In this document: piece after piece, positions 1-64,000 of the stretch
Layout of the letters: each line of letters opens with the position of its first letter
How positions within the stretch are numbered: the stretch's first letter is position 1
Assembly (NCBI GenBank): GCA_028875725.1
Contig: JAPPCR010000006.1
Span: 813,786 to 877,785, forward strand
Origin: Acidobacteriota bacterium
Lineage (GTDB): Bacteria > Acidobacteriota > Thermoanaerobaculia > Multivoradales > Multivoraceae
Length of the DNA: 64,000 nucleotides
Reading direction: 5' to 3'
The notes under the pieces: generated by a model
What the model was told of the DNA's origin: nothing
Database searches by the model: none
What the model saw: only the letters and a program-made list of their open reading frames with translations
Translations under genes and position numbers: made by a program

Positions 1-56
1 TACCCCTTAGCCTATCGCGGGCCCCGGCCGGCATGCGGCCCGTCCCCGTCGAGTCG

Positions 57-761
57 TCAGCCGGCGCGGAACTGAGCGAACCAGTCCCGACCGGAGGTTG
101 CGGGCCGCCCGCCAAGGATCGTTCGCTTGATCGCCTGGACGCCCCGCGGGGGATAACCGGCGATGGTCGCGGAAAGTTCCCGGGCGCGGTCGAGCACGGC
201 GTCGTCGGCGACGACCTCGGAGGCAACGCCCATTGCCGCAAGCTCTGGTCCCGGGTAGCGACGGCCGATGATCGCCAGCCGCGCCGCCACGCTCTCCGGG
301 TGGCGCAGCCGCAGCCAGGCCATGTTCATCGGCGCCGCCATCCCCATCTGAATCTCGCCGACGTGCAGGAAAGCCTGCTCGCCGGCGACCAGCAGGTCGG
401 CCGCGAGCGCCAGCGCCGAGCCCGCGTTGATCGCGAATCGCTCCAAGGCGACGACGATCGGCTTCGGACAGTCGTAGAGGGCCGCATGGACGTCGAGCCA
501 CAGGCCGCTGAAGTCCGGCATCCAGTCCGGCGGCGGGTCGGCTCGGAACTCGCCGAGGTCGAGGCCGGAGCAGAAGGCCCCGCCGGCGCCGCGGATCAGC
601 AGCACGGCGACCTCGTCGTCTTCGGTCGCCGCGACGACCTCCTCGTGCAGCCGCTTCGCCAGCGGCCCAGTCACAGCGTTGCGGCGGGCGGGCCGGTTCA
701 GCACGATCTCGGCGACGCCGTCCTTCCGGCTCGAGACGACCGGGTCGCCGGACGCGGTCAC
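57..761 (-). CDS. Enoyl-CoA hydratase/isomerase family protein
   Basis: A 234-residue crotonase-fold protein, predicted to hydrate or isomerise an enoyl-CoA in the cytoplasm. The family's CoA-binding/oxyanion region is visible as AFCSGLDLGEF (about residues 61-71), preceded by LNRPARRNAV near residue 21. The second oxyanion-loop region (INAGSALALAADLLVAGE, about residues 111-128) has INAGSA where many family members have an AxGGG-type loop, so substrate and exact reaction are uncertain. It is slightly shorter than the usual 255-270 residues. The start is GTG and lies one base after the stop of the upstream SDR gene, so the two are probably co-transcribed and act on the same acyl-CoA or alcohol intermediate. 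Nothing coding is visible between its stop and the window edge. Confidence 0.85.
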   Translation of the reverse strand: MTASGDPVVSSRKDGVAEIVLNRPARRNAVTGPLAKRLHEEVVAATEDDEVAVLLIRGAGGAFCSGLDLGEFRADPPPDWMPDFSGLWLDVHAALYDCPKPIVVALERFAINAGSALALAADLLVAGEQAFLHVGEIQMGMAAPMNMAWLRLRHPESVAARLAIIGRRYPGPELAAMGVASEVVADDAVLDRARELSATIAGYPPRGVQAIKRTILGGRPATSGRDWFAQFRAG

Positions 762-762
762 G

Positions 763-1599
763 TCAGTTGCCCTGGGAATCGGTGAACCAGTCGCCGGGCA
801 GTTGCCTGCCCTCGTAGAGCCGCCCCTGGAACCGCCGCATTCCGTGCAGCCAGCGGTCGATGTCGGTCGCCTTGCGCCGTACGTACTCGGCGACCTCGGG
901 GTGGGGAAGTACCCAGAACCGCTCCGCGCGCACCGCCTCGATGCAGGCGTCGGCGGCCTGTTCGGAGGTCAACACGCCGTCTCCCGAAGCGACGCCGACG
1001 GACAGCGCGTCCCGGCGCTGCGGGTTCGGGCTGTTGGCCCCGATGTTCGTTCGCACCGCCTGCGGGCAGTGCACCGAGACCCGGATGCCCTGGTGGCCAT
1101 GAGTAATCGCGATCCACTCCGCCAGTGCCACCGCGGCGTGCTTGGTCAGCGAGTAGGCGAGCGATCCGAGCTGGGTCAGGAGCCCGGCTGCCGAGGCCGT
1201 GCTCATGATGTAGCCCTCGCCGCGCTCGATCATCGAGGGCAGGACGGCCCGCGCGGCGTAGACGTGGGACATCACGTGGACGTCCCACATGTCGTTGATC
1301 TCCTTGTTCGGCACCTCGAGCCCGCCGATCGTGACGTAGCCCGCGTTCGACATGAAGAGGTCGATCGGGCCAATGTTCGCCTGCGTCGCCGCGACCAGGT
1401 CGCGGACGGCTCCCTCGTCCGCCACGTCCAGGCCGACGCCGGTGCCGCCGATGGCCTCGGCGACTTCCTTGGCTCCGGTCTCGTCGCGGTCGGCGACGAC
1501 GACGTGCCGCGCGCCCTCGCGGTTGAACGCCTCGGCCAGCGCCTTGCCGATGCCGGAGGCGCCGCCGGTGACGACCATGATCCTGTTCGCTATGTCCAC
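763..1599 (-). CDS. SDR family NAD(P)-dependent oxidoreductase
   Basis: A 278-residue classical short-chain dehydrogenase/reductase. The Rossmann nucleotide-binding motif TGGASGIG is at about residues 11-18, an NAG motif follows the beta-4 strand (MSNAGYV), and the catalytic Ser (STASAAG) and YSLTK tetrad residues are present. An extended C-terminus with ERFWVLPHPE is seen in several SDRs annotated as acting on alcohols or hydroxyacyl compounds. The start is GTG, supported by an AAGGAG-type ribosome-binding site a few bases upstream. It is the first gene of a two-gene unit with the crotonase gene, one base apart. Substrate cannot be told from sequence. Confidence 0.88.
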   Translation of the reverse strand: MDIANRIMVVTGGASGIGKALAEAFNREGARHVVVADRDETGAKEVAEAIGGTGVGLDVADEGAVRDLVAATQANIGPIDLFMSNAGYVTIGGLEVPNKEINDMWDVHVMSHVYAARAVLPSMIERGEGYIMSTASAAGLLTQLGSLAYSLTKHAAVALAEWIAITHGHQGIRVSVHCPQAVRTNIGANSPNPQRRDALSVGVASGDGVLTSEQAADACIEAVRAERFWVLPHPEVAEYVRRKATDIDRWLHGMRRFQGRLYEGRQLPGDWFTDSQGN

Positions 1600-1744
1600 T
1601 GTGATTCTCCTTCTGCGTTGGGCGGTGGCCTCTGTTCTTGGCTGAGCGGCGGCAATCCTACGACTTGGTGTCGGGTGGCACTGACAGGCCGTGCCTTGAC
1701 GCCGGATGCCTTACCAGAATAGCCTCGACGGTAAGGAGATCGAG

Positions 1745-1987
1745 ATGATCGTCAAGATCACATCGAAACGTCAGGTCACGTTTCCGGCGCGAGTACTCGA
1801 CGCCCTCGGGGTGGGGCCTGGAGACCGGCTGGAGCTGATCGAAGGTTCAGATGGATTTCGGCTCCGCCCGCGCCGCATCCACCGAGATCGTCTGGCGCCG
1901 CTACGCGGCAAGCTGAAGAAGGGGGTCGGCCCCTTCGACCTTGAGTCGTTCCGCTCGCAAGCGCATGACCCGGCGCTTCGGGATTGA
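1745..1987 (+). CDS. AbrB/MazE-type antitoxin
   Basis: An 80-residue swapped-hairpin AbrB-type DNA-binding protein. The opening IVKITSKRQVTFPARVLDAL is the characteristic 'TSKGQVTIP' hairpin of this fold. I chose the ATG at 1745 because AAGGAG at 1733-1738 lies six bases upstream; an in-frame ATG at 1706 would add 13 residues that do not look like the family. The C-terminal part (LRGKLKKGVGPFDLESFR) is the likely toxin-binding tail. The stop overlaps the start of the PIN gene by 23 bp, the usual translational coupling of antitoxin and toxin. Presumably it autorepresses the pair, which is family knowledge and not shown here. Confidence 0.8.
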   Translation: MIVKITSKRQVTFPARVLDALGVGPGDRLELIEGSDGFRLRPRRIHRDRLAPLRGKLKKGVGPFDLESFRSQAHDPALRD

Positions 1988-2384
1988 CACCTCGGTCCTG
2001 GTGCGTTTGCTCACCGGGGAACCCAGGGAGGACTTCCTGGACTGCGTCGCCGGGCTGATCTTGCTGGTCGAGCACGAGGGAAGCGAGATCTTCGCCTCGA
2101 ACCAGGTGATCGGCGAGGCGTACGTTGCCGTTCAGCATCACTACAGGGTGTCGAAGCCGGAGGTCCGAGCCGGGCTGCTCGAGGTGCTTCGCAGTGGCCT
2201 CGTCTCGCCACTCAACGGGCGCGCGGTGTTCGCGGCGCTGGAAGCGAGTGGCGGCCCGGGCTTGTTCAATCGTCTGATCGCCGATGACTACTCGCGCGCC
2301 GGGTTGGAGGTTCTGACCCTGGACCGCAGGATGGCGGACCTGGCCGGCGTGTCGCGCCTGAGCGTCCCCCGTCCCGGCGGCTAG
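1965..2384 (+). CDS. PIN-domain ribonuclease toxin (VapC-like)
   Basis: A 139-residue PIN domain protein, predicted Mg2+-dependent endoribonuclease. Visible acidic positions are the N-terminal Asp in FGIDTSVLVRLL, the Glu in VIGEAYVA and the Asp residues in LIADDYSRAG and LTLDRRMADL, which match the PIN active-site pattern. I chose ATG 1965, which puts the first strand at the N-terminus; an in-frame ATG eight codons upstream is possible. It overlaps the AbrB-type antitoxin gene by 23 bp. Its 3' end is covered on the opposite strand by the C-terminal tail of the large repeat protein gene (overlap 2266-2384). Confidence 0.8.
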   Translation: MTRRFGIDTSVLVRLLTGEPREDFLDCVAGLILLVEHEGSEIFASNQVIGEAYVAVQHHYRVSKPEVRAGLLEVLRSGLVSPLNGRAVFAALEASGGPGLFNRLIADDYSRAGLEVLTLDRRMADLAGVSRLSVPRPGG

Positions 2385-5300
2385 GTACTGAGCGCGAAGG
2401 GCTCTGCCAGGTCGGGTTCGACGCAGGGACGGATGGGGCGGCTACTCGGGGCTTGAGCTCGATCAGGAAGCCGCCGCGGCGTTCGCCCGGCGCCAGGTCG
2501 AGGGCTACGCCGAACCCGTCGTAGCCTTGCCGTTGGACCATCAGGGAGGTCGCCTTTCGAGGTGCGAACTCAAGCCGGTACTCGCCGTTCGCGTTGCTCT
2601 GGGTGAACCCGGCCGGGATCCACTCCTCCTCGGCGCCCGGGGCGAGCTCCGCCTCCGGGTCCACGACAATGGCGACCAGGTTGGCGCCCGCGACGGGCTC
2701 CCGGGTCACGGCGTCGATGACGGTTCCGGCCAGCACCGCCGGCGGATCCAGGTCGACGAAGATGTCCTGGTCGGCCTGGAGCTCGATTTTGCGGGAGTGG
2801 GTGACGCCATTCTGTTCTGCGATCATCACCTTGTATGAACCGGCCGCGAGGCCGTCGATGTGGAACCGGCCCTGCTGATCGATCCGCGCCGTGCGCCCCG
2901 GGCCGTACCGCGTGGTGCCCTCGACGACGTAGACCTCGCCGCCGGCGGAAGGTCGCCCCTGGGACAGGACTTCGCCGGTCAGGGTGAAGCCGGGTTCGAA
3001 GCGCAGCTCCACGAACGCCTCGCCTGGACCGGTTTCCAGCGTGACCGATCGCTCGACCCTGCGTCCGTCGGCTTCTTCGGCGCTGACAGTCCATCTCCCC
3101 GGCCCGAGAGCGTCCAGTTCAAACCCGCCCTCGAGGTCGGGGGTCGTGATGCCGCCGAGGAGGCGTTCCTGGGCGGCCCTAACCGAGATGCCGGCGAATG
3201 CTTCGGGCGGGCGGCCCGTTACGGCGCCGCGCAGCGTGATTCCGCGATGTAGAACGAAGTCGACGCCGGCGACCGATACGCCAGCGACCCGCACCGGGAA
3301 GCGGCCTGACGCGGCGCGTGCGTAGCCGTCCGCGTGGGCCCGTAGTTCGTACCTCCCGTGGTCCAGGCCGCCGATTCGATAGTTGCCGCTCTGGTCGGTG
3401 ACGGCCTCCAGGGGGACCCTGGGAAGGACCTGTCGCCGGGCGTCGGCCAGATCGTCCAGCGATGCCGGCGGCTCGCTCAGGTAGGCCTCGACTCTTGCAA
3501 GGGCCAGCGGCGCGCCGGCGGCTGTGGTGACGGTTCCGGAGATCTCCCAGCCCGGTTGCAACTTGAGATCGACTTCGTTCGTTCCACCGTCGATCACGAC
3601 CTCCGCCACACCGTCCCGGTAGTCCGGATGGCGGGCGACGATCCGTGCGGGACCCGAGGGAACGCGGTAGGCCTGGTAGCCGCCGCCGGCATCGGTTCGG
3701 GCGCTGTGGTGCGTTCCTGTCACCTGACCTGCCGCGTCGCGCGGCTGAACGAGGATCTCCGCTCCGGTGACCGGCTCGCCGTACGGGTCGGTTACCACGC
3801 CGGCGAGGTGGGCCCGGGCGCTCAGGTGGAGTTCGATCTCGCGCTCTTCGCCCGGCCGAAGCGGGATGGCGCCGATGTCTTCCGCCAACTGCTCGCCACC
3901 GACGTCGACCAACCAGGGTCCCGCCCCGAGAGCCTCGAACAGGAAGCGGCCGTCGCTGTCGGTTGTCGCATCGTGTCTGGGAGCTTCGGGACTCCACGCT
4001 GTGCGGCTGAGGCCCGGTTTGCGGTCGAGTCGGAGCCAGATGTACGCGTTGGCGACGCCCTCGCCGTCCGCGTCGAGCACCCGGCCGGCGAGTCTGGCCC
4101 CCTCGCCCAACTGGACCTCGATCAGCCTCCCGGCCTGCGGGCTCACTGCGTTGACCTCAAGGCGCTCGTAGCCTTCGGCCTCGACGACGAGGTCGGCCGG
4201 CTCGGCGCGCAGTCCGGCGATGCGGAACGTGCCGTCCGTTTCCGTCAGCGCGGTCCGGATTTCCGGGTCGAGAGGCCGGAGATGGTCGATGTTGTTCTGG
4301 TGGACCTTGACCTGGGCGCCACGCACGGGGCGGCGCTGGAAGTCACGCACGACGCCCTCGATCGCCGCGCCGACATCGAGCGTGAGGATACCCACGTCCT
4401 TCGTCCCCTCGCCTGGCGGCACCTCGAATGCCGTCGCCCGGACGCTGACGTACTCCGGATGGCTCGCGGTCAGCTGGTGGCGTCCGGGTGGGGTGCCGGC
4501 GAACTCGAACACGCCGCGGGCGTCGGTCGTGCTGGTTCGCCGGGCGGCGATGTTCTGTGAGTACCCGCCGGCTCCCGTCACAGCGACCGGTAGCAGGGCG
4601 ACCTCAGCGCCCGCAATGGGAGCGGCGTGCGTATCGGTGATCGCCCCCTGGACAAGGCGGCCGCGCGTGAGCACGAGCCGAACGGGCTTCCGCGTCGAGC
4701 CCGCGGGCGCCGCCGGAATGGAGATGGTTCCAGGTGCGTAGCTGTCCGCCTCAGCGTGGAGACGGTAGGTGTGACCGGACGCGACACCGGAGACGAAGAA
4801 CCTCCCATCGGCGGCCGAAGTCGCCCTCCAGGTTCCGGGGCCGATGCTCCAGCCGCCACTTTGACCGGTCGGTTCGATCCACAGGTAGGCGCCCGCGACC
4901 GGCCGGCCGGCCGCGTCGACGACCTGACCGCCGAGGAGCGCCGCCGGCGCCAGCGCGATGTCGACGCCATCGGCGGACCCGATCCGCTCGGCTGTCACCA
5001 TGGCGCTGGTTGCCTGGTAGCCGTCGGCGGCGATGCCGACCTGCGCCCGGCCGCGGTGGAGCCAGGTGCGCAGGACGAAGGCGCCGCCCGGGCCTGATCG
5101 CGTTTGCTCGCCGGGTCGGTGCCAGATCGCCGCACCGGGGACCGGACCGCCGGTGCTCTTGTCAGTGACGCGACCGGCGATCTCGGCCGGCGGCCTGAGC
5201 CGGACCTCGACGTTCGCGGGGACGCCGGCGTCGCTGGCCTCCGGTCCCAGGGGAGCGGTCCAGGCCAGGGAGTGATCCTCGGCAATCGCCTGGTAGATGA

Positions 5301-6189
5301 GGCTCTGGTCCGACGTGAGGCCTACCGTCGCCTGGCCGCGTTCGTCGGTCAGCGCCAGCGGTACGTCCTGGCTCTCGCCGACGGTGACCACGGCGCGGGG
5401 CGCCGGCCTGCCGCGCGGATCCAGTACTCGGACGGTGACGCCATGCCCCGGTGTCAACTCGAAGACGCCGCCGCGATCTCCGACGGGCCCAGCGCGCAGC
5501 CGGAACCCCTGCGCCGAAACGAAGGCGTTCACCTCCGCGGTCGGCATCGAGAACGTGGCCACTCCGGTGGCATCGGTGCGGGCGGCGGCGCGCCAGAAGC
5601 GCGGGTAGATCCGTTGCCGGGGTTGATTCCATCGCGGCCGCGCCGCGTTGGCTTCGGCGCGTTCCGAACGCCACAGGACGGGATCGGCAACTACCAGGGC
5701 GCCCTCGACGGGTCGGCCCTCGAGATCCTTCGCGCCGACCGTCAGAGTGTGCCAGTTCGGGACTTCGATGGGCGGCAGGACGGTCGGCGCCGCCAGTGGC
5801 GCCAGGCTGTGGGACACAGGCGCTACGGCGACGCCGCGTGCTTCCGGCGCCGCGCTTTCTGATGGAGCGGAGATGTCCAGCCGGTACGGACCCACGGCCG
5901 GCGCGGTCAGCGTGAAGGCACCGTCCGGGCCGGATCGGGTCGAATCCACGACTTCGCTCAGGGGATCAGACTCGCCCAGATCTTCGAGCCGGCGCTCGTA
6001 GCGGCTCGGAGAGGGCCGCAGTTCGAGATCCAGACCCGCTGCCGGTGCGCCCTGCTCGTCGACCAGCGTACCCGTGACGGTTAGTGCGGGACCGGGCGGC
6101 GGCTGCGCGTGCAGACGATTGGCGGTCAGGCCGGTCGAGAGACCAAGCGCCAAGCCCGTGCAAGCGGTGCCGAGCAGTACTCTCCGCAT
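2266..6189 (-). CDS. Large exported carboxypeptidase-regulatory-like repeat protein
   Basis: A 1307-residue predicted exported protein built from about 13 Ig-fold CarboxypepD_reg-like modules. Each module begins with a pattern like GxVxDxxGxPVxGAxV (for example VTGTLVDEQGAPAAGLDLEL near residue 40 and LAGVVTDPYGEPVTGAEI near 800), followed by a (D)GxFxxxGLxxGxYxL loop. The N-terminus has a signal peptide (hydrophobic stretch ending LHA-Q). No catalytic domain is seen, so the role is probably structural or adhesive at the cell surface. ATG 6189 has GGGAGAAG upstream. The last ~60 residues, after LIELKPRV, are low-complexity, Arg/Ser/Pro-rich and run antisense through the PIN toxin gene. They are unlike the paralogue's ending, so a frameshift there is possible. 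Confidence 0.82.
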   Translation of the reverse strand: MRRVLLGTACTGLALGLSTGLTANRLHAQPPPGPALTVTGTLVDEQGAPAAGLDLELRPSPSRYERRLEDLGESDPLSEVVDSTRSGPDGAFTLTAPAVGPYRLDISAPSESAAPEARGVAVAPVSHSLAPLAAPTVLPPIEVPNWHTLTVGAKDLEGRPVEGALVVADPVLWRSERAEANAARPRWNQPRQRIYPRFWRAAARTDATGVATFSMPTAEVNAFVSAQGFRLRAGPVGDRGGVFELTPGHGVTVRVLDPRGRPAPRAVVTVGESQDVPLALTDERGQATVGLTSDQSLIYQAIAEDHSLAWTAPLGPEASDAGVPANVEVRLRPPAEIAGRVTDKSTGGPVPGAAIWHRPGEQTRSGPGGAFVLRTWLHRGRAQVGIAADGYQATSAMVTAERIGSADGVDIALAPAALLGGQVVDAAGRPVAGAYLWIEPTGQSGGWSIGPGTWRATSAADGRFFVSGVASGHTYRLHAEADSYAPGTISIPAAPAGSTRKPVRLVLTRGRLVQGAITDTHAAPIAGAEVALLPVAVTGAGGYSQNIAARRTSTTDARGVFEFAGTPPGRHQLTASHPEYVSVRATAFEVPPGEGTKDVGILTLDVGAAIEGVVRDFQRRPVRGAQVKVHQNNIDHLRPLDPEIRTALTETDGTFRIAGLRAEPADLVVEAEGYERLEVNAVSPQAGRLIEVQLGEGARLAGRVLDADGEGVANAYIWLRLDRKPGLSRTAWSPEAPRHDATTDSDGRFLFEALGAGPWLVDVGGEQLAEDIGAIPLRPGEEREIELHLSARAHLAGVVTDPYGEPVTGAEILVQPRDAAGQVTGTHHSARTDAGGGYQAYRVPSGPARIVARHPDYRDGVAEVVIDGGTNEVDLKLQPGWEISGTVTTAAGAPLALARVEAYLSEPPASLDDLADARRQVLPRVPLEAVTDQSGNYRIGGLDHGRYELRAHADGYARAASGRFPVRVAGVSVAGVDFVLHRGITLRGAVTGRPPEAFAGISVRAAQERLLGGITTPDLEGGFELDALGPGRWTVSAEEADGRRVERSVTLETGPGEAFVELRFEPGFTLTGEVLSQGRPSAGGEVYVVEGTTRYGPGRTARIDQQGRFHIDGLAAGSYKVMIAEQNGVTHSRKIELQADQDIFVDLDPPAVLAGTVIDAVTREPVAGANLVAIVVDPEAELAPGAEEEWIPAGFTQSNANGEYRLEFAPRKATSLMVQRQGYDGFGVALDLAPGERRGGFLIELKPRVAAPSVPASNPTWQSPSRSVPSRRDGGRSGATRRPGPPSCGPGSEPPTRRASSHRRSDD

Positions 6190-6353
6190 CGTGTCTTCTC
6201 CCTGGTTGTCGTAGCCCGAGCGCTACACGCACCACTCTAGAGAGGCGAGGGGAAGAACGCCGGACACCAGGTTGCGGATTCCGGCCATGTTCGCTCAAGA
6301 CTGGCCATTCTCGGCCCTCCGTCTCGTTCGCAGCGGCGGGATGCCACGCGCCG

Positions 6354-7664
6354 TCACTCCTGTCTTTTTCGCTCTTTCCGCATCTCGACCCGGATCGGCT
6401 TGCGACGATCGGCTGCCGCGTAGTGCTCCGGTCCCAGCCAGACCCGCTTCGTGACGTAGCCCGCGGCGGCAATCCGGATCGCCTGCGGCACGTAGTCGGC
6501 GCGGGTTTTCAGTGTGAACTCTCCACCAGGACGGGCCCAGGCCAGTCTGTCTTGTCCGCGGTCAGTTCCTTCGAGCCTGTCATCGATCCAGATCGTTGCC
6601 AGGTCGACCGGCTCGTCGGTTTCGGCGTCCACCACCTGGCCTCGAAGCTCGAAAGCGGGCCAGAGGCGGACTTCCACGATCTGCGGTTCGCCGGACAGTG
6701 GTGGCTCGCGCTTCACGCGCGCGGTGCGGGCGAAGGCGCCGTCCTCGGCTTCGATCTGGTAAGAGATTCCCTTTCTCCCGGCGAGACCGACGGTTGCTTC
6801 GCCACGGTCGTCGGTGAGCGCCAGGGGAATGGCCTGGTACTCGCCGACTCGGATCACGGCTCGGGCGACAGGCGCTCCGTCGAGGTCCAGAGCCCGGAAC
6901 GTGACGCCTTCCCCGCGCGTGAGCCTGAACGCCCCCCGGTCCCGGGACAGGTCGTCGAGGCTGAGGTTGAACCCGGGCGCCGAGACGGCGACGCTGGACT
7001 TGGCGGTAGGAAGGGAGAATCTCGCGATTCCACCTTCGTTGGTGCGTGCGCTCGCTCGACCGAAGGTTGGTGACGTCTTGCCCCTATGCAGCCAGGACGC
7101 GGGCTCGGACCACTCCGAGGCCTGGACAAGGACCAGCGCTCCTTCGACCGGCTGGCCTTCCTCGTCCACGACGCCGATGACCAGGTGATGCATCTTGGGA
7201 AGCTGGACGGGCGTGATGGCGTTCGGCCTGGCGCGCAGAACCCGTCTGACGTAGACCGGAGTGACAACGGTCGGCGGTTCGGTCCGTGGAGCGGTGGGCA
7301 GAATTTCGATCTGGTGAGGGCCCGCCCGGGATGCCACGAGTTGGAAACGCCCCTCGGAATCCGAACGCGTACGGTCGACGATCGGCACGGCGTTGGAGAC
7401 GCCGAGTTCCCGCAGCCGGCGAGCGTGGCTGCCCGGGACCGGGATCAGTTGCACTTCAAGACCGGCTGCCGGTTCGAGGTCCGGGCCGATGAGGCGCCCG
7501 GCTACGATGGGTGCGTTGGACGGCTGTCGTGCAAGCAGGGCGGCCTCAGGCCGATCCAGAAGCCCCGGCGGCGACATCCAGACCAGCGCCGTGGTCAACG
7601 TGGCCGCGAGGAGGAACCCGCCGCGACGTGGTTGGCGAATGCGGTGCCTGCTTGCTGCTCTCAT
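6354..7664 (-). CDS. Short carboxypeptidase-regulatory-like protein (N-terminal part of the family)
   Basis: A 436-residue exported protein matching only the first ~440 residues of the neighbouring 1307- and 1239-residue proteins. It has an Arg-rich n-region and a hydrophobic segment (GGFLLAATLTTALVWM), then modules starting VAGRLIGPDLEPAAGLEVQL, VIGVVDEEGQPVEGALVLV, FRALDLDGAPVARAVIRVG and LRGQVVDAETDEPVDLATIW. It stops cleanly after module four with a basic tail (RVEMRKERKRQE). I prefer the ATG at 7664 over 7694 because it shortens an otherwise very long n-region; both are in frame. Function unknown, probably envelope-associated. It may be a remnant of duplication and may pair in domain content with the 538-residue paralogue downstream, which carries the later modules. 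Confidence 0.75.
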   Translation of the reverse strand: MRAASRHRIRQPRRGGFLLAATLTTALVWMSPPGLLDRPEAALLARQPSNAPIVAGRLIGPDLEPAAGLEVQLIPVPGSHARRLRELGVSNAVPIVDRTRSDSEGRFQLVASRAGPHQIEILPTAPRTEPPTVVTPVYVRRVLRARPNAITPVQLPKMHHLVIGVVDEEGQPVEGALVLVQASEWSEPASWLHRGKTSPTFGRASARTNEGGIARFSLPTAKSSVAVSAPGFNLSLDDLSRDRGAFRLTRGEGVTFRALDLDGAPVARAVIRVGEYQAIPLALTDDRGEATVGLAGRKGISYQIEAEDGAFARTARVKREPPLSGEPQIVEVRLWPAFELRGQVVDAETDEPVDLATIWIDDRLEGTDRGQDRLAWARPGGEFTLKTRADYVPQAIRIAAAGYVTKRVWLGPEHYAAADRRKPIRVEMRKERKRQE

Positions 7665-7857
7665 GCGATGCGACCTCGGTGGAGGGCGAGGCATGGCGAA
7701 TCGGCGGCCCGCTGGACAGCCTAGCAGTGCCTGGCGGCAGTGGCGCTGCGTTCGACTCGTGTTGGGGTGCCGCTCATCGCTTGACGAACCGCCCCGGATC
7801 TGTTCGTCTTCATCGACGGTTCACGCGGGTGCGGCAGCGCGCCCCGGAGGGAGATGA

Positions 7858-8073
7858 ATGGCAGGGCATCGAACGAGTCTGCTGGTTGCTCTGGTCGTGG
7901 CGCTGATCCTGCCGCAGGCGGCTCACGCCTACCTTGATCCAGCATCTGGCAGCATGATCCTGCAGGCGGTGATCGGTGGCGTGGCGGCCGCTGCGCTCGC
8001 CTTCAAGTACTACTGGCGGCGTATCCAGGCCTTCTTCGGCTACGGCAGCAACGACGAGCCAGAGTCCGAGTAG
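7858..8073 (+). CDS. Small membrane protein with YLDPxSGS motif
   Basis: A 71-residue protein with a signal-like hydrophobic N-terminus (LLVALVVALILPQAAHA), then the motif YLDPASGS at residues 25-32. A second hydrophobic stretch (MILQAVIGGVAAAALAF) leads into a basic YYWRRIQAFFGYG segment and an acidic tail. I recognise the YLDPGSGS-plus-YWRR layout from uncharacterised small proteins, often found near polysaccharide or methyltransferase genes; that is recollection, not a search. ATG 7858 is supported by GGAGGGAG at 7846-7853. Its stop codon shares one base with the GTG start of the methyltransferase gene, so the two are translationally coupled and probably work together. No function is known to me. 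Confidence 0.82.
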   Translation: MAGHRTSLLVALVVALILPQAAHAYLDPASGSMILQAVIGGVAAAALAFKYYWRRIQAFFGYGSNDEPESE

Positions 8074-9485
8074 TGCGAGCCGGGGCCGCGCGCGAGTCCC
8101 AGGCCGAGCCTTCGTCCTTCCGCGATCCGGCGGGGCAGGTGATCGAGGGCCGAGACGGCCGCATCTTCCGCAGCGTCGCCCCGGTAGCGGTCGAGGAGTA
8201 CCGCTATGTGCGGGCGTGCGGTCTCGTCGATGCACTGGTCGTAGAGGGCGGGCTGGTGGCGGCGGAGGAAGTGGATCCGGTCGAGGCCGGCGTCCTGCCA
8301 CCGCCCGGGGGGTTGGTCCTGGAGCATCCCCGGCTGCCCTTCATCTCCTATCCGTACGAGTGGCCCTTCTCGCTGCTGAAGGAGGCGGCACTCCACCACC
8401 TGGAAACACAGATCCGGCTTCTCGACAGGGGCATCTCGCTCTCCGACGCGAGCGCCTACAACGTGCAGTTCAAGGGCGCCAAGCCGGTGTTCATCGACTG
8501 GCTGTCGCTGCGGCGCTACCGCGAGGGCGAGTACTGGGAGGGCCATTCGCAGTTCTGCGAACAGTTCCTGAATCCCCTGTTGCTGGCCTCGGAGCTCGGT
8601 GTGCCTCACAACGCCTGGTATCGCGGAATGCAGGAGGGGGTCCCGGGCCGCGAACTGGCGGCTTTGCTGCCGCGTCGGAAGCGCTTGTCACCAAGAATGC
8701 AGGCCCATGTCCTGCTGCCGCTTCGCTTCGAACGGCGAGCCGACTCGCGCAGTGATGCGGCGAAACGGACGGAGAGACGCCCGCTGCCTCGCAACGCATA
8801 CCGGGGTCTCCTGACCCAGCTTCGGCGCTGGATCAAGAGTCTCGAACCCAAGGGCACGGACACGACCTGGAGCGATTACTCCCTGCTGACGAGCTACGAC
8901 ACGGGCGAAGCCTCGCGCAAGGCTGAATCGGTTCGCTCTTTCATTGCCAAGGCGCCGCCGGAGCAGCTTTGGGATCTCGGCTGCAACACGGGCGAGTTCG
9001 CCGCGATCGCCCTGGAGGAGGGCGTTCGCAGCGTGATCGGCTTCGATTCCGACTTCGGCGCGTTGGAGAGCGCCTGTGCCCGGGCGCGTTCGGATCGCCT
9101 GCGATTCCTGCCCCTCTACCAGGACCTCGCCAACCCGTCGCCTGACCAGGGCTGGTCCCAGACAGAGAGGCGCTCGCTGGCGCGCCGTTCCCGGAGCGCT
9201 GACGCCCTGGTGGCGTTGGCCGTGCTACACCACCTGGCCATCGGCCGCAACGTGCCGTTGCCTCGAATTGCCGCGTGGCTCGTTTCCCTCGCTCCGCGCG
9301 GACTGGTCGAGTTCGTTCCCCAGGGCGACCCGAGGGTAGACGATTTGCTCACGTTGCGCGGCGATCGCTTCGCCGACTACACGCCGGAGGCATGGGAAGC
9401 GGCGCTCGAGCCGTACGCCGCGATTCGTCACGTGGAGACGGTCTCGGCCAGCGGCCGGCGACTGTACACCTACGAGCGGAGGTGA
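8073..9485 (+). CDS. SAM-dependent methyltransferase with kinase-like N-terminal region
   Basis: A 470-residue protein. The C-terminal part (from about residue 290) is a class I methyltransferase: motif I is LWDLGCNTGEFA with Asp301, followed by VIGFDSD and ALVALAVLHHLAIG. The N-terminal part contains LSDASAYNVQF (Asp125, Asn130) and then PVFIDWLSL (Asp142). This reproduces the D-x4-N and following metal-binding Asp of aminoglycoside-phosphotransferase/protein-kinase active sites, so a kinase-like domain is inferred. Database entries of this layout are usually just called class I methyltransferases. The GTG start overlaps the stop of the small YLDP protein by one base. Substrate is unknown; a cell-surface or lipid/polysaccharide substrate is suggested only by the membrane-anchored partner. 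Confidence 0.8.
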   Translation: MRAGAARESQAEPSSFRDPAGQVIEGRDGRIFRSVAPVAVEEYRYVRACGLVDALVVEGGLVAAEEVDPVEAGVLPPPGGLVLEHPRLPFISYPYEWPFSLLKEAALHHLETQIRLLDRGISLSDASAYNVQFKGAKPVFIDWLSLRRYREGEYWEGHSQFCEQFLNPLLLASELGVPHNAWYRGMQEGVPGRELAALLPRRKRLSPRMQAHVLLPLRFERRADSRSDAAKRTERRPLPRNAYRGLLTQLRRWIKSLEPKGTDTTWSDYSLLTSYDTGEASRKAESVRSFIAKAPPEQLWDLGCNTGEFAAIALEEGVRSVIGFDSDFGALESACARARSDRLRFLPLYQDLANPSPDQGWSQTERRSLARRSRSADALVALAVLHHLAIGRNVPLPRIAAWLVSLAPRGLVEFVPQGDPRVDDLLTLRGDRFADYTPEAWEAALEPYAAIRHVETVSASGRRLYTYERR

Positions 9486-9493
9486 AGACTTGG

Positions 9494-12400
9494 CTACGGT
9501 TCGACTCGCTGCTCAGGGTGCAGTCGAATCACCAGCCCCTCCTGGCGCTGCCCCGGGGCGATGTTCAGGGGGATCAGCGCGCCTTGGTAGCCGTCGCTGG
9601 TGACCCATAGCCGCTCGGCTCCGGGGCCGAGGTGGATCTCGAATCTCCCGGCATCTGCGCTGAAGTCGTGGCCGGCGATCCGGGCTGACCGATAGACGGC
9701 CTGGTCGTCGCCGGCTCTCGCGACGGCCGCCATACCTGCGGCATCGCCAGCCGTCAGATAGACGTCCCGGAGCGGCAAGTCGGTCGTCGCGTCGAGGACG
9801 ATTCCGGACAGGATGGCCTCGGGCTGAAGATCGATCCGGAGGCCGTCGAGGTCTGTCTGCAGCTCGATCGACCGGTACTCCGTGCCGCCGGAGGGGGAAG
9901 AAACTGCCAGGCGATAGGAGCCGGCTTCCAGCCCCTCCAGCTCGAAGCGGCCCTCCTGATCGACCTCCGCGTGCGCTGCTCTCTCGCGCCCAAGGTGTTG
10001 GGCGCGCAGGTGCACGCCGACCAGAGGTTCGCCGGCGGCCAGCACCTGCCCGGTCAGCCGGAGACCGCGTTCGAACGGAAGCTCGACGAACTCCTCCGCG
10101 CCGGCCGCTTCGATCGTCACGGCGCGTTCGACGGAACGAGCCGTGAAGGAATCGCCGCGTCTGGCGAAGACCTGCCAGGTGCCGGGCGCCAGGTTCTCCA
10201 TGGTGAAGTTGCCTTCGGTGTCCGGCGTGGCGCTTTGCCACTGCGCAAGCCGCGTCGCGGTGATCGTCACCTGCGCCAGATCGGCGGGCGGCAGGCCGGT
10301 GACGGCGCCCCTGAGGGAGGCGCCGGATTCGAGCACGATCTCGACGCCGGCTGCGCCTCCGCCATCGACGTCGATCGGTTCTGCGGGGCCGCTTTCCGCG
10401 TGCCCGGCTGCACGGGCGACGAGGAAGTAGCGTCCGGCCTCCAGACCAGTGAGGTGAAAGGAGCCGTCGCTGCCGGACACCGTCGTGGTCGGCGGATGCA
10501 CGTACTTTCGCAGGTAGATTGCCGTGTTCGCGGCCTCCTCGGGATGGGCCTCGACGGTCGCCGAGGCCGGAGCGCCGTTGGCGAACCGGACGAAGCCGTT
10601 GATCTCGCCGCCGGCCTGGAGTTGGACTGCCATCTCGGTGTTTCCGGGGCCGACGACGATCTCCCGTGTGTCGTCCGGGTGTTCTGGATGCTGGACAGTC
10701 AGTGTGGCCGGGCCTGCGGTGACGTCGAGTCGGGCGCGTCCGCTGCCGTCCGTCGTGCCGTACTCGCTCGATTGGCCTGCGTCCTTCGGCTCCAGTCGAA
10801 TCCGCGCTTCGGTGACGGGTTGCCCGGAGGAAGCCGTCACGATGACCGTCAGACGGTCCTGGGCGTGAAGCCGCAGTTCGACCGTCCGCTCGGATCCGGA
10901 AACGAACTCGAGACGATCGGAGCGGGCGGCCTCGCTGCCGGCGCTCGCTTCGACGAACCAGAGTCCTGGAATCACGTGCCCGAAGCTGAAGCGGCCGTCG
11001 CCATCGGTCCGTGTCCTCGTATCTCTCAAGTACCAGTCGCGCACCCGCATTCGGGTCGAGTCGTCAGGCTCCAGGTTGACTCGGGCGCCGACAGCAGCGG
11101 TCCCCGCAGCCGTCAGTACGCGGCCCGAGAGAGAGGCGCCTCGCGCGAGTTGGATCAGGATCGGCTCCCCGGTGGCCGGTCGTGCCCCTTGAAGCGTGGA
11201 CAAGGCGTAGCCCTCCGCTTCGACCGTGAGATCGACCTGCTCGTGCGGAAGTCCGGCAAGCCGGAAGTTGCCGTCCGCGTCCGTTGTGGCCGTCCGTTCC
11301 TGGTCGCGGGCCCAACTGTAGCTGCGGAACCGTATGCTCGCTCCCTCGACTGGTTCCCGCTCGGGGCCGACGACAACACCGAGGATCTCGGCGCCTGGAA
11401 CCAGCGTGAACTCCCCGAGGTCGATCTCTCCCCGCCCTTCGGGAACTTCGACCGGGAGAGCGCCGGGGCTGACGTGCTCGCTGTGGGACACGTTCACGTT
11501 GTACTCGCCAGTGTTCACGGCGGCGATCCGGAACGCCCCCTGTTCGTTGGTTGCGACCGCTTCGGTGGCGTCCTCCCTAAGGAGGCTCGCGAACCTTGAC
11601 TGCTTCTCTTCCGGCCACGTCAGCTTGACTTCCGCACCGGTCACCGGGTTGCCGTCGGTGTCGACGACACGGCCGCGGGCCTGACGACCATTGGCCAGCC
11701 GGATCCGGACCGGACTGGCGGCCGCGCCGGGCTCGTAGGGTGGCAGCTCGATGGCGGAACTGGGGAATCCCGCGGCCCGGATCGTGAGCCGGTACGGGTT
11801 GCCGTAAACGATGCCGGACATTCGGAATGAACCGTTGTCCGCCGAGGTCGCGTCCGGCGGCCAGATGGCGATCATGCCGGTGATCGAATCCGTGGTTCGA
11901 GGCCGGGCCGAGATGTCTGCACCGGCAACCGGCTGGCCGGCGGGGTCCGTGACAAAGCCATAGAGCGGAGCCGCCGGTCTCAATGCGACCGCCGTCTCGT
12001 TGGTTACGCCGTCCTCAGGGACTAGTGCACTCACACCCGTTGCGACGTAGCCTTCGGCCTGGACCCACAGGCGCCTCGATTCTCTTCGGGGCCTGGATTC
12101 CAGCAGGAACTCGCCAGTGGGAGCGCTCAACGCGTTCTCGCCGGGGGCGCCCACGACCCAGATCGCTGCGTTCTCGACTGGAGAGCCGGAAACGCGATCG
12201 ATGACGCGACCCGGAATCCGGAGCGGCGGTTCCAGCCGAGAATCGACGATGCGTTCAAAGGCAGCAGGGGCGGAGGCCGCGGCATCGGGCTGGGAAACCC
12301 GGGCGAAGGCATTGTCCCAGCCCAGCAACTCGAAGGCGATCCCGGTGCCGGCGACCTTGCCGGCGGTGACGTCGCCTTGTTCGTCGGTTAGTGCCAGGGG

Positions 12401-13213
12401 CGCCCTGGCGTTGCCTGTTGTCCGCAGGAGGACTCCGGGCGCCGGTGCGCCGTCCGGTCCACGGACCCGGAACCTGATGCCCGGGTCGGGTGTTAGGACG
12501 AACGTCGCACGCCCGGACTCCGTGGCGCCCGTCTCGACACCAAAGCCCTTCGCCGAAACGACGACGTTGGCATCCGCGGTCGGCATGAGGAAGCGGGCGA
12601 CACCCTGGGCATCCGTTCTTGCGGAGGCGCGTTGGAAGCGGGTGTGGAGGCGTTTCCGCTCCTCGCCGGAGGCCGACCGTTCCTGACGGGCGGACCTGGA
12701 CCGGGTGGGAATCGCGACCACCAACGCTCCTTTGATCGGTCGGCCGTCGGCGTCTAGGACCCGGGCGGCCACGAGACGTCGATTGGGCAGCTCATTGGGT
12801 TCAAGAACCCGCGGTGCCTCCAGGGGTACGAGGTCTCCGTACACGAGGGGCACGACGGCATCCGGCGAGGCGACTGGCGGCGCGGTCCGGATCTCCAGGC
12901 GGTAGGGGCCGGGGACCGGCGCTCTGAGCGAGAAGCTGCCGTCCAGGCCCGATTGGCCGCGGTCCACGGCCGGTGGCAGGGCATCGTAGCCGAGCAGGTC
13001 GAGGTCGATCTCGTAGTCGCTCGGGTAGGGGCGGAGCACGACCTCGACGCCGGCCGCGGCGACTCCGCGTTCGTCGACGAGCGTGCCCGTGACCCCGAGC
13101 GGCACGTCGATGTTGGGCTGGGCCCAGAGTCCGGAGGCTGCGAGGCCGGCCAGTCCGAGGAGCAGGAGCAGCCGGCTCACTCTGGTCGGCGACCCCTGGT
13201 TCAGCTCAGGCAT
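9494..13213 (-). CDS. Large exported carboxypeptidase-regulatory-like repeat protein
   Basis: A 1239-residue paralogue of the 1307-residue protein, with the same order of about 13 Ig-like modules. Examples are VTGTLVDERGVAAAGVEVVL, LYGFVTDPAGQPVAGADI, LSGRVLTAAGTAAVGARV and LTGQVLAAGEPLVGVHLR. A signal peptide is visible (LLLLLGLAGLAASGLWA-Q). It ends LHPEQRVEP shortly after the last module, which is what I take as the normal family C-terminus. ATG 13213 is preferred because it lies one base after the stop of the upstream 538-residue paralogue; an in-frame ATG 24 bases upstream would overlap that gene. No enzymatic motif is seen. Its 3' end lies eight bases from the methyltransferase stop (convergent). 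Confidence 0.83.
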   Translation of the reverse strand: MPELNQGSPTRVSRLLLLLGLAGLAASGLWAQPNIDVPLGVTGTLVDERGVAAAGVEVVLRPYPSDYEIDLDLLGYDALPPAVDRGQSGLDGSFSLRAPVPGPYRLEIRTAPPVASPDAVVPLVYGDLVPLEAPRVLEPNELPNRRLVAARVLDADGRPIKGALVVAIPTRSRSARQERSASGEERKRLHTRFQRASARTDAQGVARFLMPTADANVVVSAKGFGVETGATESGRATFVLTPDPGIRFRVRGPDGAPAPGVLLRTTGNARAPLALTDEQGDVTAGKVAGTGIAFELLGWDNAFARVSQPDAAASAPAAFERIVDSRLEPPLRIPGRVIDRVSGSPVENAAIWVVGAPGENALSAPTGEFLLESRPRRESRRLWVQAEGYVATGVSALVPEDGVTNETAVALRPAAPLYGFVTDPAGQPVAGADISARPRTTDSITGMIAIWPPDATSADNGSFRMSGIVYGNPYRLTIRAAGFPSSAIELPPYEPGAAASPVRIRLANGRQARGRVVDTDGNPVTGAEVKLTWPEEKQSRFASLLREDATEAVATNEQGAFRIAAVNTGEYNVNVSHSEHVSPGALPVEVPEGRGEIDLGEFTLVPGAEILGVVVGPEREPVEGASIRFRSYSWARDQERTATTDADGNFRLAGLPHEQVDLTVEAEGYALSTLQGARPATGEPILIQLARGASLSGRVLTAAGTAAVGARVNLEPDDSTRMRVRDWYLRDTRTRTDGDGRFSFGHVIPGLWFVEASAGSEAARSDRLEFVSGSERTVELRLHAQDRLTVIVTASSGQPVTEARIRLEPKDAGQSSEYGTTDGSGRARLDVTAGPATLTVQHPEHPDDTREIVVGPGNTEMAVQLQAGGEINGFVRFANGAPASATVEAHPEEAANTAIYLRKYVHPPTTTVSGSDGSFHLTGLEAGRYFLVARAAGHAESGPAEPIDVDGGGAAGVEIVLESGASLRGAVTGLPPADLAQVTITATRLAQWQSATPDTEGNFTMENLAPGTWQVFARRGDSFTARSVERAVTIEAAGAEEFVELPFERGLRLTGQVLAAGEPLVGVHLRAQHLGRERAAHAEVDQEGRFELEGLEAGSYRLAVSSPSGGTEYRSIELQTDLDGLRIDLQPEAILSGIVLDATTDLPLRDVYLTAGDAAGMAAVARAGDDQAVYRSARIAGHDFSADAGRFEIHLGPGAERLWVTSDGYQGALIPLNIAPGQRQEGLVIRLHPEQRVEP

Positions 13214-13214
13214 T

Positions 13215-14831
13215 TCAGTGGCGTGCCCTGGCCGCATCCGCGGCGATCAGATGCGCAAGATAGATCGGTTCGCCGGTGGCGGCGTTGACGACCACGCCGG
13301 CGATCGTCGCGGCAGCCGCTTCCAGCTCAATGCGGACGCCCTCCAGGTCGCTCTCGAGGTCGATCGCCTGGAGTTCGATCCGGAGTTCGTTGGCCCCGGG
13401 CGACAGTTCCACTTGCCGCGATTCATCCCCGAGTCGCTCGTGTTCCACCTCGACCGTCGCGGGGCCGGGGGAGATGTCGAGCTGCGCCTCGCCGCTGCCG
13501 TTGGTTTGGCCGTAGCCGCTCAACCTGTTCTCCCCTCCGGACCGGATCAGGACGGTCGCACCGGCCACGGGTTCGCCGCGAGCAGTCGTGACGGTCACGG
13601 TCAGGCGGTCGGCAGTGCCCAGGACCAGTTCGATCTCCCGCTCGGCACCCGCTACCAGCTCGAAGGCCTCGACCTTGGCCGCCTCCGCCCCCTTCCTCGC
13701 TTCGGCCGACCAGGCGCCGGACGGAACTTCATCGAAACGGAAGCGGCCGTCGGCATCGGTGACTCGCCGGGGAAAGCTGTCTCTCGGCCCCCACAGGACC
13801 GAGCTGCCGCCGGAACGGCGGTCGTGTTCTCTTCTGAGCCTCACCGGGACGCCGGCGGCGCTGTTCCCGCCTGCGTCGACGAGGCTGCCCGTAACGATCC
13901 CTCCGGGCTGGAGTTCGATCAGGACCGGGTTCTCACCGTCGACGCGTACGCCCGGCCGAACGAGAAGCGGGTAGCCGGCACCCCGTACGCCGAGATCAAC
14001 CAGATTGGTAGAGAGGCCCTCGAGCCTGAAGCGACCGTCCGCATCGGCGGTGGCCGTCCGCGCAGTGCTGCCGAACTGGTTCCGGGCCTGGGCCCTTATC
14101 CAGGCGCCTGCGACCGGTTCACGGTCGGCGCCGAGGACGACTCCGTGGATCGTCCCACCGGAAACGAGGGTCAGATCGCCGAGATCGAGGGTCGCATCGC
14201 CGGCTGGAACGTCGATCTCCGCGGGCGGGCGGTCAGCGTACCCGGGATGGCGTAGGCGCAGTGCGTAGTCGCCGTGGGCCACGGCGGAGAACACGAACGC
14301 GCCCTGTTCGTTTGTCCTGGTCGTTGCGGCTGGAGTTTCGAAAGGGGACCTGTAGTCGGACTGGTCCAGGGGCCAGAGCAGGGACACATTGGCTTCGGCC
14401 ACGGGATCTCCGCCGGTGTCGACCGCCACGCCGTGGACCTGGCGGCCTGGACCGAGTACCAGGTGGACGGGGTCGAGCGTCGTGCCGGGTTCGAGAGGCG
14501 GCAAATCAAGGAGGGCACTCGCGTAGCCGGCCGCCTGAGCGATCAGACGGTAGGCGTGGCCGTGGACGACCCCTTCGACGCGAAAGGAACCGTCGGGCGC
14601 CGAGGTGGCGGATGCCGAACGGAGCGAGTTGAAGGGCGTGACCAGCGCGTTCCGGGGCCGGGCCCGGATTCTGGCGCCTTCCAGCGCTGCTCCGGACGCG
14701 TCAGTCACCAGGCCGCGGATGTGGGCCTCGGTGGCAGATGAGGCACTGCCTGGCTGGGCGGGGAGCGAGCCGGCCGCGAGCGCAGCGATGCCGGTGAAGC
14801 CGAAACAGCGCAGTAGTCGGGGCGTCTTCAT
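13215..14831 (-). CDS. Mosaic carboxypeptidase-regulatory-like protein (internal-deletion paralogue)
   Basis: A 538-residue exported protein with a signal peptide (GFTGIAALAAGSLPAQ). It lacks the four N-terminal modules of the large paralogues and starts at their fifth module (IRGLVTDASGAALEGARI). It follows them through five modules to LRIELQA, then jumps directly to the last module (LESDLEGVRIELEAAAA, IAGVVVNAATGEPIYLAHL) and stops early at AADAARARH. Relative to the 1239-residue protein about 330 internal residues are missing. ATG 14831 is preferred; an in-frame TTG lies two codons upstream. It is the first gene of a unit with the 1239-residue gene, one base apart. It could be functional in short form or a decaying duplicate. 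Confidence 0.72.
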   Translation of the reverse strand: MKTPRLLRCFGFTGIAALAAGSLPAQPGSASSATEAHIRGLVTDASGAALEGARIRARPRNALVTPFNSLRSASATSAPDGSFRVEGVVHGHAYRLIAQAAGYASALLDLPPLEPGTTLDPVHLVLGPGRQVHGVAVDTGGDPVAEANVSLLWPLDQSDYRSPFETPAATTRTNEQGAFVFSAVAHGDYALRLRHPGYADRPPAEIDVPAGDATLDLGDLTLVSGGTIHGVVLGADREPVAGAWIRAQARNQFGSTARTATADADGRFRLEGLSTNLVDLGVRGAGYPLLVRPGVRVDGENPVLIELQPGGIVTGSLVDAGGNSAAGVPVRLRREHDRRSGGSSVLWGPRDSFPRRVTDADGRFRFDEVPSGAWSAEARKGAEAAKVEAFELVAGAEREIELVLGTADRLTVTVTTARGEPVAGATVLIRSGGENRLSGYGQTNGSGEAQLDISPGPATVEVEHERLGDESRQVELSPGANELRIELQAIDLESDLEGVRIELEAAAATIAGVVVNAATGEPIYLAHLIAADAARARH

Positions 14832-14869
14832 CGTCAACGTCTGATGGAGGAGGAGCGTTCCAGGAGTGA

Positions 14870-16291
14870 TCAGGCAGCGACCGCCGCCTCGAACGCCGCC
14901 GCGACGGCGAGGGTCCGGCGGTCCGTTCCCCGTGGCGTGACGATCTGCAGGCCCACCGGCAGGCCCGATGGGCCGACTCCGCAGGGGACGGAGATGGCCG
15001 GGCAGCCGGTGACGGTGATGGAGTAGCAGGAGGCCATCCAGTCCGTGTAGCTTGTCATCGACTGGCCCTCGATCTCCGTCGGGTAGGGGCGGTCGACGTC
15101 GAAGGGCAGGACCTGCACGGCCGGCAGGAGCAGCGCGTCGTAGGACTCGAAGAACTCGACGACGCGGCAGTGGAGGCGGGTGCGCTCAGCCTGGGCTGTC
15201 GCGACGTCCGGGCCCGTGAGCGCCAGGCCACGTTCGATCTCTTCGATCACGGTGTCCTTCATCTGCGAACGGCGCTCGGGGAACAGCGGTCCCAGCTTGT
15301 CGGCGAACAGGTTCGCGCGCAGGGTGCGGAAGATGGCGTCGGCTCCGGAGAGGTCGGGCGCAGCTCCTTCGACCGTCGCGCCGAGGTCGTGGAACGCCGT
15401 CAGCGCGGTCTCGCAGACCTGAACGACCTCCCGTTCGACCGGGTAGAGGTCGAGGTTGGGCGTCCACGCGAGACGGAGGCCGGGCAGGTCGAGTGGTTCG
15501 ACCGGGTGGAAGGGCTCCGAGGGTCGGGCCAGCGAGATGGGATCCCGCGGGTCCGGCCCGGCGATGACGGAGAACAGGAGCGCGGCGTCGGCGACGTTGC
15601 GGCCCATCGGCCCGAGAACAGCGAGATCGTCCCAGCCCTGCTCGGGAGGCACGCGCGGCACGCGACCCGGCGTCGGCCGGAAGCCGACGACGCCGCAGAA
15701 ACTGGCCGGGTTGCGGAGCGAGCCGCCGAGGTCGCTGCCGTCGGCGATGGGCAGCATGCCGCTCGCGAGGGCGGCAGCCGCGCCGCCGCTCGAACCGCCG
15801 CAGGTGCGGGTGGGGTCCCAGGGGTTGCGGGTCTTGCCGTAGACGGGGTTGAAGGTCTGCGAGCCGGCGCCGAACTCGGGCGTGTTCGTCTTGCCGATGA
15901 CGACGGCGCCGGCATGGCGGATCCGTTCGACGATCAGGGCGTCGAAGTCGGGGACGTTGTCCGCGAAGATCGGCGATCCGAAGGTCGTGCGGATGCCAGT
16001 CGTCGGGACCAGGTCCTTGACCGCGGTCGGCAGGCCGAGGAGGGGCTTCGCCGCCGCGGCTTCCGGGTCAAGGCGGCGCAACTCGTCAACGGCGCGCGCC
16101 TGTTCGAGGGCGTGGTCGCGGTCGAGGGTGCAGATCGCGTTGAGTTCCGGATTCCGGCGGTCGATCCAGCCGAGGTGGGCGTCCAGCACCTCGACCGCCG
16201 AGACCTCGCCGCGGGCCAGTAGCCCGGCGAGATCGACGGCGGTGCGGGTGCAGAGATCGGGGGCGCCGGCGCACCCGGTGGCGGCGGTCAC
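14870..16291 (-). CDS. Amidase (amidase signature family)
   Basis: A 473-residue amidase-signature hydrolase. The Ser-cisSer-Lys triad is visible: Lys in TAVKDLVPT, cis-Ser in CGGSSGGAAAALASG and nucleophilic Ser in SDLGGSLRNPASFCG. The flanking KTNTPEFGAGSQTFNPVYG and RNPWDP signatures are also present. The start is a GTG at 16291 that overlaps the stop of the esterase gene by four bases (GTGA). The open frame continues upstream but that extension is only an antisense-type shadow of the esterase gene. It may hydrolyse an amide released or taken up together with the esterase substrate; the true substrate is not deducible. No signal peptide is seen, so it is likely cytoplasmic. Confidence 0.9.
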   Translation of the reverse strand: MTAATGCAGAPDLCTRTAVDLAGLLARGEVSAVEVLDAHLGWIDRRNPELNAICTLDRDHALEQARAVDELRRLDPEAAAAKPLLGLPTAVKDLVPTTGIRTTFGSPIFADNVPDFDALIVERIRHAGAVVIGKTNTPEFGAGSQTFNPVYGKTRNPWDPTRTCGGSSGGAAAALASGMLPIADGSDLGGSLRNPASFCGVVGFRPTPGRVPRVPPEQGWDDLAVLGPMGRNVADAALLFSVIAGPDPRDPISLARPSEPFHPVEPLDLPGLRLAWTPNLDLYPVEREVVQVCETALTAFHDLGATVEGAAPDLSGADAIFRTLRANLFADKLGPLFPERRSQMKDTVIEEIERGLALTGPDVATAQAERTRLHCRVVEFFESYDALLLPAVQVLPFDVDRPYPTEIEGQSMTSYTDWMASCYSITVTGCPAISVPCGVGPSGLPVGLQIVTPRGTDRRTLAVAAAFEAAVAA

Positions 16292-17265
16292 TCGGCGCCG
16301 GTGCTTGCGCCGCCTCCGCCGGTCACGTGCTGGTCGAGGAAGGCCCGGATGACCCGGAAGATCTCCTGCTGCTCGTCGGGCGTGAAGTTGCCGTGGCCCT
16401 TGCCGGGCACGGTGTGAATCTTGTTGGTGACGCCCGCCTCGTCGAGCTTGGCGTGCAGGTCGAGGGCGTGCTGGTAGGGCACGATGTTGTCGACGTCGCC
16501 GTGGATCGTCAGGATCGGCGGCAGGCCGGAACGAACGTATGTCATCGGCGAGACGCGCTTGGCGAGTTCCATGCGGTCGGACTTCGAACCCATCCAGGCG
16601 ACGGCGTAGCTCTTCGCATTGACGCCTTCGAGCAGGTCGCCGACATCGGTGATCCCGAACCAGTTGACGATCGCCGCGACCGGCATCTCGTACTCGTCCG
16701 CCGCGGCCCAGCCCGGGCGGTCCGCGTCGCGGCCGGGGCAGAGGCGGTCCAGGCCGGCGGAGGCCGGCAGCATGCCCGTGGTAAGCGACAGGTGGCCGCC
16801 GGCGGAGGCGCCGCTCACCACCAGCCGGGAGGTGTCGATGTTGTAGTCCTCGGCGTTCTCGTAGATCCAGCGCAGAGCGCAGCGGCAGTCCTCGACGGCG
16901 CCGGGCGCGAGCGCGTTGCGGCCGAGCCGGTACTCGACGTTGACCACGGCCCATCCCATCTCTAGGTAGGGGAGGGCGCGCAGCACGCTGGATTCCTTCG
17001 TGCCGCCGACCCAGCCGCCGCCGTGGATGTAGATCAGGGTCGGGACCGGCCCCTGGCCGCGGGGAGTCATCACGTCCAGCTTCGACTCATAGCCGTCGGC
17101 CGTCAGATAGGTGATGTTCGGGGCGACGCGATAGCGGCTCATGATGTCGACCGTCACCGACTCGCCGTCCTGGGCGAAGGCGGGGACCGGTGGAGCGAAG
17201 AGCAGGGCAGCGGCGATTGCGGCCGTGGTCGCGACGTTGAGCGACGTTCGGGTGAGTCGAGTCAC
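16288..17265 (-). CDS. Exported alpha/beta hydrolase (HSL/BD-FAE-like esterase)
   Basis: A 325-residue alpha/beta-hydrolase with a signal peptide ending AFA-Q near residue 31. It shows the hormone-sensitive-lipase oxyanion motif YIHGGGWVGG, the nucleophile elbow GASAGG, a catalytic Asp candidate in IHGDVDNIVP and the His in GKGHGNF, in canonical order. Such enzymes hydrolyse acyl or carbamoyl esters in the periplasm. The start is GTG with AGGGAGGT upstream. It is followed by the amidase gene with a GTGA overlap, so the two form an operon. A ~100 bp gap separates it from the CoA-transferase gene upstream, in which no gene is seen. Confidence 0.9.
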   Translation of the reverse strand: MTRLTRTSLNVATTAAIAAALLFAPPVPAFAQDGESVTVDIMSRYRVAPNITYLTADGYESKLDVMTPRGQGPVPTLIYIHGGGWVGGTKESSVLRALPYLEMGWAVVNVEYRLGRNALAPGAVEDCRCALRWIYENAEDYNIDTSRLVVSGASAGGHLSLTTGMLPASAGLDRLCPGRDADRPGWAAADEYEMPVAAIVNWFGITDVGDLLEGVNAKSYAVAWMGSKSDRMELAKRVSPMTYVRSGLPPILTIHGDVDNIVPYQHALDLHAKLDEAGVTNKIHTVPGKGHGNFTPDEQQEIFRVIRAFLDQHVTGGGGASTGAE

Positions 17266-17366
17266 TGAGGACCTCCCTTGGGGATTCGGGGTGCGGATGG
17301 AGTGGGGAGTTTACTCGGGGAGGCCCGCGGGGGCGCCGGCCCACTCAGTGGGGAGGCGACGCGGAC

Positions 17367-19790
17367 TCAGGCGACAATGCCGCGGCCGCGGCAGGCGGCG
17401 ATCTCGTCGGCGGAGAGCCCGAGGACATCGGCGAGGACGGCGTCGGTGTGCTCGCCGAGCAGGGGCGCCCGGCGGGGGCTCAGATCGCGACCCGCGATAC
17501 GAAACGGCGGCCCGACGAGTTCCAGGTCTCCCCATTCCGGGTGCTCGACGGTGGCGAAGGAGCCCCGGGCCCGCAGGTGGGAGTCGGCGTAGAGATCCCG
17601 GGCATCGCGCGACGGAGCGGCGGCGACACCGGTCCGCAGGAGTTCGCGGGCCAGCCAGTCGCGGTCCCGCTCCCTGGTCCAGGCGGCGACGATCGCGTCG
17701 AGTTCCGTTTCGTTCTGCTTCCTGGCCGTTGCGGTTGCGAAGCGCGGGTCCTCGGCCAGCTCTGGCCGGCCCATCGTCGCCGTGAGCCGGGCGAACTCCT
17801 CGTCGCTGTGGACCTCGATGGCGAGCCAGCGGTCGATTCCCCAGCAGCGATAGACGCCGTGCGGCGCCGAATGGCGGTGCGAGTTGCCGGCGCGTTCCGG
17901 GACTTCCCCCGTCATCTCGTACTCGAGGAGGATCTCGCCGAGGATCGAGCTCACGCCCTCGCACTGCGAGTAGTCGATGAACTGGCCTTGGCCCGTGCGG
18001 CTGCGGTGATGCAACGCGGCGACGATCGAGAAGGCGAGCGTGATCGCGTTCATCAGGTCGACGTCGCCGCCGCTGTGAGTCGGGTGATCGTCCGGGTAGC
18101 CGGAGATCCAGGCCCCGCCGGCCACGCCCTGGTGGACCATCGCGTAGCCGAGGTACTCGGTTTCCGGGCCGCCGTGGCCGCGTCCCGACGAGGAGGCCAC
18201 GATGAGCTCCGGGTTTGCGCGGCGGAGGTTCTCGTAGTCGAGGCCGAGCTTGACCATGGCGCCGGGACGCATGTTGTCGTAGATCACGTCGCACTCGCCG
18301 GCGAGGCGCAGGGCGAGTGCGCGGCCTTCCGCCTGCGACAGGTCCAGGGCCAGCGACCGCTTGTTCAGGTTCATCGTGTTGAACGCCATGCCGGCGTCCT
18401 CACCGATCTTCTGCGGCGCCTCCTCGGCGCGGGGCCAGACCACGGAGCGGCGCGTCAGGTCGAGGCGCCTGGGTCCTTCGACCTTGATTACTTCGGCGCC
18501 CAGGGTCGAGAGCAGGACGCCGGCGTAGGGGCCCGCCCACACCCAGGCGAACTCGGCGACGCGTATGCCCTCGAGCGGGAGCTTACGCGTCGCGGGTGGA
18601 GCGGTTGGGACCGAGCCGGCGGCAACCGGAGCGCCGTTGCCGGCCGCGGCGACTTCGGCGAGGACCTCGCTCGAATGTTCGCCGAGCTGTGGCGCCGGGC
18701 GCGACACCTTCGGCCTGGAGGCGTCCATACGGTACGGCCAGCCGGCGTAACGCTTCGCCCCGGTGCTTGGGTGGTCCACTTCGACGAAGTAGTCGCGAGC
18801 GGCGTACTGCTGGTAGTCCATCACGTCCGCGGCGTCGTGGATCGGTCCGACCGGAATGCCCAGGTTGGCGGCGCGGTGGTACAGGTCGTCGCGTTTCTGT
18901 TCGAGGGCCCAGGCGTCGACCTGGGGAGCGATCTCCATCAGGTGATGGCTGCGGTAGGCCATGTCCTTCCATTCGTCGCCCTGGCACCAGTCCGGATTGC
19001 CCATCAGTTCGCGGAACAGCTCGAAGTGATGGTCGTCGAAGGCGTTCAGGATGACGTAGCCGTCGCTCGTCTTCAGCCTGCCCATGGCCGGCGGGCGGTC
19101 CGGCACCCGCGACCAGGTCGTTTCGTGGTAGCGGGCGCTGGCCAGAAGCGGCGCCACCAGGCTGATCATCACGTCCTGCATGGAGACGTCGACCCGGGCG
19201 TCGCCGGCGTGACCGCGTTCGTAGAGGAGGGCAGCGACCGCCAGCGCCGTCACCAGACCGGCGTGGTAGCCGGCCTGGTGGCCGCCCAGGGCGACCGGCG
19301 CGCGGTCGATGTCGCGGGAGCGGGCCGGCATCTGGTTGACCAGTCCGCCGCCGTGCGTGAGCGTGAGTTCGCCGGCGGGCGCTCCCGAGCGGGGTCCTGT
19401 GAGGCCGTAGGGCGTGACCGCCGCGACGATCAGGTCCGGCGGCGTCTCCGCCGGCGGTTCGCGGTCGACGATCAGGGCGTCGGCGGTCCGGAGCAGGCTG
19501 TCGAGGGCGCCTCGATCGTCCTCGTCGTCCAGGTCGAGGACGACTCCCCGCTTGCTCGTGTTGCAGTAGAGGAAGAGCGGCGAGCCTTCCGGGTCGGAGC
19601 CGTTCGCCCAGCGGGCGGCGTCGCCCGCGGGCGGCTCGACCTTGATCACGTCGGCGCCGAGGTCGGCAAGCAGCTTGCCGCAGTACGGGCCGGCGACGCC
19701 CTCCGCGAGTTCGACGATCCGGAGGCCGGCGAAGGGGCCGGTTCCGTCGAGGGGACTCGCGGCCGATCCCGGTGGGTCTGGTCTGGTCAT
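17367..19790 (-). CDS. Tandem family III CoA-transferase (CaiB/BaiF, two fused domains)
   Basis: An 807-residue protein consisting of two full CaiB/BaiF domains in one chain. Domain 1 starts FAGLRIVELAEGVAGPYCGK and domain 2 starts LEGIRVAEFAWVWAGPYAG (about residue 410). Both keep the GADVIKVE-type strand and the LLGEHT C-terminal motif. The catalytic Asp of the family (Asp169 in formyl-CoA transferase) aligns with Asp578 in domain 2, but with a Gly (QAGYHAGL) in domain 1, so probably only domain 2 is chemically active. The DMSP CoA-transferase DddD has this architecture, but I cannot assign that substrate. ATG 19790 overlaps the serine hydrolase stop by four bases. Confidence 0.88.
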   Translation of the reverse strand: MTRPDPPGSAASPLDGTGPFAGLRIVELAEGVAGPYCGKLLADLGADVIKVEPPAGDAARWANGSDPEGSPLFLYCNTSKRGVVLDLDDEDDRGALDSLLRTADALIVDREPPAETPPDLIVAAVTPYGLTGPRSGAPAGELTLTHGGGLVNQMPARSRDIDRAPVALGGHQAGYHAGLVTALAVAALLYERGHAGDARVDVSMQDVMISLVAPLLASARYHETTWSRVPDRPPAMGRLKTSDGYVILNAFDDHHFELFRELMGNPDWCQGDEWKDMAYRSHHLMEIAPQVDAWALEQKRDDLYHRAANLGIPVGPIHDAADVMDYQQYAARDYFVEVDHPSTGAKRYAGWPYRMDASRPKVSRPAPQLGEHSSEVLAEVAAAGNGAPVAAGSVPTAPPATRKLPLEGIRVAEFAWVWAGPYAGVLLSTLGAEVIKVEGPRRLDLTRRSVVWPRAEEAPQKIGEDAGMAFNTMNLNKRSLALDLSQAEGRALALRLAGECDVIYDNMRPGAMVKLGLDYENLRRANPELIVASSSGRGHGGPETEYLGYAMVHQGVAGGAWISGYPDDHPTHSGGDVDLMNAITLAFSIVAALHHRSRTGQGQFIDYSQCEGVSSILGEILLEYEMTGEVPERAGNSHRHSAPHGVYRCWGIDRWLAIEVHSDEEFARLTATMGRPELAEDPRFATATARKQNETELDAIVAAWTRERDRDWLARELLRTGVAAAPSRDARDLYADSHLRARGSFATVEHPEWGDLELVGPPFRIAGRDLSPRRAPLLGEHTDAVLADVLGLSADEIAACRGRGIVA

Positions 19791-21565
19791 CGGAGCTTGT
19801 ACGCCTCCCTCGCGGATCGCAGCCAATCGTGCTGGTCCTTGTCGCCGAAGTAGTAGAAGACGGCGCCGTTCGGCAGCATGAGGACGCCGATGCCGCCGTA
19901 GCCGAGCATCTGCCGGACCCAGACCTGCTTCGTGCCGGTCCCGTCGGTCACCTGGATCTGCCGCGACCAGATGGAGTTGTTGTACTTGTTCGGGTGGCCG
20001 TTGTGGACGGCGTCCAGGCCGCGGTCTTCCTCGTCTTCCTGCATCGCGGCGGCCACCATGCCCGGATGGAGCACCTGCCGGTCGCCGATCCGGCCGCGCT
20101 GGGCGTTCAGCAGGTTGGCGATCTTCAGGATGTCGTCCGGGGTCCAGAACATGCCGTAGCCGCCGAAGACGTAGCCATCGGCCCGGTTATCCGTGCGCAG
20201 CGACTGGAGCGCCCCGGCGGAGACACCCAGCGGTCGGTAGACCTCGGCGGCCAGGAACTCCAGCAGGTCCGCGGGTTCCCTGGACGAGGCGCCCGCCTGC
20301 TGTCCCAGGTAACCGCTCATGGCGACGGACAGCAGAAAGGCGTCCGTCGTGTGGTACACCCAGCGCTTTCCGGGCGGCTCCTTCGTCGGATAGGCCATGG
20401 CGCCCCGCAGCTTGCGGTTCCGGTGCTCCGGCACGAAGAAGTTCAGCTCGGTCGTCGAGTTCTTCTCGTCGTCCTGTTCGCCCGTGTCCCAGTAGTGACC
20501 GGTCGCCATGTCGAGAGCGTGCTCGAAGGTCACCCCGCGGAAGCTGCCCCTGGGCGGCTTGTGTACGTAGTCCCGAAGCTCGAGTTCGGTCACCTCGAAG
20601 CCGTCCCGCTGCGCCAGCCGCATCAGCGCGACGGCGGCGACGGCGGTCTTGGCGGTGGAGTAGGACGGCAGCCGGATCTGCTCGGGATACGGGTAGTCGC
20701 CGTAGCGGGTGTGGACCGGGCCCTGGTAGTGGACTCCGCCGAAGGAGACGCCGAAGGCGGTGAGGTGCTCGCGGTCGAAGCCGCCACCGAAAGCCTGCGG
20801 GTAGACCTGGGCGCGCGGGTAGTCGTCGCGGATCCGTTCGATCGACCGGACAGACAGCCGCGAGGCGGCTTCGGCGGCGTAAGCCTCGAGCACGGCGTCT
20901 GCGTCCGGCGGCTCGCCGGAGGTGAAGCGGGTGGGGCCCGCGTCCCAGAGGTCGAACTTGAAGTACTTGCAGGTTTCCTGAGTGGCCTGGAAGGCCGCCG
21001 GCGAGGTGGCGCCGCCGTCGAACAGGAAGGACACGACGCCGTGGTAGGCGCAGTTCTGGTTGCGCTCGACCAGTGTGATCGGCAGCGACGCCCGGCTCCT
21101 GCCGCCGTCGGCGTTCTCGCTCCAGATCCGGCCCGGACCGACGATGACGTTCCAGTAGGCGTCGCCGGTGTAGCGGAGCGCGCGATTGGCGGGCACCAGG
21201 TGGGAGCCGCTCTGGACCAGGACAACGTCGAGCCGCGGGATGCGGCGGAGGGCTGAGACGATCGGCGGCTCATCCGCCCGCAGGTAGGTGTCGTGGTGGA
21301 CGGTCCAGGAGGCTCCGCCGCCGCCGAAGAGCTGCAGCGTGCCTCGCATCTCGTGGCGCGGCGGCGCGGCGTTCTCCGGCAGGGCGAAGGCCGCGTTGTC
21401 CACGGGCGTTGGGAGTTCGCCGGCCAGTAGCCGGGACGCCGGCAGCAGGGTCCGCGCGACGTCGCCCGAGCCGGCGAGAGGATCGCCGGGCAGTTGGACG
21501 GTGGCCGCCGCGGGCAGGGCGGCGGCCGTGCAGACGGTCCAGAAAAGGGCGGCGAATCGGGCCAT
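19787..21565 (-). CDS. Exported serine hydrolase (beta-lactamase/PBP-like)
   Basis: A 592-residue protein with an N-terminal signal peptide (LFWTVCTAAALPAAA). The SxxK motif of class C beta-lactamase/esterase-fold enzymes is visible as SYSTAKTAVA (Ser-Thr-Ala-Lys). The second motif looks like YHTTDAF in place of YxN, followed by FGGYGMFWTPDD and a C-terminal GYGGIGVLML in the region of the third motif. A ~250-residue N-terminal extension before SxxK contains WNVIVGPGRIW and a Cys pair, and is unassigned. It is probably a periplasmic esterase or peptidase, not an antibiotic-inactivating enzyme. Its stop overlaps the CoA-transferase start (ATGA), so the CoA ligation may act on its product. Divergent from the exonuclease gene. 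Confidence 0.82.
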   Translation of the reverse strand: MARFAALFWTVCTAAALPAAATVQLPGDPLAGSGDVARTLLPASRLLAGELPTPVDNAAFALPENAAPPRHEMRGTLQLFGGGGASWTVHHDTYLRADEPPIVSALRRIPRLDVVLVQSGSHLVPANRALRYTGDAYWNVIVGPGRIWSENADGGRSRASLPITLVERNQNCAYHGVVSFLFDGGATSPAAFQATQETCKYFKFDLWDAGPTRFTSGEPPDADAVLEAYAAEAASRLSVRSIERIRDDYPRAQVYPQAFGGGFDREHLTAFGVSFGGVHYQGPVHTRYGDYPYPEQIRLPSYSTAKTAVAAVALMRLAQRDGFEVTELELRDYVHKPPRGSFRGVTFEHALDMATGHYWDTGEQDDEKNSTTELNFFVPEHRNRKLRGAMAYPTKEPPGKRWVYHTTDAFLLSVAMSGYLGQQAGASSREPADLLEFLAAEVYRPLGVSAGALQSLRTDNRADGYVFGGYGMFWTPDDILKIANLLNAQRGRIGDRQVLHPGMVAAAMQEDEEDRGLDAVHNGHPNKYNNSIWSRQIQVTDGTGTKQVWVRQMLGYGGIGVLMLPNGAVFYYFGDKDQHDWLRSAREAYKLR

Positions 21566-21612
21566 GTCGGCTGATGGTAGCTTGCCGGCGTCACCCGGAT
21601 GCGGCGCCCGCC

Positions 21613-22524
21613 ATGTACGTCCACCTGATCGACGGCACCTACGAGCTCTTCCGCCACCACTTCGGTGCGCCGAGCTATCGCAACGAGGACGGGCTCGAGG
21701 TGGGAGCGGTGCGTGGAGTCGTCTTCTCCTTGCTGGGCATGTTCCGGGATGGGGCGACCCACGTGGCGGTGGCGACGGACCACGTGATTGAGTCGTTTCG
21801 CAACGACATGTGGCCCGGCTACAAGACCGGCGAGGGGATCGAGCCGGAGCTTCTGGCTCAGTTCCCGGTGCTCGAGGACGCCCTGGACGCGCTCGGGGTC
21901 ACGGTCTGGCCGATGGTGGAGCACGAGGCGGACGACGGACTCGCCAGCGGCGCCGCGATGGCGGCCGCGGATGAACGGGTCGTTGAGGTCCGCATCTGCA
22001 CGCCGGACAAGGACCTGGCCCAGTGCGTCGACGCCGGCCGGGGCGGCCGGGTAGTGCAGGTCGACCGGCGGCGTGGCCTGCGCTGGGACGCGGACGGCGT
22101 CCGGGACAAGTTCGGGGTGGAGCCGGAGTCGATCCCCGACTATCTCGCCCTGGTCGGCGACAGCGCGGACGGATTCCCGGGCTTGCGGGGTTGGGGCGCA
22201 AAGTCGGCGGCCACCGTGCTGGCGCACTATGTCCACCTGGAGGAGATTCCGGACGAACCGTGGAAGTGGGCGGTCAAGGTGCGCAGCCGGGATCGGCTGG
22301 CGGCGACTCTCAGGGAGGAACGCGAAGCCGCGGAGCTGTTCCGCGAGCTCGCCACGCTGGTGCGCGATGCGCCGGTCAGGGGTTCCGTCGACGAGCTTCG
22401 GTGGCGAGGACCCGCCCCGGAACTGGAGGCGATGGCCGAGAGGTTGAAGGCGCCGGGGCTCGTGCAGCAGGCTGAGCGGCTCGCCGGCGAGTGGGCCGAA
22501 GCGGACGACGCGGTCCCCTTCTGA
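21613..22524 (+). CDS. 5'-3' exonuclease (FEN/PIN-like, PolA N-domain type)
   Basis: A 303-residue stand-alone 5'-nuclease related to the N-terminal domain of DNA polymerase I. Metal-binding acidic residues are seen in HLIDGTYELFR, EHEADDGLASG, CTPDKDLAQ and LVGDSADGFPGLRGWGAKSA, the last being the helix-three-turn-helix DNA-binding segment. It is predicted to remove RNA primers or flaps. ATG 21613 begins the conserved first strand; the frame is open further upstream, but that stretch is antisense to the serine hydrolase gene. It is divergent from that gene with 47 bp between starts. MetF follows 40 bp downstream on the same strand. Confidence 0.88.
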   Translation: MYVHLIDGTYELFRHHFGAPSYRNEDGLEVGAVRGVVFSLLGMFRDGATHVAVATDHVIESFRNDMWPGYKTGEGIEPELLAQFPVLEDALDALGVTVWPMVEHEADDGLASGAAMAAADERVVEVRICTPDKDLAQCVDAGRGGRVVQVDRRRGLRWDADGVRDKFGVEPESIPDYLALVGDSADGFPGLRGWGAKSAATVLAHYVHLEEIPDEPWKWAVKVRSRDRLAATLREEREAAELFRELATLVRDAPVRGSVDELRWRGPAPELEAMAERLKAPGLVQQAERLAGEWAEADDAVPF

Positions 22525-22564
22525 CTGCCCATGCGGCGGCGGTCAGCGTAGGATCCGACCCGGC

Positions 22565-24355
22565 GTGAAACTGATCGACAAGCTGCGCACCGCGGCGTCC
22601 GAGAGACGGCCGTTCTACTCGTTCGAGTACTTCCCTCCGAAGACGGAGGCGGGGATCGAGAACCTTTACGCGCGCATTGAGCGCATGGGACGGCTGGAGC
22701 CGGCGTTCGTCGACGTGACCTGGGGCGCGGGCGGCAGCACCGCTGAACTTACCTTCGAGCTCGCGAGCACGATCGAGAACGTGCTCGGCATCGAGACGAT
22801 GATGCACCTGACCTGCACCAACATGCCGCGCCGGAAGATCGCGGCGGTGCTCGAGAACTGTCGCGAGCGCGGCATCGGCAACATCCTGGCCTTGCGCGGC
22901 GATCCGCCGCGCGGAGGCGGCGCCTGGTCGCCCGTCGCCGACGGCTTTTCCCACGCTTCGGACCTGGTGCGGTTCATCCGCGAAGAGCACGGGGACCACT
23001 TTGGAATCTGTGTGGGCGGTTACCCGGAAGGTCACCCGGAGGCTTCGAGCCGGGAGCGCGATCTCGACTATCTGGCCGAGAAGGTTGCGACCGGAGCGGA
23101 CTTCGTGATCACGCAGATGTTCTACGAGCCGGAGCTGTACTTCCGCTTCCTGGGGGACTGCCGGGAGCGCGGCGTGGACTGTCCGATCGTTCCGGGACTG
23201 GCGCCCATCAACGGATACCTGTCCTTTCAGCGCATCACGGGCTTCGGCGCCAGTGCGCCGCCCGAGATCGTCAGCGAGATCGAGGCGCGGCGGTTCCACG
23301 ACGCGTCCGTGCGCGAGTACGGCCAGGATCTGTTGGCCGGCATCTGTCGCCGGCTGCTCGACGGCGGCGCGCCCGGCCTTCACTTCTACACCCTGAACCT
23401 CGAGCGTTCGGTGCAGGTCATCCTCGACCGCCTCGGCATCGTGCCGGAGCGCATCGAACGGGTCCTGCCGTGGCGGAGCGCGACGGCGGTTCAGCGCCCC
23501 AGGGAGGACGTTCGCCCGATTTTCTGGGCCAACCGGCCGAAGAGCTACCTCGCCCGGACCCAGGACTGGGACGAGTTTCCGAACGGGCGCTGGGGCGATG
23601 CCGGTTCACCCGCGTTCGGCGATCTCGGCGATCACCATCTCGCCTTCCGACCGATCAAGGCCGATGTGGCCCGTGAGCGGTGGGGCCGCGAGCTGCCCTC
23701 GATCGACCAGGTGCGGGAGGTCTTCGCGGGTTTCTGTCGCGGCGACGTCGACGGGATCCCCTGGTACGACTGGCCGTTGGACCTGGAGAGCGAACCGCTG
23801 CGCAGCGCCCTTGTGCGGCTGAACCTGGCGGGTCTGCTGACGATCAACTCGCAGCCGCGCGTGAACGGCGCTGCTTCCGACGATCCCGCGGTCGGCTGGG
23901 GCGGCGCTGGAGGCCGCGTCTACCAGAAGGCGTACCTGGAGTTCTTCGTGGCGCCGGAGCAGGTGTCGCCGCTACTGGCCGCACTGGACCGGAAGCCGAG
24001 CCTGACGTACCACGCGATCGACCGGTCCGGTACGGCCTGGAGCAACTGCGACTCGGTCAACGCGGTGACCTGGGGCGTGTTCCCGGGCGAGGAGATTCGC
24101 CAGCCGACGATCGTCGACCCGCGTTCCTTCGAGGTCTGGAAGGACGAGGCCTTCGACCTGTGGCTGTCCTCCTGGGCGGCGGTGTACGAAGAAGACAGCG
24201 AGTCACGCCGCCTGCTCCAGAGGATCCACGACACGTACTTCCTCGTCAACGTGGTCGACAACGACTACGTCGATGGCGATCTGCTCGGTTACCTGCTCGA
24301 GGCGGTTCAGGCGGAGGAGCCGCCGTCCATGACGATCGTCGCTCCCGTCACGTAG
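22565..24355 (+). CDS. metF: Methylenetetrahydrofolate reductase, eukaryotic-type two-domain form
   Basis: A 596-residue MTHFR, reducing 5,10-methylene-THF to 5-methyl-THF with FAD for methionine synthesis. Residues 1-300 are the TIM barrel: YSFEYFPPKTEAG with the catalytic Glu, DVTWGAGGST, LALRGDPP, GGYPEGHPEA and GLHFYTLNLERS. Bacterial MetF normally ends here at about 300 residues. This protein continues through a linker into a second domain starting EDVRPIFWANRPKSY (Glu314), with WDEFPNGRWG, LTINSQPRVNG, VGWGGAGGRVYQKAYLEFF, NAVTWGVFPG (Asn499) and VNVVDNDYVDGDLL. These match the SAM-binding regulatory domain of human and yeast MTHFR almost motif for motif. The start is GTG 22565. SAM feedback inhibition is inferred. 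The 3' end overlaps the convergent SDR gene by 49 bp. Confidence 0.93.
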   Translation: MKLIDKLRTAASERRPFYSFEYFPPKTEAGIENLYARIERMGRLEPAFVDVTWGAGGSTAELTFELASTIENVLGIETMMHLTCTNMPRRKIAAVLENCRERGIGNILALRGDPPRGGGAWSPVADGFSHASDLVRFIREEHGDHFGICVGGYPEGHPEASSRERDLDYLAEKVATGADFVITQMFYEPELYFRFLGDCRERGVDCPIVPGLAPINGYLSFQRITGFGASAPPEIVSEIEARRFHDASVREYGQDLLAGICRRLLDGGAPGLHFYTLNLERSVQVILDRLGIVPERIERVLPWRSATAVQRPREDVRPIFWANRPKSYLARTQDWDEFPNGRWGDAGSPAFGDLGDHHLAFRPIKADVARERWGRELPSIDQVREVFAGFCRGDVDGIPWYDWPLDLESEPLRSALVRLNLAGLLTINSQPRVNGAASDDPAVGWGGAGGRVYQKAYLEFFVAPEQVSPLLAALDRKPSLTYHAIDRSGTAWSNCDSVNAVTWGVFPGEEIRQPTIVDPRSFEVWKDEAFDLWLSSWAAVYEEDSESRRLLQRIHDTYFLVNVVDNDYVDGDLLGYLLEAVQAEEPPSMTIVAPVT

Positions 24356-25071
24356 CTGCCCATCTTGGAGGCCAGGAAGACGGCGGCGCCGGCGATCTCG
24401 TTCGGCTGTGCGTGCCGTCCGACGGGTGTCCGACTGGCGATCGCCTGCCGCTTCTCCTCGGAGTCGACGAGCACGCTGGCGAAGTAGGTCTCCACCACGC
24501 CGGGCGCGATCGCGTTCACCCGGATGCCGTACTGGCCGAGTTCCTTGGCCCAGCCGCGGGTCATGTTCAGCACCGCCGCCTTGGTCAGCGCGTAGGTCAA
24601 CTCGTTTGGTCCGGGGCGGAGGCCGGCGATCGAGGCGACGCTGATCACGTTGCCCGAACCCTGCTTCTTCATCAACCGCGCAGCCTGCTGGATATGGACG
24701 AAGTACCCCTTGAGGTTGACTTCCAGGGTCTTGTCGAAAGCCCATTCCGGCATGTCAATCGCCGGCCCGAAGTAGGGGTTCGTGGCGGCATTGTTCACCA
24801 GGATGTCGAGTCGCCCGAACTCGCTCTCGATGCGCTCGACCAGGCCCGCGATCTGATCCACGTTGCCGGCGTGACAGGCGATAGGCACCGCCTTGCCGCC
24901 GTCGGCCTCGATTGACTCGGCTACCCTGTCGAGCCCTTCCTGCTTCCGCGACGCGAGGATGACGGTCGCCCCCTGCTCGGCGAAGCCGCGCGCGATGGCC
25001 TCCCCGATGCCGCGCGAGGCGCCGGTAACGAGGGCGACCTGGTTGGTGAGGCTGAAGTCGAGGATGGGCAT
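24307..25071 (-). CDS. SDR family oxidoreductase (FabG-like)
   Basis: A 254-residue classical SDR. Motifs are TGASRGIG (about residues 17-24), the LVNNAAT strand, catalytic Ser in ISVASIAG, YALTK and the PGVVET loop, ending in the typical GATIVMDGGSS. It resembles 3-ketoacyl/glucose-dehydrogenase-like SDRs; substrate unknown. Its last 49 bases lie antisense to the end of the MTHFR gene. It is divergent from the tandem CoA-transferase gene, with ~93 bp between the starts; no clear promoter boxes are visible there. Confidence 0.92.
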   Translation of the reverse strand: MPILDFSLTNQVALVTGASRGIGEAIARGFAEQGATVILASRKQEGLDRVAESIEADGGKAVPIACHAGNVDQIAGLVERIESEFGRLDILVNNAATNPYFGPAIDMPEWAFDKTLEVNLKGYFVHIQQAARLMKKQGSGNVISVASIAGLRPGPNELTYALTKAAVLNMTRGWAKELGQYGIRVNAIAPGVVETYFASVLVDSEEKRQAIASRTPVGRHAQPNEIAGAAVFLASKMGSYVTGATIVMDGGSSA

Positions 25072-25164
25072 GGACTGAGATCTCCAGGGTTGTGTCTGGT
25101 TCTGGTCGGCGCGTGAGCATACGACGGCTGGTTCGGTCCTGGATGGCTGCTACCGTGCCGGCTC

Positions 25165-27642
25165 GTGACAGATCATCCGTGCTCCAACCTTCGCGTGATC
25201 GAGGTCGCCGGCTCGCCAGCCGGCGCCTATGCGGGACGGCTGTTGGCGGCATGCGGTGCGGAAGTGCTGCGGCTTGAACCGCCCGAAGGCGATCCGTGGC
25301 GTGAGGCTGGCGAGCGTTGGCAGGGCCTCGGAGCTGAGTATGCGTACCTGAATGTCGGCAAGCGGGCGGGGCGTCTGCGGCAGAGTACGGACGGCGGCCG
25401 AGGGCAGATCCTGGAGTTGATCGAGCGCGACGGCGCCGACATCGTGATCGAGAGCGCCGCGCCGGGGGCGCTCGAACCGCTGATCGATGAGGCCGATACG
25501 CCGCAGGCCGTGCTGCTGCGGATCTCACCGTTCGGCCTGGGTTCTGCGGCGCGCGAGGTCTGGGGCGAGGCGGGACCGCCGCGGTCGAACGGCTTCACGG
25601 ACGACGCCTGGTCCGGTCACCTCTACCTGAACGGTGCTCCGGACCGGGAGCCCATCGCGCGGCCGGGGCTCCACTCGTCCTGTCAGGCGGGCGCCCACGC
25701 GGTGATCGGCGGTCTGGCGGCACTGCTGGCCCGGCCCGCGATCGGCCGCGGCCAGACGATCGACGTCTCCCACGTCGAGGCGCTGGCCGCTCTGCACCAG
25801 TACACGACGGTGATGTGGACCCAGGCCGGGTACGTCCTCGGCCGGGTCGGCAACTCCCAGGGCGGGCCGTGGCATCCGGTCGGCGTTCATCGCTGTCAGG
25901 ACGGCTACGTTGCCCTCTCGATACCGAGTCGGGAGATGCTCGAGCCCTTCCTCGAGGCGGCGGGCCTGGCTCATGTCCTGGAGGACCCGCGCTTCGCCGA
26001 GGATGCCGACCGGGCTCAACACCGAGAGGAGTTCGACCGGGCGATCGATCCCTGGATGATGGCCCACACCGAGGCCGAGATCATCGAGCTGGGCGAGCGG
26101 GTCCGCGTGCCGATCGGTCCGGTGATCGACGCGCTGGAGGTGCTGGACGACCCGCACTTCCGGGCCCGCGGTTTCTTCGTGCCGATCGACGGCGACGGCG
26201 GGCCGCTCGTTCCGCGTGGGCCGTTTCTTCTGAACGGCACGTCGTCGTCGTCGGCCATCGATTCCTCGGTTGCGCGAACGGCGCCGGCGATGGACGGGGT
26301 TGCCGGTTGGCAGGCGCGGAGGACCGGCATGGCTCAAAGGTCGTCGCCTTCCGCGTTGACCGACGGGCCCCTCCATGGCCTCCGCGTGCTGGATCTCACC
26401 AGGGTCTGGGCGGGACCGTTGGCTATGCGAATGCTGGGCGATCTCGGCGCCGATGTGATCAAGGTCGAGGCCGCCTGGGCGCGTGGGCCGGCGACCCGGT
26501 CGGCAAGGATCGCCCGTCTCACGCACCTGTTCCCGGAGAACGATGCCGGGAAACGCTCGTACAACCGCAACGCCGCGTTCAACAAGATGAACCGGAACAA
26601 GCGGTCCGTGACCCTTGAGTTGAGCGAGCCGGAGGCCCGAGGCATCTTCGAGGCCCTGGTGGAGCGGGCGGACGTGGTCTGCGACAACTTCAGTCCCCGG
26701 GTGATGCCCAAGCTCGGCCTCGACTCGGATCGACTGCGGGAACTCAACCCGGGCGTCATCGCGGTCTCGATGCCCGGTTTTGGCAACTCGGGCCCCTACC
26801 GGGACCGGCTCGCGTTCGGTCCGCTGATCGAGTCAGCGATGGGACTCACGTCCGCGCTCGGCTACCGGGACGGCGGCCCCCACCGGTCGGGCATCGCCTG
26901 GCCGGATCCGATGACGGCTCTGCATACCGCCGTCGGGACCCTGGCCATGCTCTACGGCCGCTCGCAGTCGCCGGAGGGCCGGGGCGGCACGGTCGAAACT
27001 CCGATGGTGGAGGCGATGGCGACGATGTTCGGCGACCACATCCTGGCGGCACAGCTTCGTGGATCGGCAGAACCGCGTCGCGGCAATCGCCATCCCGTGC
27101 GGGCGCCTCAGGGCTGCTATCCGTGCCGGGGAAAGGACCGGTGGGTCGCGATAAGCGTGCGGGATGAACGGGAGTGGCGGACGTTTTGCGGCGTCGTCGG
27201 CTTGCCGGAGGTGTTCGCCTCCCAGTCACTGGCGGAGCGGCAGGCGGACGAGGACCGGATCGACGAGGTGCTCTCCGAGTGGACCCGCAGCTGGGATCGA
27301 GACGACCTGGTCGCCCTTTTGCTCCGCGCCGGCGTCACCGCGGCGCCGGTTGCCGACGCCCGCGACATGGCGGAGGACCCGTTTCTCGAAGCCCGCGGCT
27401 TCTGGGCCGAGGTCGATCACCCGGAAGTCGGCCGCCGCCGCTACCCCGGCCTGCCGATCCACCTGAGTGCGACGCCCGCGACGTACCGGCGCGGCGCTCC
27501 TTGCCTGGGCGAGCACAACCGAGAGGTTCTCGTCGAAGTCTTGGGATTTCCGGCGTCGCGGGTGGACGAGTTTGAGGGAGCCGGGCTGCTCACGGACAGG
27601 CCGCCCGAGGGCGCCACCGGACGGGGGATCAGGAAGGAGTAG
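25165..27642 (+). CDS. Tandem family III CoA-transferase (CaiB/BaiF, two fused domains)
   Basis: An 825-residue protein with two CaiB/BaiF domains (starts near LRVIEVAGSPAGAYAGRLL and LRVLDLTRVWAGPLAMRML), joined by a Ser/Ala-rich linker near residue 370-390. It has the same architecture as the 807-residue protein at 17367-19790 but is clearly diverged. The nucleophilic Asp aligns with Asp581 in domain 2 (WPDPMTALHT). In domain 1 the aligned residue is Ser (SSCQAGAHAV), so domain 1 is probably a structural partner of the interlocked fold. The start is GTG 25165. A VOC-family gene follows four bases after its stop, suggesting a shared pathway. Substrate unknown; DddD is the best-known relative with this arrangement. 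Confidence 0.88.
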   Translation: MTDHPCSNLRVIEVAGSPAGAYAGRLLAACGAEVLRLEPPEGDPWREAGERWQGLGAEYAYLNVGKRAGRLRQSTDGGRGQILELIERDGADIVIESAAPGALEPLIDEADTPQAVLLRISPFGLGSAAREVWGEAGPPRSNGFTDDAWSGHLYLNGAPDREPIARPGLHSSCQAGAHAVIGGLAALLARPAIGRGQTIDVSHVEALAALHQYTTVMWTQAGYVLGRVGNSQGGPWHPVGVHRCQDGYVALSIPSREMLEPFLEAAGLAHVLEDPRFAEDADRAQHREEFDRAIDPWMMAHTEAEIIELGERVRVPIGPVIDALEVLDDPHFRARGFFVPIDGDGGPLVPRGPFLLNGTSSSSAIDSSVARTAPAMDGVAGWQARRTGMAQRSSPSALTDGPLHGLRVLDLTRVWAGPLAMRMLGDLGADVIKVEAAWARGPATRSARIARLTHLFPENDAGKRSYNRNAAFNKMNRNKRSVTLELSEPEARGIFEALVERADVVCDNFSPRVMPKLGLDSDRLRELNPGVIAVSMPGFGNSGPYRDRLAFGPLIESAMGLTSALGYRDGGPHRSGIAWPDPMTALHTAVGTLAMLYGRSQSPEGRGGTVETPMVEAMATMFGDHILAAQLRGSAEPRRGNRHPVRAPQGCYPCRGKDRWVAISVRDEREWRTFCGVVGLPEVFASQSLAERQADEDRIDEVLSEWTRSWDRDDLVALLLRAGVTAAPVADARDMAEDPFLEARGFWAEVDHPEVGRRRYPGLPIHLSATPATYRRGAPCLGEHNREVLVEVLGFPASRVDEFEGAGLLTDRPPEGATGRGIRKE

Positions 27643-27646
27643 GAGC

Positions 27647-28099
27647 ATGGGAGAAGCGCCCGCGGGCACGACGCCCACGACGCGACCGCGACAACTCGAC
27701 CACATTCTTGAGGCCTCCCTCTATGTGAGCGATCTCCAAGTGGCGGAGGTCTTCTACACCGAGGTGCTGGGACTGACCTTTCACTCGAAACTCGAAGGGA
27801 GGCACGTGTTCTTCCGCTGCGGTGAGCAGATGGTCCTGCTCTTCAACCCGGTAGCGACGGCCGACCCCGATCTGACGCCACGGGGCCTCGGATTGCATGG
27901 CGCTCACGGCCCGGGTCACCTGGCGTTCGGTGTGACCGAGGACGAGATCGACGTCTGGCGCGCGCATCTGGAGTGCCACGGCGTCGAGATCGAGCAGGAG
28001 ATCGACTGGGGCGGCCGCAGGGGCCGATCGATCTACTTTCGCGACCCGGACGGAAACAGCCTGGAGTTCGCGACGTCTGCGTTGTGGGGCTTGGCCTAG
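27647..28099 (+). CDS. VOC family (glyoxalase/dioxygenase-fold) protein
   Basis: A 150-residue vicinal-oxygen-chelate protein with two beta-alpha-beta-beta-beta units: ILEASLYVSDLQVAEVFYTE in the first half and GHLAFGVTEDEID to IYFRDPDGNSLEFA in the second. Candidate metal ligands are His in LDHILEA, His in GHLAFG and Glu in NSLEFA. ATG 27647 has AGGAG directly upstream; the frame is open for 60 more codons but those overlap the CoA-transferase. It could be a glyoxalase, epimerase or ring-cleavage type enzyme. Being downstream of a CoA-transferase, a methylmalonyl-CoA epimerase-like role is conceivable but not shown. Its stop overlaps the convergent gene's stop by four bases. Confidence 0.87.
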   Translation: MGEAPAGTTPTTRPRQLDHILEASLYVSDLQVAEVFYTEVLGLTFHSKLEGRHVFFRCGEQMVLLFNPVATADPDLTPRGLGLHGAHGPGHLAFGVTEDEIDVWRAHLECHGVEIEQEIDWGGRRGRSIYFRDPDGNSLEFATSALWGLA

Positions 28100-29166
28100 C
28101 CGCCGGTCTGCGCTGCGACTTCCCTCTCTTCAAGGCGCGCGCCGCGCAGGGTATTCCCCAGGGAGTAGTTCCCCTCGTGACAGGCGTACTCGTAGAGCTT
28201 GCCGTCGGTCGCCGGCCAGGTGTACTCGGCGGTGTAGGGCGCTTCCCAGTCGCCGTTCTCGACGGTGAACCGGTAGAGGAGGGTGTTCGTGTCCTGGAAG
28301 GAGAACTGTTCGACCACGCGCTGATCGGCGGGAGGCGAGGGATCGCCGTAGAGGGCGAAGGTCACCCAGTTCTCTTCCTGGAAGTTCGTCGTCTCGACGA
28401 CGAGCGTGTCGCCTTCCCACCAGGCCACGGAGTCACCGGCCCGCGAGCGGTAGCCGGGGGGCGCGTGGCGGGCCGCCTCGCGGGACGGGTTGATCGGGAT
28501 GATCCTCGCGTAGTGCATCCACTCGATCAGGATCATCAGGTGGGTGTCGGTCTGCACGACCGTCTTCAGGTTGTTGTAGAACTTCGGGTAGATCGGGATC
28601 GTTCCCTCGAGCGAGAAGATGCAGCGGTCGGCGATCGACAGCGACTCGGGGTCGTCGTAGGGGCCGACCTCGCGGTCGCGCCACCACGCCTTACCCTGGT
28701 TCTGCAGGAAGAACCCGTAGACGCCTTCCCGGCGCGCCTTGCCGCGTTCCGTCAGCGGCGGGAAGCGGCCGTTCGGCGGATCGACGATCAGCGACGTGCG
28801 GTACCTGCCGCCGACCTTGACCGCCGACGTGCCGCGGTCCATGTAGAAGTAGTTGTAGCCGCCGACACTGGCCCCCGCCGCGGGCGCGTCGCGGTCCGGG
28901 TCGCTGGCCCGGGCGGTGAGATCGACCCTCGCCGCTTCCTGTGAACGGATCCGCTCCGCCTCTTCCTCGGTCAGGTGGAGGCGTTCACCGAGTTCGGGGC
29001 TCCGCTCGATCGGCGTCAGGGTGCTGATGTCGTAGTTGCCGGAGAAATCGGGCTTGCCGCTCGACGTCCTGGGAATCTCGTCCGCCACCGCGGCGGTCGC
29101 GGCCACGGCGACCAGGAACGCAGAGGAGAGGACGCCGGCGCGGTCTCGGTCGCCTGGCAAGCTCAC
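28096..29166 (-). CDS. Secreted hypothetical protein, GKPDFSGNYD family (copy 1)
   Basis: A 356-residue exported protein of unknown function. It has an N-terminal signal (LSSAFLVAVAATAAVA), then SGKPDFSGNYDIS, then DPPNGRFPPLTERGKARR, a core with LIEWMHYARIIPI and WWEGDTLVVETTNF, and ends with YEYACHEGNYSLGNTLRGAR. Proteins with this GKPDxSGxY start are very abundant in Acidobacteriota and similar soil/marine bacteria and are uncharacterised. The start is a GTG at 29166 overlapping the upstream paralogue's stop by four bases (GTGA); the longer open frame upstream is an artefact antiparallel to that gene. Identity to the upstream copy is roughly two thirds by eye. Confidence 0.82.
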   Translation of the reverse strand: MSLPGDRDRAGVLSSAFLVAVAATAAVADEIPRTSSGKPDFSGNYDISTLTPIERSPELGERLHLTEEEAERIRSQEAARVDLTARASDPDRDAPAAGASVGGYNYFYMDRGTSAVKVGGRYRTSLIVDPPNGRFPPLTERGKARREGVYGFFLQNQGKAWWRDREVGPYDDPESLSIADRCIFSLEGTIPIYPKFYNNLKTVVQTDTHLMILIEWMHYARIIPINPSREAARHAPPGYRSRAGDSVAWWEGDTLVVETTNFQEENWVTFALYGDPSPPADQRVVEQFSFQDTNTLLYRFTVENGDWEAPYTAEYTWPATDGKLYEYACHEGNYSLGNTLRGARLEEREVAAQTGG

Positions 29167-30230
29167 GGCCCGCCGCTCGCCTCGGCCGCCATCTGCCTCT
29201 CCTCGAAACGCGCCCCCCGCAGGGTGTTTCCGGTCGCGTAGTTGCCCTCGTGACAGGCGAATTCGTAGAGCTTGTCGTCCGTGGCCGGCCAGGTGTACTC
29301 GCCGCTGTAGGGCGTTTCCCAGTCTCCGCTTTCGAGCGTGAACTGGTAGAGCAGAGTGTCCGGGTCCTGGAACGAGAAGCGCTCGATCACGCGCTGGTCG
29401 GCGGGCGGCGACGGCTCGCGGAACAGGGTCGTCGCGATCCACTTCTCTTCCAGGAAGTTGGTCGTGTCGATGACGAGCGTGTCGCCTTCCCACCAGGCCA
29501 CCGAGTCGCCGGCGCGTGAGCGGATCGTCTCCGGGAGGTGCATCGCCGCCTCCCGGGACGGGCTGATCGGGATGATCCGCGCGTAGTGCATCCACTCGAT
29601 CAGGATCAGAAGGTGGGTGTCGGTCTGCACGATCGTCTTGATGTTGTTGTAGCTCTTCGAGTAGATCGGGATCGTCGCTTCGAGCGAGAAGACGCAGCGA
29701 TCGGCGATCGAGAGCGACTCGGGATCGTCGTAGGGGCCGACTTCGCGGTCGCGCCACCAGGCCGGACCGGTGTTCCTCTTGGAGAAGCCGTAGAGACCTT
29801 CCCGTCGCGCCTTGCCGCGCTCGGTCAACGGCGGGAAGCGGCCGTTCGGCGGGTCGGTGAGCACCGACGTGCGGTACTTGCCGTCCACCTTGACCGCCGA
29901 CGTCCCCCGGTCCATGAAGAAGTAGTTGTAGGCGCCGATGTTGCCGCCGGCCGCCGGGGCTTCGCGGTTCGGGTCGCTGGCCCGCGACCTCGTTTCGATG
30001 TTCTGGGCCTCCCGGCGCCGGATCTCGTCGGCTTCGGCCTCGGTCAGGGTCAGGCGCTCTCCTAGTTCGGGATTGCGCTCGATCGGCGTCAGGTGGGAGA
30101 TGTCGTAGTTGCCGGAGAAGTCCGGCTTGCCGTTCGGCGTCCTGGGAGCGTCGTCTGCTCCTCCGGCTCCGCCTGCACCGACGGCCAGAGTGAGAACGAA
30201 GGCAATGCGAGTTCTTCCCGTGATGCTCAT
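29163..30230 (-). CDS. Secreted hypothetical protein, GKPDFSGNYD family (copy 2)
   Basis: A 355-residue paralogue of the downstream gene with the same plan: signal peptide (IAFVLTLAVGAGGAGGA), NGKPDFSGNYDISHLTP, DPPNGRFPPLTERGKARR, WWEGDTLVIDTTNF and FACHEGNYATGNTLRGAR. ATG 30230 is supported by GGGAGGGG a few bases upstream. The two genes overlap by four bases and clearly arose by tandem duplication. Role unknown. The conserved CHEGNY motif near the C-terminus and repeated Trp/Tyr positions suggest a beta-rich periplasmic binding or enzymatic fold, which is inference only. Confidence 0.83.
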   Translation of the reverse strand: MSITGRTRIAFVLTLAVGAGGAGGADDAPRTPNGKPDFSGNYDISHLTPIERNPELGERLTLTEAEADEIRRREAQNIETRSRASDPNREAPAAGGNIGAYNYFFMDRGTSAVKVDGKYRTSVLTDPPNGRFPPLTERGKARREGLYGFSKRNTGPAWWRDREVGPYDDPESLSIADRCVFSLEATIPIYSKSYNNIKTIVQTDTHLLILIEWMHYARIIPISPSREAAMHLPETIRSRAGDSVAWWEGDTLVIDTTNFLEEKWIATTLFREPSPPADQRVIERFSFQDPDTLLYQFTLESGDWETPYSGEYTWPATDDKLYEFACHEGNYATGNTLRGARFEERQMAAEASGGP

Positions 30231-30285
30231 GCGAGCCCCTCCCGGCCGACTTCGTTCGATGTGCCGGCCATAGTAGATCGGCCTC

Positions 30286-32151
30286 CTAGCCGCCCGGGAC
30301 GTACCAGATCGGCGACGACCAGGCGCGTTCCTGGATCGTCGCCGGCATGTCGGGATTCGGCTCCGCGCCGGCGCGGAGCGCGTCCCAGGTCGACCAGCGG
30401 CAGGTCGGGTTCTCCAGAACACGCACGTAGTAGACGGCGTGCCTCGCGGCGTCGAAGTCCGGGTCGGTCCACAGGGCCGAGAGTTCGGCGGCGCCGAGGT
30501 CCCGGGAGTGGCTGCAGTCGGACAGATCGACGCTGGCGCCGTTGTCGGGGCAGCGGAGGGGATCACCCGAGGGCATGCCGCCGTCGGCACAGGCGATATC
30601 GACGACCGATTCGCGCGCCTCGCCGTCCTCGACCCAGCCCTTGACCATCTGGAGGCGCTGAAGCGGTGCGCTGTCCGCGTCGCGGGCGGCCCAGACGAGG
30701 AAGCGCGGACTGCTGCCCTCGTCCGCCACCAGATCGCCGCCCATCGGCACGCCGCCCTCGTAGGCGGCGGCGATCATCTCCGGATCGGAGGTCAGGTCGT
30801 CCGGGTAGTGGTAGCCGCCGAAGAACCGAACTCGCATTCTGGGGCCGCTGGTCCCGAACGTCTCCTTGCGGCGGAAGGCGTCGTAGATCGCGTCGCGGGT
30901 GTTCTCCTCGGCCCAGACACCGGCGAGTCCCGAACCGCCCCAGAACTTGAAGCTGTTCTGGATGTACTTCTCGCCGTCCTCGGTCGGCTCGTCGAGCGGT
31001 ACCGCGCCGCGATTCTGGCCGGTGCCGTCGCCGACGCCGACCTTGCCGTGGAAGTTGTCCTCCTCCGGCGTACCGCCCGAGTTGTGCGTGTCGGTCGCGC
31101 CGATCATGCCGAAGCGGAACGGGTTGAAGCCCTGGGTCTCCTGCAGCACGAGACCGTTCACGTAGGCCTCGCGGGCGTAGCTGCCCTTCGGTTCGCTGTA
31201 GAGCGTGGTGGCGATCCGGTAGGGGAAGATCTCGAACTCGGCCCATTCGTCGTTCGGCGACAGCAGGGGGTGGGTCTCCGAAGTGCCCTTGACCTGCGTC
31301 ACCTCGACCAGGGGTTCGTTGCGCATGCGCAGGTCGGCGTAGGCGGCGTCCAGCGGGTCGCCGCCCACCGTCTCCAGCTTGAACATGTTGCCGTTGCTGC
31401 CGTTCGAGTTGTGCGGAATGGCGAGGCCCTCGATGCCCGCGTCGCGCAGACCGTCGAGCCAGCGCCAGAGGTCCTCGGGGTTTCGCGAATCGGTCGAGGC
31501 GAACGGCTTGGGCGGCGCCTCGCTACCCCTGAAGATGACGTTGCGGTGCAGGTTGCCGCGGTCATCCGACGAGGTCGTGTACTCGTAGGCGATGAAGGTC
31601 GTGAAGTTGCCCGGATCGTTGTGAGCCTCCGCGGCATCGATGATCGCCTGCCACGAAGTGCGAGCAGCGTTGTCCACCGCGTCCGCGGGCAGCTCGGCGA
31701 ACTCGCCGCTGCGCAGCCCCTGGATGGCGCGGGCGAAGCCGCCGCCGCCGCGGAGATCGGCTCCGAGGGTCGTGTCGTAGAGGACGCTCCCGGCGTTGTC
31801 CATGTCCGGCATGACGCCCAGATACATGCCATGGTCGGTCACGGCCTGGAAGTCGAACGCCCCGCTCTGGAGCTGAAGCTGGTGGCCGCTCGGGTGCTCG
31901 ATCGCCTCGCCCTTGGCAAAGCGGTAGGCGTCGTCCGGACTCGTCCGGGTCTGGAACAGGTAGGCGTCGAACGAGTACCGCGTGTGGACGTGCAGGTCGC
32001 CGAAGTAGGCGTCCCGGAGCGGGTTCGGCGCGTCGGCCGCGCCGGTCGCCGTGGCGTCGCCGCCGGCGTCTTCGCCGCCGCCGGCGGTGCAGCCGAGCAG
32101 CGCGAGCGAGAGGATGGCAATGGCCGCGAGGATCGGGCTAATCTGACGCAT
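30286..32151 (-). CDS. DUF3604 lipoprotein (PHP-like metal-dependent hydrolase fold)
   Basis: A 621-residue DUF3604 protein. The lipobox LLGC sits at residues 18-21, followed by a Gly/Ala-rich linker, so it is a predicted lipoprotein. PHP-type metal motifs are visible: GDLHVHTRYSFDAY near residue 50, AVTDHGMYLG, FIAYEYT, AIPHNSNGSNG and GATDTHNSGG. The family is uncharacterised but the His/Asp pattern suggests a metal-dependent phosphoesterase or hydrolase. ATG 32151 has AAAGGAGAT upstream. Cys residues in the C-terminal third (CADGG, RCPDNG, LSDCSHS, NPTCRW) may form disulfides, consistent with a location outside the cytoplasm. Confidence 0.9.
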   Translation of the reverse strand: MRQISPILAAIAILSLALLGCTAGGGEDAGGDATATGAADAPNPLRDAYFGDLHVHTRYSFDAYLFQTRTSPDDAYRFAKGEAIEHPSGHQLQLQSGAFDFQAVTDHGMYLGVMPDMDNAGSVLYDTTLGADLRGGGGFARAIQGLRSGEFAELPADAVDNAARTSWQAIIDAAEAHNDPGNFTTFIAYEYTTSSDDRGNLHRNVIFRGSEAPPKPFASTDSRNPEDLWRWLDGLRDAGIEGLAIPHNSNGSNGNMFKLETVGGDPLDAAYADLRMRNEPLVEVTQVKGTSETHPLLSPNDEWAEFEIFPYRIATTLYSEPKGSYAREAYVNGLVLQETQGFNPFRFGMIGATDTHNSGGTPEEDNFHGKVGVGDGTGQNRGAVPLDEPTEDGEKYIQNSFKFWGGSGLAGVWAEENTRDAIYDAFRRKETFGTSGPRMRVRFFGGYHYPDDLTSDPEMIAAAYEGGVPMGGDLVADEGSSPRFLVWAARDADSAPLQRLQMVKGWVEDGEARESVVDIACADGGMPSGDPLRCPDNGASVDLSDCSHSRDLGAAELSALWTDPDFDAARHAVYYVRVLENPTCRWSTWDALRAGAEPNPDMPATIQERAWSSPIWYVPGG

Positions 32152-32253
32152 GACGATCTCCTTTGATGGGGATTGCGCGTAGATTAGCGCGGATGACCAG
32201 CAAGCTTCCGATATCGAGCGTCGTCATGGCCGTGGCGCTGGGCCACTGAGGCG

Positions 32254-35229
32254 TCAGGGGGAGGTCGCGAGCGGCAGTTCCACCGCGGCGCCGCGGAGCA
32301 TGATGGCGAACACGCGGTGCCGCTCGCCGAAGGTCTCGGCCTCGGGTACGCCGGCGACTGTGCCGCGAAAACCGGTTCGGAGCAGGCGGGGGTCGTCGTG
32401 GCGGTCCACGACGTCTGGCCGGTCTCTGTTGATGCCCAGGTTGGCGAGAAACTCGCCGTCGCGGTAGATGACGATCTGGCGTGGGCGCTCGTGGCGCTCC
32501 AGGTCCGCGGCCCAGCCCTCCATCACGGTGCGTTGTCCTTCCTTCGCCACGACGTCGATGGCGCCCTCGAAGCCGTTCCCGGTCGACTGAACGGGAAGTT
32601 GGCGACCATCGGTGATGGGCAGGATTTCCGCTCCGCCTCGTTCCTGCTCCAGCGGCCGGTAGGAGAACCGGAGGCGCGTTGCGACACCCCGGTGTGAAAG
32701 GGCGTAGGCGACCAGGCCCTCGCGGCGGACGGTGTCGCGTATCTCGTCACGCGAGCGAGCGCGCCGGTCAGGCACGGCCTCGCCCATCTCGGACAGGAGG
32801 AAGCCGCTGTGCAGGTGTTCCGTGCCGAAGCGTTCGACCACGTCCGGTCTCTCGAGACTCGTGGCGGCGCTACCGAACTGCCGGCCTCCCAGGAACGCGA
32901 CGATCTCGCCGATGCTGCCGGGCTCTTCGATGTCGATTGCCCACCCCTGGATGCCGTCTCTCAGCTCGTACCCGCCATCCAGAAAGCCGATCAGGCCATC
33001 CGGTTGCTGCGGTTCGAGGGGGATCCGCTCGGAGTCGACATCCAGGGCGCTTCGGGATCGGCGCATGATGCCGTCGATCCGGCCGCCGTCGCCAACCGAC
33101 AGGTCGTACACGGAGAGGGGCGGCCGACCGACATGCTCGAGTTCCAGCGGCTGTCCGGGCTCTGATACGAGGAATACGTCAACCTGGTTCAGCCCGGGGC
33201 GGAACAGGCTCTCGGGCACGGTTGCCGCGATCCGACTCCTTCCGTCGGCGGTTCGGTGGGGCCTCAGCGTGGCCGCCAGCGTGCCGTTGAGAGCCACGGC
33301 CACGGTGCGATCGGACACGGGCGGGCGATTCTCGAAGACTCCTTCCACCAGGGCGGGCAGGACAGCCTGGTCGGTTGCGACATGATCCCAGACGAAGGCC
33401 GCTTCGAGCCGGATGCTGGTTTCGCCGGGGCGATGAGCCAGATCCGCAACCCGGCGGCCGTGAAGTTCGGGTCTTTCGCCGATGGCCGCCGGGTCGTTCG
33501 AGTCGCCGAGCAGTTCGGCCTGCAAGGCGACCTGACGGCGGCGCCAGGATTCGCGGTCAGGCGGAACGCCGATCGCGCCGGTGTACTTGCCGACCACGAG
33601 CGGGCCGTCCCGGTCGCGCTCGTCCGGCGCGGCGCTCCCGGCGTCCGCGCCGGCCAGTCCAAGGATCAACGGCGTGAGGTCGGCGAGCGACAGAAGCCCG
33701 TGGTCGATAGCCGCCTCTTGCTGGAAGGGCGCCTTGACGAGGAGCGGCACCGCCGCCAGATCGAGCGGCTGCCCGCCGGACGGATCATCGGGCTCCAGCA
33801 GGCGACGGGACAGGCCCGGGCGGAACGCGACGCCGTGATCCGCGGTGACGACGACCAGGCTCTCGTCGAACAGGCCGACGGACTCGAGCCGGTCGATCAA
33901 CTCGCCGATCAGGCGGTCGACGAACCCGACCTGCAACAGGTAGCGTTTTTGATGGTGCCGAACCGGCCAGGTCTCGGTCGTCCAGAGTTCGCGTTCGAGG
34001 CCGTGCATGCTTCCCCGGGGCGCGTAGTAGCGGCGGCCTGAGGGCAGGTACTCCCATGGCACGTGCGGCAGCATGGAGTGGAGGAAGTAGAAGCCGGGCC
34101 GGTCACGCGTTGGACCGATGGCGTCGATGAAACGCCGGAACTCGGCTGCCCGGTCGGTGGTTCGCAGATGGAACAGCGCCCGCGGCACTGGTTCGTCAGT
34201 TGGCGGCGGCGCGGCCGCCCGGGGACCGTCCTGGCCGAAGCCGCTCCAGGTCTGGGTCACGGGCGGCAGCCCGCTCGTCCATGCTGGCGGCAGGGTCAGG
34301 TTGAGCCAGACGACGGCGAGGTCGGAAACGAGCAGGCCGAAGCGCTCGCGAAACGCCGGTCGCGGCACCGCCAGCCGGTTGAAGTCGGTGGGGCAGAGCG
34401 AGCTGATCGGCTCCAGTGCGTACAACTCGTGGCTGGGGGCCAGCAGCGTGAACAGGTTGACGGGGTACTCGGAGGCGGTTGGCAACCGTCCCTGTTCCGC
34501 CTGCAGCCCGGAGAGCATCGCGGGCACCGCGAGTTCGGAGACGTCGGAGACCGCCGTCGCGTTCGCGTACCACGTTGCTGTGGCGGCTAGTCGGGCCAGG
34601 TTGGGGAGGCGCTCGCCGTCGATGTTGCCCGTCGCGTCCAGGATGGAGGTCAGCGACCACTCGTCGAGGACCACGAACACGATCGGCGCCCGGGCGCCGG
34701 TGTCCGTCTGGTCGACATCGACCGAGCGCACGGGGCGCGCCGCGCTCCGGCGGATGTCGCCGTCCAGAAGCAGGAGTGCAGGGACGAGGACGGTCGCCAC
34801 GGACAGGAGCAGGGCGAAGGCGCGCGCGCCGCGAAAGCTCACGTAGGCCCAGCCGGCGGCTATGCCTGCGATCACGGCGAAGGCGATGGCAGGCACCACC
34901 GGTAGGCCGCGGAGCGCCTGCAGTGCAATGACGCCGATCAGCAGACCGGCAGCCGCGGCGAGTGCTTTGGGTGTCCAGGCGGGACGGAAGATGCGAACGG
35001 TTGCTGCCGGCAACCAGAGCGCCAGAGCCGGAACGACTGCCAGCAGGATCGCCAGCGCCGCGACATCTCCTATGGAAAGTCCCCGGATGGCGAAGAACTC
35101 GGGCGTGCGACGGAGCAGGTCGTAGATCGGTTGAGCGAAGGCGAGGCTCGAGAGCCCCGCGGTCGTGGCAAGACCTGTTGCGAGAGGCCGCTGCGGGTCA
35201 ACCCGGTCTGGCCGCTGGCGCTCGGACAT
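32254..35229 (-). CDS. Membrane-anchored sulfatase/phosphoesterase-fold protein with duplicated C-terminal module
   Basis: A 991-residue protein. Four to five hydrophobic segments occupy about residues 15-155 (for example [15 protein letters not shown] and [18 protein letters not shown]). A domain of the alkaline phosphatase/sulfatase superfamily follows: [37 protein letters not shown] and [12 protein letters not shown] supply the expected metal-site Asp/His residues. The C-terminal third holds two copies of a ~55-residue GWAxDxE module, around Trp763 and Trp906, each ending in RPDVV and a GF dipeptide. It may transfer or hydrolyse a phosphoryl or sulfate group on envelope glycans. Divergent from ispG; the opposite-strand frame of ispG runs into its first ~100 bases but ispG very likely starts later. 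Confidence 0.8.
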
Positions 35230-35268
35230 GGGCAGTCATGCTACTTGGGTGCTGTAGCCTGCCGCTCA

Positions 35269-36510
35269 GTGACCGTCGCCGCGCCGGAAGCGCATCGCAG
35301 CACAACCCACCCGGTCGACATCGGCGGGGTGGTCGTCGGCGGCGGAGCGCCGGTGGTCGTCCAGTCGATGACAAGTACCGACACCGCGGACATCGAAGCG
35401 ACGACCGCCCAGGCGCTGGCGCTGGCGGAGGCTGGCTCCGAGCTGGTGCGGATCACGGTCAATGTCGACGCGGCGGCGGTCGCCGTGCAGGAGATTCGGG
35501 CCAGGCTCGATGCCGAGGGCTGCGACGTGCCGCTGGTAGGCGACTTTCACTACAACGGCCACGTGCTGCTCGAGCGCCACCCGGCCTGCGCCCTGGCGCT
35601 GGCGAAGCTGCGGATCAACCCGGGCAACGTCGGCCGCGGCGGCCGCCGCGATCCGCAGTTCGCGGCGATCTGCGAGGTGGCCCGGAGGCTCGCCAAGCCG
35701 GTGCGGATCGGCGTCAACGGCGGGTCGCTCGACCAGGACCTGCTGGTGTCGAAGATGGAGGAGAACACGGAGCGCGACCTCGGCAAGACCTCCGAGGAAA
35801 TCGTCGGCGAGTGCATGGTGCTGTCGGCGCTCCGCTCGACCGAGCTGGCCCTCGATTGCGGCCTGACGGAGGAGCAGATCGTCATCTCCTGCAAGACGTC
35901 CTCGCCGCGCGAACTGATCGACGTCTACCGGAGCCTCGCGGGTCGCACCCGGCAGCCGCTCCACCTCGGCCTGACCGAGGCCGGTATGGGGCTCAAGGGC
36001 CTGGTGTGGTCGTCGTCGGCGATGTCCGTCCTGCTCGCCGAAGGCATCGGCGACACGATCCGCACGTCCCTGACCCCGCGACCCGGCGGCGACCGCCGCG
36101 AGGAGGTCCACGCCTGCCGGGAACTGCTGCAGGCCCTGGGGCTTCGCGCCTTCGCGCCCAGCGTCACGGCGTGCCCCGGCTGCGGCCGCACGACGAGCAC
36201 CACCTTCCAGGAACTGGCGCTCCAGGTGGAGGACTTCATCGACGCGAACATGCCGGAGTGGCGCCGCCGCTACGAGGGCGTCGAGGAACTGAAGCTCGCC
36301 GTCATGGGCTGTGTGGTGAACGGTCCGGGCGAGTCAAAGGCTGCCGACATCGGCATTTCGCTGCCGGGCACCGGCGAAGCGCCGACGTGTCCGGTCTACG
36401 TCGACGGTCGCCAGTTCACGACGCTTCGGGGCACCGCCGCGGAACTGTCGGAGCAGTTCACCCGGATCGTCGGGGAGTACGTGCAGAGCCGTTATCCGGC
36501 CAGGACGTAG
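35269..36510 (+). CDS. ispG: 4-hydroxy-3-methylbut-2-en-1-yl diphosphate synthase (IspG/GcpE)
   Basis: A 413-residue IspG, the penultimate enzyme of the MEP isoprenoid pathway, which converts MEcPP to HMBPP with a [4Fe-4S] cluster. The N-terminal TIM barrel starts [15 protein letters not shown], with [10 protein letters not shown] and [12 protein letters not shown]. The cluster ligands are in [11 protein letters not shown] (two Cys) and [11 protein letters not shown] (third Cys plus Glu). GTG 35269 is chosen because it is the closest in-frame start to the conserved barrel. The frame is open to 35131, but that would overlap the divergent sulfatase-fold gene and add residues unlike the family. 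The 3' end faces the sulfatase gene with an 11-bp gap. Confidence 0.95.
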
Positions 36511-36521
36511 GCGGTTCTTCC

Positions 36522-37979
36522 CTACGGCAGATCGCGGAACTCGGAGCTTCGAAGCCAGTCCTTGGGGAAGCGCTCCGTGATCTCGTCCATCGCCGCTTGG
36601 GACCTGGGGTGCTGGCCCTTGTCGTCGGTGTCTTCGATCCAGCCTGCCTGCGCTTCCCGCATCTCGTTCAGCACGTCGGCATAGGCGGGAGCCTCGGCCA
36701 GGTTGACCACTTCGTCCGGATCATTCTCGAGATCGTAGAGCTCCTCGGCGACGCGTGGGCCGTAGGGCGCGGTCTGGGCGGGCGTCAGCTTGCCTTCCTC
36801 GGCCAGCCGCCGGATCGTCAGGAAACTGCTGTCATCCGGATCGCGCAGGAGGTCGCCCATCTCCCGATGGCCCCAGTTGATGAGCGGTCTGTCCAGCATG
36901 AAGTTCCTGACGTAGTGGAAACGCGGTCCCACCACCGATCGGACCCGGTCGATGACGTTCGACATGCGGTCGGCCGAGGTGAACACGTAGTCGCGGCGGT
37001 AGTCCGGACCGAAGACGTCCTTCGCGTCCATGAACTCGGGCACGTCGAGGCCGGCGAGCGCCAGCGACGTGGCCGCGATGTCCATCAGGCTGACGAGATC
37101 GGCCCGTCGCGTGCCGGGCTTGACGACCTCCGGACGTCCTGGCGCAACGACGATCAGCGGAATCCTCAGGCCTTCGTCGTACGAGAACTCCTTGCTCCGG
37201 GGCAGATCCGAACCGTGGTCTGAGAAGAGCACGAGGACGGTGCTTTCCCAGAGTCCGTCGGCCTTCAGTTGCGCCACCAGCTCGCCCACCTGGTGGTCAG
37301 TGCGCAGTATCGAGTTGTAGTGGTCGGCGATGTGACGGCGCACCTGGGGAATGTCGGGGTACTGCGCCGGCACCGTCACATCCGTCGGGCGCACGGGCTT
37401 TCGACCAAGCGCCTTCACTTCCCCGGCGATGTCCGCGACGCTCTTGCCGCCGGCCACCTTCGTCTGCCCGAAGAAGGGCTTGCCCTCGGACACGTCGCGC
37501 CAGTGTCCACCGCCCTGCGGCCCCTTCCAGGACGGAATCTCCGACGGCTCGGGGCCGATCGTGTAGAGCTTCGTGCGGTCGTAGGTGAAGTTGAAGTCGT
37601 CCTTGCTGGCGTTGTAGGTCTCGTATCCCGCGGCCCGGAATAGCTCGGGAACGGTCACGACTCCTTCCGGCAGATGGATCCGGTAGCCGGGAACCCGCCC
37701 CGAACGATGGTCGTGCGCCCCGATCCGAATGGCGTAGCTGCCCGTGATCAGCGAGGAACGGGTCGGGCTGCACACCGGCGTCGGCGCGTACGCCCGCTCG
37801 AACAGAACGCCCTGTCGCGCCAGCGTGTCGATGTTGGGCGTTTCGACGAGGTCGTGCCCGTAGCTCGAGTACCAGGGCGACTGGTCGTCGATGTCGATCC
37901 AGAGGACGTTGGGTCGGTCGGTGTGCTGCTGCGCCGCCGTGGCCCCCGCGAGCAAGGCAAACAGAGCCGGGAAGATCAC
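36522..37979 (-). CDS. Exported sulfatase
   Basis: A 485-residue type I sulfatase. A short signal sequence (FPALFALLAGATAAQ) precedes NVLWIDIDDQSPW with the metal-binding Asp pair. The formylglycine site is CSPTRSSLITG, where the Cys is modified by the anaerobic or aerobic FGE system, and the second metal site is VLFSDHGSDLPRS. A C-terminal ELYDLENDPDEVVNLA motif is characteristic of the family. It is predicted to cleave sulfate esters from polysaccharides or similar substrates. The start codon is GTG and overlaps the HD gene stop by four bases. No sulfatase-maturating enzyme is seen in the window. Confidence 0.92.
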   Translation of the reverse strand: MIFPALFALLAGATAAQQHTDRPNVLWIDIDDQSPWYSSYGHDLVETPNIDTLARQGVLFERAYAPTPVCSPTRSSLITGSYAIRIGAHDHRSGRVPGYRIHLPEGVVTVPELFRAAGYETYNASKDDFNFTYDRTKLYTIGPEPSEIPSWKGPQGGGHWRDVSEGKPFFGQTKVAGGKSVADIAGEVKALGRKPVRPTDVTVPAQYPDIPQVRRHIADHYNSILRTDHQVGELVAQLKADGLWESTVLVLFSDHGSDLPRSKEFSYDEGLRIPLIVVAPGRPEVVKPGTRRADLVSLMDIAATSLALAGLDVPEFMDAKDVFGPDYRRDYVFTSADRMSNVIDRVRSVVGPRFHYVRNFMLDRPLINWGHREMGDLLRDPDDSSFLTIRRLAEEGKLTPAQTAPYGPRVAEELYDLENDPDEVVNLAEAPAYADVLNEMREAQAGWIEDTDDKGQHPRSQAAMDEITERFPKDWLRSSEFRDLP

Positions 37980-38569
37980 TTCGCCAGGCGGCCGTCCAGC
38001 TCGAGCTCCGCGGCGACGCCCTGCATCGCCGCCAGCACGTTTCCGGCGTGTTGCCAGAGCTCGAGCTCACCGTCGAAGCACTCGCGGCTGAAGTCGGCGG
38101 TGACTTCCTGGACGTGCTCGCGGTCGACGCCGGCGGCGAAGGCCCGCTGCTTCCAGCGCTTGCGGACGGACTTGAGTGGCACGTCGCGCACGTCCTTGCT
38201 CGGGCGGATGAGTGCGGCGGCGCTGATCAGCCCCGTGATCTCGTCGCAGGCCAGCAGAGCGTAGTCGCGCGAGGTCTCGCGCTCGACGCCGGTGCCTTCC
38301 GTGTTGTGGGAGAGGATCGTGCGGATGATGTCCTCGTCCAGGCCACGTTCGCGAAGGATCGCGGCGCCGTCCGCCGGGTGCTGCTCGAGGGTCGGGTGGA
38401 TCTCCCAGTCGAAGTCGTGGAGGAGGCCGGCGAGGCCCCAGGCGTCCGGGTCGCCGCCGAGCTGTTCCGCGTACCAGCGCATCGCCGCTTCGACGGCCAG
38501 CATGTGTTTCTGCAGTCCCGGAGCCTTCACGAACTCCTGCACGGTCTGCCAGGCTGCTCCTCGGTCCAT
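37976..38569 (-). CDS. HD-domain phosphohydrolase
   Basis: A 197-residue HD-superfamily protein. The metal site is built from His in LQKHMLAVE, the HD pair in GLLHDFDWEIHP and a downstream Asp in LLACDEITGL, in the usual order. A His in HPADGAAIL and ILSHNTEG fit the extended HD pattern found in the 'HDIG-like' hydrolases of small phosphates. It probably hydrolyses a phosphate ester in the cytoplasm; substrate unknown. It is followed with a GTGA overlap by the sulfatase gene and faces away from the rhomboid-like gene. Confidence 0.85.
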   Translation of the reverse strand: MDRGAAWQTVQEFVKAPGLQKHMLAVEAAMRWYAEQLGGDPDAWGLAGLLHDFDWEIHPTLEQHPADGAAILRERGLDEDIIRTILSHNTEGTGVERETSRDYALLACDEITGLISAAALIRPSKDVRDVPLKSVRKRWKQRAFAAGVDREHVQEVTADFSRECFDGELELWQHAGNVLAAMQGVAAELELDGRLAK

Positions 38570-38637
38570 CGCCGTCGCCCTTTCGTCTCAGGTGGCCGGC
38601 GATTGTACGCGCTTGCCGTAGCTACAATCCCTCCGTC

Positions 38638-39426
38638 ATGACGATGGGTGGAGGACCGTACGCGCGCAGGATGAGCTTCGGCGGGCTCTCGGGCCCGCAT
38701 GCGCGCGACCTGCTGCTGCTCGTGGGGGTGCTGTTCGCCACCTTCTCGCTGCAGTTCTTCCCGACGCTGGCCTTCGTGCCGGAGATGATGCGGCTGTCGA
38801 GTTCGGTGTGGCAGCAAGGGATGGTCTGGCAGCTCCTGACCTACCCGGCGGCGGGTTGGGGCGGGCCCTCGATCTGGTTCCTGGTGGGCCTCCTGATCTT
38901 CTACATGTTCGCGAACGATGTGCGCTGGGCTCTAGGCAGGCAACGGTTCTGGAACCTGCTCTGGATGTCGGCAGGCGTGGCTGCGGTCGCGGCCTGTCTG
39001 GTGCAGATGCTGGCGGGCGGTGCCGGTCCGAACGCCTTCCTCATCATGCAGGGCCAGCAGATGCTGCTGGCGATCGCGATCACCGGCTTTGCGGTGATCC
39101 GGCGTGATGCCACCATCATGCTGTTCTTCGTGCTGCCGATCAAGGCGCGGTGGTTCATCTGGATCGAGATCGCTTTCGCCTGGGTCGGCTTCCTGCGCTA
39201 CGGAGATCTCGCCGGCTTCATCGGTATCTGCACGGCGGTCGGCACGGTCTTCGCGCTGCTCCGGCCCGGGCGCACGCGCGGCCTGATGCGCGAGTCGCGG
39301 CTGCGGCTGGAACGCTGGTACATCCGCCAGAAGCTGAACCGCGGCCGCCGCCGTTTCCGCGTCGTTCCAGGCGGCAAGAAGCCGAAGGACGACGACCGCG
39401 TGCGCCGCGGCCCCTGGGTCAACTGA
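38638..39426 (+). CDS. Rhomboid-like membrane protein lacking visible catalytic Ser
   Basis: A 262-residue protein with about six hydrophobic segments (LLLLVGVLFATFSL, IWFLVGLLIFYMFA, SAGVAAVAACLVQML, MLLAIAITGFAVI, FIWIEIAFAWVGFL and AGFIGICTAVGTVFALL) and a basic cytosolic tail. The layout QGMVWQLLTYPAAGWG, FYMFANDVRWALG and AFLIMQGQQMLL matches rhomboid-family proteins. The catalytic GxSG and the partner His are not evident (MQGQQ lies where GxSG is expected), so it may be an inactive rhomboid-like protein. Start ATG 38638; ATGs at 38644 and 38671 are also possible. A palindromic repeat element begins 14 bases after the stop. Confidence 0.72.
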   Translation: MTMGGGPYARRMSFGGLSGPHARDLLLLVGVLFATFSLQFFPTLAFVPEMMRLSSSVWQQGMVWQLLTYPAAGWGGPSIWFLVGLLIFYMFANDVRWALGRQRFWNLLWMSAGVAAVAACLVQMLAGGAGPNAFLIMQGQQMLLAIAITGFAVIRRDATIMLFFVLPIKARWFIWIEIAFAWVGFLRYGDLAGFIGICTAVGTVFALLRPGRTRGLMRESRLRLERWYIRQKLNRGRRRFRVVPGGKKPKDDDRVRRGPWVN

Positions 39427-39439
39427 GGACTAATCTGCC

Positions 39440-39617
39440 GCCGGCAGCGGGCCGGAGGGGAGGGTCCCAGGGGACGCTCACCCCCTCTTGGTGGATGAGG
39501 AATGTGGGGTTCGCTGCGGTCGGCTGCGCTCCGCCACGGCACTGGTTGATGGAAAGACTCGGCAGTCGCTGGCCTCTAGCCCCCTGGGACCCTCCCCTCC
39601 GGCCCGCTGCCGGCTGG
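39440..39617 (+). repeat. Palindrome-bounded repeat element, copy A
   Basis: A perfect 34-bp inverted repeat (39440-39473 with 39581-39614) encloses a ~107-bp centre. The segment 39487-39617 aligns colinearly with 55405-55537. Shared blocks are CTTGGTGGATGAG at 39487, CTGCGCTCCGC at 39524 and CGGCAGTCGCT at 39560, at offsets 0, 37 and 73; the offsets are 0, 37 and 74 in copy B. The 3' arm contains GGGACCC and a CCCTCCCC tract. It lies between two convergent genes and its 3' arm encodes the C-terminal tail and stop of the ABC/CPBP gene. It could act as a bidirectional terminator, a structured RNA or a mobile palindromic element. Confidence 0.8.
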
Positions 39618-41684
39618 ACGACTTACCCGTTGGTGGTTCTGGTGCATCAGTCGGAAGGCGAGGAGGATGGCGGCGAGGGCGAGGAGGTAGTGCCACCAGG
39701 TTGGTTGATCGGGGAGCTGGATCTGTTCGATGCGGGCGCTGCCGAGGGCGAGGGCGTTGTGCAGGGCGTGCCAGGCCATGGCGGGGTAGATCGAGCCGGA
39801 TCGGAGGACGGCGATCACGAGGAGGACGCCGAGGAGGGACGTCCCCGGAATGCGGAACAGGTCGACGTGGAAGAAGCCGAAGGCGATGCCCGCGACCAGC
39901 ACGAGCCGGACGGGCCTGAGGCGGCTCTTCAGGCCGTGGAGCAGGACGCCGCGGAAGGCGATCTCCTCGAAGATGCCGGGGAGGATGGCGAAGAAGAAGA
40001 GCATCTGCCAGGCCGGGATGTCCGCGCCGAACGCTTCGGCCATCGCTTCGATCCACTCCTCCGGAATGGGCATCACCAGGCTGGCGAGGCGGACGACGCC
40101 GTCGGCGAGCACCAGACCCGCCGGAGCGCCGATCAGGACGCCGAGCCAGGCTGGGGGCGGGGGTCTGCGCAGGGACAGCGTCTCGCGCACGGGAAGTCGG
40201 TAGCGGGCGATCATCAGCCACGCCGCGGCGCCGAAGACGGACATGTTGATCACGATCAGCAGCCGACTGTCGATGCCGCCCCCGATGTTCAGTTGCCAGA
40301 CCAGGAGCAGGGCCCAGAGAACGGCGAACCAGCCAGCGACGCGGCGCGGGAAGAGCGCGGGCCCGCCGGCGAGGTCGGCCGCGTCGAGTTCACTGGCGGT
40401 GATCAGCTTCTCCGCCGACAGCGTCCGCAGCGCGGCGCGGGCGAGCAGGGCGGCGGCGCCGCCCGTCACCGCCCAGGCGGCGGCGAGCAGCGGCCAGTCG
40501 TAGTGGCCGGTCAGGATCTCCCTGGCCGCGACGCCGAGGTTGGCGATCGGCAACAGGACGATCGCGCTGCGCAACTCGACGCCCGGCAGGACGGGAATCG
40601 CTGCCACGGCCATCGCGACGAGCATCACCGGCGCGAACAGCAACTGGGCTTCCTTGTACGTCTTCGACCGGCCGGAGACCAGCAGCAGGCTGCTCGAGAG
40701 GAGCACGGCGGCCGGCGCGTAGAGCAGGAGCAGCAGCAGGCCGGCGCCGACCGGAATGACCAGTTTCATGCCGGCGGGCGGCGCGATCAGATCGAGCTGC
40801 ATCCAGACGATGATGTTCACGATGTTGAGCACGCTGGTGGCGAAGGCGACGGCGAGGATCGACAGGTTCTTCGCGGTGACGATCTCGACCCGGCTGGCGG
40901 CCGTGGTCAGCAGGGTTTCGAGCGTGCCGCGTTCCTTCTCGCCGGCGAGTGCGTCCGTCGCCACGATCGAGCCGCCCGCGAGCATCATCATCACGATGAT
41001 CGCGGTCAGCAGGCGTCCCAGCAGCAGCCCGGACGTCTGTTCCTCGCTGGCGGTCTCGATCCGCTCGAGCGGCAGCAGGTCATCCGGCGCCGACGCGAAG
41101 CCGGCAGCCGCGAGCCGTTGTTCGCGGAGTTCCGTTCGGGTGCGCTCGAGCGCCCGCCTCAGAAACCCCTCGGCGGAGTCCGAGGCGTCGAGGTCGGCGC
41201 GGTACGAGAGGACGATGCGCGGTGCGGCCGCGTCGCCGTTCCCGACCGTCTCCCGGTCCACGTCTTCGTCTGGCAGGTCTTCGCCGTCGCCGGCCTCCCA
41301 GGCCACGTGAACGTGGAGTCGCCCTTCGTCGAGCGCGGCGGCGACATCGTCGGGGGCTTCGGCTCGCTCGAAGCGAACCGCCGGACCGTCCGCCGGTTCG
41401 GCGTCGCCGGTCCGGCGGTCGTCGCCGACGACGGCCAGAGCCCGTTCGAGCCACATCCGCGTGTCGGTGCTGTTCGCACCGTTGGCTGTTGCGTCCGCCA
41501 CGGCGTACGTGTAGGTGCGGCTCTCGATCCGTTCCTGCCGGCGCTCCGTGGTCAGTGACGTCAGGAACCACATCAACGGCCACAGGACGAGCGGCAGGGC
41601 GACCGCGAACACGAGCACTCGCGGATTGCGGGCGAGCTGGCGCAGGTCGTTCACAACCAGCGCGGTGACGGTCCGGCGGTTCAT
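39576..41684 (-). CDS. ABC transporter permease fused to CPBP intramembrane protease
   Basis: A 702-residue membrane protein. The N-terminal ~430 residues are an ABC-2/NatB-type permease: one N-terminal TM (VFAVALPLVLWPLMWFL), a large extracytoplasmic domain, then a TM bundle with the typical GEKERGTLETLLT loop. The C-terminal ~230 residues are a CPBP (Abi/CAAX protease-like) domain with FEEIAFRGVLL (EExxxR), FGFFHVDLF and WHALHNALAL as active-site motifs. Fusions of this kind are known in NatB-like systems. Last of a three-gene operon with another permease and an ATPase. Its final residues (SRPAGSGPEGRVPGG) and stop codon are encoded within the palindromic repeat, so the native C-terminus may have been replaced. 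Confidence 0.88.
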   Translation of the reverse strand: MNRRTVTALVVNDLRQLARNPRVLVFAVALPLVLWPLMWFLTSLTTERRQERIESRTYTYAVADATANGANSTDTRMWLERALAVVGDDRRTGDAEPADGPAVRFERAEAPDDVAAALDEGRLHVHVAWEAGDGEDLPDEDVDRETVGNGDAAAPRIVLSYRADLDASDSAEGFLRRALERTRTELREQRLAAAGFASAPDDLLPLERIETASEEQTSGLLLGRLLTAIIVMMMLAGGSIVATDALAGEKERGTLETLLTTAASRVEIVTAKNLSILAVAFATSVLNIVNIIVWMQLDLIAPPAGMKLVIPVGAGLLLLLLYAPAAVLLSSSLLLVSGRSKTYKEAQLLFAPVMLVAMAVAAIPVLPGVELRSAIVLLPIANLGVAAREILTGHYDWPLLAAAWAVTGGAAALLARAALRTLSAEKLITASELDAADLAGGPALFPRRVAGWFAVLWALLLVWQLNIGGGIDSRLLIVINMSVFGAAAWLMIARYRLPVRETLSLRRPPPPAWLGVLIGAPAGLVLADGVVRLASLVMPIPEEWIEAMAEAFGADIPAWQMLFFFAILPGIFEEIAFRGVLLHGLKSRLRPVRLVLVAGIAFGFFHVDLFRIPGTSLLGVLLVIAVLRSGSIYPAMAWHALHNALALGSARIEQIQLPDQPTWWHYLLALAAILLAFRLMHQNHQRVSRPAGSGPEGRVPGG

Positions 41685-41693
41685 CTGCCCGCC

Positions 41694-42452
41694 TTACTCC
41701 GTCGTGTCGTCGGCGGTGACGTAGTGGACGAAGATGTCCTCGAGGTAGTGCTGCGACGTCGCCGCGCGCAGCCCTTCGAGGCCGTCGCAGGCGCGGATCC
41801 GCCCCTTGTCGATGATGGCGATCCGGTCGCAGAGCCGTTCGGCTTCGCTCATGATGTGGGTCGAGAACAGGATCGTCTTGCCCTCGTCGCGCAGTTCCTG
41901 GATGCCCTTCTGGAGGTCGAGCGCGTTTAGCACGTCGAGGCCGACGGTCGGCTCGTCGAAGATCAGGACGGGAGGGTCGTGGACGACGGTGCGGGCGATC
42001 GAGACCTTCTGCTTCATGCCGGTCGAGAGCTTCTCGATACGGGCCCCGGCGTACTCGCCGAGACCGAAGCGCTCGATCATCTCCTCGACACGGTCCCTGG
42101 TTCGCGCAGCCGGGTACTTGTTGACCCGGGCGAACAGGGTCAGCGTTTCGCGCGCGGTGAGCCGCGGATAGAGCGCCGTGCTCGCGGAGTAGAAGCCGAG
42201 ATTGCGGCGCACCTCGACCGGGTCGGAGACGACGTCGTGCCCGAGCACGCGGGCGGTCCCGGCCGTCGGCTGCAGCACGGTCGAGATCATCCTGAGCGTC
42301 GTCGTCTTGCCCGCGCCGTTGGCGCCGAGCAGTCCGAAGATCTCGGAGTTGCGGCACTCGAAGTCCACCTCCTGGACCGCGTTGACCTCGCCCCGGGACT
42401 GGTCGAAGAAGTTCTTGGACAGGCCCTGGACTTCGACCTGGACTTGGCTCAC
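41694..42452 (-). CDS. ABC transporter ATP-binding protein (NatA-like)
   Basis: A 252-residue ABC ATPase. Walker A is LLGANGAGKTTTLRM, the signature is IEKLSTGMKQKVSIART, Walker B is PVLIFDEPTVGLDV, and the switch His is in ILFSTHIMSEAERL. It is closest in style to NatA/drug or Na+ exporter ATPases with a truncated C-terminus. The start overlaps the stop of the upstream permease by four bases, and the permease-CPBP gene starts ten bases downstream, so a heteromeric exporter (permease 1, ATPase, permease 2-CPBP) is predicted. Cytoplasmic side of the membrane; substrate unknown. Confidence 0.94.
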   Translation of the reverse strand: MSQVQVEVQGLSKNFFDQSRGEVNAVQEVDFECRNSEIFGLLGANGAGKTTTLRMISTVLQPTAGTARVLGHDVVSDPVEVRRNLGFYSASTALYPRLTARETLTLFARVNKYPAARTRDRVEEMIERFGLGEYAGARIEKLSTGMKQKVSIARTVVHDPPVLIFDEPTVGLDVLNALDLQKGIQELRDEGKTILFSTHIMSEAERLCDRIAIIDKGRIRACDGLEGLRAATSQHYLEDIFVHYVTADDTTE

Positions 42453-43747
42453 GCTCTACCTCCCGCCGGTCGGCCTCGCTGGCGCAGGAACTGGAACAGG
42501 TTGCCTTCGAAGGAGGCGGTGGCGATCTCCTCGACCCGCAGGATGCGCGACGCAAGCCACAGGCAGGCCGCGATGGCGGCGGCGTTGGCGAGCACGGTGA
42601 TCGCCAGCTGCAGCCAGAGCACGTTGCCGGCGATCGCCTGGCGAAGCAGCAGCACGACGTTCACGACCGGGATGCCCGCCAGCACCGGCGTGAACGTCAT
42701 GCTCGGGTCGTTCAGCAGCAGGACCGGGAGGATGACCGCCAGGATGACCGGCGTGACCATGGACTGACCTTCCTTGAAGGTGCGGGCGAAGGCGGCGAGG
42801 ATCATCATCGCGGCGGCGATGAGAGCGCCGAGCAGGACGGCCGTCAGGAGAAGGACCGGCAGCGAGGTCAGAGGCAGCTCGAAGGCGAAGCCGCTCCCGT
42901 CTCCACCCCCGATTCGGGCGAGGAGCGGCCCGAGGAAGGAGCGGAAGGAGACGACCATGGCGGCCGCGTTGAGGGCTCCGGCGACAAGGCCCATCGTGGC
43001 CACGTAGAGGTACTTCGCGGTCACGATGTGAATGCGCCGCGTGGCGAGCGTGCTCGTGGTCTCCCAGGTGTTCCGCTCGCGCTCGCCGGCGGTCGAGTCG
43101 ATGGCCGGGTAGACGCAGCCGTTCGCGATCATGAGGACGAAGAAGAGCGGGATCATCATCCCCATCACGAACTGCCCCATCTGGCGGCCGGTGGCGAGGT
43201 TGTTCGAGCGCACGTCGAAGACCTGCCACTCGGCGCCGCCGAGGCCGTGCTGTTCGGCGAGCCGGTCCAGCCAGGCCGATCGTTCCGCCGAGAGCGCCCT
43301 TTCCAGCCGCCCTCGGGCGGCCTGCGACTGGTCGCTCGAGCCGTTGCTCAGCAGTGAAACGTCGGCGTTGCCCGGAGGATTGACGGTGGTTTCGAAGATC
43401 AGGGCGGCGTCGAGTCCGCCGGTCAGCAGGCGGTTCTCGACGTCCTCGCGGTAGGCGGCGGCGCCACCGGCGGGCGGCGCCTCGACCTCCGTGATCTCGA
43501 TCCGTCCTTCGTCTTCCTCTAGCCGTTCGAGCAGGCCCCGGTGTTCCGCGGGCAGACCCGCGATCTCGACCCGCGAAGCGAAGCTCTCGAAGCGGGCCGT
43601 GACGAAGAGGATGCCCGAGAACATGATCCACATCATCAGCGGGTACATCAGGAGCGGGATCAGGATCCCGTTGATCAGGACGGAACGCTCGCGCAGGGCC
43701 GACCTGAGTTCGCTCAGGTACAGCAGGCGGATGGTGGTCCAGTCCAT
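42449..43747 (-). CDS. ABC transporter permease (NatB-like)
   Basis: A 432-residue ABC-2-type permease with one N-terminal TM helix (LINGILIPLLMYPLMMWIMF), a soluble outer domain of ~140 residues, and five to six TM helices in the C-terminal half. The GERERNTWETTSTLATRR loop follows the second TM and is the same signature as in the partner permease. First gene of the exporter operon; ATG 43747. It resembles the NatB component of Na+-efflux systems, but this similarity does not fix the substrate. Confidence 0.9.
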   Translation of the reverse strand: MDWTTIRLLYLSELRSALRERSVLINGILIPLLMYPLMMWIMFSGILFVTARFESFASRVEIAGLPAEHRGLLERLEEDEGRIEITEVEAPPAGGAAAYREDVENRLLTGGLDAALIFETTVNPPGNADVSLLSNGSSDQSQAARGRLERALSAERSAWLDRLAEQHGLGGAEWQVFDVRSNNLATGRQMGQFVMGMMIPLFFVLMIANGCVYPAIDSTAGERERNTWETTSTLATRRIHIVTAKYLYVATMGLVAGALNAAAMVVSFRSFLGPLLARIGGGDGSGFAFELPLTSLPVLLLTAVLLGALIAAAMMILAAFARTFKEGQSMVTPVILAVILPVLLLNDPSMTFTPVLAGIPVVNVVLLLRQAIAGNVLWLQLAITVLANAAAIAACLWLASRILRVEEIATASFEGNLFQFLRQRGRPAGGRA

Positions 43748-43839
43748 TCGGGTGGAGTGGGGCGGGCGGGAGTATAGGCCGCGAGTTCCGACTTTCTACG
43801 TCCGAGGCCCGACCGGGTTCTCAGCGGCGGCGGTCGAGT

Positions 43840-44898
43840 TCAGGCTCGCTGAGCGGCTTCCCAGGCCAGTCCGGCCGTCCGCGGCACCGATTCGCCGACT
43901 TCCTTCGCATGGGCGCTGGCGGCGGTGCCGTCGCGTACCCGTCCGGCAATGCCCTGGGCAATGCCGGCGCTGCGGAACAGGTTGTAGGCGAGGTAGAAGT
44001 TCCAGTGCGCGATGGCGTCGCGGCCGGTTCGCCGGCAATAGGCGTCGCGGTACGTCTCGAGGGTCGGGATGCCGATCGCTTCGAGGTCGCGGCCCTTGAG
44101 CCCGCCCTTGTCCTTCGGGATCTCCCACTGCATCGTGTGGTAGCTGAAGTCGGCCAGCGGATGGCCGAGCGTGCCCAGTTCCCAGTCGAGAATGGCGATC
44201 ACCTCGGCCCGCTCCGGGTGCAGGATCATGTTGTCGAGCCGGAAGTCGCCGTGGACGATCGTCGTCTCGTCGCTCTCCGGGATGTTCGCCGGCAGCCACT
44301 CGATCAGCGCGTTCATCGCCGGGATGTCGCGGGTCTCAGAGGCGAGGTACTGCTTCGTCCAGCGGTGGATCTGGCGCGCGAAGTAGTTGCCCGGCTTGCC
44401 GTAGGTCTCAAGTCCGACGGCCTCGTAGTCGACGGCATGCAGGCGCGCGAGCGTCCGGTTCATCGCGTCGTAGATGGCGAAGCGCTCGGCAGGCTCCATG
44501 CCAGGCAGCAGCGCCTCCCAGAGGATCCGGCCCTTCACGTGCTCCATCACGAAGAACATCGTGCCGACGACCGACTCGTCGGTGCAGAGGCAGTAGGTCC
44601 GCGGCACCGGCACGTTCGTGTCGCGCAGCGCCGTCATCACCCGGTACTCGCGGTCGACGGCGTGCGCCGAAGGCAGCAGCTTCCCCGGCGGCTTGCGGCG
44701 CAGCACGTAGCTCTTGCCGCCGGCCTCCAGCAGGTAGGTGGGGCAGGACTGGCCGCCCTTGAACTGCTGGACCCGGAGGTCGCCCGAGAACCCCTCGACG
44801 TGTTCTTCGAGGTACCGCTGCAGCGGCTCGAGGTCGAAGCTGAGACGCTCCGCGACCTCCCGGGTCCCCGAAAACTTCTCCTGGCGGCTTTCCGTCAT
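43840..44898 (-). CDS. Phosphotransferase family protein (APH/ACAD10-11-like)
   Basis: A 352-residue aminoglycoside-phosphotransferase-fold kinase. Key motifs are YVLRRKPPGK (ATP-binding Lys region), the catalytic loop VHGDFRLDNMILH and the metal-binding Asp in AILDWELGTLGHPLADF. The QQFKGGQSCPTYLL opening is characteristic of the ACAD10/ACAD11-type kinases that phosphorylate hydroxyacyl compounds for fatty acid degradation, not antibiotics. With several acyl-CoA enzymes elsewhere in the window, a catabolic role is more likely than resistance. It stands alone; the ~130 bases between it and thiC contain a weak 7-bp dyad only. Confidence 0.9.
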   Translation of the reverse strand: MTESRQEKFSGTREVAERLSFDLEPLQRYLEEHVEGFSGDLRVQQFKGGQSCPTYLLEAGGKSYVLRRKPPGKLLPSAHAVDREYRVMTALRDTNVPVPRTYCLCTDESVVGTMFFVMEHVKGRILWEALLPGMEPAERFAIYDAMNRTLARLHAVDYEAVGLETYGKPGNYFARQIHRWTKQYLASETRDIPAMNALIEWLPANIPESDETTIVHGDFRLDNMILHPERAEVIAILDWELGTLGHPLADFSYHTMQWEIPKDKGGLKGRDLEAIGIPTLETYRDAYCRRTGRDAIAHWNFYLAYNLFRSAGIAQGIAGRVRDGTAASAHAKEVGESVPRTAGLAWEAAQRA

Positions 44899-45031
44899 CG
44901 GCGGCGAGTCTAGGAGCTTGCGCCGTTCAAGCGCAACGTAGTGACTGCTCGGCGCAAGCGCCTGGAGAGGTGGGGGCTGGGGCCAAACACGCCGCTTGCG
45001 ACGGGTTTGGCGGCGGTAGCGCGCAGGCGGC

Positions 45032-47055
<2,024 letters not shown>

Positions 47056-47191
47056 TAGACCATAGCAGCCGTGGAATCCGGCGCTGCTCCCCGCCGTTGT
47101 TCCGAGCCCGCCTGGGGTGCCCTGGGCGGGTAGAATCGAAGGTTCCCGGGGTCGCGCGAGCATGCGCCGAAAGCCCTTGGGCGACAAAGAG

Positions 47192-49882
47192 ATGGACATG
47201 GATCCCACGAACAGGCCCGGAGCGGACACGGCGCGCCAGGACATCGATCCGGCTGAAACCGCCGAGTGGCTGGAGGCTCTGGAAGCGGTCATGGACCGCG
47301 AGGGGCCGGAGCGGGCGCACTTCCTGCTCGAGGCCCTGGTCGATCAGGCTCGACGCTCCGGGGCGTACCTTCCGTACAAGGCGACGACCGCCTACCTGAA
47401 CACGATTCCGGCCAGGGCGCAGGAACCGCTGCCGGGCGACGCGGAACTCGAGTGGCGGATTCGCAGCATCATCCGCTGGAACGCGATGGCGATGGTCGTG
47501 CGCGCCAACCACGACTACGAGGGACTTGGCGGGCACATCGCGTCCTTCGCTTCCGCCGCCACGCTCTACGACGTGGGCTTCAACCACTTCTTCCGCGCGC
47601 CCTCCGAGGACCACGGCGGCGACCTGGTCATGATCCAGGGTCACTCTTCGCCGGGCATCTACGCCCGCGCCTTCCTGGAGGGCCGGCTGAGCGAGGAGGA
47701 ACTGCTCCGTTTCCGGCGCGAGTCACAGCCGGGCGGGCTGTCGTCCTATCCGCACCCCTGGCTGATGCCGGGGTTCTGGCAGTACCCGACCGTGTCGATG
47801 GGACTCGGACCGCTGATGGCGATCTTCCAGGCCCGGTTCATGAAGTACCTGCACAACCGCGGTCTGGTCGACACCGAGGGCCGCAAGGTGTGGGCCTTCA
47901 TGGGCGACGGCGAGATGGACGAGCCGGAGTCCCTGGGATCGATCTCCCTTGCGTCGCGGGAGAACCTCGACAACCTGATCTTCGTCGTCAACTGCAACCT
48001 GCAGCGGCTCGACGGCCCGGTTCGGGGCAACGGCAAGATCATCCAGGAGCTCGAGGCGGTGTTCCGCGGCGCCGGCTGGAACGTGATCAAGCTGGTCTGG
48101 GGGTCGTATTGGGATCCGCTGCTGGCGCGCGACCGCCACGGGCTGCTGCGGCGGCGCATGGAGGAGGCGGTCGACGGCGAGTACCAGGCGTACAAGGCGA
48201 GCCAGGACGGCGGCTTCGTGCGCGAGCACTTCTTCGGCAAGTACCCGGAACTCAAGGCGATGGTCGCCCACCTGACCGACGAGGACATCTGGCGGCTGAA
48301 CCGTGGCGGCCACGACCCGCACAAGATCTACGCGGCCTACGCGGCGGCGGTGAGGCACACCGGGCAGCCGACGGTCATCCTGGCGAAGACGGTCAAGGGC
48401 TACGGCATGGGCGAGGCCGGCGAGGGGATGAACGTCACCCACCAGCAGAAGAAGATGGGCCTGCGGGCGCTGATGGGCTTCCGGGATCGCCTCGACATCC
48501 CGGTCTCCGACGAGGATCTGGAAGAGACGCCGTTCTACCGGCCGCCGGAGGACAGTCCCGAGATCCGCTACATGAAGGAGCGCCGCGAGGCGCTGGGCGG
48601 CTACCTGCCGGCGCGGACCTTCGCCGCGACACCGCTCGACGTGCCGGAACTGGACGCCTTCGACGCCCTGCTGCGGTCCAGCCGCGGGCGCGAGTTCTCG
48701 ACCACGATGGCGTTCGTGCGCCTGTTCACGCTGCTGACGCGAAACCCCGCGATCCGCAACCGCCTGGTGCCGATCGTCGCTGACGAGGCGCGCACCTTCG
48801 GCATGGAGGGCATGTTCCGGCAGCTCGGCATCTACGCGCCGACCGGCCAGCTCTACGAACCGGTCGACGCCCACAAGATCGCGCCCTACAGGGAGGCTCG
48901 AGACGGTCAGATTCTCCAGGAGGGAATCAACGAGGCCGGCTCGCTCTGCTCGTGGATGGCGGCGGGAACCTCGGCGGCCAACCACGGCTTCCACATGATC
49001 CCGTTCTTCATCTTCTACTCGATGTTCGGCTTCCAGCGGGTCGGCGACCTGATCTGGGCCGCGGCCGACATGCAGGCGCGGGGCTTCCTCATCGGCGGCA
49101 CGTCGGGGCGGACGACGCTCAACGGCGAGGGCCTCCAGCACCAGGACGGCCACAGTCATCTCACCGCCTCGACGGTGCCGAACTGCGTCTCGTACGACCC
49201 GACCTACGCCTACGAACTCGCAGTGATCCTCCAGGACGGCCTGAGGCGGATGTACGCCGAGGAGGAGCCGGTCTTTTACTACCTGACGACGCTGAACGAG
49301 AACTATGAGCACCCCAGGATGCCCGCCGGCGCCGAAGAGGGCATCCGGCGCGGCCTGCACCGGATCCGGCCCGGCTCGCGCCATCGGATGCGAGCCACGC
49401 TGCTGGCCTCGGGAGCGATCCTGCGTGAGGCGGAGGCCGCGGCCGAGATGCTGGAGGAGGACTGGAAGGTGTCCGCCGAAGTGTGGTCGGCAACCAGCTT
49501 CAACGAGCTGCGGCGCGACGGCATCGAGGTGGAGCGCTGGAACCGCCTCCATCCGGGCGAGGAGAAGAAGGTGTCCTACGTCCGCCAGTGCCTCACCGGG
49601 CGCGGCGGCGTGACGGTTGCAGCGAGCGACTACATGAAGGTCTACACGGACCAGATCCGTGCCTTCGTCCCGGGTCCGTACCGGACGCTCGGCACCGACG
49701 GTTTCGGCCGCAGCGACACGCGCGAGCAGTTGCGGGCCTTCTTCGAGGTCGACCGCCGGCACATCGTGGTCTCCGCGCTGGCCTCGCTGGCCGAGAACGG
49801 CGAGATCGATCCCGAGGCGCCATCCAGGGCGATCGCCGCCTACGGCATCGACCCGAACGCACCGAACCCGGCCACCGCGTGA
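47192..49882 (+). CDS. aceE: Pyruvate dehydrogenase E1 component (homodimeric AceE)
   Basis: An 896-residue thiamine-diphosphate-dependent E1 that decarboxylates pyruvate and acetylates the lipoyl group of E2. The N-terminal segment IDPAETAEWLEALEAVM matches the E2-binding start of AceE. The ThDP motif MGDGEMDEPES to LDNLIFVVNCNLQRLDGPVRGN is present, with GHSSPGIYARAF, KTVKGYGMGEAG and EGINEAGSLCSWMAAGTS further on. Length fits the family (~890). ATG 47192 is preferred; ATGs at 47162 and 47198 are in frame and equally possible from sequence. The stop overlaps the aceF GTG start by four bases. Divergent from thiC across the riboswitch leader. Confidence 0.94.
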   Translation: MDMDPTNRPGADTARQDIDPAETAEWLEALEAVMDREGPERAHFLLEALVDQARRSGAYLPYKATTAYLNTIPARAQEPLPGDAELEWRIRSIIRWNAMAMVVRANHDYEGLGGHIASFASAATLYDVGFNHFFRAPSEDHGGDLVMIQGHSSPGIYARAFLEGRLSEEELLRFRRESQPGGLSSYPHPWLMPGFWQYPTVSMGLGPLMAIFQARFMKYLHNRGLVDTEGRKVWAFMGDGEMDEPESLGSISLASRENLDNLIFVVNCNLQRLDGPVRGNGKIIQELEAVFRGAGWNVIKLVWGSYWDPLLARDRHGLLRRRMEEAVDGEYQAYKASQDGGFVREHFFGKYPELKAMVAHLTDEDIWRLNRGGHDPHKIYAAYAAAVRHTGQPTVILAKTVKGYGMGEAGEGMNVTHQQKKMGLRALMGFRDRLDIPVSDEDLEETPFYRPPEDSPEIRYMKERREALGGYLPARTFAATPLDVPELDAFDALLRSSRGREFSTTMAFVRLFTLLTRNPAIRNRLVPIVADEARTFGMEGMFRQLGIYAPTGQLYEPVDAHKIAPYREARDGQILQEGINEAGSLCSWMAAGTSAANHGFHMIPFFIFYSMFGFQRVGDLIWAAADMQARGFLIGGTSGRTTLNGEGLQHQDGHSHLTASTVPNCVSYDPTYAYELAVILQDGLRRMYAEEEPVFYYLTTLNENYEHPRMPAGAEEGIRRGLHRIRPGSRHRMRATLLASGAILREAEAAAEMLEEDWKVSAEVWSATSFNELRRDGIEVERWNRLHPGEEKKVSYVRQCLTGRGGVTVAASDYMKVYTDQIRAFVPGPYRTLGTDGFGRSDTREQLRAFFEVDRRHIVVSALASLAENGEIDPEAPSRAIAAYGIDPNAPNPATA

Positions 49883-51168
49883 GTGAGACCCTTTCCGTCG
49901 TCGTTCCCGACATCGGCGACTTCGATTCCGTCGATGTCGTCGAGGTCCTGGTGGGGGTCGGCGACGAGGTCTCGGTCGACCAGTCCCTGATCACGCTCGA
50001 GAGCGACAAGGCGTCGATGGAGGTGCCGTCTCCGGCGGCGGGCCGGGTGGTCGAGATCGCGGTGGAACTCGGCGGCCAGGTCGGCGGAGGCGATCTGATC
50101 CTGACGATCGAGCCGGCGGACACGGTTGCGAAAGCCGAGGCGGAGGCCCGGTCGGAGCCGGTTGCAGCCTCCGCGCCGCCCGCACCGCCGCCCGTTGCCG
50201 AACCGCGGCCGGCGGGCGGTGGTCGCCGGCCGCCGCCCCCCGCGGCCGACGGGCCGGCCGCGACTTCGGCGCCGCCCCACGCGAGCCCGGCGGTGCGGCG
50301 CTTCGCCCGCATGCTCGGCGTCGACCTGCGCAGGGTCTCCGGCAGCGGCGCCAAGGGACGCATCCTGCGCGAGGACGTCGAGGGCTTCGTCAAGGAGGTG
50401 ATGACGGGTCGCGGACCGCAGGTTGCCGGCGCCGGCATTCCGCCCGTCCCGGAGGTCGACTTCTCGAAGTTCGGGCCGGTCGAGCAGAGGCCGCTTAGCC
50501 GCATCCGCAAGCTCTCGGCGGCGAGCCTCCACCGGAGCTGGCTGAACGTGCCGCACGTGACCCAGCACGACGAGGCAGACATCACGGATCTCGAGGCCTT
50601 CCGCCGGGCACATCTCGACGAGGCCCGCGAGCGCGGCGTCCGGCTCACCCTGCTGGCCTTCCTGATGAAGGCGGTGGCGGCAACGCTTGTCGAGTTCCCG
50701 GAGATGAACTCGTCGCTCGCCCCGGACGGAGAGTCCCTGGTTCTCAAGCGCTACTACAACCTGGGTGTCGCGGTCGACACGCCGGACGGCCTGGTCGTGC
50801 CCGTGGTGCGCGAGGTGGACCGGAAGACCGTCTACGAACTGGCCGGCGAACTCGGCGAAGTCAGCGGCCGGGCGCGCGAGCGGAAGCTCCGGCCCACCGA
50901 CATCCAGGGCGCCACGTTCACGATCTCGAGTCTCGGAGGCATCGGCGGCACCGCCTTCACGCCGATCGTCAACGCGCCGGAGGTCGGCATCCTGGGCGTG
51001 TCGCGCTCCGTGCGGCGGCCGGTCTACGTCGGCGCGGGCCTCGCGCCCCGGCTCATGCTGCCGGTTTCACTGTCGTACGACCACCGGGTGATCGACGGCG
51101 CCTACGCGGTGCGCTTCACGACCCACCTGTGTTTGGTGCTCTCGGACATCCGCCGGGTCGTGCTCTGA
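49879..51168 (+). CDS. aceF: Dihydrolipoyllysine acetyltransferase (PDH E2)
   Basis: A 429-residue E2 with one lipoyl domain (residues ~4-80, lipoyl Lys in LESDKASMEVPSP). A Pro/Ala-rich linker follows, then a peripheral-subunit-binding domain (ASPAVRRFARMLGVDLRRVS) and the catalytic acetyltransferase domain ending with YDHRVIDGAYAVRF, whose His is catalytic. It transfers the acetyl group to CoA and scaffolds the complex. It has one lipoyl domain, compared with three in E. coli AceF. GTG 49879 overlaps the aceE stop (GTGA). Its lipoyl-domain DNA is nearly identical to that in the next gene. Confidence 0.94.
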   Translation: MSETLSVVVPDIGDFDSVDVVEVLVGVGDEVSVDQSLITLESDKASMEVPSPAAGRVVEIAVELGGQVGGGDLILTIEPADTVAKAEAEARSEPVAASAPPAPPPVAEPRPAGGGRRPPPPAADGPAATSAPPHASPAVRRFARMLGVDLRRVSGSGAKGRILREDVEGFVKEVMTGRGPQVAGAGIPPVPEVDFSKFGPVEQRPLSRIRKLSAASLHRSWLNVPHVTQHDEADITDLEAFRRAHLDEARERGVRLTLLAFLMKAVAATLVEFPEMNSSLAPDGESLVLKRYYNLGVAVDTPDGLVVPVVREVDRKTVYELAGELGEVSGRARERKLRPTDIQGATFTISSLGGIGGTAFTPIVNAPEVGILGVSRSVRRPVYVGAGLAPRLMLPVSLSYDHRVIDGAYAVRFTTHLCLVLSDIRRVVL

Positions 51169-51178
51169 CGCTGGCGAG

Positions 51179-53023
51179 ATGGCCGAACCGATTCGCATCG
51201 TCGTACCCGACATCGGCGACTTCGACTCCGTCGATGTCGTCGAGGTCCTGGTCTCTCCGGGGGAGCACGTCGACATCGACGCGGGTCTGATCACGCTCGA
51301 GAGCGACAAGGCGTCGATGGAGGTGCCGTCGCCCCACTGCGGCGTCGTCCTGGAAGTCGCGGTCTCGCTCGGCGATAAGGTGGGGGAGGGGGACCTGATC
51401 GTCGTGCTCGACGCCGATGACGAGTCGCACCCCGATCATCGGGCGGAGAGGCCGCGGCATCCGCATGCGCCGCCGCCGGCGTCCGGGAGGAGTGCCGCCT
51501 TGGAGACCGGCGCGGAGTTGGCCGCGCAGGGCGCGGAAGAAGAGTCGGCGGCGCCTGAAGCGGCGGTCGGCCCTGCCGTCGCCGCGCCGCGAGAGGTCGA
51601 CGCCGAAGTCCTGGTCCTCGGCGCCGGCCCCGGCGGTTACACCGCGGCCTTCCGCGCTGCCGACCTCGGTCGCCAGGTCGTGCTCGTCGAACCGCACGCG
51701 AACCTCGGCGGCGTATGCCTGAACGTCGGCTGCATCCCCTCCAAGGCCCTGCTGCACGCGGGCCGCGTGATCGACGAGGCGGCCGAGTTCGCGGCTCACG
51801 GCATCGACTTCGGGCAGCCCGAGATCGACCGGGCGCGCCTGGCGGGCTGGAAGGAGGAAGTCGTCGGCCGGCTGACGGGAGGCCTGGCCCAGCTCGCCGA
51901 GCGGCGCACGGTCGACGTCGTGCGCGGCCACGGTCGCTTCGTCGGTCCGCACGAAGTCGAGGTCGCGGACGCGGACGACGGCCGCCGCACGCTGACCTTC
52001 GGCCAGGCAATCGTCGCCGTCGGCTCGCGTCCGGCGATGATTCCGGGCCTGCCGGAAGGCGACCCGCGGGTGTGGGACTCGACCGACGCGCTGGAGCTCG
52101 ACCCTGACTTCGCGCCCGACGGCAAGCTGCTCGTGATCGGCGGCGGCATCATCGGCCTCGAGATGGCGACGGTCTACGCCGCTCTCGGTTACCGCGTGAC
52201 GGTCGTCGAGCTGTTGCCGCAGCTTCTGACGGGCGTTGACCGCGACCTGGTCCGTCCGCTCCAGCGTCGCCTCGCCGGCCGCCTGGAGGGGATACGCACC
52301 TCGACCCGGGTGACCGGTGTCAAGGCGCAGAAGAACGGTCTGTTGGTGGCGATGGAAGATGACAACGGCGAGTCCCGCTCGGGCCTCTTCGCGCGAGTCC
52401 TCGTCGCGGTCGGCCGCCGGCCGAACAGCGACCGTTTCGGCGCGGAGGCGGCCGGCGTTCGGATTGACGAACGGGGTTTCGTGCCGGTCGACGATCAGCA
52501 GCGCACGAACGTGCCGCACATCTTCGCGATCGGCGATGTGGTGCCCGGTCCGATGCTGGCGCACAAGGCGACCCACGAGGGAAAGGTCGCGGCCGAGGTC
52601 GCGGCGGGGGAGAAGAGCGGCTTCGAGGCGCGGGTCATTCCGTCGGTCGCGTACACCGATCCGGAGGTGGCCTGGGTCGGCCTGACCGAGACGGAGGCGC
52701 GCGAGAACGGCACGGCCTACGAGAAGGGCGTCTTCCCCTGGGGCGCCTCCGGCCGGGCGCTGACACTAGGCCGGCCCGAAGGGCTGACCAAGCTGCTCTT
52801 CGATCCGTCGAGCGGCCGGGTCGTCGGCGCCGGCATCGTCGGCACCAATGCAGGCGACCTGATCGCCGAAGCGGCGCTGGCGATCGAGATGAACGCGGAC
52901 GCGGCCGATCTGGCGCTGACCGTGCATCCGCACCCGACGCTCTCGGAGACGGTCGGCTTCGCCGCCGAGGCCTACGAAGGCACCATCACCGACCTCTACC
53001 TGCCGCGGCGCGGGAAGCGGTGA
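51179..53023 (+). CDS. lpdA: Dihydrolipoamide dehydrogenase with N-terminal lipoyl domain (PDH E3)
   Basis: A 614-residue flavoprotein that reoxidises dihydrolipoamide with NAD+. The first ~80 residues are a lipoyl domain (Lys in LESDKASMEVPSP), followed by an Ala/Glu-rich linker. The E3 body has the FAD motif VLGAGPGGYTAAFRAA, the redox disulfide GGVCLNVGCIPSKAL, the NAD motif LLVIGGGIIGLEMATVYAALG, and the C-terminal catalytic His in TVHPHPTLSE. E3 enzymes are usually ~465 residues; the lipoyl fusion, known in several bacteria, accounts for the extra length. It starts ten bases after aceF and is part of the same operon. Confidence 0.95.
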   Translation: MAEPIRIVVPDIGDFDSVDVVEVLVSPGEHVDIDAGLITLESDKASMEVPSPHCGVVLEVAVSLGDKVGEGDLIVVLDADDESHPDHRAERPRHPHAPPPASGRSAALETGAELAAQGAEEESAAPEAAVGPAVAAPREVDAEVLVLGAGPGGYTAAFRAADLGRQVVLVEPHANLGGVCLNVGCIPSKALLHAGRVIDEAAEFAAHGIDFGQPEIDRARLAGWKEEVVGRLTGGLAQLAERRTVDVVRGHGRFVGPHEVEVADADDGRRTLTFGQAIVAVGSRPAMIPGLPEGDPRVWDSTDALELDPDFAPDGKLLVIGGGIIGLEMATVYAALGYRVTVVELLPQLLTGVDRDLVRPLQRRLAGRLEGIRTSTRVTGVKAQKNGLLVAMEDDNGESRSGLFARVLVAVGRRPNSDRFGAEAAGVRIDERGFVPVDDQQRTNVPHIFAIGDVVPGPMLAHKATHEGKVAAEVAAGEKSGFEARVIPSVAYTDPEVAWVGLTETEARENGTAYEKGVFPWGASGRALTLGRPEGLTKLLFDPSSGRVVGAGIVGTNAGDLIAEAALAIEMNADAADLALTVHPHPTLSETVGFAAEAYEGTITDLYLPRRGKR

Positions 53024-53036
53024 CGCCGCGGTCGAC

Positions 53037-53402
53037 GTGAGCCGCCTCGACAAGTGGCTCCAGGTGTCGCGGATGTTCCGCGCCCGCTCCAGGGCGACCG
53101 AAGCCTGCGTCGCCGGCCGGGTGACGGTCAACGGACAGCAGGCGAAGGCGCACCGTCAGCTAAAGGTTGGCGACCGGATCGAGTTCAGGATTCGCGACTG
53201 GAAGCGGGTTCTCGTCGTACGTGAACTGAGAGACAAGCCGCTGCCCAAGGCGGAGGCGCCGCGGCTCTACGAGGATCTGAGTCCGCCGAAGCCGGAGCCG
53301 CGCAAGCGCGATCCGTTCCTGGTGCCGGAGCCGGCGCGAAGACGCCGCGGCGCCGGCCGCCCGACCAAGCGCGACCGGCGGCGGATCGACCGCCTGCGCT
53401 GA
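53037..53402 (+). CDS. S4-domain RNA-binding protein (Hsp15/HslR-like)
   Basis: A 121-residue S4 RNA-binding protein. The S4 fold is plain in RLDKWLQVSRMFRARSRATE and GRVTVNGQQAKAHRQLKVGD, and the C-terminus is rich in Lys/Arg and Pro as in Hsp15, which binds the 50S subunit carrying a stalled nascent chain. The start is GTG, 13 bases after the E3 stop, so it may be co-transcribed with the PDH operon. The very basic tail (RRRRGAGRPTKRDRRRIDRL) is longer than the core and presumably contacts rRNA. Confidence 0.9.
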   Translation: MSRLDKWLQVSRMFRARSRATEACVAGRVTVNGQQAKAHRQLKVGDRIEFRIRDWKRVLVVRELRDKPLPKAEAPRLYEDLSPPKPEPRKRDPFLVPEPARRRRGAGRPTKRDRRRIDRLR

Positions 53403-53439
53403 CCAAGCGCTGCCGGGGCCGCGCTACAGTTCCGCCACT

Positions 53440-55272
53440 ATGCCCAGCAGATCGCTTCCGCTTCGAACCGCCGCCGTTCTCGTCCTCATCGGGTTCCTGA
53501 CGCTCCTCGCGGCCGCTTGCACCGGTCCGCTGCCGGAGCGCTCCACGGGTCCCTCGGGCCCGGCATACGACCCCGCTACCGACCCGCTCGTCAACCCACC
53601 GACGCTGACCGAGCCGTACCCGTTCGATCGGCCGGAAGTCGTTGCGCGGGACGACACGCTGGTGCGTTACATGCTCGGCGATCCGCGCACGCTGAACCCG
53701 ATTTTCGCCATCTTCTGGGAGGACTACTACCTCTCGAGCGCGCTGTTTCAGGCGCTGACGACGCGCAACGCGGACATGACGACGGTGTGGAACCAGACCA
53801 TGGTCGAAGAGGGCGTGATGGCGGACGACTGGAAGAGCGCCCGCGTGCGCATCCGGCCGGGGCTGACCTGGCACGACGGCAGGCCGTGGACGATGCACGA
53901 CCTGAAGTTCACATACGACATGGTGGCCTCGGACGACGTGCCGGCGGCGATGTACAAGCACGACGTCGACCAGGTCGAGCGGATCGACGTGATCGACGAC
54001 CTGACGGTCGAGTTTCACTTCAAGGACGCGCTGGTCACGAACATGCTGGCGATGCGGGTCCCGCCGATTCCGCGCCACATCTGGAACAACCCGGAAGAGC
54101 TGGCGAACGACCCGACGATGCGGAGCAGCGAGTACTTCAATCACTACGCGCGCGAGGAGGTCATCGGCTCGGGCCCCTTCAGGTTCGTGTCCTGGACCCT
54201 GACCGACAAGATCGTCGTCGAACGCTGGGACGACTTCCCCGACGCCGCCCGCGTGGCACCGTTCAAGAGGGTGATCTACCGGCCCCAGAGCGACCGCAAC
54301 CTCGGTCTGCTCCTGTTCAAGAAGGGAGAGCTCGACGAGTACTGGTTCACGCCGCAGCAGTTCGCCACCCAGAGCAACGACGAGGAGTTCGAGCGGTTCG
54401 GCGTCAAGGGCTGGGCGCCGGCGCGGCGTATCTCGAGGATTGGCTGGAACCAGGACGGCAGCAACCCGTTCTTCACCGATGTTCGGGTGCGGCGGGCGAT
54501 GACCCATGCGTACGACCAGAAGCGGGTGATCCGCGACGTGACCTACGGCGTCTACCTCGAGACGGACCAGCTCTGGGACAAGGAGCACATGGGCTACAAC
54601 CCGGACGTGCCGAAGTACCCGTTCGATCTCGCGCGCGCCGGCGAGTTGCTGGACGAGGCCGGTTGGCTACCGGACCCTGACGACGGCTGGCGCTACAAGG
54701 AGATCGGCGGCGAGAAGGTCAAGTTCTCGTTCGAGCTCGAGCTCGCGCAGACCTTCGCCGATGCGGTCAAGATGGCCGACATCTACCGCGAGGATCTGCG
54801 GAGCATCGGCGTCGAGCTAACGCTCCGCCAGTACGAGAACGCGACCCACGAACAGCACCTGCTGGAACACGAGTTCCAGGCCCATGCCGACGCCGACGAG
54901 GTGACCACCGACCCGGACCAGTGGACGATCCGGCTGCACTCGACCAGCTACGACAACGCCCGCAACTACGTCGGCTACAAGAGCGACCGGGTCGATGAGT
55001 TGCTGGAACGCGGCCGGCGCGAGTTCGAGCCGGAGGCTCGCGCCGCGATCTACCGCGAACTGGCCTACGTCGTCGCCGAGGATCAGCCGTTCACGATGAT
55101 GTGGAACTACTCCGAGATCCGCGCCTTCAGCAAGCGCCTCCGCGGCATCGAGTTCGCGCCCTCCGGCGTCTTCCTGTTCCAGCCGACTCCGCCCCCCGGC
55201 AGCGACTGGTGGACCAGCCCCGGCTGGTGGACGCACCGCGACGACGTCGCCGCGTACGCCTCCGGCGGCTGA
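53440..55272 (+). CDS. Oligopeptide ABC transporter substrate-binding lipoprotein (SBP family 5)
   Basis: A 610-residue extracytoplasmic solute-binding protein. The signal ends with a lipobox (LLAAAC, Cys near residue 27). Family 5 features are LTWHDGRPWTMHDLKFTYDM, GSGPFRFVSW, VRRAMTHAYDQKRVI, ARAGELLDEAGW and the C-terminal EDQPFTMMWNYSEI. It is predicted to bind peptides or similar solutes for import. No permease or ATPase genes of the Opp/Dpp type are adjacent, so it either works with a transporter encoded elsewhere or has another binding role. A 362-bp non-coding stretch follows. Confidence 0.92.
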   Translation: MPSRSLPLRTAAVLVLIGFLTLLAAACTGPLPERSTGPSGPAYDPATDPLVNPPTLTEPYPFDRPEVVARDDTLVRYMLGDPRTLNPIFAIFWEDYYLSSALFQALTTRNADMTTVWNQTMVEEGVMADDWKSARVRIRPGLTWHDGRPWTMHDLKFTYDMVASDDVPAAMYKHDVDQVERIDVIDDLTVEFHFKDALVTNMLAMRVPPIPRHIWNNPEELANDPTMRSSEYFNHYAREEVIGSGPFRFVSWTLTDKIVVERWDDFPDAARVAPFKRVIYRPQSDRNLGLLLFKKGELDEYWFTPQQFATQSNDEEFERFGVKGWAPARRISRIGWNQDGSNPFFTDVRVRRAMTHAYDQKRVIRDVTYGVYLETDQLWDKEHMGYNPDVPKYPFDLARAGELLDEAGWLPDPDDGWRYKEIGGEKVKFSFELELAQTFADAVKMADIYREDLRSIGVELTLRQYENATHEQHLLEHEFQAHADADEVTTDPDQWTIRLHSTSYDNARNYVGYKSDRVDELLERGRREFEPEARAAIYRELAYVVAEDQPFTMMWNYSEIRAFSKRLRGIEFAPSGVFLFQPTPPPGSDWWTSPGWWTHRDDVAAYASGG

Positions 55273-55634
55273 GGCGTCGGTTGCACCCGCCCGTGCGGAG
55301 GCCGTGGAAAGGGGTCCCTGCGGACGCAGCATCCGCGCGTCCGCGAGCGGACGCACGGACTGCGACGCGCGTGACGCGGGTCGCGCCACGTGGGTGCGCG
55401 CCGGCTTGGTGGATGAGAAGTCGGGCGCTCGCTTCGGTCGACTGCGCTCCGCTCTGTCGTGGGCTACTGGGGGTTGACCGGCAGTCGCTTGTCTCCAGCC
55501 CGCAGGGACCCCTTCCCACGGCCTCCGCACGGGCTGGAAGCTGCGCGCTGCGAGGGGCGTCCGCGTCCTAGCGAGTCCGTGTAGCTAGCCGCGGGTGCCT
55601 TGCGTATGGTTCATGGGTAAGGCAGACTAGCGGG
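55273..55634. other. 362-bp gene-free interval
   Basis: Between the solute-binding protein gene and the second AbrB/PIN pair I find no convincing coding frame. It is occupied mainly by repeat copy B (55289-55537), which has extra small dyads in its 5' half, for example GCGTCCGC at 55337-55344 facing GCGGACGC at 55347-55354. The remaining ~95 bases before the antitoxin ATG presumably hold its promoter; no clear -35/-10 boxes are visible. Confidence 0.6.
55289..55537 (+). repeat. Palindrome-bounded repeat element, copy B
   Basis: A 35-bp inverted repeat with a single A/C mismatch (55289-55323 with 55500-55534; mismatch 55308/55515) encloses ~176 bp. The 55405-55537 part aligns with copy A (39487-39617) in colinear blocks: CTTGGTGGATGAG at 55405, CTGCGCTCCGC at 55442, CGGCAGTCGCT at 55479 and GGGACCC at 55505. 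The arm sequences differ from those of copy A, yet each copy's arms match each other. Between the 5' arm and the core, copy B has ~80 extra bases with small dyads. Confidence 0.8.
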
Positions 55635-55967
55635 ATGAAAGTACAGCAGCCAACTCGCTTGCCGGAATCGACGATTACTTCCCGGGGGCAGACGACCCTT
55701 CCCAAGCAGGTGCGCGAAGCGCTTGACCTGAAGGCGGGGGACAAAGTGCGCTACCTCATCTGCGACGGGGAGGTCCGCATCGCGCCTGTATTGCCGATCG
55801 AGCGGCTGCACGGCATTCTGAAGTACGACGGCCCCCCCATGAGCCTGGAGGACATCGAGAGAGGGATCATCGAGGGGGCCTGCCGCAGTGCGCTGGGGGA
55901 CGACTGGTCGCCGGAAACGCCAGAGGAAGCGGAACGGGTCGCCGTCGGAGGCGCCGGTCGTAAGTGA
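55635..55967 (+). CDS. AbrB/VapB-type antitoxin
   Basis: A 110-residue AbrB-type protein. The DNA-binding hairpin is ESTITSRGQTTLPKQVREAL with LKAGDKVRYLICDGEVRI after it. The C-terminal region (MSLEDIERGIIEGA) is the probable toxin-neutralising helix. The ATG at 55635 is the first in frame and gives a family-like N-terminus. The stop overlaps the PIN toxin GTG start by four bases. Its sequence is clearly different from the antitoxin at 1745-1987, so the two systems are independent families and not a recent duplication. Confidence 0.85.
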   Translation: MKVQQPTRLPESTITSRGQTTLPKQVREALDLKAGDKVRYLICDGEVRIAPVLPIERLHGILKYDGPPMSLEDIERGIIEGACRSALGDDWSPETPEEAERVAVGGAGRK

Positions 55968-56365
55968 TCGCTCTCGACACGAATGTCCTCCTTCGGTTCT
56001 TCCTCCGGGACGACGAGGAGCAGGGGGAAGCGGCGGAGAAGCTGATGCTGCAGTTGACGCTCGACGAGCCGGGGTTCGTCAGTCGAGAGGTTCTGGTCGA
56101 GCTGGTTTGGGCACTGGAGTACACCTTCCGTTTTGGGCGAGAGCGGATCGCAAGCTTCCTCGATCAACTCGTCCACGTTGCGGCGGTCGAGATCGAAAGC
56201 GCGAGCGACGTAGTGGAGGCCACAGGCGGCTATCGTCGTGGCGGCGCCGACTTCGCCGACCGGATGATCGCGGCCGCGGCTCGACGGGCCGGGGCGGTGC
56301 CGCTTTACACCTTCGACCGGAAGGCGGCGCGGCTGCCGGGGGTCACTCTGCTGGAGCCTGGCTAG
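55964..56365 (+). CDS. PIN-domain ribonuclease toxin (VapC-like)
   Basis: A 133-residue PIN domain. Acidic active-site residues are seen in MIALDTNVLLRFFLRDD, the Glu in VLVELVWALEYTF, and Asp residues in GADFADRMIAAAAR and LYTFDRKAARL, a textbook VapC pattern. The start is GTG, overlapping the antitoxin stop. Predicted RNase kept inactive by the AbrB partner. The last 23 bases overlap, on the other strand, the end of the secreted-protein gene. Confidence 0.88.
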   Translation: MIALDTNVLLRFFLRDDEEQGEAAEKLMLQLTLDEPGFVSREVLVELVWALEYTFRFGRERIASFLDQLVHVAAVEIESASDVVEATGGYRRGGADFADRMIAAAARRAGAVPLYTFDRKAARLPGVTLLEPG

Positions 56366-57293
56366 CCCGTTTCTCGTTGGTCCGCGCGTACTCGAGGATG
56401 TTCAGCAGGCCGTAGTTGCCCTCGTGGCAGGCGTACTCGAAGATCGCCTGGTCTGACTTCTTCATTTCGACGCGGGCGCTCCAGCGGCGCTCGAAGGACT
56501 CCGGGTCGTCGATCGTGTACTCGTAGAGGAGGGTGTCCTCGTCGTAGCGGGTGAAGCGTTCGGTCAGGAGCATGTTGCCCCCGGAGCCGGCGAAGCTGAT
56601 CCGGGGATCGAAGTTCCAGGTCTCGACGACCAGGGTCTCGCCGTCCCAGTGGCCGCGCGAATCGCCCTTGAACTGGCGTACGTGCTCAGGCAGACGGGGC
56701 TGGTCGTCGAGGGGGACGATCCGGGTGTCGTGGACCATCTCGTTGAGCAGCGCGACGGTGTCCGGCGTTACGAGGATCAGCACGTTGTTGTTGTAGCCGC
56801 CGGGGTTCATCGGCGGTCCGGCGTTGAAGCCCATCAGGCAGCGTTCCCAGAGGTTGCGGTCCTCGGGACCGGCCGGCGGGCTGGCGCGCAGGTCGCGGCG
56901 TTTCTCAGCTCGGCGCCGGCCGTCTTCGGTCATCGGCGGGATGCGGCCGTTCGGCGGGTCGAAGATCAACGAAGTGCGTCGTGACGGTTGCACGTTGCGC
57001 CCGTGGTCGAGCCAGTACGGGGCGTGGACGCTCGGGCTCCGCTTCTGGGCCTCGGCGCGGCGCGCGATCGTGTCGCGTTCGAACTGGGCCGCCTCCTCGA
57101 CGGTGAAGTACTCCTTTTCGGCATGGGCCGCGGGTCTCTGGAGCGGTGTGGCGGTGGCGAAATCCCACAGCCCGTCGATGTCGCCGGGCGGGGACCAGGC
57201 CGAGCCCGCCTGGGCGCAGAGCGGGGCGCTGGACACCGCGGCCAGTACCAGGACGGCCGGGAGGAGATCGCGCTTTCTTCTGGTGGTGGACAC
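56343..57293 (-). CDS. Secreted hypothetical protein related to the GKPDFSGNYD family (copy 3)
   Basis: A 316-residue exported protein, distantly related to the pair at 28096-30230. It has a signal peptide (PAVLVLAAVSSAPLCA-Q), GDIDGLWDFATATPLQRP in place of the GNYDIS start, FDPPNGRIPPMTEDGRRRAE, WDGETLVVETWNFDP, and the shared C-terminal FEYACHEGNYGLLNILEYAR. The common DPPNGR and CHEGNY motifs define the family here. Function unknown. The 3' end overlaps the PIN toxin gene by 23 bp; the gene is divergent from the GST gene with a 63-bp gap. Confidence 0.83.
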   Translation of the reverse strand: MSTTRRKRDLLPAVLVLAAVSSAPLCAQAGSAWSPPGDIDGLWDFATATPLQRPAAHAEKEYFTVEEAAQFERDTIARRAEAQKRSPSVHAPYWLDHGRNVQPSRRTSLIFDPPNGRIPPMTEDGRRRAEKRRDLRASPPAGPEDRNLWERCLMGFNAGPPMNPGGYNNNVLILVTPDTVALLNEMVHDTRIVPLDDQPRLPEHVRQFKGDSRGHWDGETLVVETWNFDPRISFAGSGGNMLLTERFTRYDEDTLLYEYTIDDPESFERRWSARVEMKKSDQAIFEYACHEGNYGLLNILEYARTNEKRASQAPAE

Positions 57294-57356
57294 CGGCGTT
57301 CAGAATAGCGCCTGCACCGCCTCCGTCAACCCGGTTGGGTGTAGGCTCCGCCGCCC

Positions 57357-58040
57357 ATGCCGCAAGCGCTCACCCTCGTCATCGGCAACAAGAACTACTC
57401 GTCGTGGTCGCTTCGGCCGTGGGCCCTGATGACCGAACTCGGCATCCCGTTCGCCGAGCGGATGTTGAAGTTCGACTCGGAGGACTGGGAGGCGAACATC
57501 GGACGCCTGTCTCCTACGCGCCTCGTACCCGTGCTCTGGGAGGGCGATCCGGGGAGCGGCTTCGCCACCTTTGACACCTCGGCGATCGTCGAGCGGCTGG
57601 CCGACCTCTATCCGGACCGTGGCCTCTGGCCGGCGGATCCGCGAGCCCGGGCCCGCGCCCGGTCCCTGGTCGCGAACTTCCACTCCGGCTACGCGGCGCT
57701 GCGCTCGGCGATGCCGATGAACATCCGCTCGCACCACCCGGGTAAGGGACACGAGCCGGAAGTCATCGCCGATATCGAACGGCTGACCGCCCTTTGGGGC
57801 GATGCCCGCGCCGAGTTCGGCACGCGGAGTCCGTACCTGTTCGGCAACTTCTCGGCCGCCGACGCCTGCTTTCTGCCGGTCGCGTCGCGGTTCGCCACCT
57901 ACGATCCTCCGCTGGACCGCGAAGCCCAGGACTACTGCCGCGCCCTGCTCGACACGATGGCGATGCGCGAGTGGAGCCGGGCAGCCCGGCTGGAGACGGA
58001 GTTCGTGCCCATGGACGAGCCCTACGCCGATCCTCCCTGA
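57357..58040 (+). CDS. Glutathione S-transferase family protein
   Basis: A 227-residue GST-fold protein. The thioredoxin-like N-domain starts LTLVIGNKNYSSWSLRPWAL, in which the SSWS segment is the putative glutathione-activating Ser region seen in the maleylacetoacetate isomerase/zeta-like and YfcF-like GSTs. The cis-Pro loop is TRLVPVLW, the GSH-binding TFDTSAIVERL follows, and the all-helical C-domain has LFGNFSAADACFLPVASRF. It probably conjugates or reduces electrophiles in the cytosol. No pathway partner is adjacent. Confidence 0.9.
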   Translation: MPQALTLVIGNKNYSSWSLRPWALMTELGIPFAERMLKFDSEDWEANIGRLSPTRLVPVLWEGDPGSGFATFDTSAIVERLADLYPDRGLWPADPRARARARSLVANFHSGYAALRSAMPMNIRSHHPGKGHEPEVIADIERLTALWGDARAEFGTRSPYLFGNFSAADACFLPVASRFATYDPPLDREAQDYCRALLDTMAMREWSRAARLETEFVPMDEPYADPP

Positions 58041-58056
58041 CGAGGCGCTTCGCCGA

Positions 58057-58734
58057 TCAGGGTAGGACCAGAGGCCCCAGGACCGAGCCCCACAGGGCAA
58101 TGCCGAGGGCAACCCCGAGCAACGGCGGCACGACGGCGCGCAACCTCTGGCCGCGAGGAAACCCGGTGACGAGGAACCAGTAGCTGAGCACCAGGCAAAT
58201 GAGCCCGGGCAGAACGGCAAGCGACGCGGGGACTCCCGTGATCGCCGCGAAGTTGGCTTCGTCCTGGTTTCCCCTGAATCCGCCACCAAACAGGTCGATC
58301 GCGATCACCGGAATCGCCGCTATACCTTGCAGAGGAGCGACGAATCCGCTCCCGAGAACCAGCGAAAGGGGACCGGGACCGTATCTCTGGACCCAGAGCA
58401 CGAAGCCAATGGCCGTCAGGTAGGAGACGATCGGCCCCGCGGCGGCGCTCAAGGCCACCTGCCACGGTTCGGCAATCGCGGCCGCCGCCTCGACATCTCC
58501 GGCGCGCCAGAGCCGGCGGAACTCGCTGGAACCTGTCCAACTGACCGAGGCGTAGCGCAGGACGTTGTCGGGGAATCCACAGGCGACGTTGACGGCGAAG
58601 TGCCCCAGTTCGTGAAGCTGGATCCCGATGGGAGCGGCGATCGCGCCACCGGCCAGCCCGGCCAGCCACTTGCCGCCTCGCAACCACTCGCGGAACGGGA
58701 TCTGCGCTGTTCCCTGGGGCTCCGTGTCCGGCAC
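58057..58734 (-). CDS. M50-like membrane metalloprotease homologue
   Basis: A 225-residue multi-spanning membrane protein. An HExxH zinc motif is present in the first hydrophobic segment (IGIQLHELGHFAVNVA, about residues 38-53), as in site-2-protease/M50 peptidases. Further hydrophobic segments (VALSAAAGPIVSYLTAIGFVLWV, VLPGLICLVLSYWFLV, VPPLLGVALGIALWGS) follow. The third-ligand motif (NxxPxxxxDG) of true S2Ps is not obvious; the nearest is IPVIAIDLFGGGFRGN. So it is M50-like by HExxH and topology only. It faces the GST gene's 3' end and precedes nothing obviously related. Confidence 0.68.
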   Translation of the reverse strand: MPDTEPQGTAQIPFREWLRGGKWLAGLAGGAIAAPIGIQLHELGHFAVNVACGFPDNVLRYASVSWTGSSEFRRLWRAGDVEAAAAIAEPWQVALSAAAGPIVSYLTAIGFVLWVQRYGPGPLSLVLGSGFVAPLQGIAAIPVIAIDLFGGGFRGNQDEANFAAITGVPASLAVLPGLICLVLSYWFLVTGFPRGQRLRAVVPPLLGVALGIALWGSVLGPLVLP

Positions 58735-58742
58735 GGTTCCCC

Positions 58743-59717
58743 TTACAGAGACCGGTCCAACTCAAGCACAAGCGCCACGACCAGGTCGTGAAGGTGGTTC
58801 ATCGCAGCTTCACTGACGTGCTCGATTGTGTCTCTGCTCGAGTGGATGATCCGGAAGACCTCGGGCACGAAGCCCTCGCGGAGCCCGGACTGAGCGCCCA
58901 GGTTCAGCGCGAGCCACATCTGATGCGACGCAGCGGCGTCGTTCACGGCGACCGAGACGTTGGGGATTCCCGCGGCCTGAAAGGGACGATCGTCGCTCGG
59001 GGGATAGCGGGGGAAACCCATGCACGTGAGCTCGCTCGTGGCGCAGGCGACGCGGAGGCTCCGGTAGACCGTGTCGTTTCCCTCGTGGGACGTCGGTCCG
59101 TACATCAACGTCTCGTCGCCGACGACCACGTCGACGTTGACCATGGCGGCGACACGGGCGGTGTCTTCCGCCTGGACGTAGGCCTGAGAGCCGAGGAGCC
59201 CGGCTTCCTCGAGGTCGAAGAGAACGACCCGGACGCGGTGGCTCAACTCGTGTCGTTTCAGGGACTCCGCGACCCTGGTGAGGACGACCGAGGCCGCGCC
59301 GTTGTCCACGGCGCCCCCGACGACCGTGCCGTCCTGGAGCCGAGCCACGTCGTAGTGCGCGCCGACCACGATGTCGCGAGGTCCTTCGCCGACCGTGGCG
59401 ATCAGGTTCTTCCCTGTTACTCGCGGTTGCCGTTCACTCGCCGTAGCCGGGAATTCATGTACTTCAGGATCGAGCCCCCGCTCACGAAACATGCCGAGCA
59501 ACTCGTCTCCGCGATCCACCGTCTCGCGGCCGACGATCCGACCCAGATCGTCGAGCAGGCCGGTCAGCGGGCCTTGCCGCGGTTCTGCCGGGATCGGCGG
59601 GCTTTCCGGGCCCGGGGCGGCGATGTTGGAGCACGCCAGCGCCATGCAGGCGCACAGCGCGGCGAGTGCCTTCCGGCGGTGGCGGGCGCGGTGGCCGCCG
59701 GGGTGCGCTGCGCTCAT
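58743..59717 (-). CDS. M28-family aminopeptidase lipoprotein
   Basis: A 324-residue zinc peptidase. The signal peptide is of lipoprotein type (ALCACMALAC, Cys near residue 26). Di-zinc site motifs of family M28 appear in order: VVGAHYDVARL (His, Asp), GGAVDNGAASV (bridging Asp), DLEEAGLLGSQAY (catalytic Glu and ligand), MVNVDVVVG (Asp) and SSRDTIEHVSE (His). It is predicted to remove N-terminal amino acids from peptides at the cell surface. ATG 59717 is supported by GGGAGGTG directly upstream; the longer open frame runs antisense through the dioxygenase gene and is discarded. Confidence 0.9.
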   Translation of the reverse strand: MSAAHPGGHRARHRRKALAALCACMALACSNIAAPGPESPPIPAEPRQGPLTGLLDDLGRIVGRETVDRGDELLGMFRERGLDPEVHEFPATASERQPRVTGKNLIATVGEGPRDIVVGAHYDVARLQDGTVVGGAVDNGAASVVLTRVAESLKRHELSHRVRVVLFDLEEAGLLGSQAYVQAEDTARVAAMVNVDVVVGDETLMYGPTSHEGNDTVYRSLRVACATSELTCMGFPRYPPSDDRPFQAAGIPNVSVAVNDAAASHQMWLALNLGAQSGLREGFVPEVFRIIHSSRDTIEHVSEAAMNHLHDLVVALVLELDRSL

Positions 59718-59740
59718 GAGCACCTCCCGTTCCGTGGTCG

Positions 59741-60589
59741 TCAGGCGCCCTCGCCGGCGATCACCTCGACCTGGTCCTGCGGCGCGTAGAAGTACGAGCC
59801 CGGCCGGAAGTCGTAGCCGAGGTCGCCGAGCAGGCGTCGCTGCCGCGGCGTGCAGCGCTCCAGGACTTCGGGGGTGGGCTCCGGGTCGTAGGTGCGCAGG
59901 AACAACTGGCAGTAGTTGTAGAGGATCGTCTTGCGTGCGCGTGGCGACGCGTTGACGGACGGGCCGTGCCAGAGCGAGTGCGGGAAGAGGATGCAGTCGC
60001 CTGCCTTGCCCTTGAGCTGGACAGCGCCCGGCGTCTTCGGCCCCGGCGCCGGGTAGGGCCGATCGGGGAACGGGCGCATGTGGCTCCCGGGGAAGACGGT
60101 GAAGTTGCCGCTGTCGTCGTCCGTGATGTCGGAGAGCAGGTACATCCCCTTCATCGCCAGCGGCAGGCTGGTTTCGGTGACCCGGATGCGGCGGAGCGCC
60201 TCGCCGCCGTCGGTGTGGGTGTAGCCGGGCCACCTGGGATTGACCGGCCGCACGATCGCCTGGCTCATGCTGAGCACGACGTATGGGCCCATGATGTCGG
60301 TGACCAGGTCGAAGACGGGCGAGGCGTCCATCAGGTCGAGGAACGCCTGGTCGTAGTGGAGCAGGACCCGGCGGTCCATGAAGCCCTCAGGGTCGCGGTC
60401 GACGGCGTGGTCGAGCCAGGCGTAGTGGCCGAGCGGTCCGTCGGGGTTCGGCTCCCAGCCCGGGAGCTGCCGGACACGGTCGAGTTCGGCGTCGAAGAAC
60501 GCGACCTGCTCAGGTGACAGGGCCTGTTCGACGCGGATGTAGCCGTCGATCGCCCACTGTTCGCGTTGGGCCTGGGTCAGTTTCTGCAT
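59741..60589 (-). CDS. Phytanoyl-CoA dioxygenase (PhyH) family protein
   Basis: A 282-residue Fe(II)/2-oxoglutarate-dependent oxygenase of the PhyH family. The iron ligands are the HxD in GYTHTDGGEALRR and the distal His in SLWHGPSVNASPR, with a downstream Arg (ARKTILYNYCQ) for 2-oxoglutarate. The NFTVFPGSHMRPF and GDCILFPHSLW motifs are typical. Bacterial members hydroxylate varied lipids, amino acids and natural products; substrate unknown. The peptidase gene follows 23 bases downstream, but a functional link is not evident. Confidence 0.92.
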   Translation of the reverse strand: MQKLTQAQREQWAIDGYIRVEQALSPEQVAFFDAELDRVRQLPGWEPNPDGPLGHYAWLDHAVDRDPEGFMDRRVLLHYDQAFLDLMDASPVFDLVTDIMGPYVVLSMSQAIVRPVNPRWPGYTHTDGGEALRRIRVTETSLPLAMKGMYLLSDITDDDSGNFTVFPGSHMRPFPDRPYPAPGPKTPGAVQLKGKAGDCILFPHSLWHGPSVNASPRARKTILYNYCQLFLRTYDPEPTPEVLERCTPRQRRLLGDLGYDFRPGSYFYAPQDQVEVIAGEGA

Positions 60590-60657
60590 GCCGGGTCTCC
60601 TGCTGGGGGCCTCGTGTAGATCGTGTCGCTAGAGAGTATGCCGGTGTTTCGCACCGG

Positions 60658-61728
60658 TCACTCGAGGACCTCCGAGCCCTCGCGGATCCCTTCGGCGGCG
60701 TCCTGGGCCTGCCGCCGGCGTTCCTCGGTGCCTGGGTGGCTCGCCAGCCAGTTCGGAACGCCGGAGTCGGCATGGGCCTCTTCAAGGCGCTGGAGGACGT
60801 CTCCGAGTCGAGTCGGCGGGATGTCGTTCCGAAGCAGGTACTCGATAGCGAACTGGTCGGCCTGACGTTCAAATGTACGCGAGTAGCGCTGGGCGATCAG
60901 GTGGTCCGGTCCCAGGATGGACAGCGCGGCGAGCGACGCATCGCCGGTGAAGGCTGTCCAGATGACGAGCATCGAGGATGTCTGGGCCAGTCCGCGCATC
61001 ACGTGCCGGCCGGCCACGTGACCCACTTCGTGGGCCAGTACCGCAGTGATCTCCTCGTCGTGTTCGGCCAGGGCGATCAGTTCATCCGTGAGAACGACGG
61101 TGTTTCCCGGCAGGGCGAAGGCGTTTGGCCCCAGACCGGGCGCGGCGAAGAACTGGAGGTCCAGGTCCTCAAGGCCCGCTTCCCGACCCATCGCTTCTGC
61201 GATAGCCCGGAGTTCGTTCTGGCGGCTTGACTCGAGTTCCGACGAATCGAGGACTCCGAGTATGGGGAGCATCGCCAGGAGGTTGTCGCCGATGACCGCC
61301 TCGGCCTCGGGAGGTGTGATCGCGACCATGACCGTGGCCACGGCCGGCGCTCCCCATTCCGTGAAGGAGTAGAGGATCGCGGCGGTGACGGCGAGGGCGA
61401 CAGCCGCTCCGCGCCAGGTGCTGTCGAGCCGATGGAGCAGGCGTTCGAAGCGTCGGGCGCGAGAGGGTGGCTGGCTTTCCGCCCGATCCCGCATCACGTC
61501 CAGTCCGTCGTTGTCACGGACTTCGCAGAGCGCCCCGTCCGGCAGGAGCAGATGCCGGGGCGTGTTTGCGATGCGGTTGGGAATCCGGACCTCGGTCATG
61601 GCGTAGAGAAGACGCGACTTGATGCCGTCGATGGTGACGATGAGGATCCCGTCGGGAGTCGTCGTCAGCTCGGCTTCCCTTCGGGCGGATGTCCGCCCGT
61701 CGTAGTAGTGGCAGGGAACGGAAGTCAT
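60658..61728 (-). CDS. M48-family metallopeptidase (membrane-associated)
   Basis: A 356-residue protein with an N-terminal cytosolic region (TSVPCHYYDGRTS), one TM segment (GAAVALAVTAAILYSF near residue 105-120) and an M48 peptidase domain. The zinc motif is AVLAHEVGHVAGRHVM (HExxH), with the third ligand Glu in RTFERQADQFAIEYL. The pattern EDLDLQFFAAPGLGPNAFALPGNTVVLTDELI is typical of the BepA/LoiP/YcaL-like proteases that police outer-membrane proteins. ATG 61728 overlaps the upstream yjgN-like stop (ATGA); the frame upstream of it belongs to that gene's opposite reading. Confidence 0.92.
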   Translation of the reverse strand: MTSVPCHYYDGRTSARREAELTTTPDGILIVTIDGIKSRLLYAMTEVRIPNRIANTPRHLLLPDGALCEVRDNDGLDVMRDRAESQPPSRARRFERLLHRLDSTWRGAAVALAVTAAILYSFTEWGAPAVATVMVAITPPEAEAVIGDNLLAMLPILGVLDSSELESSRQNELRAIAEAMGREAGLEDLDLQFFAAPGLGPNAFALPGNTVVLTDELIALAEHDEEITAVLAHEVGHVAGRHVMRGLAQTSSMLVIWTAFTGDASLAALSILGPDHLIAQRYSRTFERQADQFAIEYLLRNDIPPTRLGDVLQRLEEAHADSGVPNWLASHPGTEERRRQAQDAAEGIREGSEVLE

Positions 61729-62768
61729 ATCCCTATTTCCAGGCCGAACTCGCCGGCCGCCTCCGCGCCAGTGGCGGCGACGCGCTGTGTCTCGCCCGCT
61801 TCGAAGGTCTCGGGGCCTTCCTTCTGCATCACTTGGCACTGATCCACGACGTAGCGCAGTACCCGGATCCGCGCGAAGGGCACGAAAAGCCCGAACGTGG
61901 CGACGATCAACGCTGCGTTGCTCGCATACAGCCAGAGCATCCTCGGAAAGGAGAGGTCGAGCCGGAACTCGTTCTCGCGGAGGCGGGTGTTGCTCCAGCG
62001 GTAGCTGAGCAGGCGGGTTCGCAGGTAGGCGAGGATGAACAGGGTGGCGGCTGCCGCTATGGCAAGCGAGCCTGCAAAGAACAACCTCATGTCGAGGGCC
62101 GAGGCGCCGTTGTCCGGACTCGCGCCAAGACTGATCGCGGCCATCAGGAGGAAGAGGCCGAAGACACCACCGACGTAGAGAAGGAAGAGGACGACCGCGG
62201 TAGTGAGATACGCCTTGTAGTAGGGGCGGATCCGTCCAACGAAGCTGAACGGCGTGCTGCCGAACCTGGACTCGGTGACCAGGAAATCGTCACGCTGCCG
62301 CACGGTAAGGGGTCTCGCCAGGCCGAGAGTGACGATCGAAGCGGCCCAGGACAGCGGATACCAGACGGCGGCGTCCCAGTACTTGCCCTGAAAGTCAAAG
62401 GCGATGCCCCGATATCTGGAGTTGCGCATGTGGAAGGACCGGGCCCGGACCACGACCCACGGCACTAGCGGCATGAGAATGAGGAGGGCGGCGTAGTAGT
62501 ACACGATGGAGATGCGCTGGGCCAGCGAGACCGGCACGAGGACGAGGAGGAGCAGCAGCCGGCCCCGCAGGATCGCAACCGGGTTCGCCGTGTAGTCGAA
62601 GGCGTCGTCGCCGAGCCATACGTTGCCGTACAGGTAGCGTCGCGCTCGCACCTTCGCCCAGGCCGAGTAGATGCCGAGGGTCAGCAGCGTCAGCGCGACG
62701 TTGACGATCCAGACGCGGAAGTACTCCCAGCCGTCCGCGGTGAAGCGCAGCGCCCGGGCCTGGGACAT
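61725..62768 (-). CDS. YjgN-family (DUF898) inner-membrane protein
   Basis: A 347-residue polytopic membrane protein of the YjgN/DUF898 family. It opens with LRFTADGWEYFRVWIVNVAL and has the repeated family motif TLGIYSAWAKVRARRYLYGN, which recurs near the end as TFGLFVPFARIRVLRYVVD, plus about six hydrophobic stretches. Function unknown. DUF898 genes often sit directly upstream of an M48 peptidase gene, as here with a four-base overlap, suggesting they act together in the envelope. ATG 62768 is preferred to an in-frame TTG nine codons earlier. Confidence 0.9.
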   Translation of the reverse strand: MSQARALRFTADGWEYFRVWIVNVALTLLTLGIYSAWAKVRARRYLYGNVWLGDDAFDYTANPVAILRGRLLLLLVLVPVSLAQRISIVYYYAALLILMPLVPWVVVRARSFHMRNSRYRGIAFDFQGKYWDAAVWYPLSWAASIVTLGLARPLTVRQRDDFLVTESRFGSTPFSFVGRIRPYYKAYLTTAVVLFLLYVGGVFGLFLLMAAISLGASPDNGASALDMRLFFAGSLAIAAAATLFILAYLRTRLLSYRWSNTRLRENEFRLDLSFPRMLWLYASNAALIVATFGLFVPFARIRVLRYVVDQCQVMQKEGPETFEAGETQRVAATGAEAAGEFGLEIGI

Positions 62769-62865
62769 CGTCGACCGTAACCTCTTTGTTTTCAAGGGTT
62801 GCGGAAAGTACGGGAAGCGATACCATGCGTCATGCAGTCGCCGCCTGTTGCGTTCCCTGCCCCCT

Positions 62866-62890
62866 CCGTTCGGGTATCATGCCTGAACGG
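62866..62890. promoter_or_regulatory. Short dyad in the divergent yjgN / outer-membrane protein interval
   Basis: CCGTTCGGG (62866-62874) and CCTGAACGG (62882-62890) form a 9-bp dyad with one G-T pair and a 7-base spacer. It sits in the ~190-bp region between the two divergent starts, where an operator could be expected, and has no T-run to suggest a terminator. Function is a guess. Confidence 0.3.
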
Positions 62891-62958
62891 ATTTCGGGTA
62901 GCGAGCCGGCTTGGCGGTCACTGGCAGGCTTCGCGGCGGACGGCCAGCGGAGGATGAG

Positions 62959-64000
62959 ATGAAGGGACCTGCACCGATCGGCTCAGCGGCTCGTGCACGG
63001 ACGGGGCGCGGCGCACGGACCAGGCGGCAATCCGGCCGCGTTCTCGCGTACATGGTCATCCTCGCTCTGGCTGCCGGGTTCGCCTGGGCCCAGGAGGCGG
63101 AGGAGCCCAGCGAACTCGACCGGGTGCTGGCGATGCACTACGAGGCGCGGGGCGGCCTCGAGAACTTGCGCTCGATTCAGGGAGCGCGAGCCACCGGGAC
63201 GATGTCGGTGCAGGGCATGGAGGCCCCCTTCACGATTCACCTGCGTCGACCGAACCAGGTCCGGGTGGAAGGCGATTTCGGTGGCATGGCCCTGATCCAG
63301 GCGTTCGACGGCGAGCAGGCGTGGGGTCAGGCGCCCGGCCAGCCCAGGCCGGTCGCCCTCGAAGGAGAGGTGGCGGCTGCCCAGGCCGCGGACGCCACGT
63401 TGAGCAGCCCCTGGTTCGAGTACACGGAGCTGGGCTACGAGGTGGAACTCGCCGGCCGGGAGGAGATCGAGAGCGGCGAAGCCTGGAAGCTCGTGGTCAC
63501 CGCGCCCGGCGGCGTGGCGCACCAGGTCTTCATTGGCACGGAAGACGGGCTGGAAAAGAAGAGGATCTCCAGGGCGGATTTTGGATTCGGGCTGGAGGAT
63601 TCGGAAACCCGGTTCGAGGACTACCGGGACGTCGATGGCCTGATGCTGGCGCACCGGCAGATCCTCGTCTCGTCGTTGGGTGAGATGCCGTTGATCCTGG
63701 ATTCGTACGAGGTCAACCCCGAGATCGATCCGGACATCTTCTTCATGCCGGGGCAGATGGCGGATGCAACACTGGATCTCGACGGGGTCCTGGAGCGCCA
63801 TCGGAGCGCGCGCGGAAGCTCGGCCGCCGAGGTCGAGACCGTGAGCGCCGCCGGCACCGTCGTCCTGCTCGGCTTCGAGGTGCCGATGACGGTGGCCTTC
63901 GCGCGGCCAGGTTCCTTCCGCATCGACATCGACATGCAGGGCCTGCCGATGGTCCTCGCCTACGACGGCGAGACCGCCTGGAACGTGTCGCCGATGCAGG
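62959..64000 (+). CDS. Outer-membrane lipoprotein-sorting (LolA-like) protein, partial at window end
   Basis: An open frame of at least 347 codons running off the right edge. After a long basic n-region comes a hydrophobic signal (YMVILALAAGFAWA-Q), then a domain with DRVLAMHYEARGGLENLRSI, RRPNQVRVEGDFGGMALIQA and FDGEQAWGQAP. This is the 'lipid-carrier/LolA-like' pattern of proteins annotated as outer-membrane lipoprotein-sorting proteins. From about residue 275 the pattern repeats (LDGVLERHRSARG, VPMTVAFARPGSFRIDIDMQ, YDGETAWNVSP), so two modules are fused in tandem. ATG 62959 has GGAGGA upstream; an ATG at 63052 would give a shorter, more ordinary signal peptide. Confidence 0.8.
   Translation, partial: MKGPAPIGSAARARTGRGARTRRQSGRVLAYMVILALAAGFAWAQEAEEPSELDRVLAMHYEARGGLENLRSIQGARATGTMSVQGMEAPFTIHLRRPNQVRVEGDFGGMALIQAFDGEQAWGQAPGQPRPVALEGEVAAAQAADATLSSPWFEYTELGYEVELAGREEIESGEAWKLVVTAPGGVAHQVFIGTEDGLEKKRISRADFGFGLEDSETRFEDYRDVDGLMLAHRQILVSSLGEMPLILDSYEVNPEIDPDIFFMPGQMADATLDLDGVLERHRSARGSSAAEVETVSAAGTVVLLGFEVPMTVAFARPGSFRIDIDMQGLPMVLAYDGETAWNVSPMQ

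What the first reader, a model, noticed from the sequence alone, without database searches (positions are those of the whole stretch)
8073..9485. Kinase-type catalytic motifs fused in front of a SAM methyltransferase
In the N-terminal half, Asp125-x4-Asn130 in LSDASAYNVQF followed 12 residues later by Asp142 in PVFIDW reproduces the catalytic loop and metal Asp of APH/protein-kinase folds (compare HGDxxxxN...IDW). A class I methyltransferase domain (motif I Asp301) follows. A single chain that phosphorylates and methylates, or a pseudokinase-regulated methyltransferase, would be new to me; annotation pipelines would report only the methyltransferase.
Basis: partly seen in the sequence, partly recalled or inferred. 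Interest (0 to 1): 0.62.

Follow-up and report, generated by a model that had tools for sequence, protein, structure and literature searches.

The report
NoeA-family kinase–methyltransferase with membrane partner
This bacterial protein really does join a kinase-like half to a methyltransferase half, but it is a relative of the known root-nodule protein NoeA, a kinase–methyltransferase family already described in print; what it modifies is still unknown.

Summary
Window 8073-9485 (+) encodes 470 aa with a kinase-like N-terminal half and a class I SAM methyltransferase half. Asp125, Asn130 and Asp142 are invariant in all 24 distant homologues I examined. A model of residues 1-258 (pLDDT 81) gave only kinase-type folds among the 50 rows listed by each of two fold searches. 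Calling it new is wrong: the protein is 44% identical over 97% of its length to Sinorhizobium meliloti NoeA, and a 2022 survey named this family (NoeA/Lani_1194) as kinase-methyltransferase fusions. The intact triad argues against a pseudokinase. Most likely mechanism (inferred): it phosphorylates, and possibly then methylates, a membrane-associated glycan or lipid, like WbdD but with reversed domain order. I add three things. A 71-aa membrane protein (YLDPxSGS) overlaps its start by one base; the motif lies upstream in 19 of 28 distant loci and in 0 of 1046 control stretches. A sulfatase-fold membrane protein family co-occurs with it (21 of 22 genomes) and is encoded 23 kb away in this window. 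The cassette is kept across the genus inside a variable array of secreted repeat proteins.

The parts
8073..9485 (+). noeA-like gene, 470 aa, kinase-like domain then class I SAM methyltransferase
8073..8846 (+). kinase-like domain, residues 1-258; conserved SFRDP near the N-terminus, R33, YPYEW (93-97), D125-x4-N130 at 8445-8462, D142 at 8496-8498
   Evidence: invariance; model pLDDT 80.9; fold searches
8847..9482 (+). class I SAM methyltransferase domain, residues 259-470; motif I WDLGCNTG (D301)
   Evidence: Pfam Methyltransf_23/12/11 weak matches, Methyltransf_11 at cut-off; VIA-align Z up to 14.5 to methyltransferases
7858..8073 (+). 71-aa small protein with signal-peptide-like N-terminus, AYLDPASGSMILQ motif and a hydrophobic segment; its TAG stop (8071-8073) shares one base with the GTG start of the noeA-like gene
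   Evidence: same motif upstream in 19 of 28 distant loci, 0 of 1046 control stretches
32254..35229 (-). 991-aa membrane protein with a sulfatase/alkaline-phosphatase-fold domain, homologous to proteins directly downstream of noeA homologues in three other genomes; a probable but unproven third partner
   Evidence: Pfam Sulfatase 3.2e-18; 31-38% identity over 543-1013 aa; 21 of 22 genomes co-occur

Best explanation
The gene encodes a NoeA-family bifunctional enzyme. Shown: a kinase-fold N-terminal half with an invariant Asp-Asn-Asp catalytic/metal triad, a SAM methyltransferase half with invariant SAM-binding residues, one copy in the genome, and a one-base overlap with a small membrane-protein gene. 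Inferred: it sits at the inner face of the membrane, next to the YLDP small protein, transfers phosphate from ATP to a hydroxyl of a membrane-associated glycan or lipid, and its methyltransferase half then methylates the phosphate or the same substrate, as WbdD does when it caps O antigen with methyl phosphate. A sulfatase-fold membrane protein of the NoeB kind probably acts on the same product outside the membrane.
For: 44% identity over 97% to NoeA, and the window protein groups with NoeA, L070 and L028 on a branch with 100/99 support. Triad 24 of 24; R33, the likely stand-in for the kinase lysine, 22 of 22. The kinase-half model matches only kinases among the listed rows, including PknG and the amicoumacin kinase AmiN. 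The methyltransferase half matches WbdD (Z 12.8, rmsd 3.4, 180 aligned) and the methylphosphate capping enzyme (Z 12.8) among many others. WbdD makes methyl phosphate, and so does the unrelated O7 ORF6 methyltransferase-kinase. YLDP neighbour 19 of 28. Sulfatase-fold family co-occurrence 21 of 22 genomes.
Against: No substrate is known here or, in what I saw, for NoeA. Many unrelated methyltransferases match as well as WbdD (NodS 14.5, ChlM 14.1), so the fold does not tell the methyl acceptor. No glycan or Nod-factor biosynthesis genes were seen next to it, and no NoeB-like gene is adjacent in the window or the 17 genus loci. YLDP is absent upstream in 9 of 28 distant loci.
Confidence: 0.5

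Rival explanations
1. The two halves are active but modify different positions or different molecules: phosphate on one hydroxyl, methyl on another oxygen or nitrogen (for example of a lipo-oligosaccharide), rather than a methyl phosphate.
For: The methyltransferase half's best VIA-align row is NodS, a Nod-factor N-methyltransferase (Z 14.5), and NoeA belongs to a Nod-factor operon.
Against: Rows under 1 Z apart are ties, and the list is full of unrelated methyltransferases.
Confidence: 0.3
2. Pseudokinase: the N-terminal half binds nucleotide or substrate and regulates the methyltransferase without phosphotransfer.
For: No GxGxxG/S loop in residues 1-120 and no lysine at the likely ATP-lysine site but R33; the 2022 paper could not find the ion-pair Glu in the family.
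Against: D125, N130 and D142 are invariant in 24 of 24 distant homologues; pseudokinases usually lose some of these (established knowledge).
Confidence: 0.12
3. The kinase fold is used for another ATP chemistry, such as AMP transfer (SelO-like) or glutamylation (SidJ-like).
For: Atypical nucleotide loop with conserved metal ligands; such cases are known in other kinase-fold families (recalled, no call).
Against: Nothing specific to it was found; the family was described as having a conserved kinase active site.
Confidence: 0.08

Closest known systems
NoeA of Sinorhizobium meliloti (nodL-noeA-noeB operon; host-range nodulation protein) and the Lani_1194 family of PMC9758233
   Same: End-to-end similarity (44% over residues 15-469), same domain order, same triad, a YLDP small ORF just upstream in both
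   Different: No nod genes here; no NoeB directly downstream; the host is an acidobacterial lineage, not a rhizobium (names of the closest loci)
WbdD of E. coli O9a
   Same: Kinase plus methyltransferase in one chain; methyltransferase halves share a fold (Z 12.8)
   Different: Domain order reversed: WbdD residues 7-211 match the window's C-terminal half and WbdD's metal ligands N356/D369 lie behind; similarity in a profile search is weak and confined to the methyltransferase (E 0.011). The 2022 paper too treats WbdD as a separate architecture
Klebsiella O7 ORF6 N-terminal methyltransferase-kinase
   Same: Kinase half not recognised by annotation and found only by modelling; makes a methyl-phosphate end group (PMC11231755, passages seen)
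   Different: Methyltransferase first, with coiled coil and glycosyltransferases in the same chain; not compared by sequence here

Membership tests
NoeA/Lani_1194 kinase-methyltransferase family | full-length sequence similarity to NoeA | tested here: met
   44% identity, 97% coverage, E about 1e-94; same branch as NoeA, support 100/99
NoeA/Lani_1194 kinase-methyltransferase family | kinase-like domain first, class I methyltransferase second | tested here: met
NoeA/Lani_1194 kinase-methyltransferase family | Asp, Asn, Asp corresponding to PKA D166, N171, D184, and Arg in place of K72 | tested here: met
   D125/N130/D142 24 of 24; R33 22 of 22. The mapping to PKA numbers follows PMC9758233; I had no residue-level superposition
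NoeA/Lani_1194 kinase-methyltransferase family | NoeB-like (alkaline-phosphatase-fold) gene as adjacent neighbour (38% of loci in PMC9758233) | tested here: not met
   None adjacent in the window or 17 genus loci; not a required feature. A remote homologue of noeA-adjacent sulfatase-fold proteins lies 23 kb away
NoeA/Lani_1194 kinase-methyltransferase family | modification of a Nod factor or other secreted molecule | not testable with these tools
   biochemistry needed
WbdD | methyltransferase N-terminal, kinase C-terminal | tested here: not met
   order is reversed here (ranges)
WbdD | phosphorylation then methylation giving a methyl phosphate | not testable with these tools
   needs NMR or mass spectrometry of the product
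protein-kinase-like fold | kinase fold of the N-terminal half | tested here: met
   VIA-align Z 10.5, rmsd 4.1, 199 aligned to PKR (2a1a_B) and only kinase-fold chains in the 50 rows shown; same for Foldseek's 50 rows, apart from a ribosome entry (6zxg_z) whose chain I did not identify
pseudokinase | loss of catalytic or metal-binding residues | tested here: not met
   triad invariant

The most novel reading that the evidence does not exclude
A three-part membrane module: the cytoplasmic kinase-methyltransferase, the tiny YLDP membrane protein that docks it at the membrane, and a NoeB-like sulfatase-fold membrane enzyme that moves or trims the (methyl)phosphorylated group on an outside glycan. 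It would be a general envelope-decorating system, with the rhizobial Nod-factor operon as one borrowed copy.
Probability: 0.2. Interest if true: 0.55.

Novelty: new member of a known kind. Interest (0 to 1): 0.3.

Why it matters
NoeA has been a host-range gene without a known reaction since 1995 (citation seen in the reference lists of PMC9758233 and PMC4053727; the 1995 paper itself not read). The family is widespread: 51 of 247 acidobacterial genomes searched have a full-type match. A conserved small partner and a co-occurring membrane enzyme give concrete handles for finding what it modifies. The fusion itself is not new.

Tried and rejected
Novel fusion: rejected after finding NoeA and PMC9758233. 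Phage origin: no match in 50,697 phage records; the viral-contig scan with the single protein found nothing, and with alignment A1 it found three loci, used here as sequences only. Full-length fold search: both result lists were filled by methyltransferases, so the N-terminal half was modelled and searched alone. NoeB next door: not found at 1e-3 in the window or genus loci; the weak hit elsewhere in the genome turned out to be a homologue of the sulfatase-fold family. The small YLDP protein matches no Pfam or NCBIfam family above its cut-off. Whether it is the neighbour called Lani_1193 in PMC9758233 I could not tell; supplements could not be read. Paper searches on the small protein (YLDPGTGS, 0 papers; 0 papers holding 3 of 4 terms) found nothing, in this library only.

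Rows dropped before counts: L049 (near-copy of L048); six genomes with only short methyltransferase matches (G029, G098, G012, G018, G100, G218) from the 57, leaving 51. Of those 51 genomes, 20 non-genus ones were aligned for the triad; 21 non-genus ones were not. Of the 28 distant loci in the YLDP count, one (L041) has only 356 upstream bases. The co-occurrence figures treat genomes as independent, which they are not; by genus it is 11 of 11. The control for the YLDP motif is crude (non-overlapping 560-base stretches of the same loci).

Full report
What is there. The ORF 8073-9485 (+) encodes 470 aa from a GTG start. Only methyltransferase families match it in Pfam and NCBIfam, weakly. The genome holds one copy and 20 of 21 genomes of the genus have it. 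Close copies (85-99% identity) come from Acidobacteriota MAGs labelled Thermoanaerobaculia, Holophagales and the like, one of them labelled Vicinamibacteraceae.

Is the motif real? In 21 distant homologues (20 acidobacterial genomes and S. meliloti NoeA) D125, N130 and D142 are 21 of 21, and they are invariant also in an alignment with three further distant loci. Other invariant residues of the N-terminal half are R17, D18, R33, P94-Y95-E96-W97, Q132, W155, Q160 and G189. In the methyltransferase half G303, N305, G307, D325, D327, E365-R366, H386-H387 and N393 are 22 of 22, and D301 21 of 22.

Fold. The full model (17 sequences, pLDDT 76.7, pTM 0.79) matches methyltransferases, WbdD among them. 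The model of residues 1-258 alone (pLDDT 80.9, pTM 0.80) matches kinases: Foldseek's 50 listed rows include PknG, CLK1, CK2, ASK1 and AmiN, with one ribosome chain whose identity I did not check; VIA-align's best are PKR (Z 10.5, rmsd 4.1, 199 aligned) and others at Z 9-10, all kinase-fold proteins including RNase L. TM-scores are modest (0.31-0.43 by query), so this is a divergent kinase fold, and the catalytic loop sits where it should in the order of strands and helices.

What family. A tblastn search of plasmids gave 65 records, nearly all Sinorhizobium and Rhizobium, at 44% identity over 97% of the protein, annotated NoeA where named. On a tree of 27 sequences the window protein and NoeA fall on one branch with L028, L070 and genus relatives (100/99). 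PMC9758233 (section 8 read; other passages) described the family: conserved kinase active site with Arg for Lys, 94% of about two thousand homologues with a methyltransferase domain, a neighbour in 65% and a NoeB-like alkaline-phosphatase-fold neighbour in 38% of 816 loci. The fusion is therefore known, and this is a new member.

The small partner. Directly upstream, 7858-8073 encodes a 71-aa protein with a signal-peptide-like start, the motif AYLDPASGSMILQ and a hydrophobic segment; its TAG stop shares one base with the noeA-like GTG start. The motif [YF]xDPxxG[SAT] lies within 500 bases upstream in 19 of 28 distant loci, S. meliloti included, and in 0 of 1046 control stretches from the same loci. 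All 17 genus loci carry it. It has no Pfam or NCBIfam family above cut-off.

The possible third partner. In several genomes a membrane protein with a sulfatase-like domain follows noeA: two sequence clusters of three loci each, with weaker relatives in two more loci. The window's own 991-aa protein at 32254-35229 (-) has a Sulfatase domain and is 31-38% identical over 543-1013 aa to the noeA-adjacent proteins of three genomes. In 247 acidobacterial genomes this family (E<=1e-20) is in 22, of which 21 have a noeA homologue, against 51 of 247 overall; without the own genus 11 of 12 against 41 of 237; by genus 11 of 11 against 30 of 141. The exception is G104. Genomes are not independent. NoeB itself is only remotely similar to these proteins.

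Surroundings. The cassette stands in reverse orientation among large secreted paralogues of carboxypeptidase-regulatory-like repeats. Across 17 genus loci the cassette is constant while these neighbours vary in number and identity.

Mechanism. Shown: domain make-up, conserved catalytic residues, operon-like overlap with a membrane protein, co-occurrence with a sulfatase-fold membrane protein. Inferred: ATP-dependent phosphorylation followed by SAM-dependent methylation of a membrane-bound glycan or lipid. The best precedent is WbdD, which phosphorylates and then methylates the phosphate (PMC3482155, passages), but its domain order is opposite and its kinase half was not matched by sequence here. 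A second precedent is O7 ORF6 (PMC11231755, passages). A truncated noeA was linked to a nodulation-deficient S. meliloti strain (PMC4053727, passages), which fits a surface or signal-molecule role.

Noticed in passing
window 2266-6189, 6354-7694, 9494-13237, 13215-14837 (-): Array of four paralogous secreted proteins with up to ten carboxypeptidase-regulatory-like repeats (33-42% identical to each other); the array varies in number and identity among 17 genus loci around the constant noeA cassette.
   Followed up: partly
window 32254-35229 (-): 991-aa membrane sulfatase-fold protein whose relatives sit next to noeA in other genomes; a second one is at G000:C23:82727-84727.
   Followed up: partly
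window 14870-16954 (-): 694-aa ORF with an amidase domain in residues 255-682 and about 250 unexplained residues in front, possibly a too-early start.
   Followed up: no
window 30286-32151 (-): DUF3604 protein (E 3e-218) on the same strand just after the sulfatase-fold gene.
   Followed up: no
G207 C1:1987988-1999390; G089, G152, G214: Several tandem copies of the sulfatase-fold gene in some genus members.
   Followed up: no

Follow-up and report, generated by a model that had tools for sequence, protein, structure and literature searches.

The stretch of DNA analysed here (the window, 64,000 nucleotides) carries metF, a gene for a two-domain methylenetetrahydrofolate reductase (MTHFR), on the forward strand at 22565–24355. 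The reading frame starts with GTG and runs for 596 aa with no internal stop, and in an alignment of homologues its N-terminus (MKLIDKL) lines up with theirs. Three parts follow one another on the same strand: a catalytic TIM-barrel domain (PF02219; 22583–23437, residues 7–291, 346.2 bits by hmmscan); an inter-domain linker (23444–23662, residues ~294–366), in which P302, W303 and R311 correspond to human P348, W349 and R357; and the match to MTHFR_C (PF21895, "MTHFR, SAM-binding regulatory domain"), which takes in the end of the linker (23459–24289, residues 299–575, 322.5 bits by hmmscan against a cut-off of 27). The original prediction had placed the regulatory half at residues ~314–596 and aligned it over its whole length. 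All the motifs that it named are present in the same order, but the linker already begins at ~294 and the Pfam match at 299, and the match to the known enzymes stops at ~583.

A 5'-3' exonuclease-like gene (21409–22524, forward strand; PF02739 and PF01367) ends 40 bp upstream and is probably a chance neighbour, and metF faces a short-chain dehydrogenase gene. No methionine-cycle gene adjacent to metF was seen in the window, and no Rfam riboswitch scored at gathering level there. On both sides, the metF region is flanked by genes for proteins of 819 and 825 aa with tandem double CoA-transferase family III domains (17367–19826, reverse strand; 25165–27642, forward strand). A 592-aa protein with a beta-lactamase-family domain (PF00144) is encoded at 19787–21565 on the reverse strand, and an ORF of the same length with a similar start occupies the same place in the relatives L010 and L004. 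Further downstream, two neighbouring genes on the reverse strand (28096–29157 and 29163–30260) encode similar proteins that share the stretch SGKPDFSGNYDIS and have no Pfam match at 1e-5; the pair represents a tandem duplication within an uncharacterized family.

Both halves of the protein resemble characterized enzymes. In the catalytic half, E21, D50, T52, H81, D113 and Y275 correspond to human E63, D92, T94, H127, D159 and Y321, and the predicted structure of this domain superimposes on the Thermus thermophilus MTHFR with 1.6 Å over 284 residues. The protein passes the cut-off of TIGR00677 ("fadh2_euk"; 366.7 versus 310.05 bits) and fails that of the general TIGR00676 (277.5 versus 293.7 bits). 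When PDB was searched with phmmer, the best matches were the human (8qa4/6fcx, E ~1e-176) and Chaetomium (8uy1/8uy2, E ~1e-177) MTHFRs at ~592 bits each, colinear with residues 3–583; the last ~13 residues have no counterpart in either. We conclude that the ORF is confirmed as a two-domain, eukaryotic-type MTHFR and that a chance resemblance is ruled out.

Is the SAM pocket intact in the bacterial protein? We took the human contact residues for SAH/SAM1 and for SAM2 from published structures (PMC5995969, PMC11018872). All the site-1 residues (human P348, W349, E463, T481, S484, T560 and T573) and all the site-2 residues (human F384–W389, Q509 and W583) are identical in the window protein. The FPNGRW motif (23576–23593, residues 338–343), equivalent to human 384–389, is near-invariant in 31 bacterial homologues; in the human enzyme it shapes SAM site 2, and its closing of that site is confined to the inhibited state. 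E408 (23786–23788) is human E463, which contacts the ribose and forms a salt bridge to the SAM sulphonium (PMC5995969, PMC11018872). T426 and S429 of the LTINSQ motif (23837–23854, residues 425–430) are the adenine-contacting T481 and S484 (PMC5995969), and Q454 (23924–23926) is Q509, which bridges SAM1 and SAM2 (PMC11018872). T502, T515 and W525 (24068–24139) are T560 and T573, which contact the homocysteine moiety, and W583 of SAM site 2 (PMC5995969, PMC11018872). All of these features lie on the forward strand. Elsewhere, human T464 is S409, and in the stretch equivalent to human D289–A292 the residues D291 and A292 are kept, with Phe for D289 and His for N290. Loss of SAM-contact residues had been named beforehand as a point to check; mapped from the human structures, the contacts are retained.

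This conservation extends beyond the window. In 31 bacterial proteins, 11 of the 13 contact columns are invariant versus 62 of 284 linker and domain columns (hypergeometric P 1.4e-6, a guide only, given the kinship among the rows and a choice of contacts made in part for their conservation among eukaryotes). Within the genus, dN/dS is 0.08 for the catalytic domain, 0.07 for the linker and 0.11 for the regulatory domain; as read from the sequences, these ratios of about 0.1 show that purifying selection acts on both domains. A model of the regulatory domain (residues 367–585) fits human 8qa4 with 2.3 Å over 218 residues (Z 24.1). The full-length model, built with 24 sequences, is of moderate quality at a pLDDT of 73.6 (72.0 for another model from 12 sequences) with the linker below 50, and neither model fixes the domain arrangement (full-length rmsd 13–17 Å). 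Taken together, the conserved pocket, the dN/dS values in the genus and the fold match make it very likely that the window protein would bind SAM or SAH.

How widespread is the two-domain form in bacteria? Of 902 genomes sampled across five bacterial phyla, 35 contain PF21895. The phyla were picked for already-found relatives, so this is not a bacterial average. Acidobacteriota account for 13 (of 297 genomes; 2 of 167 genera), the Marinimicrobia phylum for 11 (of 199), the Oligoflexales phylum for 7 (of 58), Planctomycetota for 1 (of 343) and the phylum of genome G297 for 3 (of 5). PF21895 was absent from all 14 control genomes. In each tested genome with a two-domain gene, that gene holds the sole PF02219 match, and members of the window's own family or order (G144, G015 and G230) carry a distant single-domain MetF (~200 bits, versus 349 for the window protein). 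The expectation that a eukaryotic-type two-domain enzyme is unusual in a bacterium holds in this sample: the form is patchy and rare (35/902), and no large, ordinary bacterial two-domain clade was found.

We then consider the ancestry of the gene in trees that contain three eukaryotic sequences, human, Chaetomium and the catalytic part of yeast Met12; the main tree leaves out L077 and other long rows. In the catalytic-domain tree, the bacterial two-domain proteins and the three eukaryotic sequences stand apart from all single-domain proteins (99/99), and the MetFs of the window's family and order fall beyond a 100/100 branch. With the regulatory part included, the full-length tree recovers the two-domain clade at 100/99. 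Bacterial and eukaryotic two-domain MTHFRs thus share common descent. Because the single-domain MetFs of the family and order are so distant in the tree, the window gene is a replacement and not a local fusion: a two-domain gene, probably gained by horizontal transfer, took the place of an ancestral single-domain MetF. The window protein is 41–59% identical to other bacterial two-domain proteins and 45–52% to human and Chaetomium; these ranges are similar, so whatever event lies behind them is old, and no recent transfer took place.

In which direction did the gene travel? The original prediction offered a eukaryotic donor or a bacterial source of the eukaryotic form. The single shared clade fits both, and neither order is favoured: in AU tests with three eukaryotic sequences, monophyletic eukaryotes (p-AU 0.326) and monophyletic bacteria (p-AU 0.312) both survive, and the base of the regulatory-domain tree is weakly supported. 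The donor to the window lineage, or to a bacterium before it, may have been a eukaryote. Among the Acidobacteriota genera sampled, 2 of 167 have the gene, a patchy spread consistent with such a gift. In the full-length tree the eukaryotic rows are those closest to the window clade (97 SH-aLRT), and in the catalytic tree human groups with that clade (93/90). However, these groupings involve three eukaryotic sequences, are unstarred and have long branches, and the identities quoted above speak against a recent event. A fusion of bacterial origin, inherited or acquired by eukaryotes, can be entertained tentatively. Among the single-domain catalytic relatives found, the nearest come from bacteria (L085, 44% identity); the two-domain form occurs in five phylum-level groups, and DUF6919, to which the window protein gives a sub-cut-off match, stands alone in bacteria (PMC11701544). 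Yet a single bacterial clade is neither recovered nor rejected, the bacterial spread is sparse, and the bacterial identity of the closest relatives is biased by the collections searched, which offered no eukaryotic single-domain relatives.

In two marine Marinimicrobia, the two-domain gene is found among its metabolic partners. In L026, a SAM_alpha riboswitch, metH, the two-domain metF, metK and ahcY follow in order (2284–10535; Pfam assignments), and L025 has the same order behind its own riboswitch (1408–10589), with a MetH 62% identical to that of L026. In L023, metF, metK and ahcY lie in a row. The L025 and L026 loci tie a bacterial two-domain MTHFR directly to the SAM cycle. In both, a whole methionine-cycle locus brings riboswitch control and a putative allosteric MTHFR together. 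SAH hydrolase does not discriminate: it occurs in every one of the 23 genomes tested, that of the window included, whether or not they have the regulatory domain. The MetH activation domain of the window genome gives a partial, weak PF02965 match (142.7 bits; G000:C5:120539–121135). Such a divergent reactivation domain also occurs in the same genus and family, and most genomes outside the window family score ~340–440 bits.

Would SAM binding inhibit the enzyme? In the human protein, Tyr404 swings in, stacks on FAD and blocks the active site, and Tyr404Ala abolishes SAM inhibition (PMC11018872); Chaetomium Tyr361 stacks on FAD and blocks the active site likewise (PMC11183114). This tyrosine finger was not found in the window protein, in which the place of human Tyr403–Tyr404 is aligned with His357–His358 (23633–23638, forward strand), and His-His occurs throughout the window genus. 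Elsewhere among bacteria, most lineages keep Tyr at one or both finger places: Marinimicrobia have Tyr-His, and L030 of the Oligoflexales has Tyr-Tyr-Ile-Phe, close to the human Tyr-Tyr-Leu-Phe; L016 has His-Pro. A histidine could stack on the flavin in place of the tyrosine. The claim that the domain implies SAM feedback inhibition was nonetheless too strong, since the plugging Tyr is His here and the regulatory domain of Arabidopsis MTHFR is reported to be SAM-insensitive (PMC6414673), so that the presence of the domain does not by itself imply inhibition. Because the Tyr finger is replaced, we class the window protein with the two-domain MTHFRs without counting it among the proven SAM-inhibited enzymes; SAM binding would probably inhibit it.

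The domain may instead have been kept as in plants, for dimerisation and stability, perhaps with SAM/SAH binding but without inhibition. The His-His pair of the window genus and the Arabidopsis precedent fit such a role, and eukaryotic MTHFR dimerises via the regulatory domain (PMC13001107). We consider this unlikely: the pocket residues are invariant across distant bacteria beyond background, which argues against dimerisation alone because dimerisation would not need a ligand pocket, and FPNGRW, which shuts SAM site 2 in the inhibited state alone, is kept as well.

The gene belongs to a bacterium and is its sole MTHFR gene. The window genome (4.54 Mb, 98% complete, 0.03% contamination) contains one PF21895 and one PF02219 match by profile search, both in the window metF. 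A second, redundant MetF was sought in the same PF02219 search and none was found. The clade of this genome includes Candidatus Multivorans thiocomprendens (Acidobacteriota, Thermoanaerobaculia at NCBI), and from such relatives and the known habitat of that genus the organism is probably sponge-associated. All 11 genomes sampled from the genus carry the two-domain metF, and in the relative L027 it lies on a single-contig chromosome of 4.63 Mb. The window metF has a GC content of 0.673 versus 0.686 for the window, with equal GC3 in both gene halves. Most records are metagenome-assembled genomes, and a eukaryotic contig misbinned among bacterial ones might be suspected, but the fixation of the gene in the genus, the single-contig chromosome, the lack of introns, the bacterial neighbour genes and the window-like GC make contamination exceedingly improbable and, in practice, rule it out. 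Viral contigs scanned with the protein alignment yielded no relative; a plasmid search gave no record covering 80% of the window protein, and the matches listed were single-domain proteins.

We therefore favour, with reasonable though not high confidence, a model in which the window gene encodes the organism's only 5,10-methylenetetrahydrofolate reductase, a two-domain enzyme made SAM-responsive via its linker and acquired by replacement. The N-terminal FAD barrel would supply methyl-THF to the methionine cycle, and the C-terminal domain would hold SAH or two SAM molecules in the pocket known from the human enzyme. At high SAM, the regulatory domain may slow the catalytic domain through the linker; His357/His358, or some other stretch of the linker, would then do the plugging that the Tyr finger does in eukaryotes. 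A horizontally transferred two-domain gene, common to a few bacterial phyla and eukaryotes, would have replaced the ancestral single-domain MetF. More speculatively, and with some doubt, SAM feedback on MTHFR may not be a eukaryotic invention: the regulated two-domain enzyme may have long been present, or have arisen, in bacteria, where it would work in the methionine cycle next to a SAM riboswitch, with the finger swapped for His-His in the window genus.

The regulatory domain has been described as without sequences beyond eukaryotes (PMC5995969) and as absent from bacteria (PMC11183114), and the two-domain MTHFR as typical only for eukaryotes (PMC11701544). That the SAM-regulatory domain is eukaryote-only and prokaryotic MTHFR not SAM-regulated is a recurrent statement, up to a February 2026 review (PMC5995969, PMC11183114, PMC11018872, PMC13001107). 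Our search of the open literature found no earlier report of a bacterial two-domain MTHFR, though protein databases may list such sequences. What we describe is an enzyme of a known kind, with an altered finger, in organisms that were said to lack it. The eukaryote-only claim is contradicted by these bacterial enzymes, which have both domains and an intact pocket, and the claim that prokaryotic MTHFR escapes SAM regulation becomes testable. The Tyr-Tyr, Tyr-His and His-His fingers are natural variants for testing the plug mechanism, and the bacterial proteins are evidence on the source of the eukaryotic form.

Compared with known systems, the window protein has the catalytic barrel and FAD/folate residues in common with the single-domain MetFs of E. 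coli and Thermus thermophilus, which, unlike it, lack the linker and the regulatory domain. DUF6919 (PF21897) is related to the regulatory domain and resembles it in its pocket residues, but in bacteria it stands alone, with no MTHFR attached and no assigned function (PMC11701544); it matches window residues 375–480 at 24.3 bits, under its cut-off of 27. Compared by published description, Arabidopsis MTHFR has two domains like the window protein and is reported to be homodimeric (PMC13001107) and NADH-dependent, with a C-terminal domain insensitive to SAM (PMC13001107, PMC6414673). The human (6fcx, 8qa4–8qa6) and Chaetomium (8uy1, 8uy2) enzymes share with the window protein both domains, the linker, the order of motifs and the SAM-site residues, with 52% and 48% identity, respectively, over the regulatory domain and linker. 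The window protein differs from both in being bacterial, in lacking the N-terminal Ser-rich phosphorylation region, and in having His-His for Tyr403–Tyr404 and Ser for Thr464.
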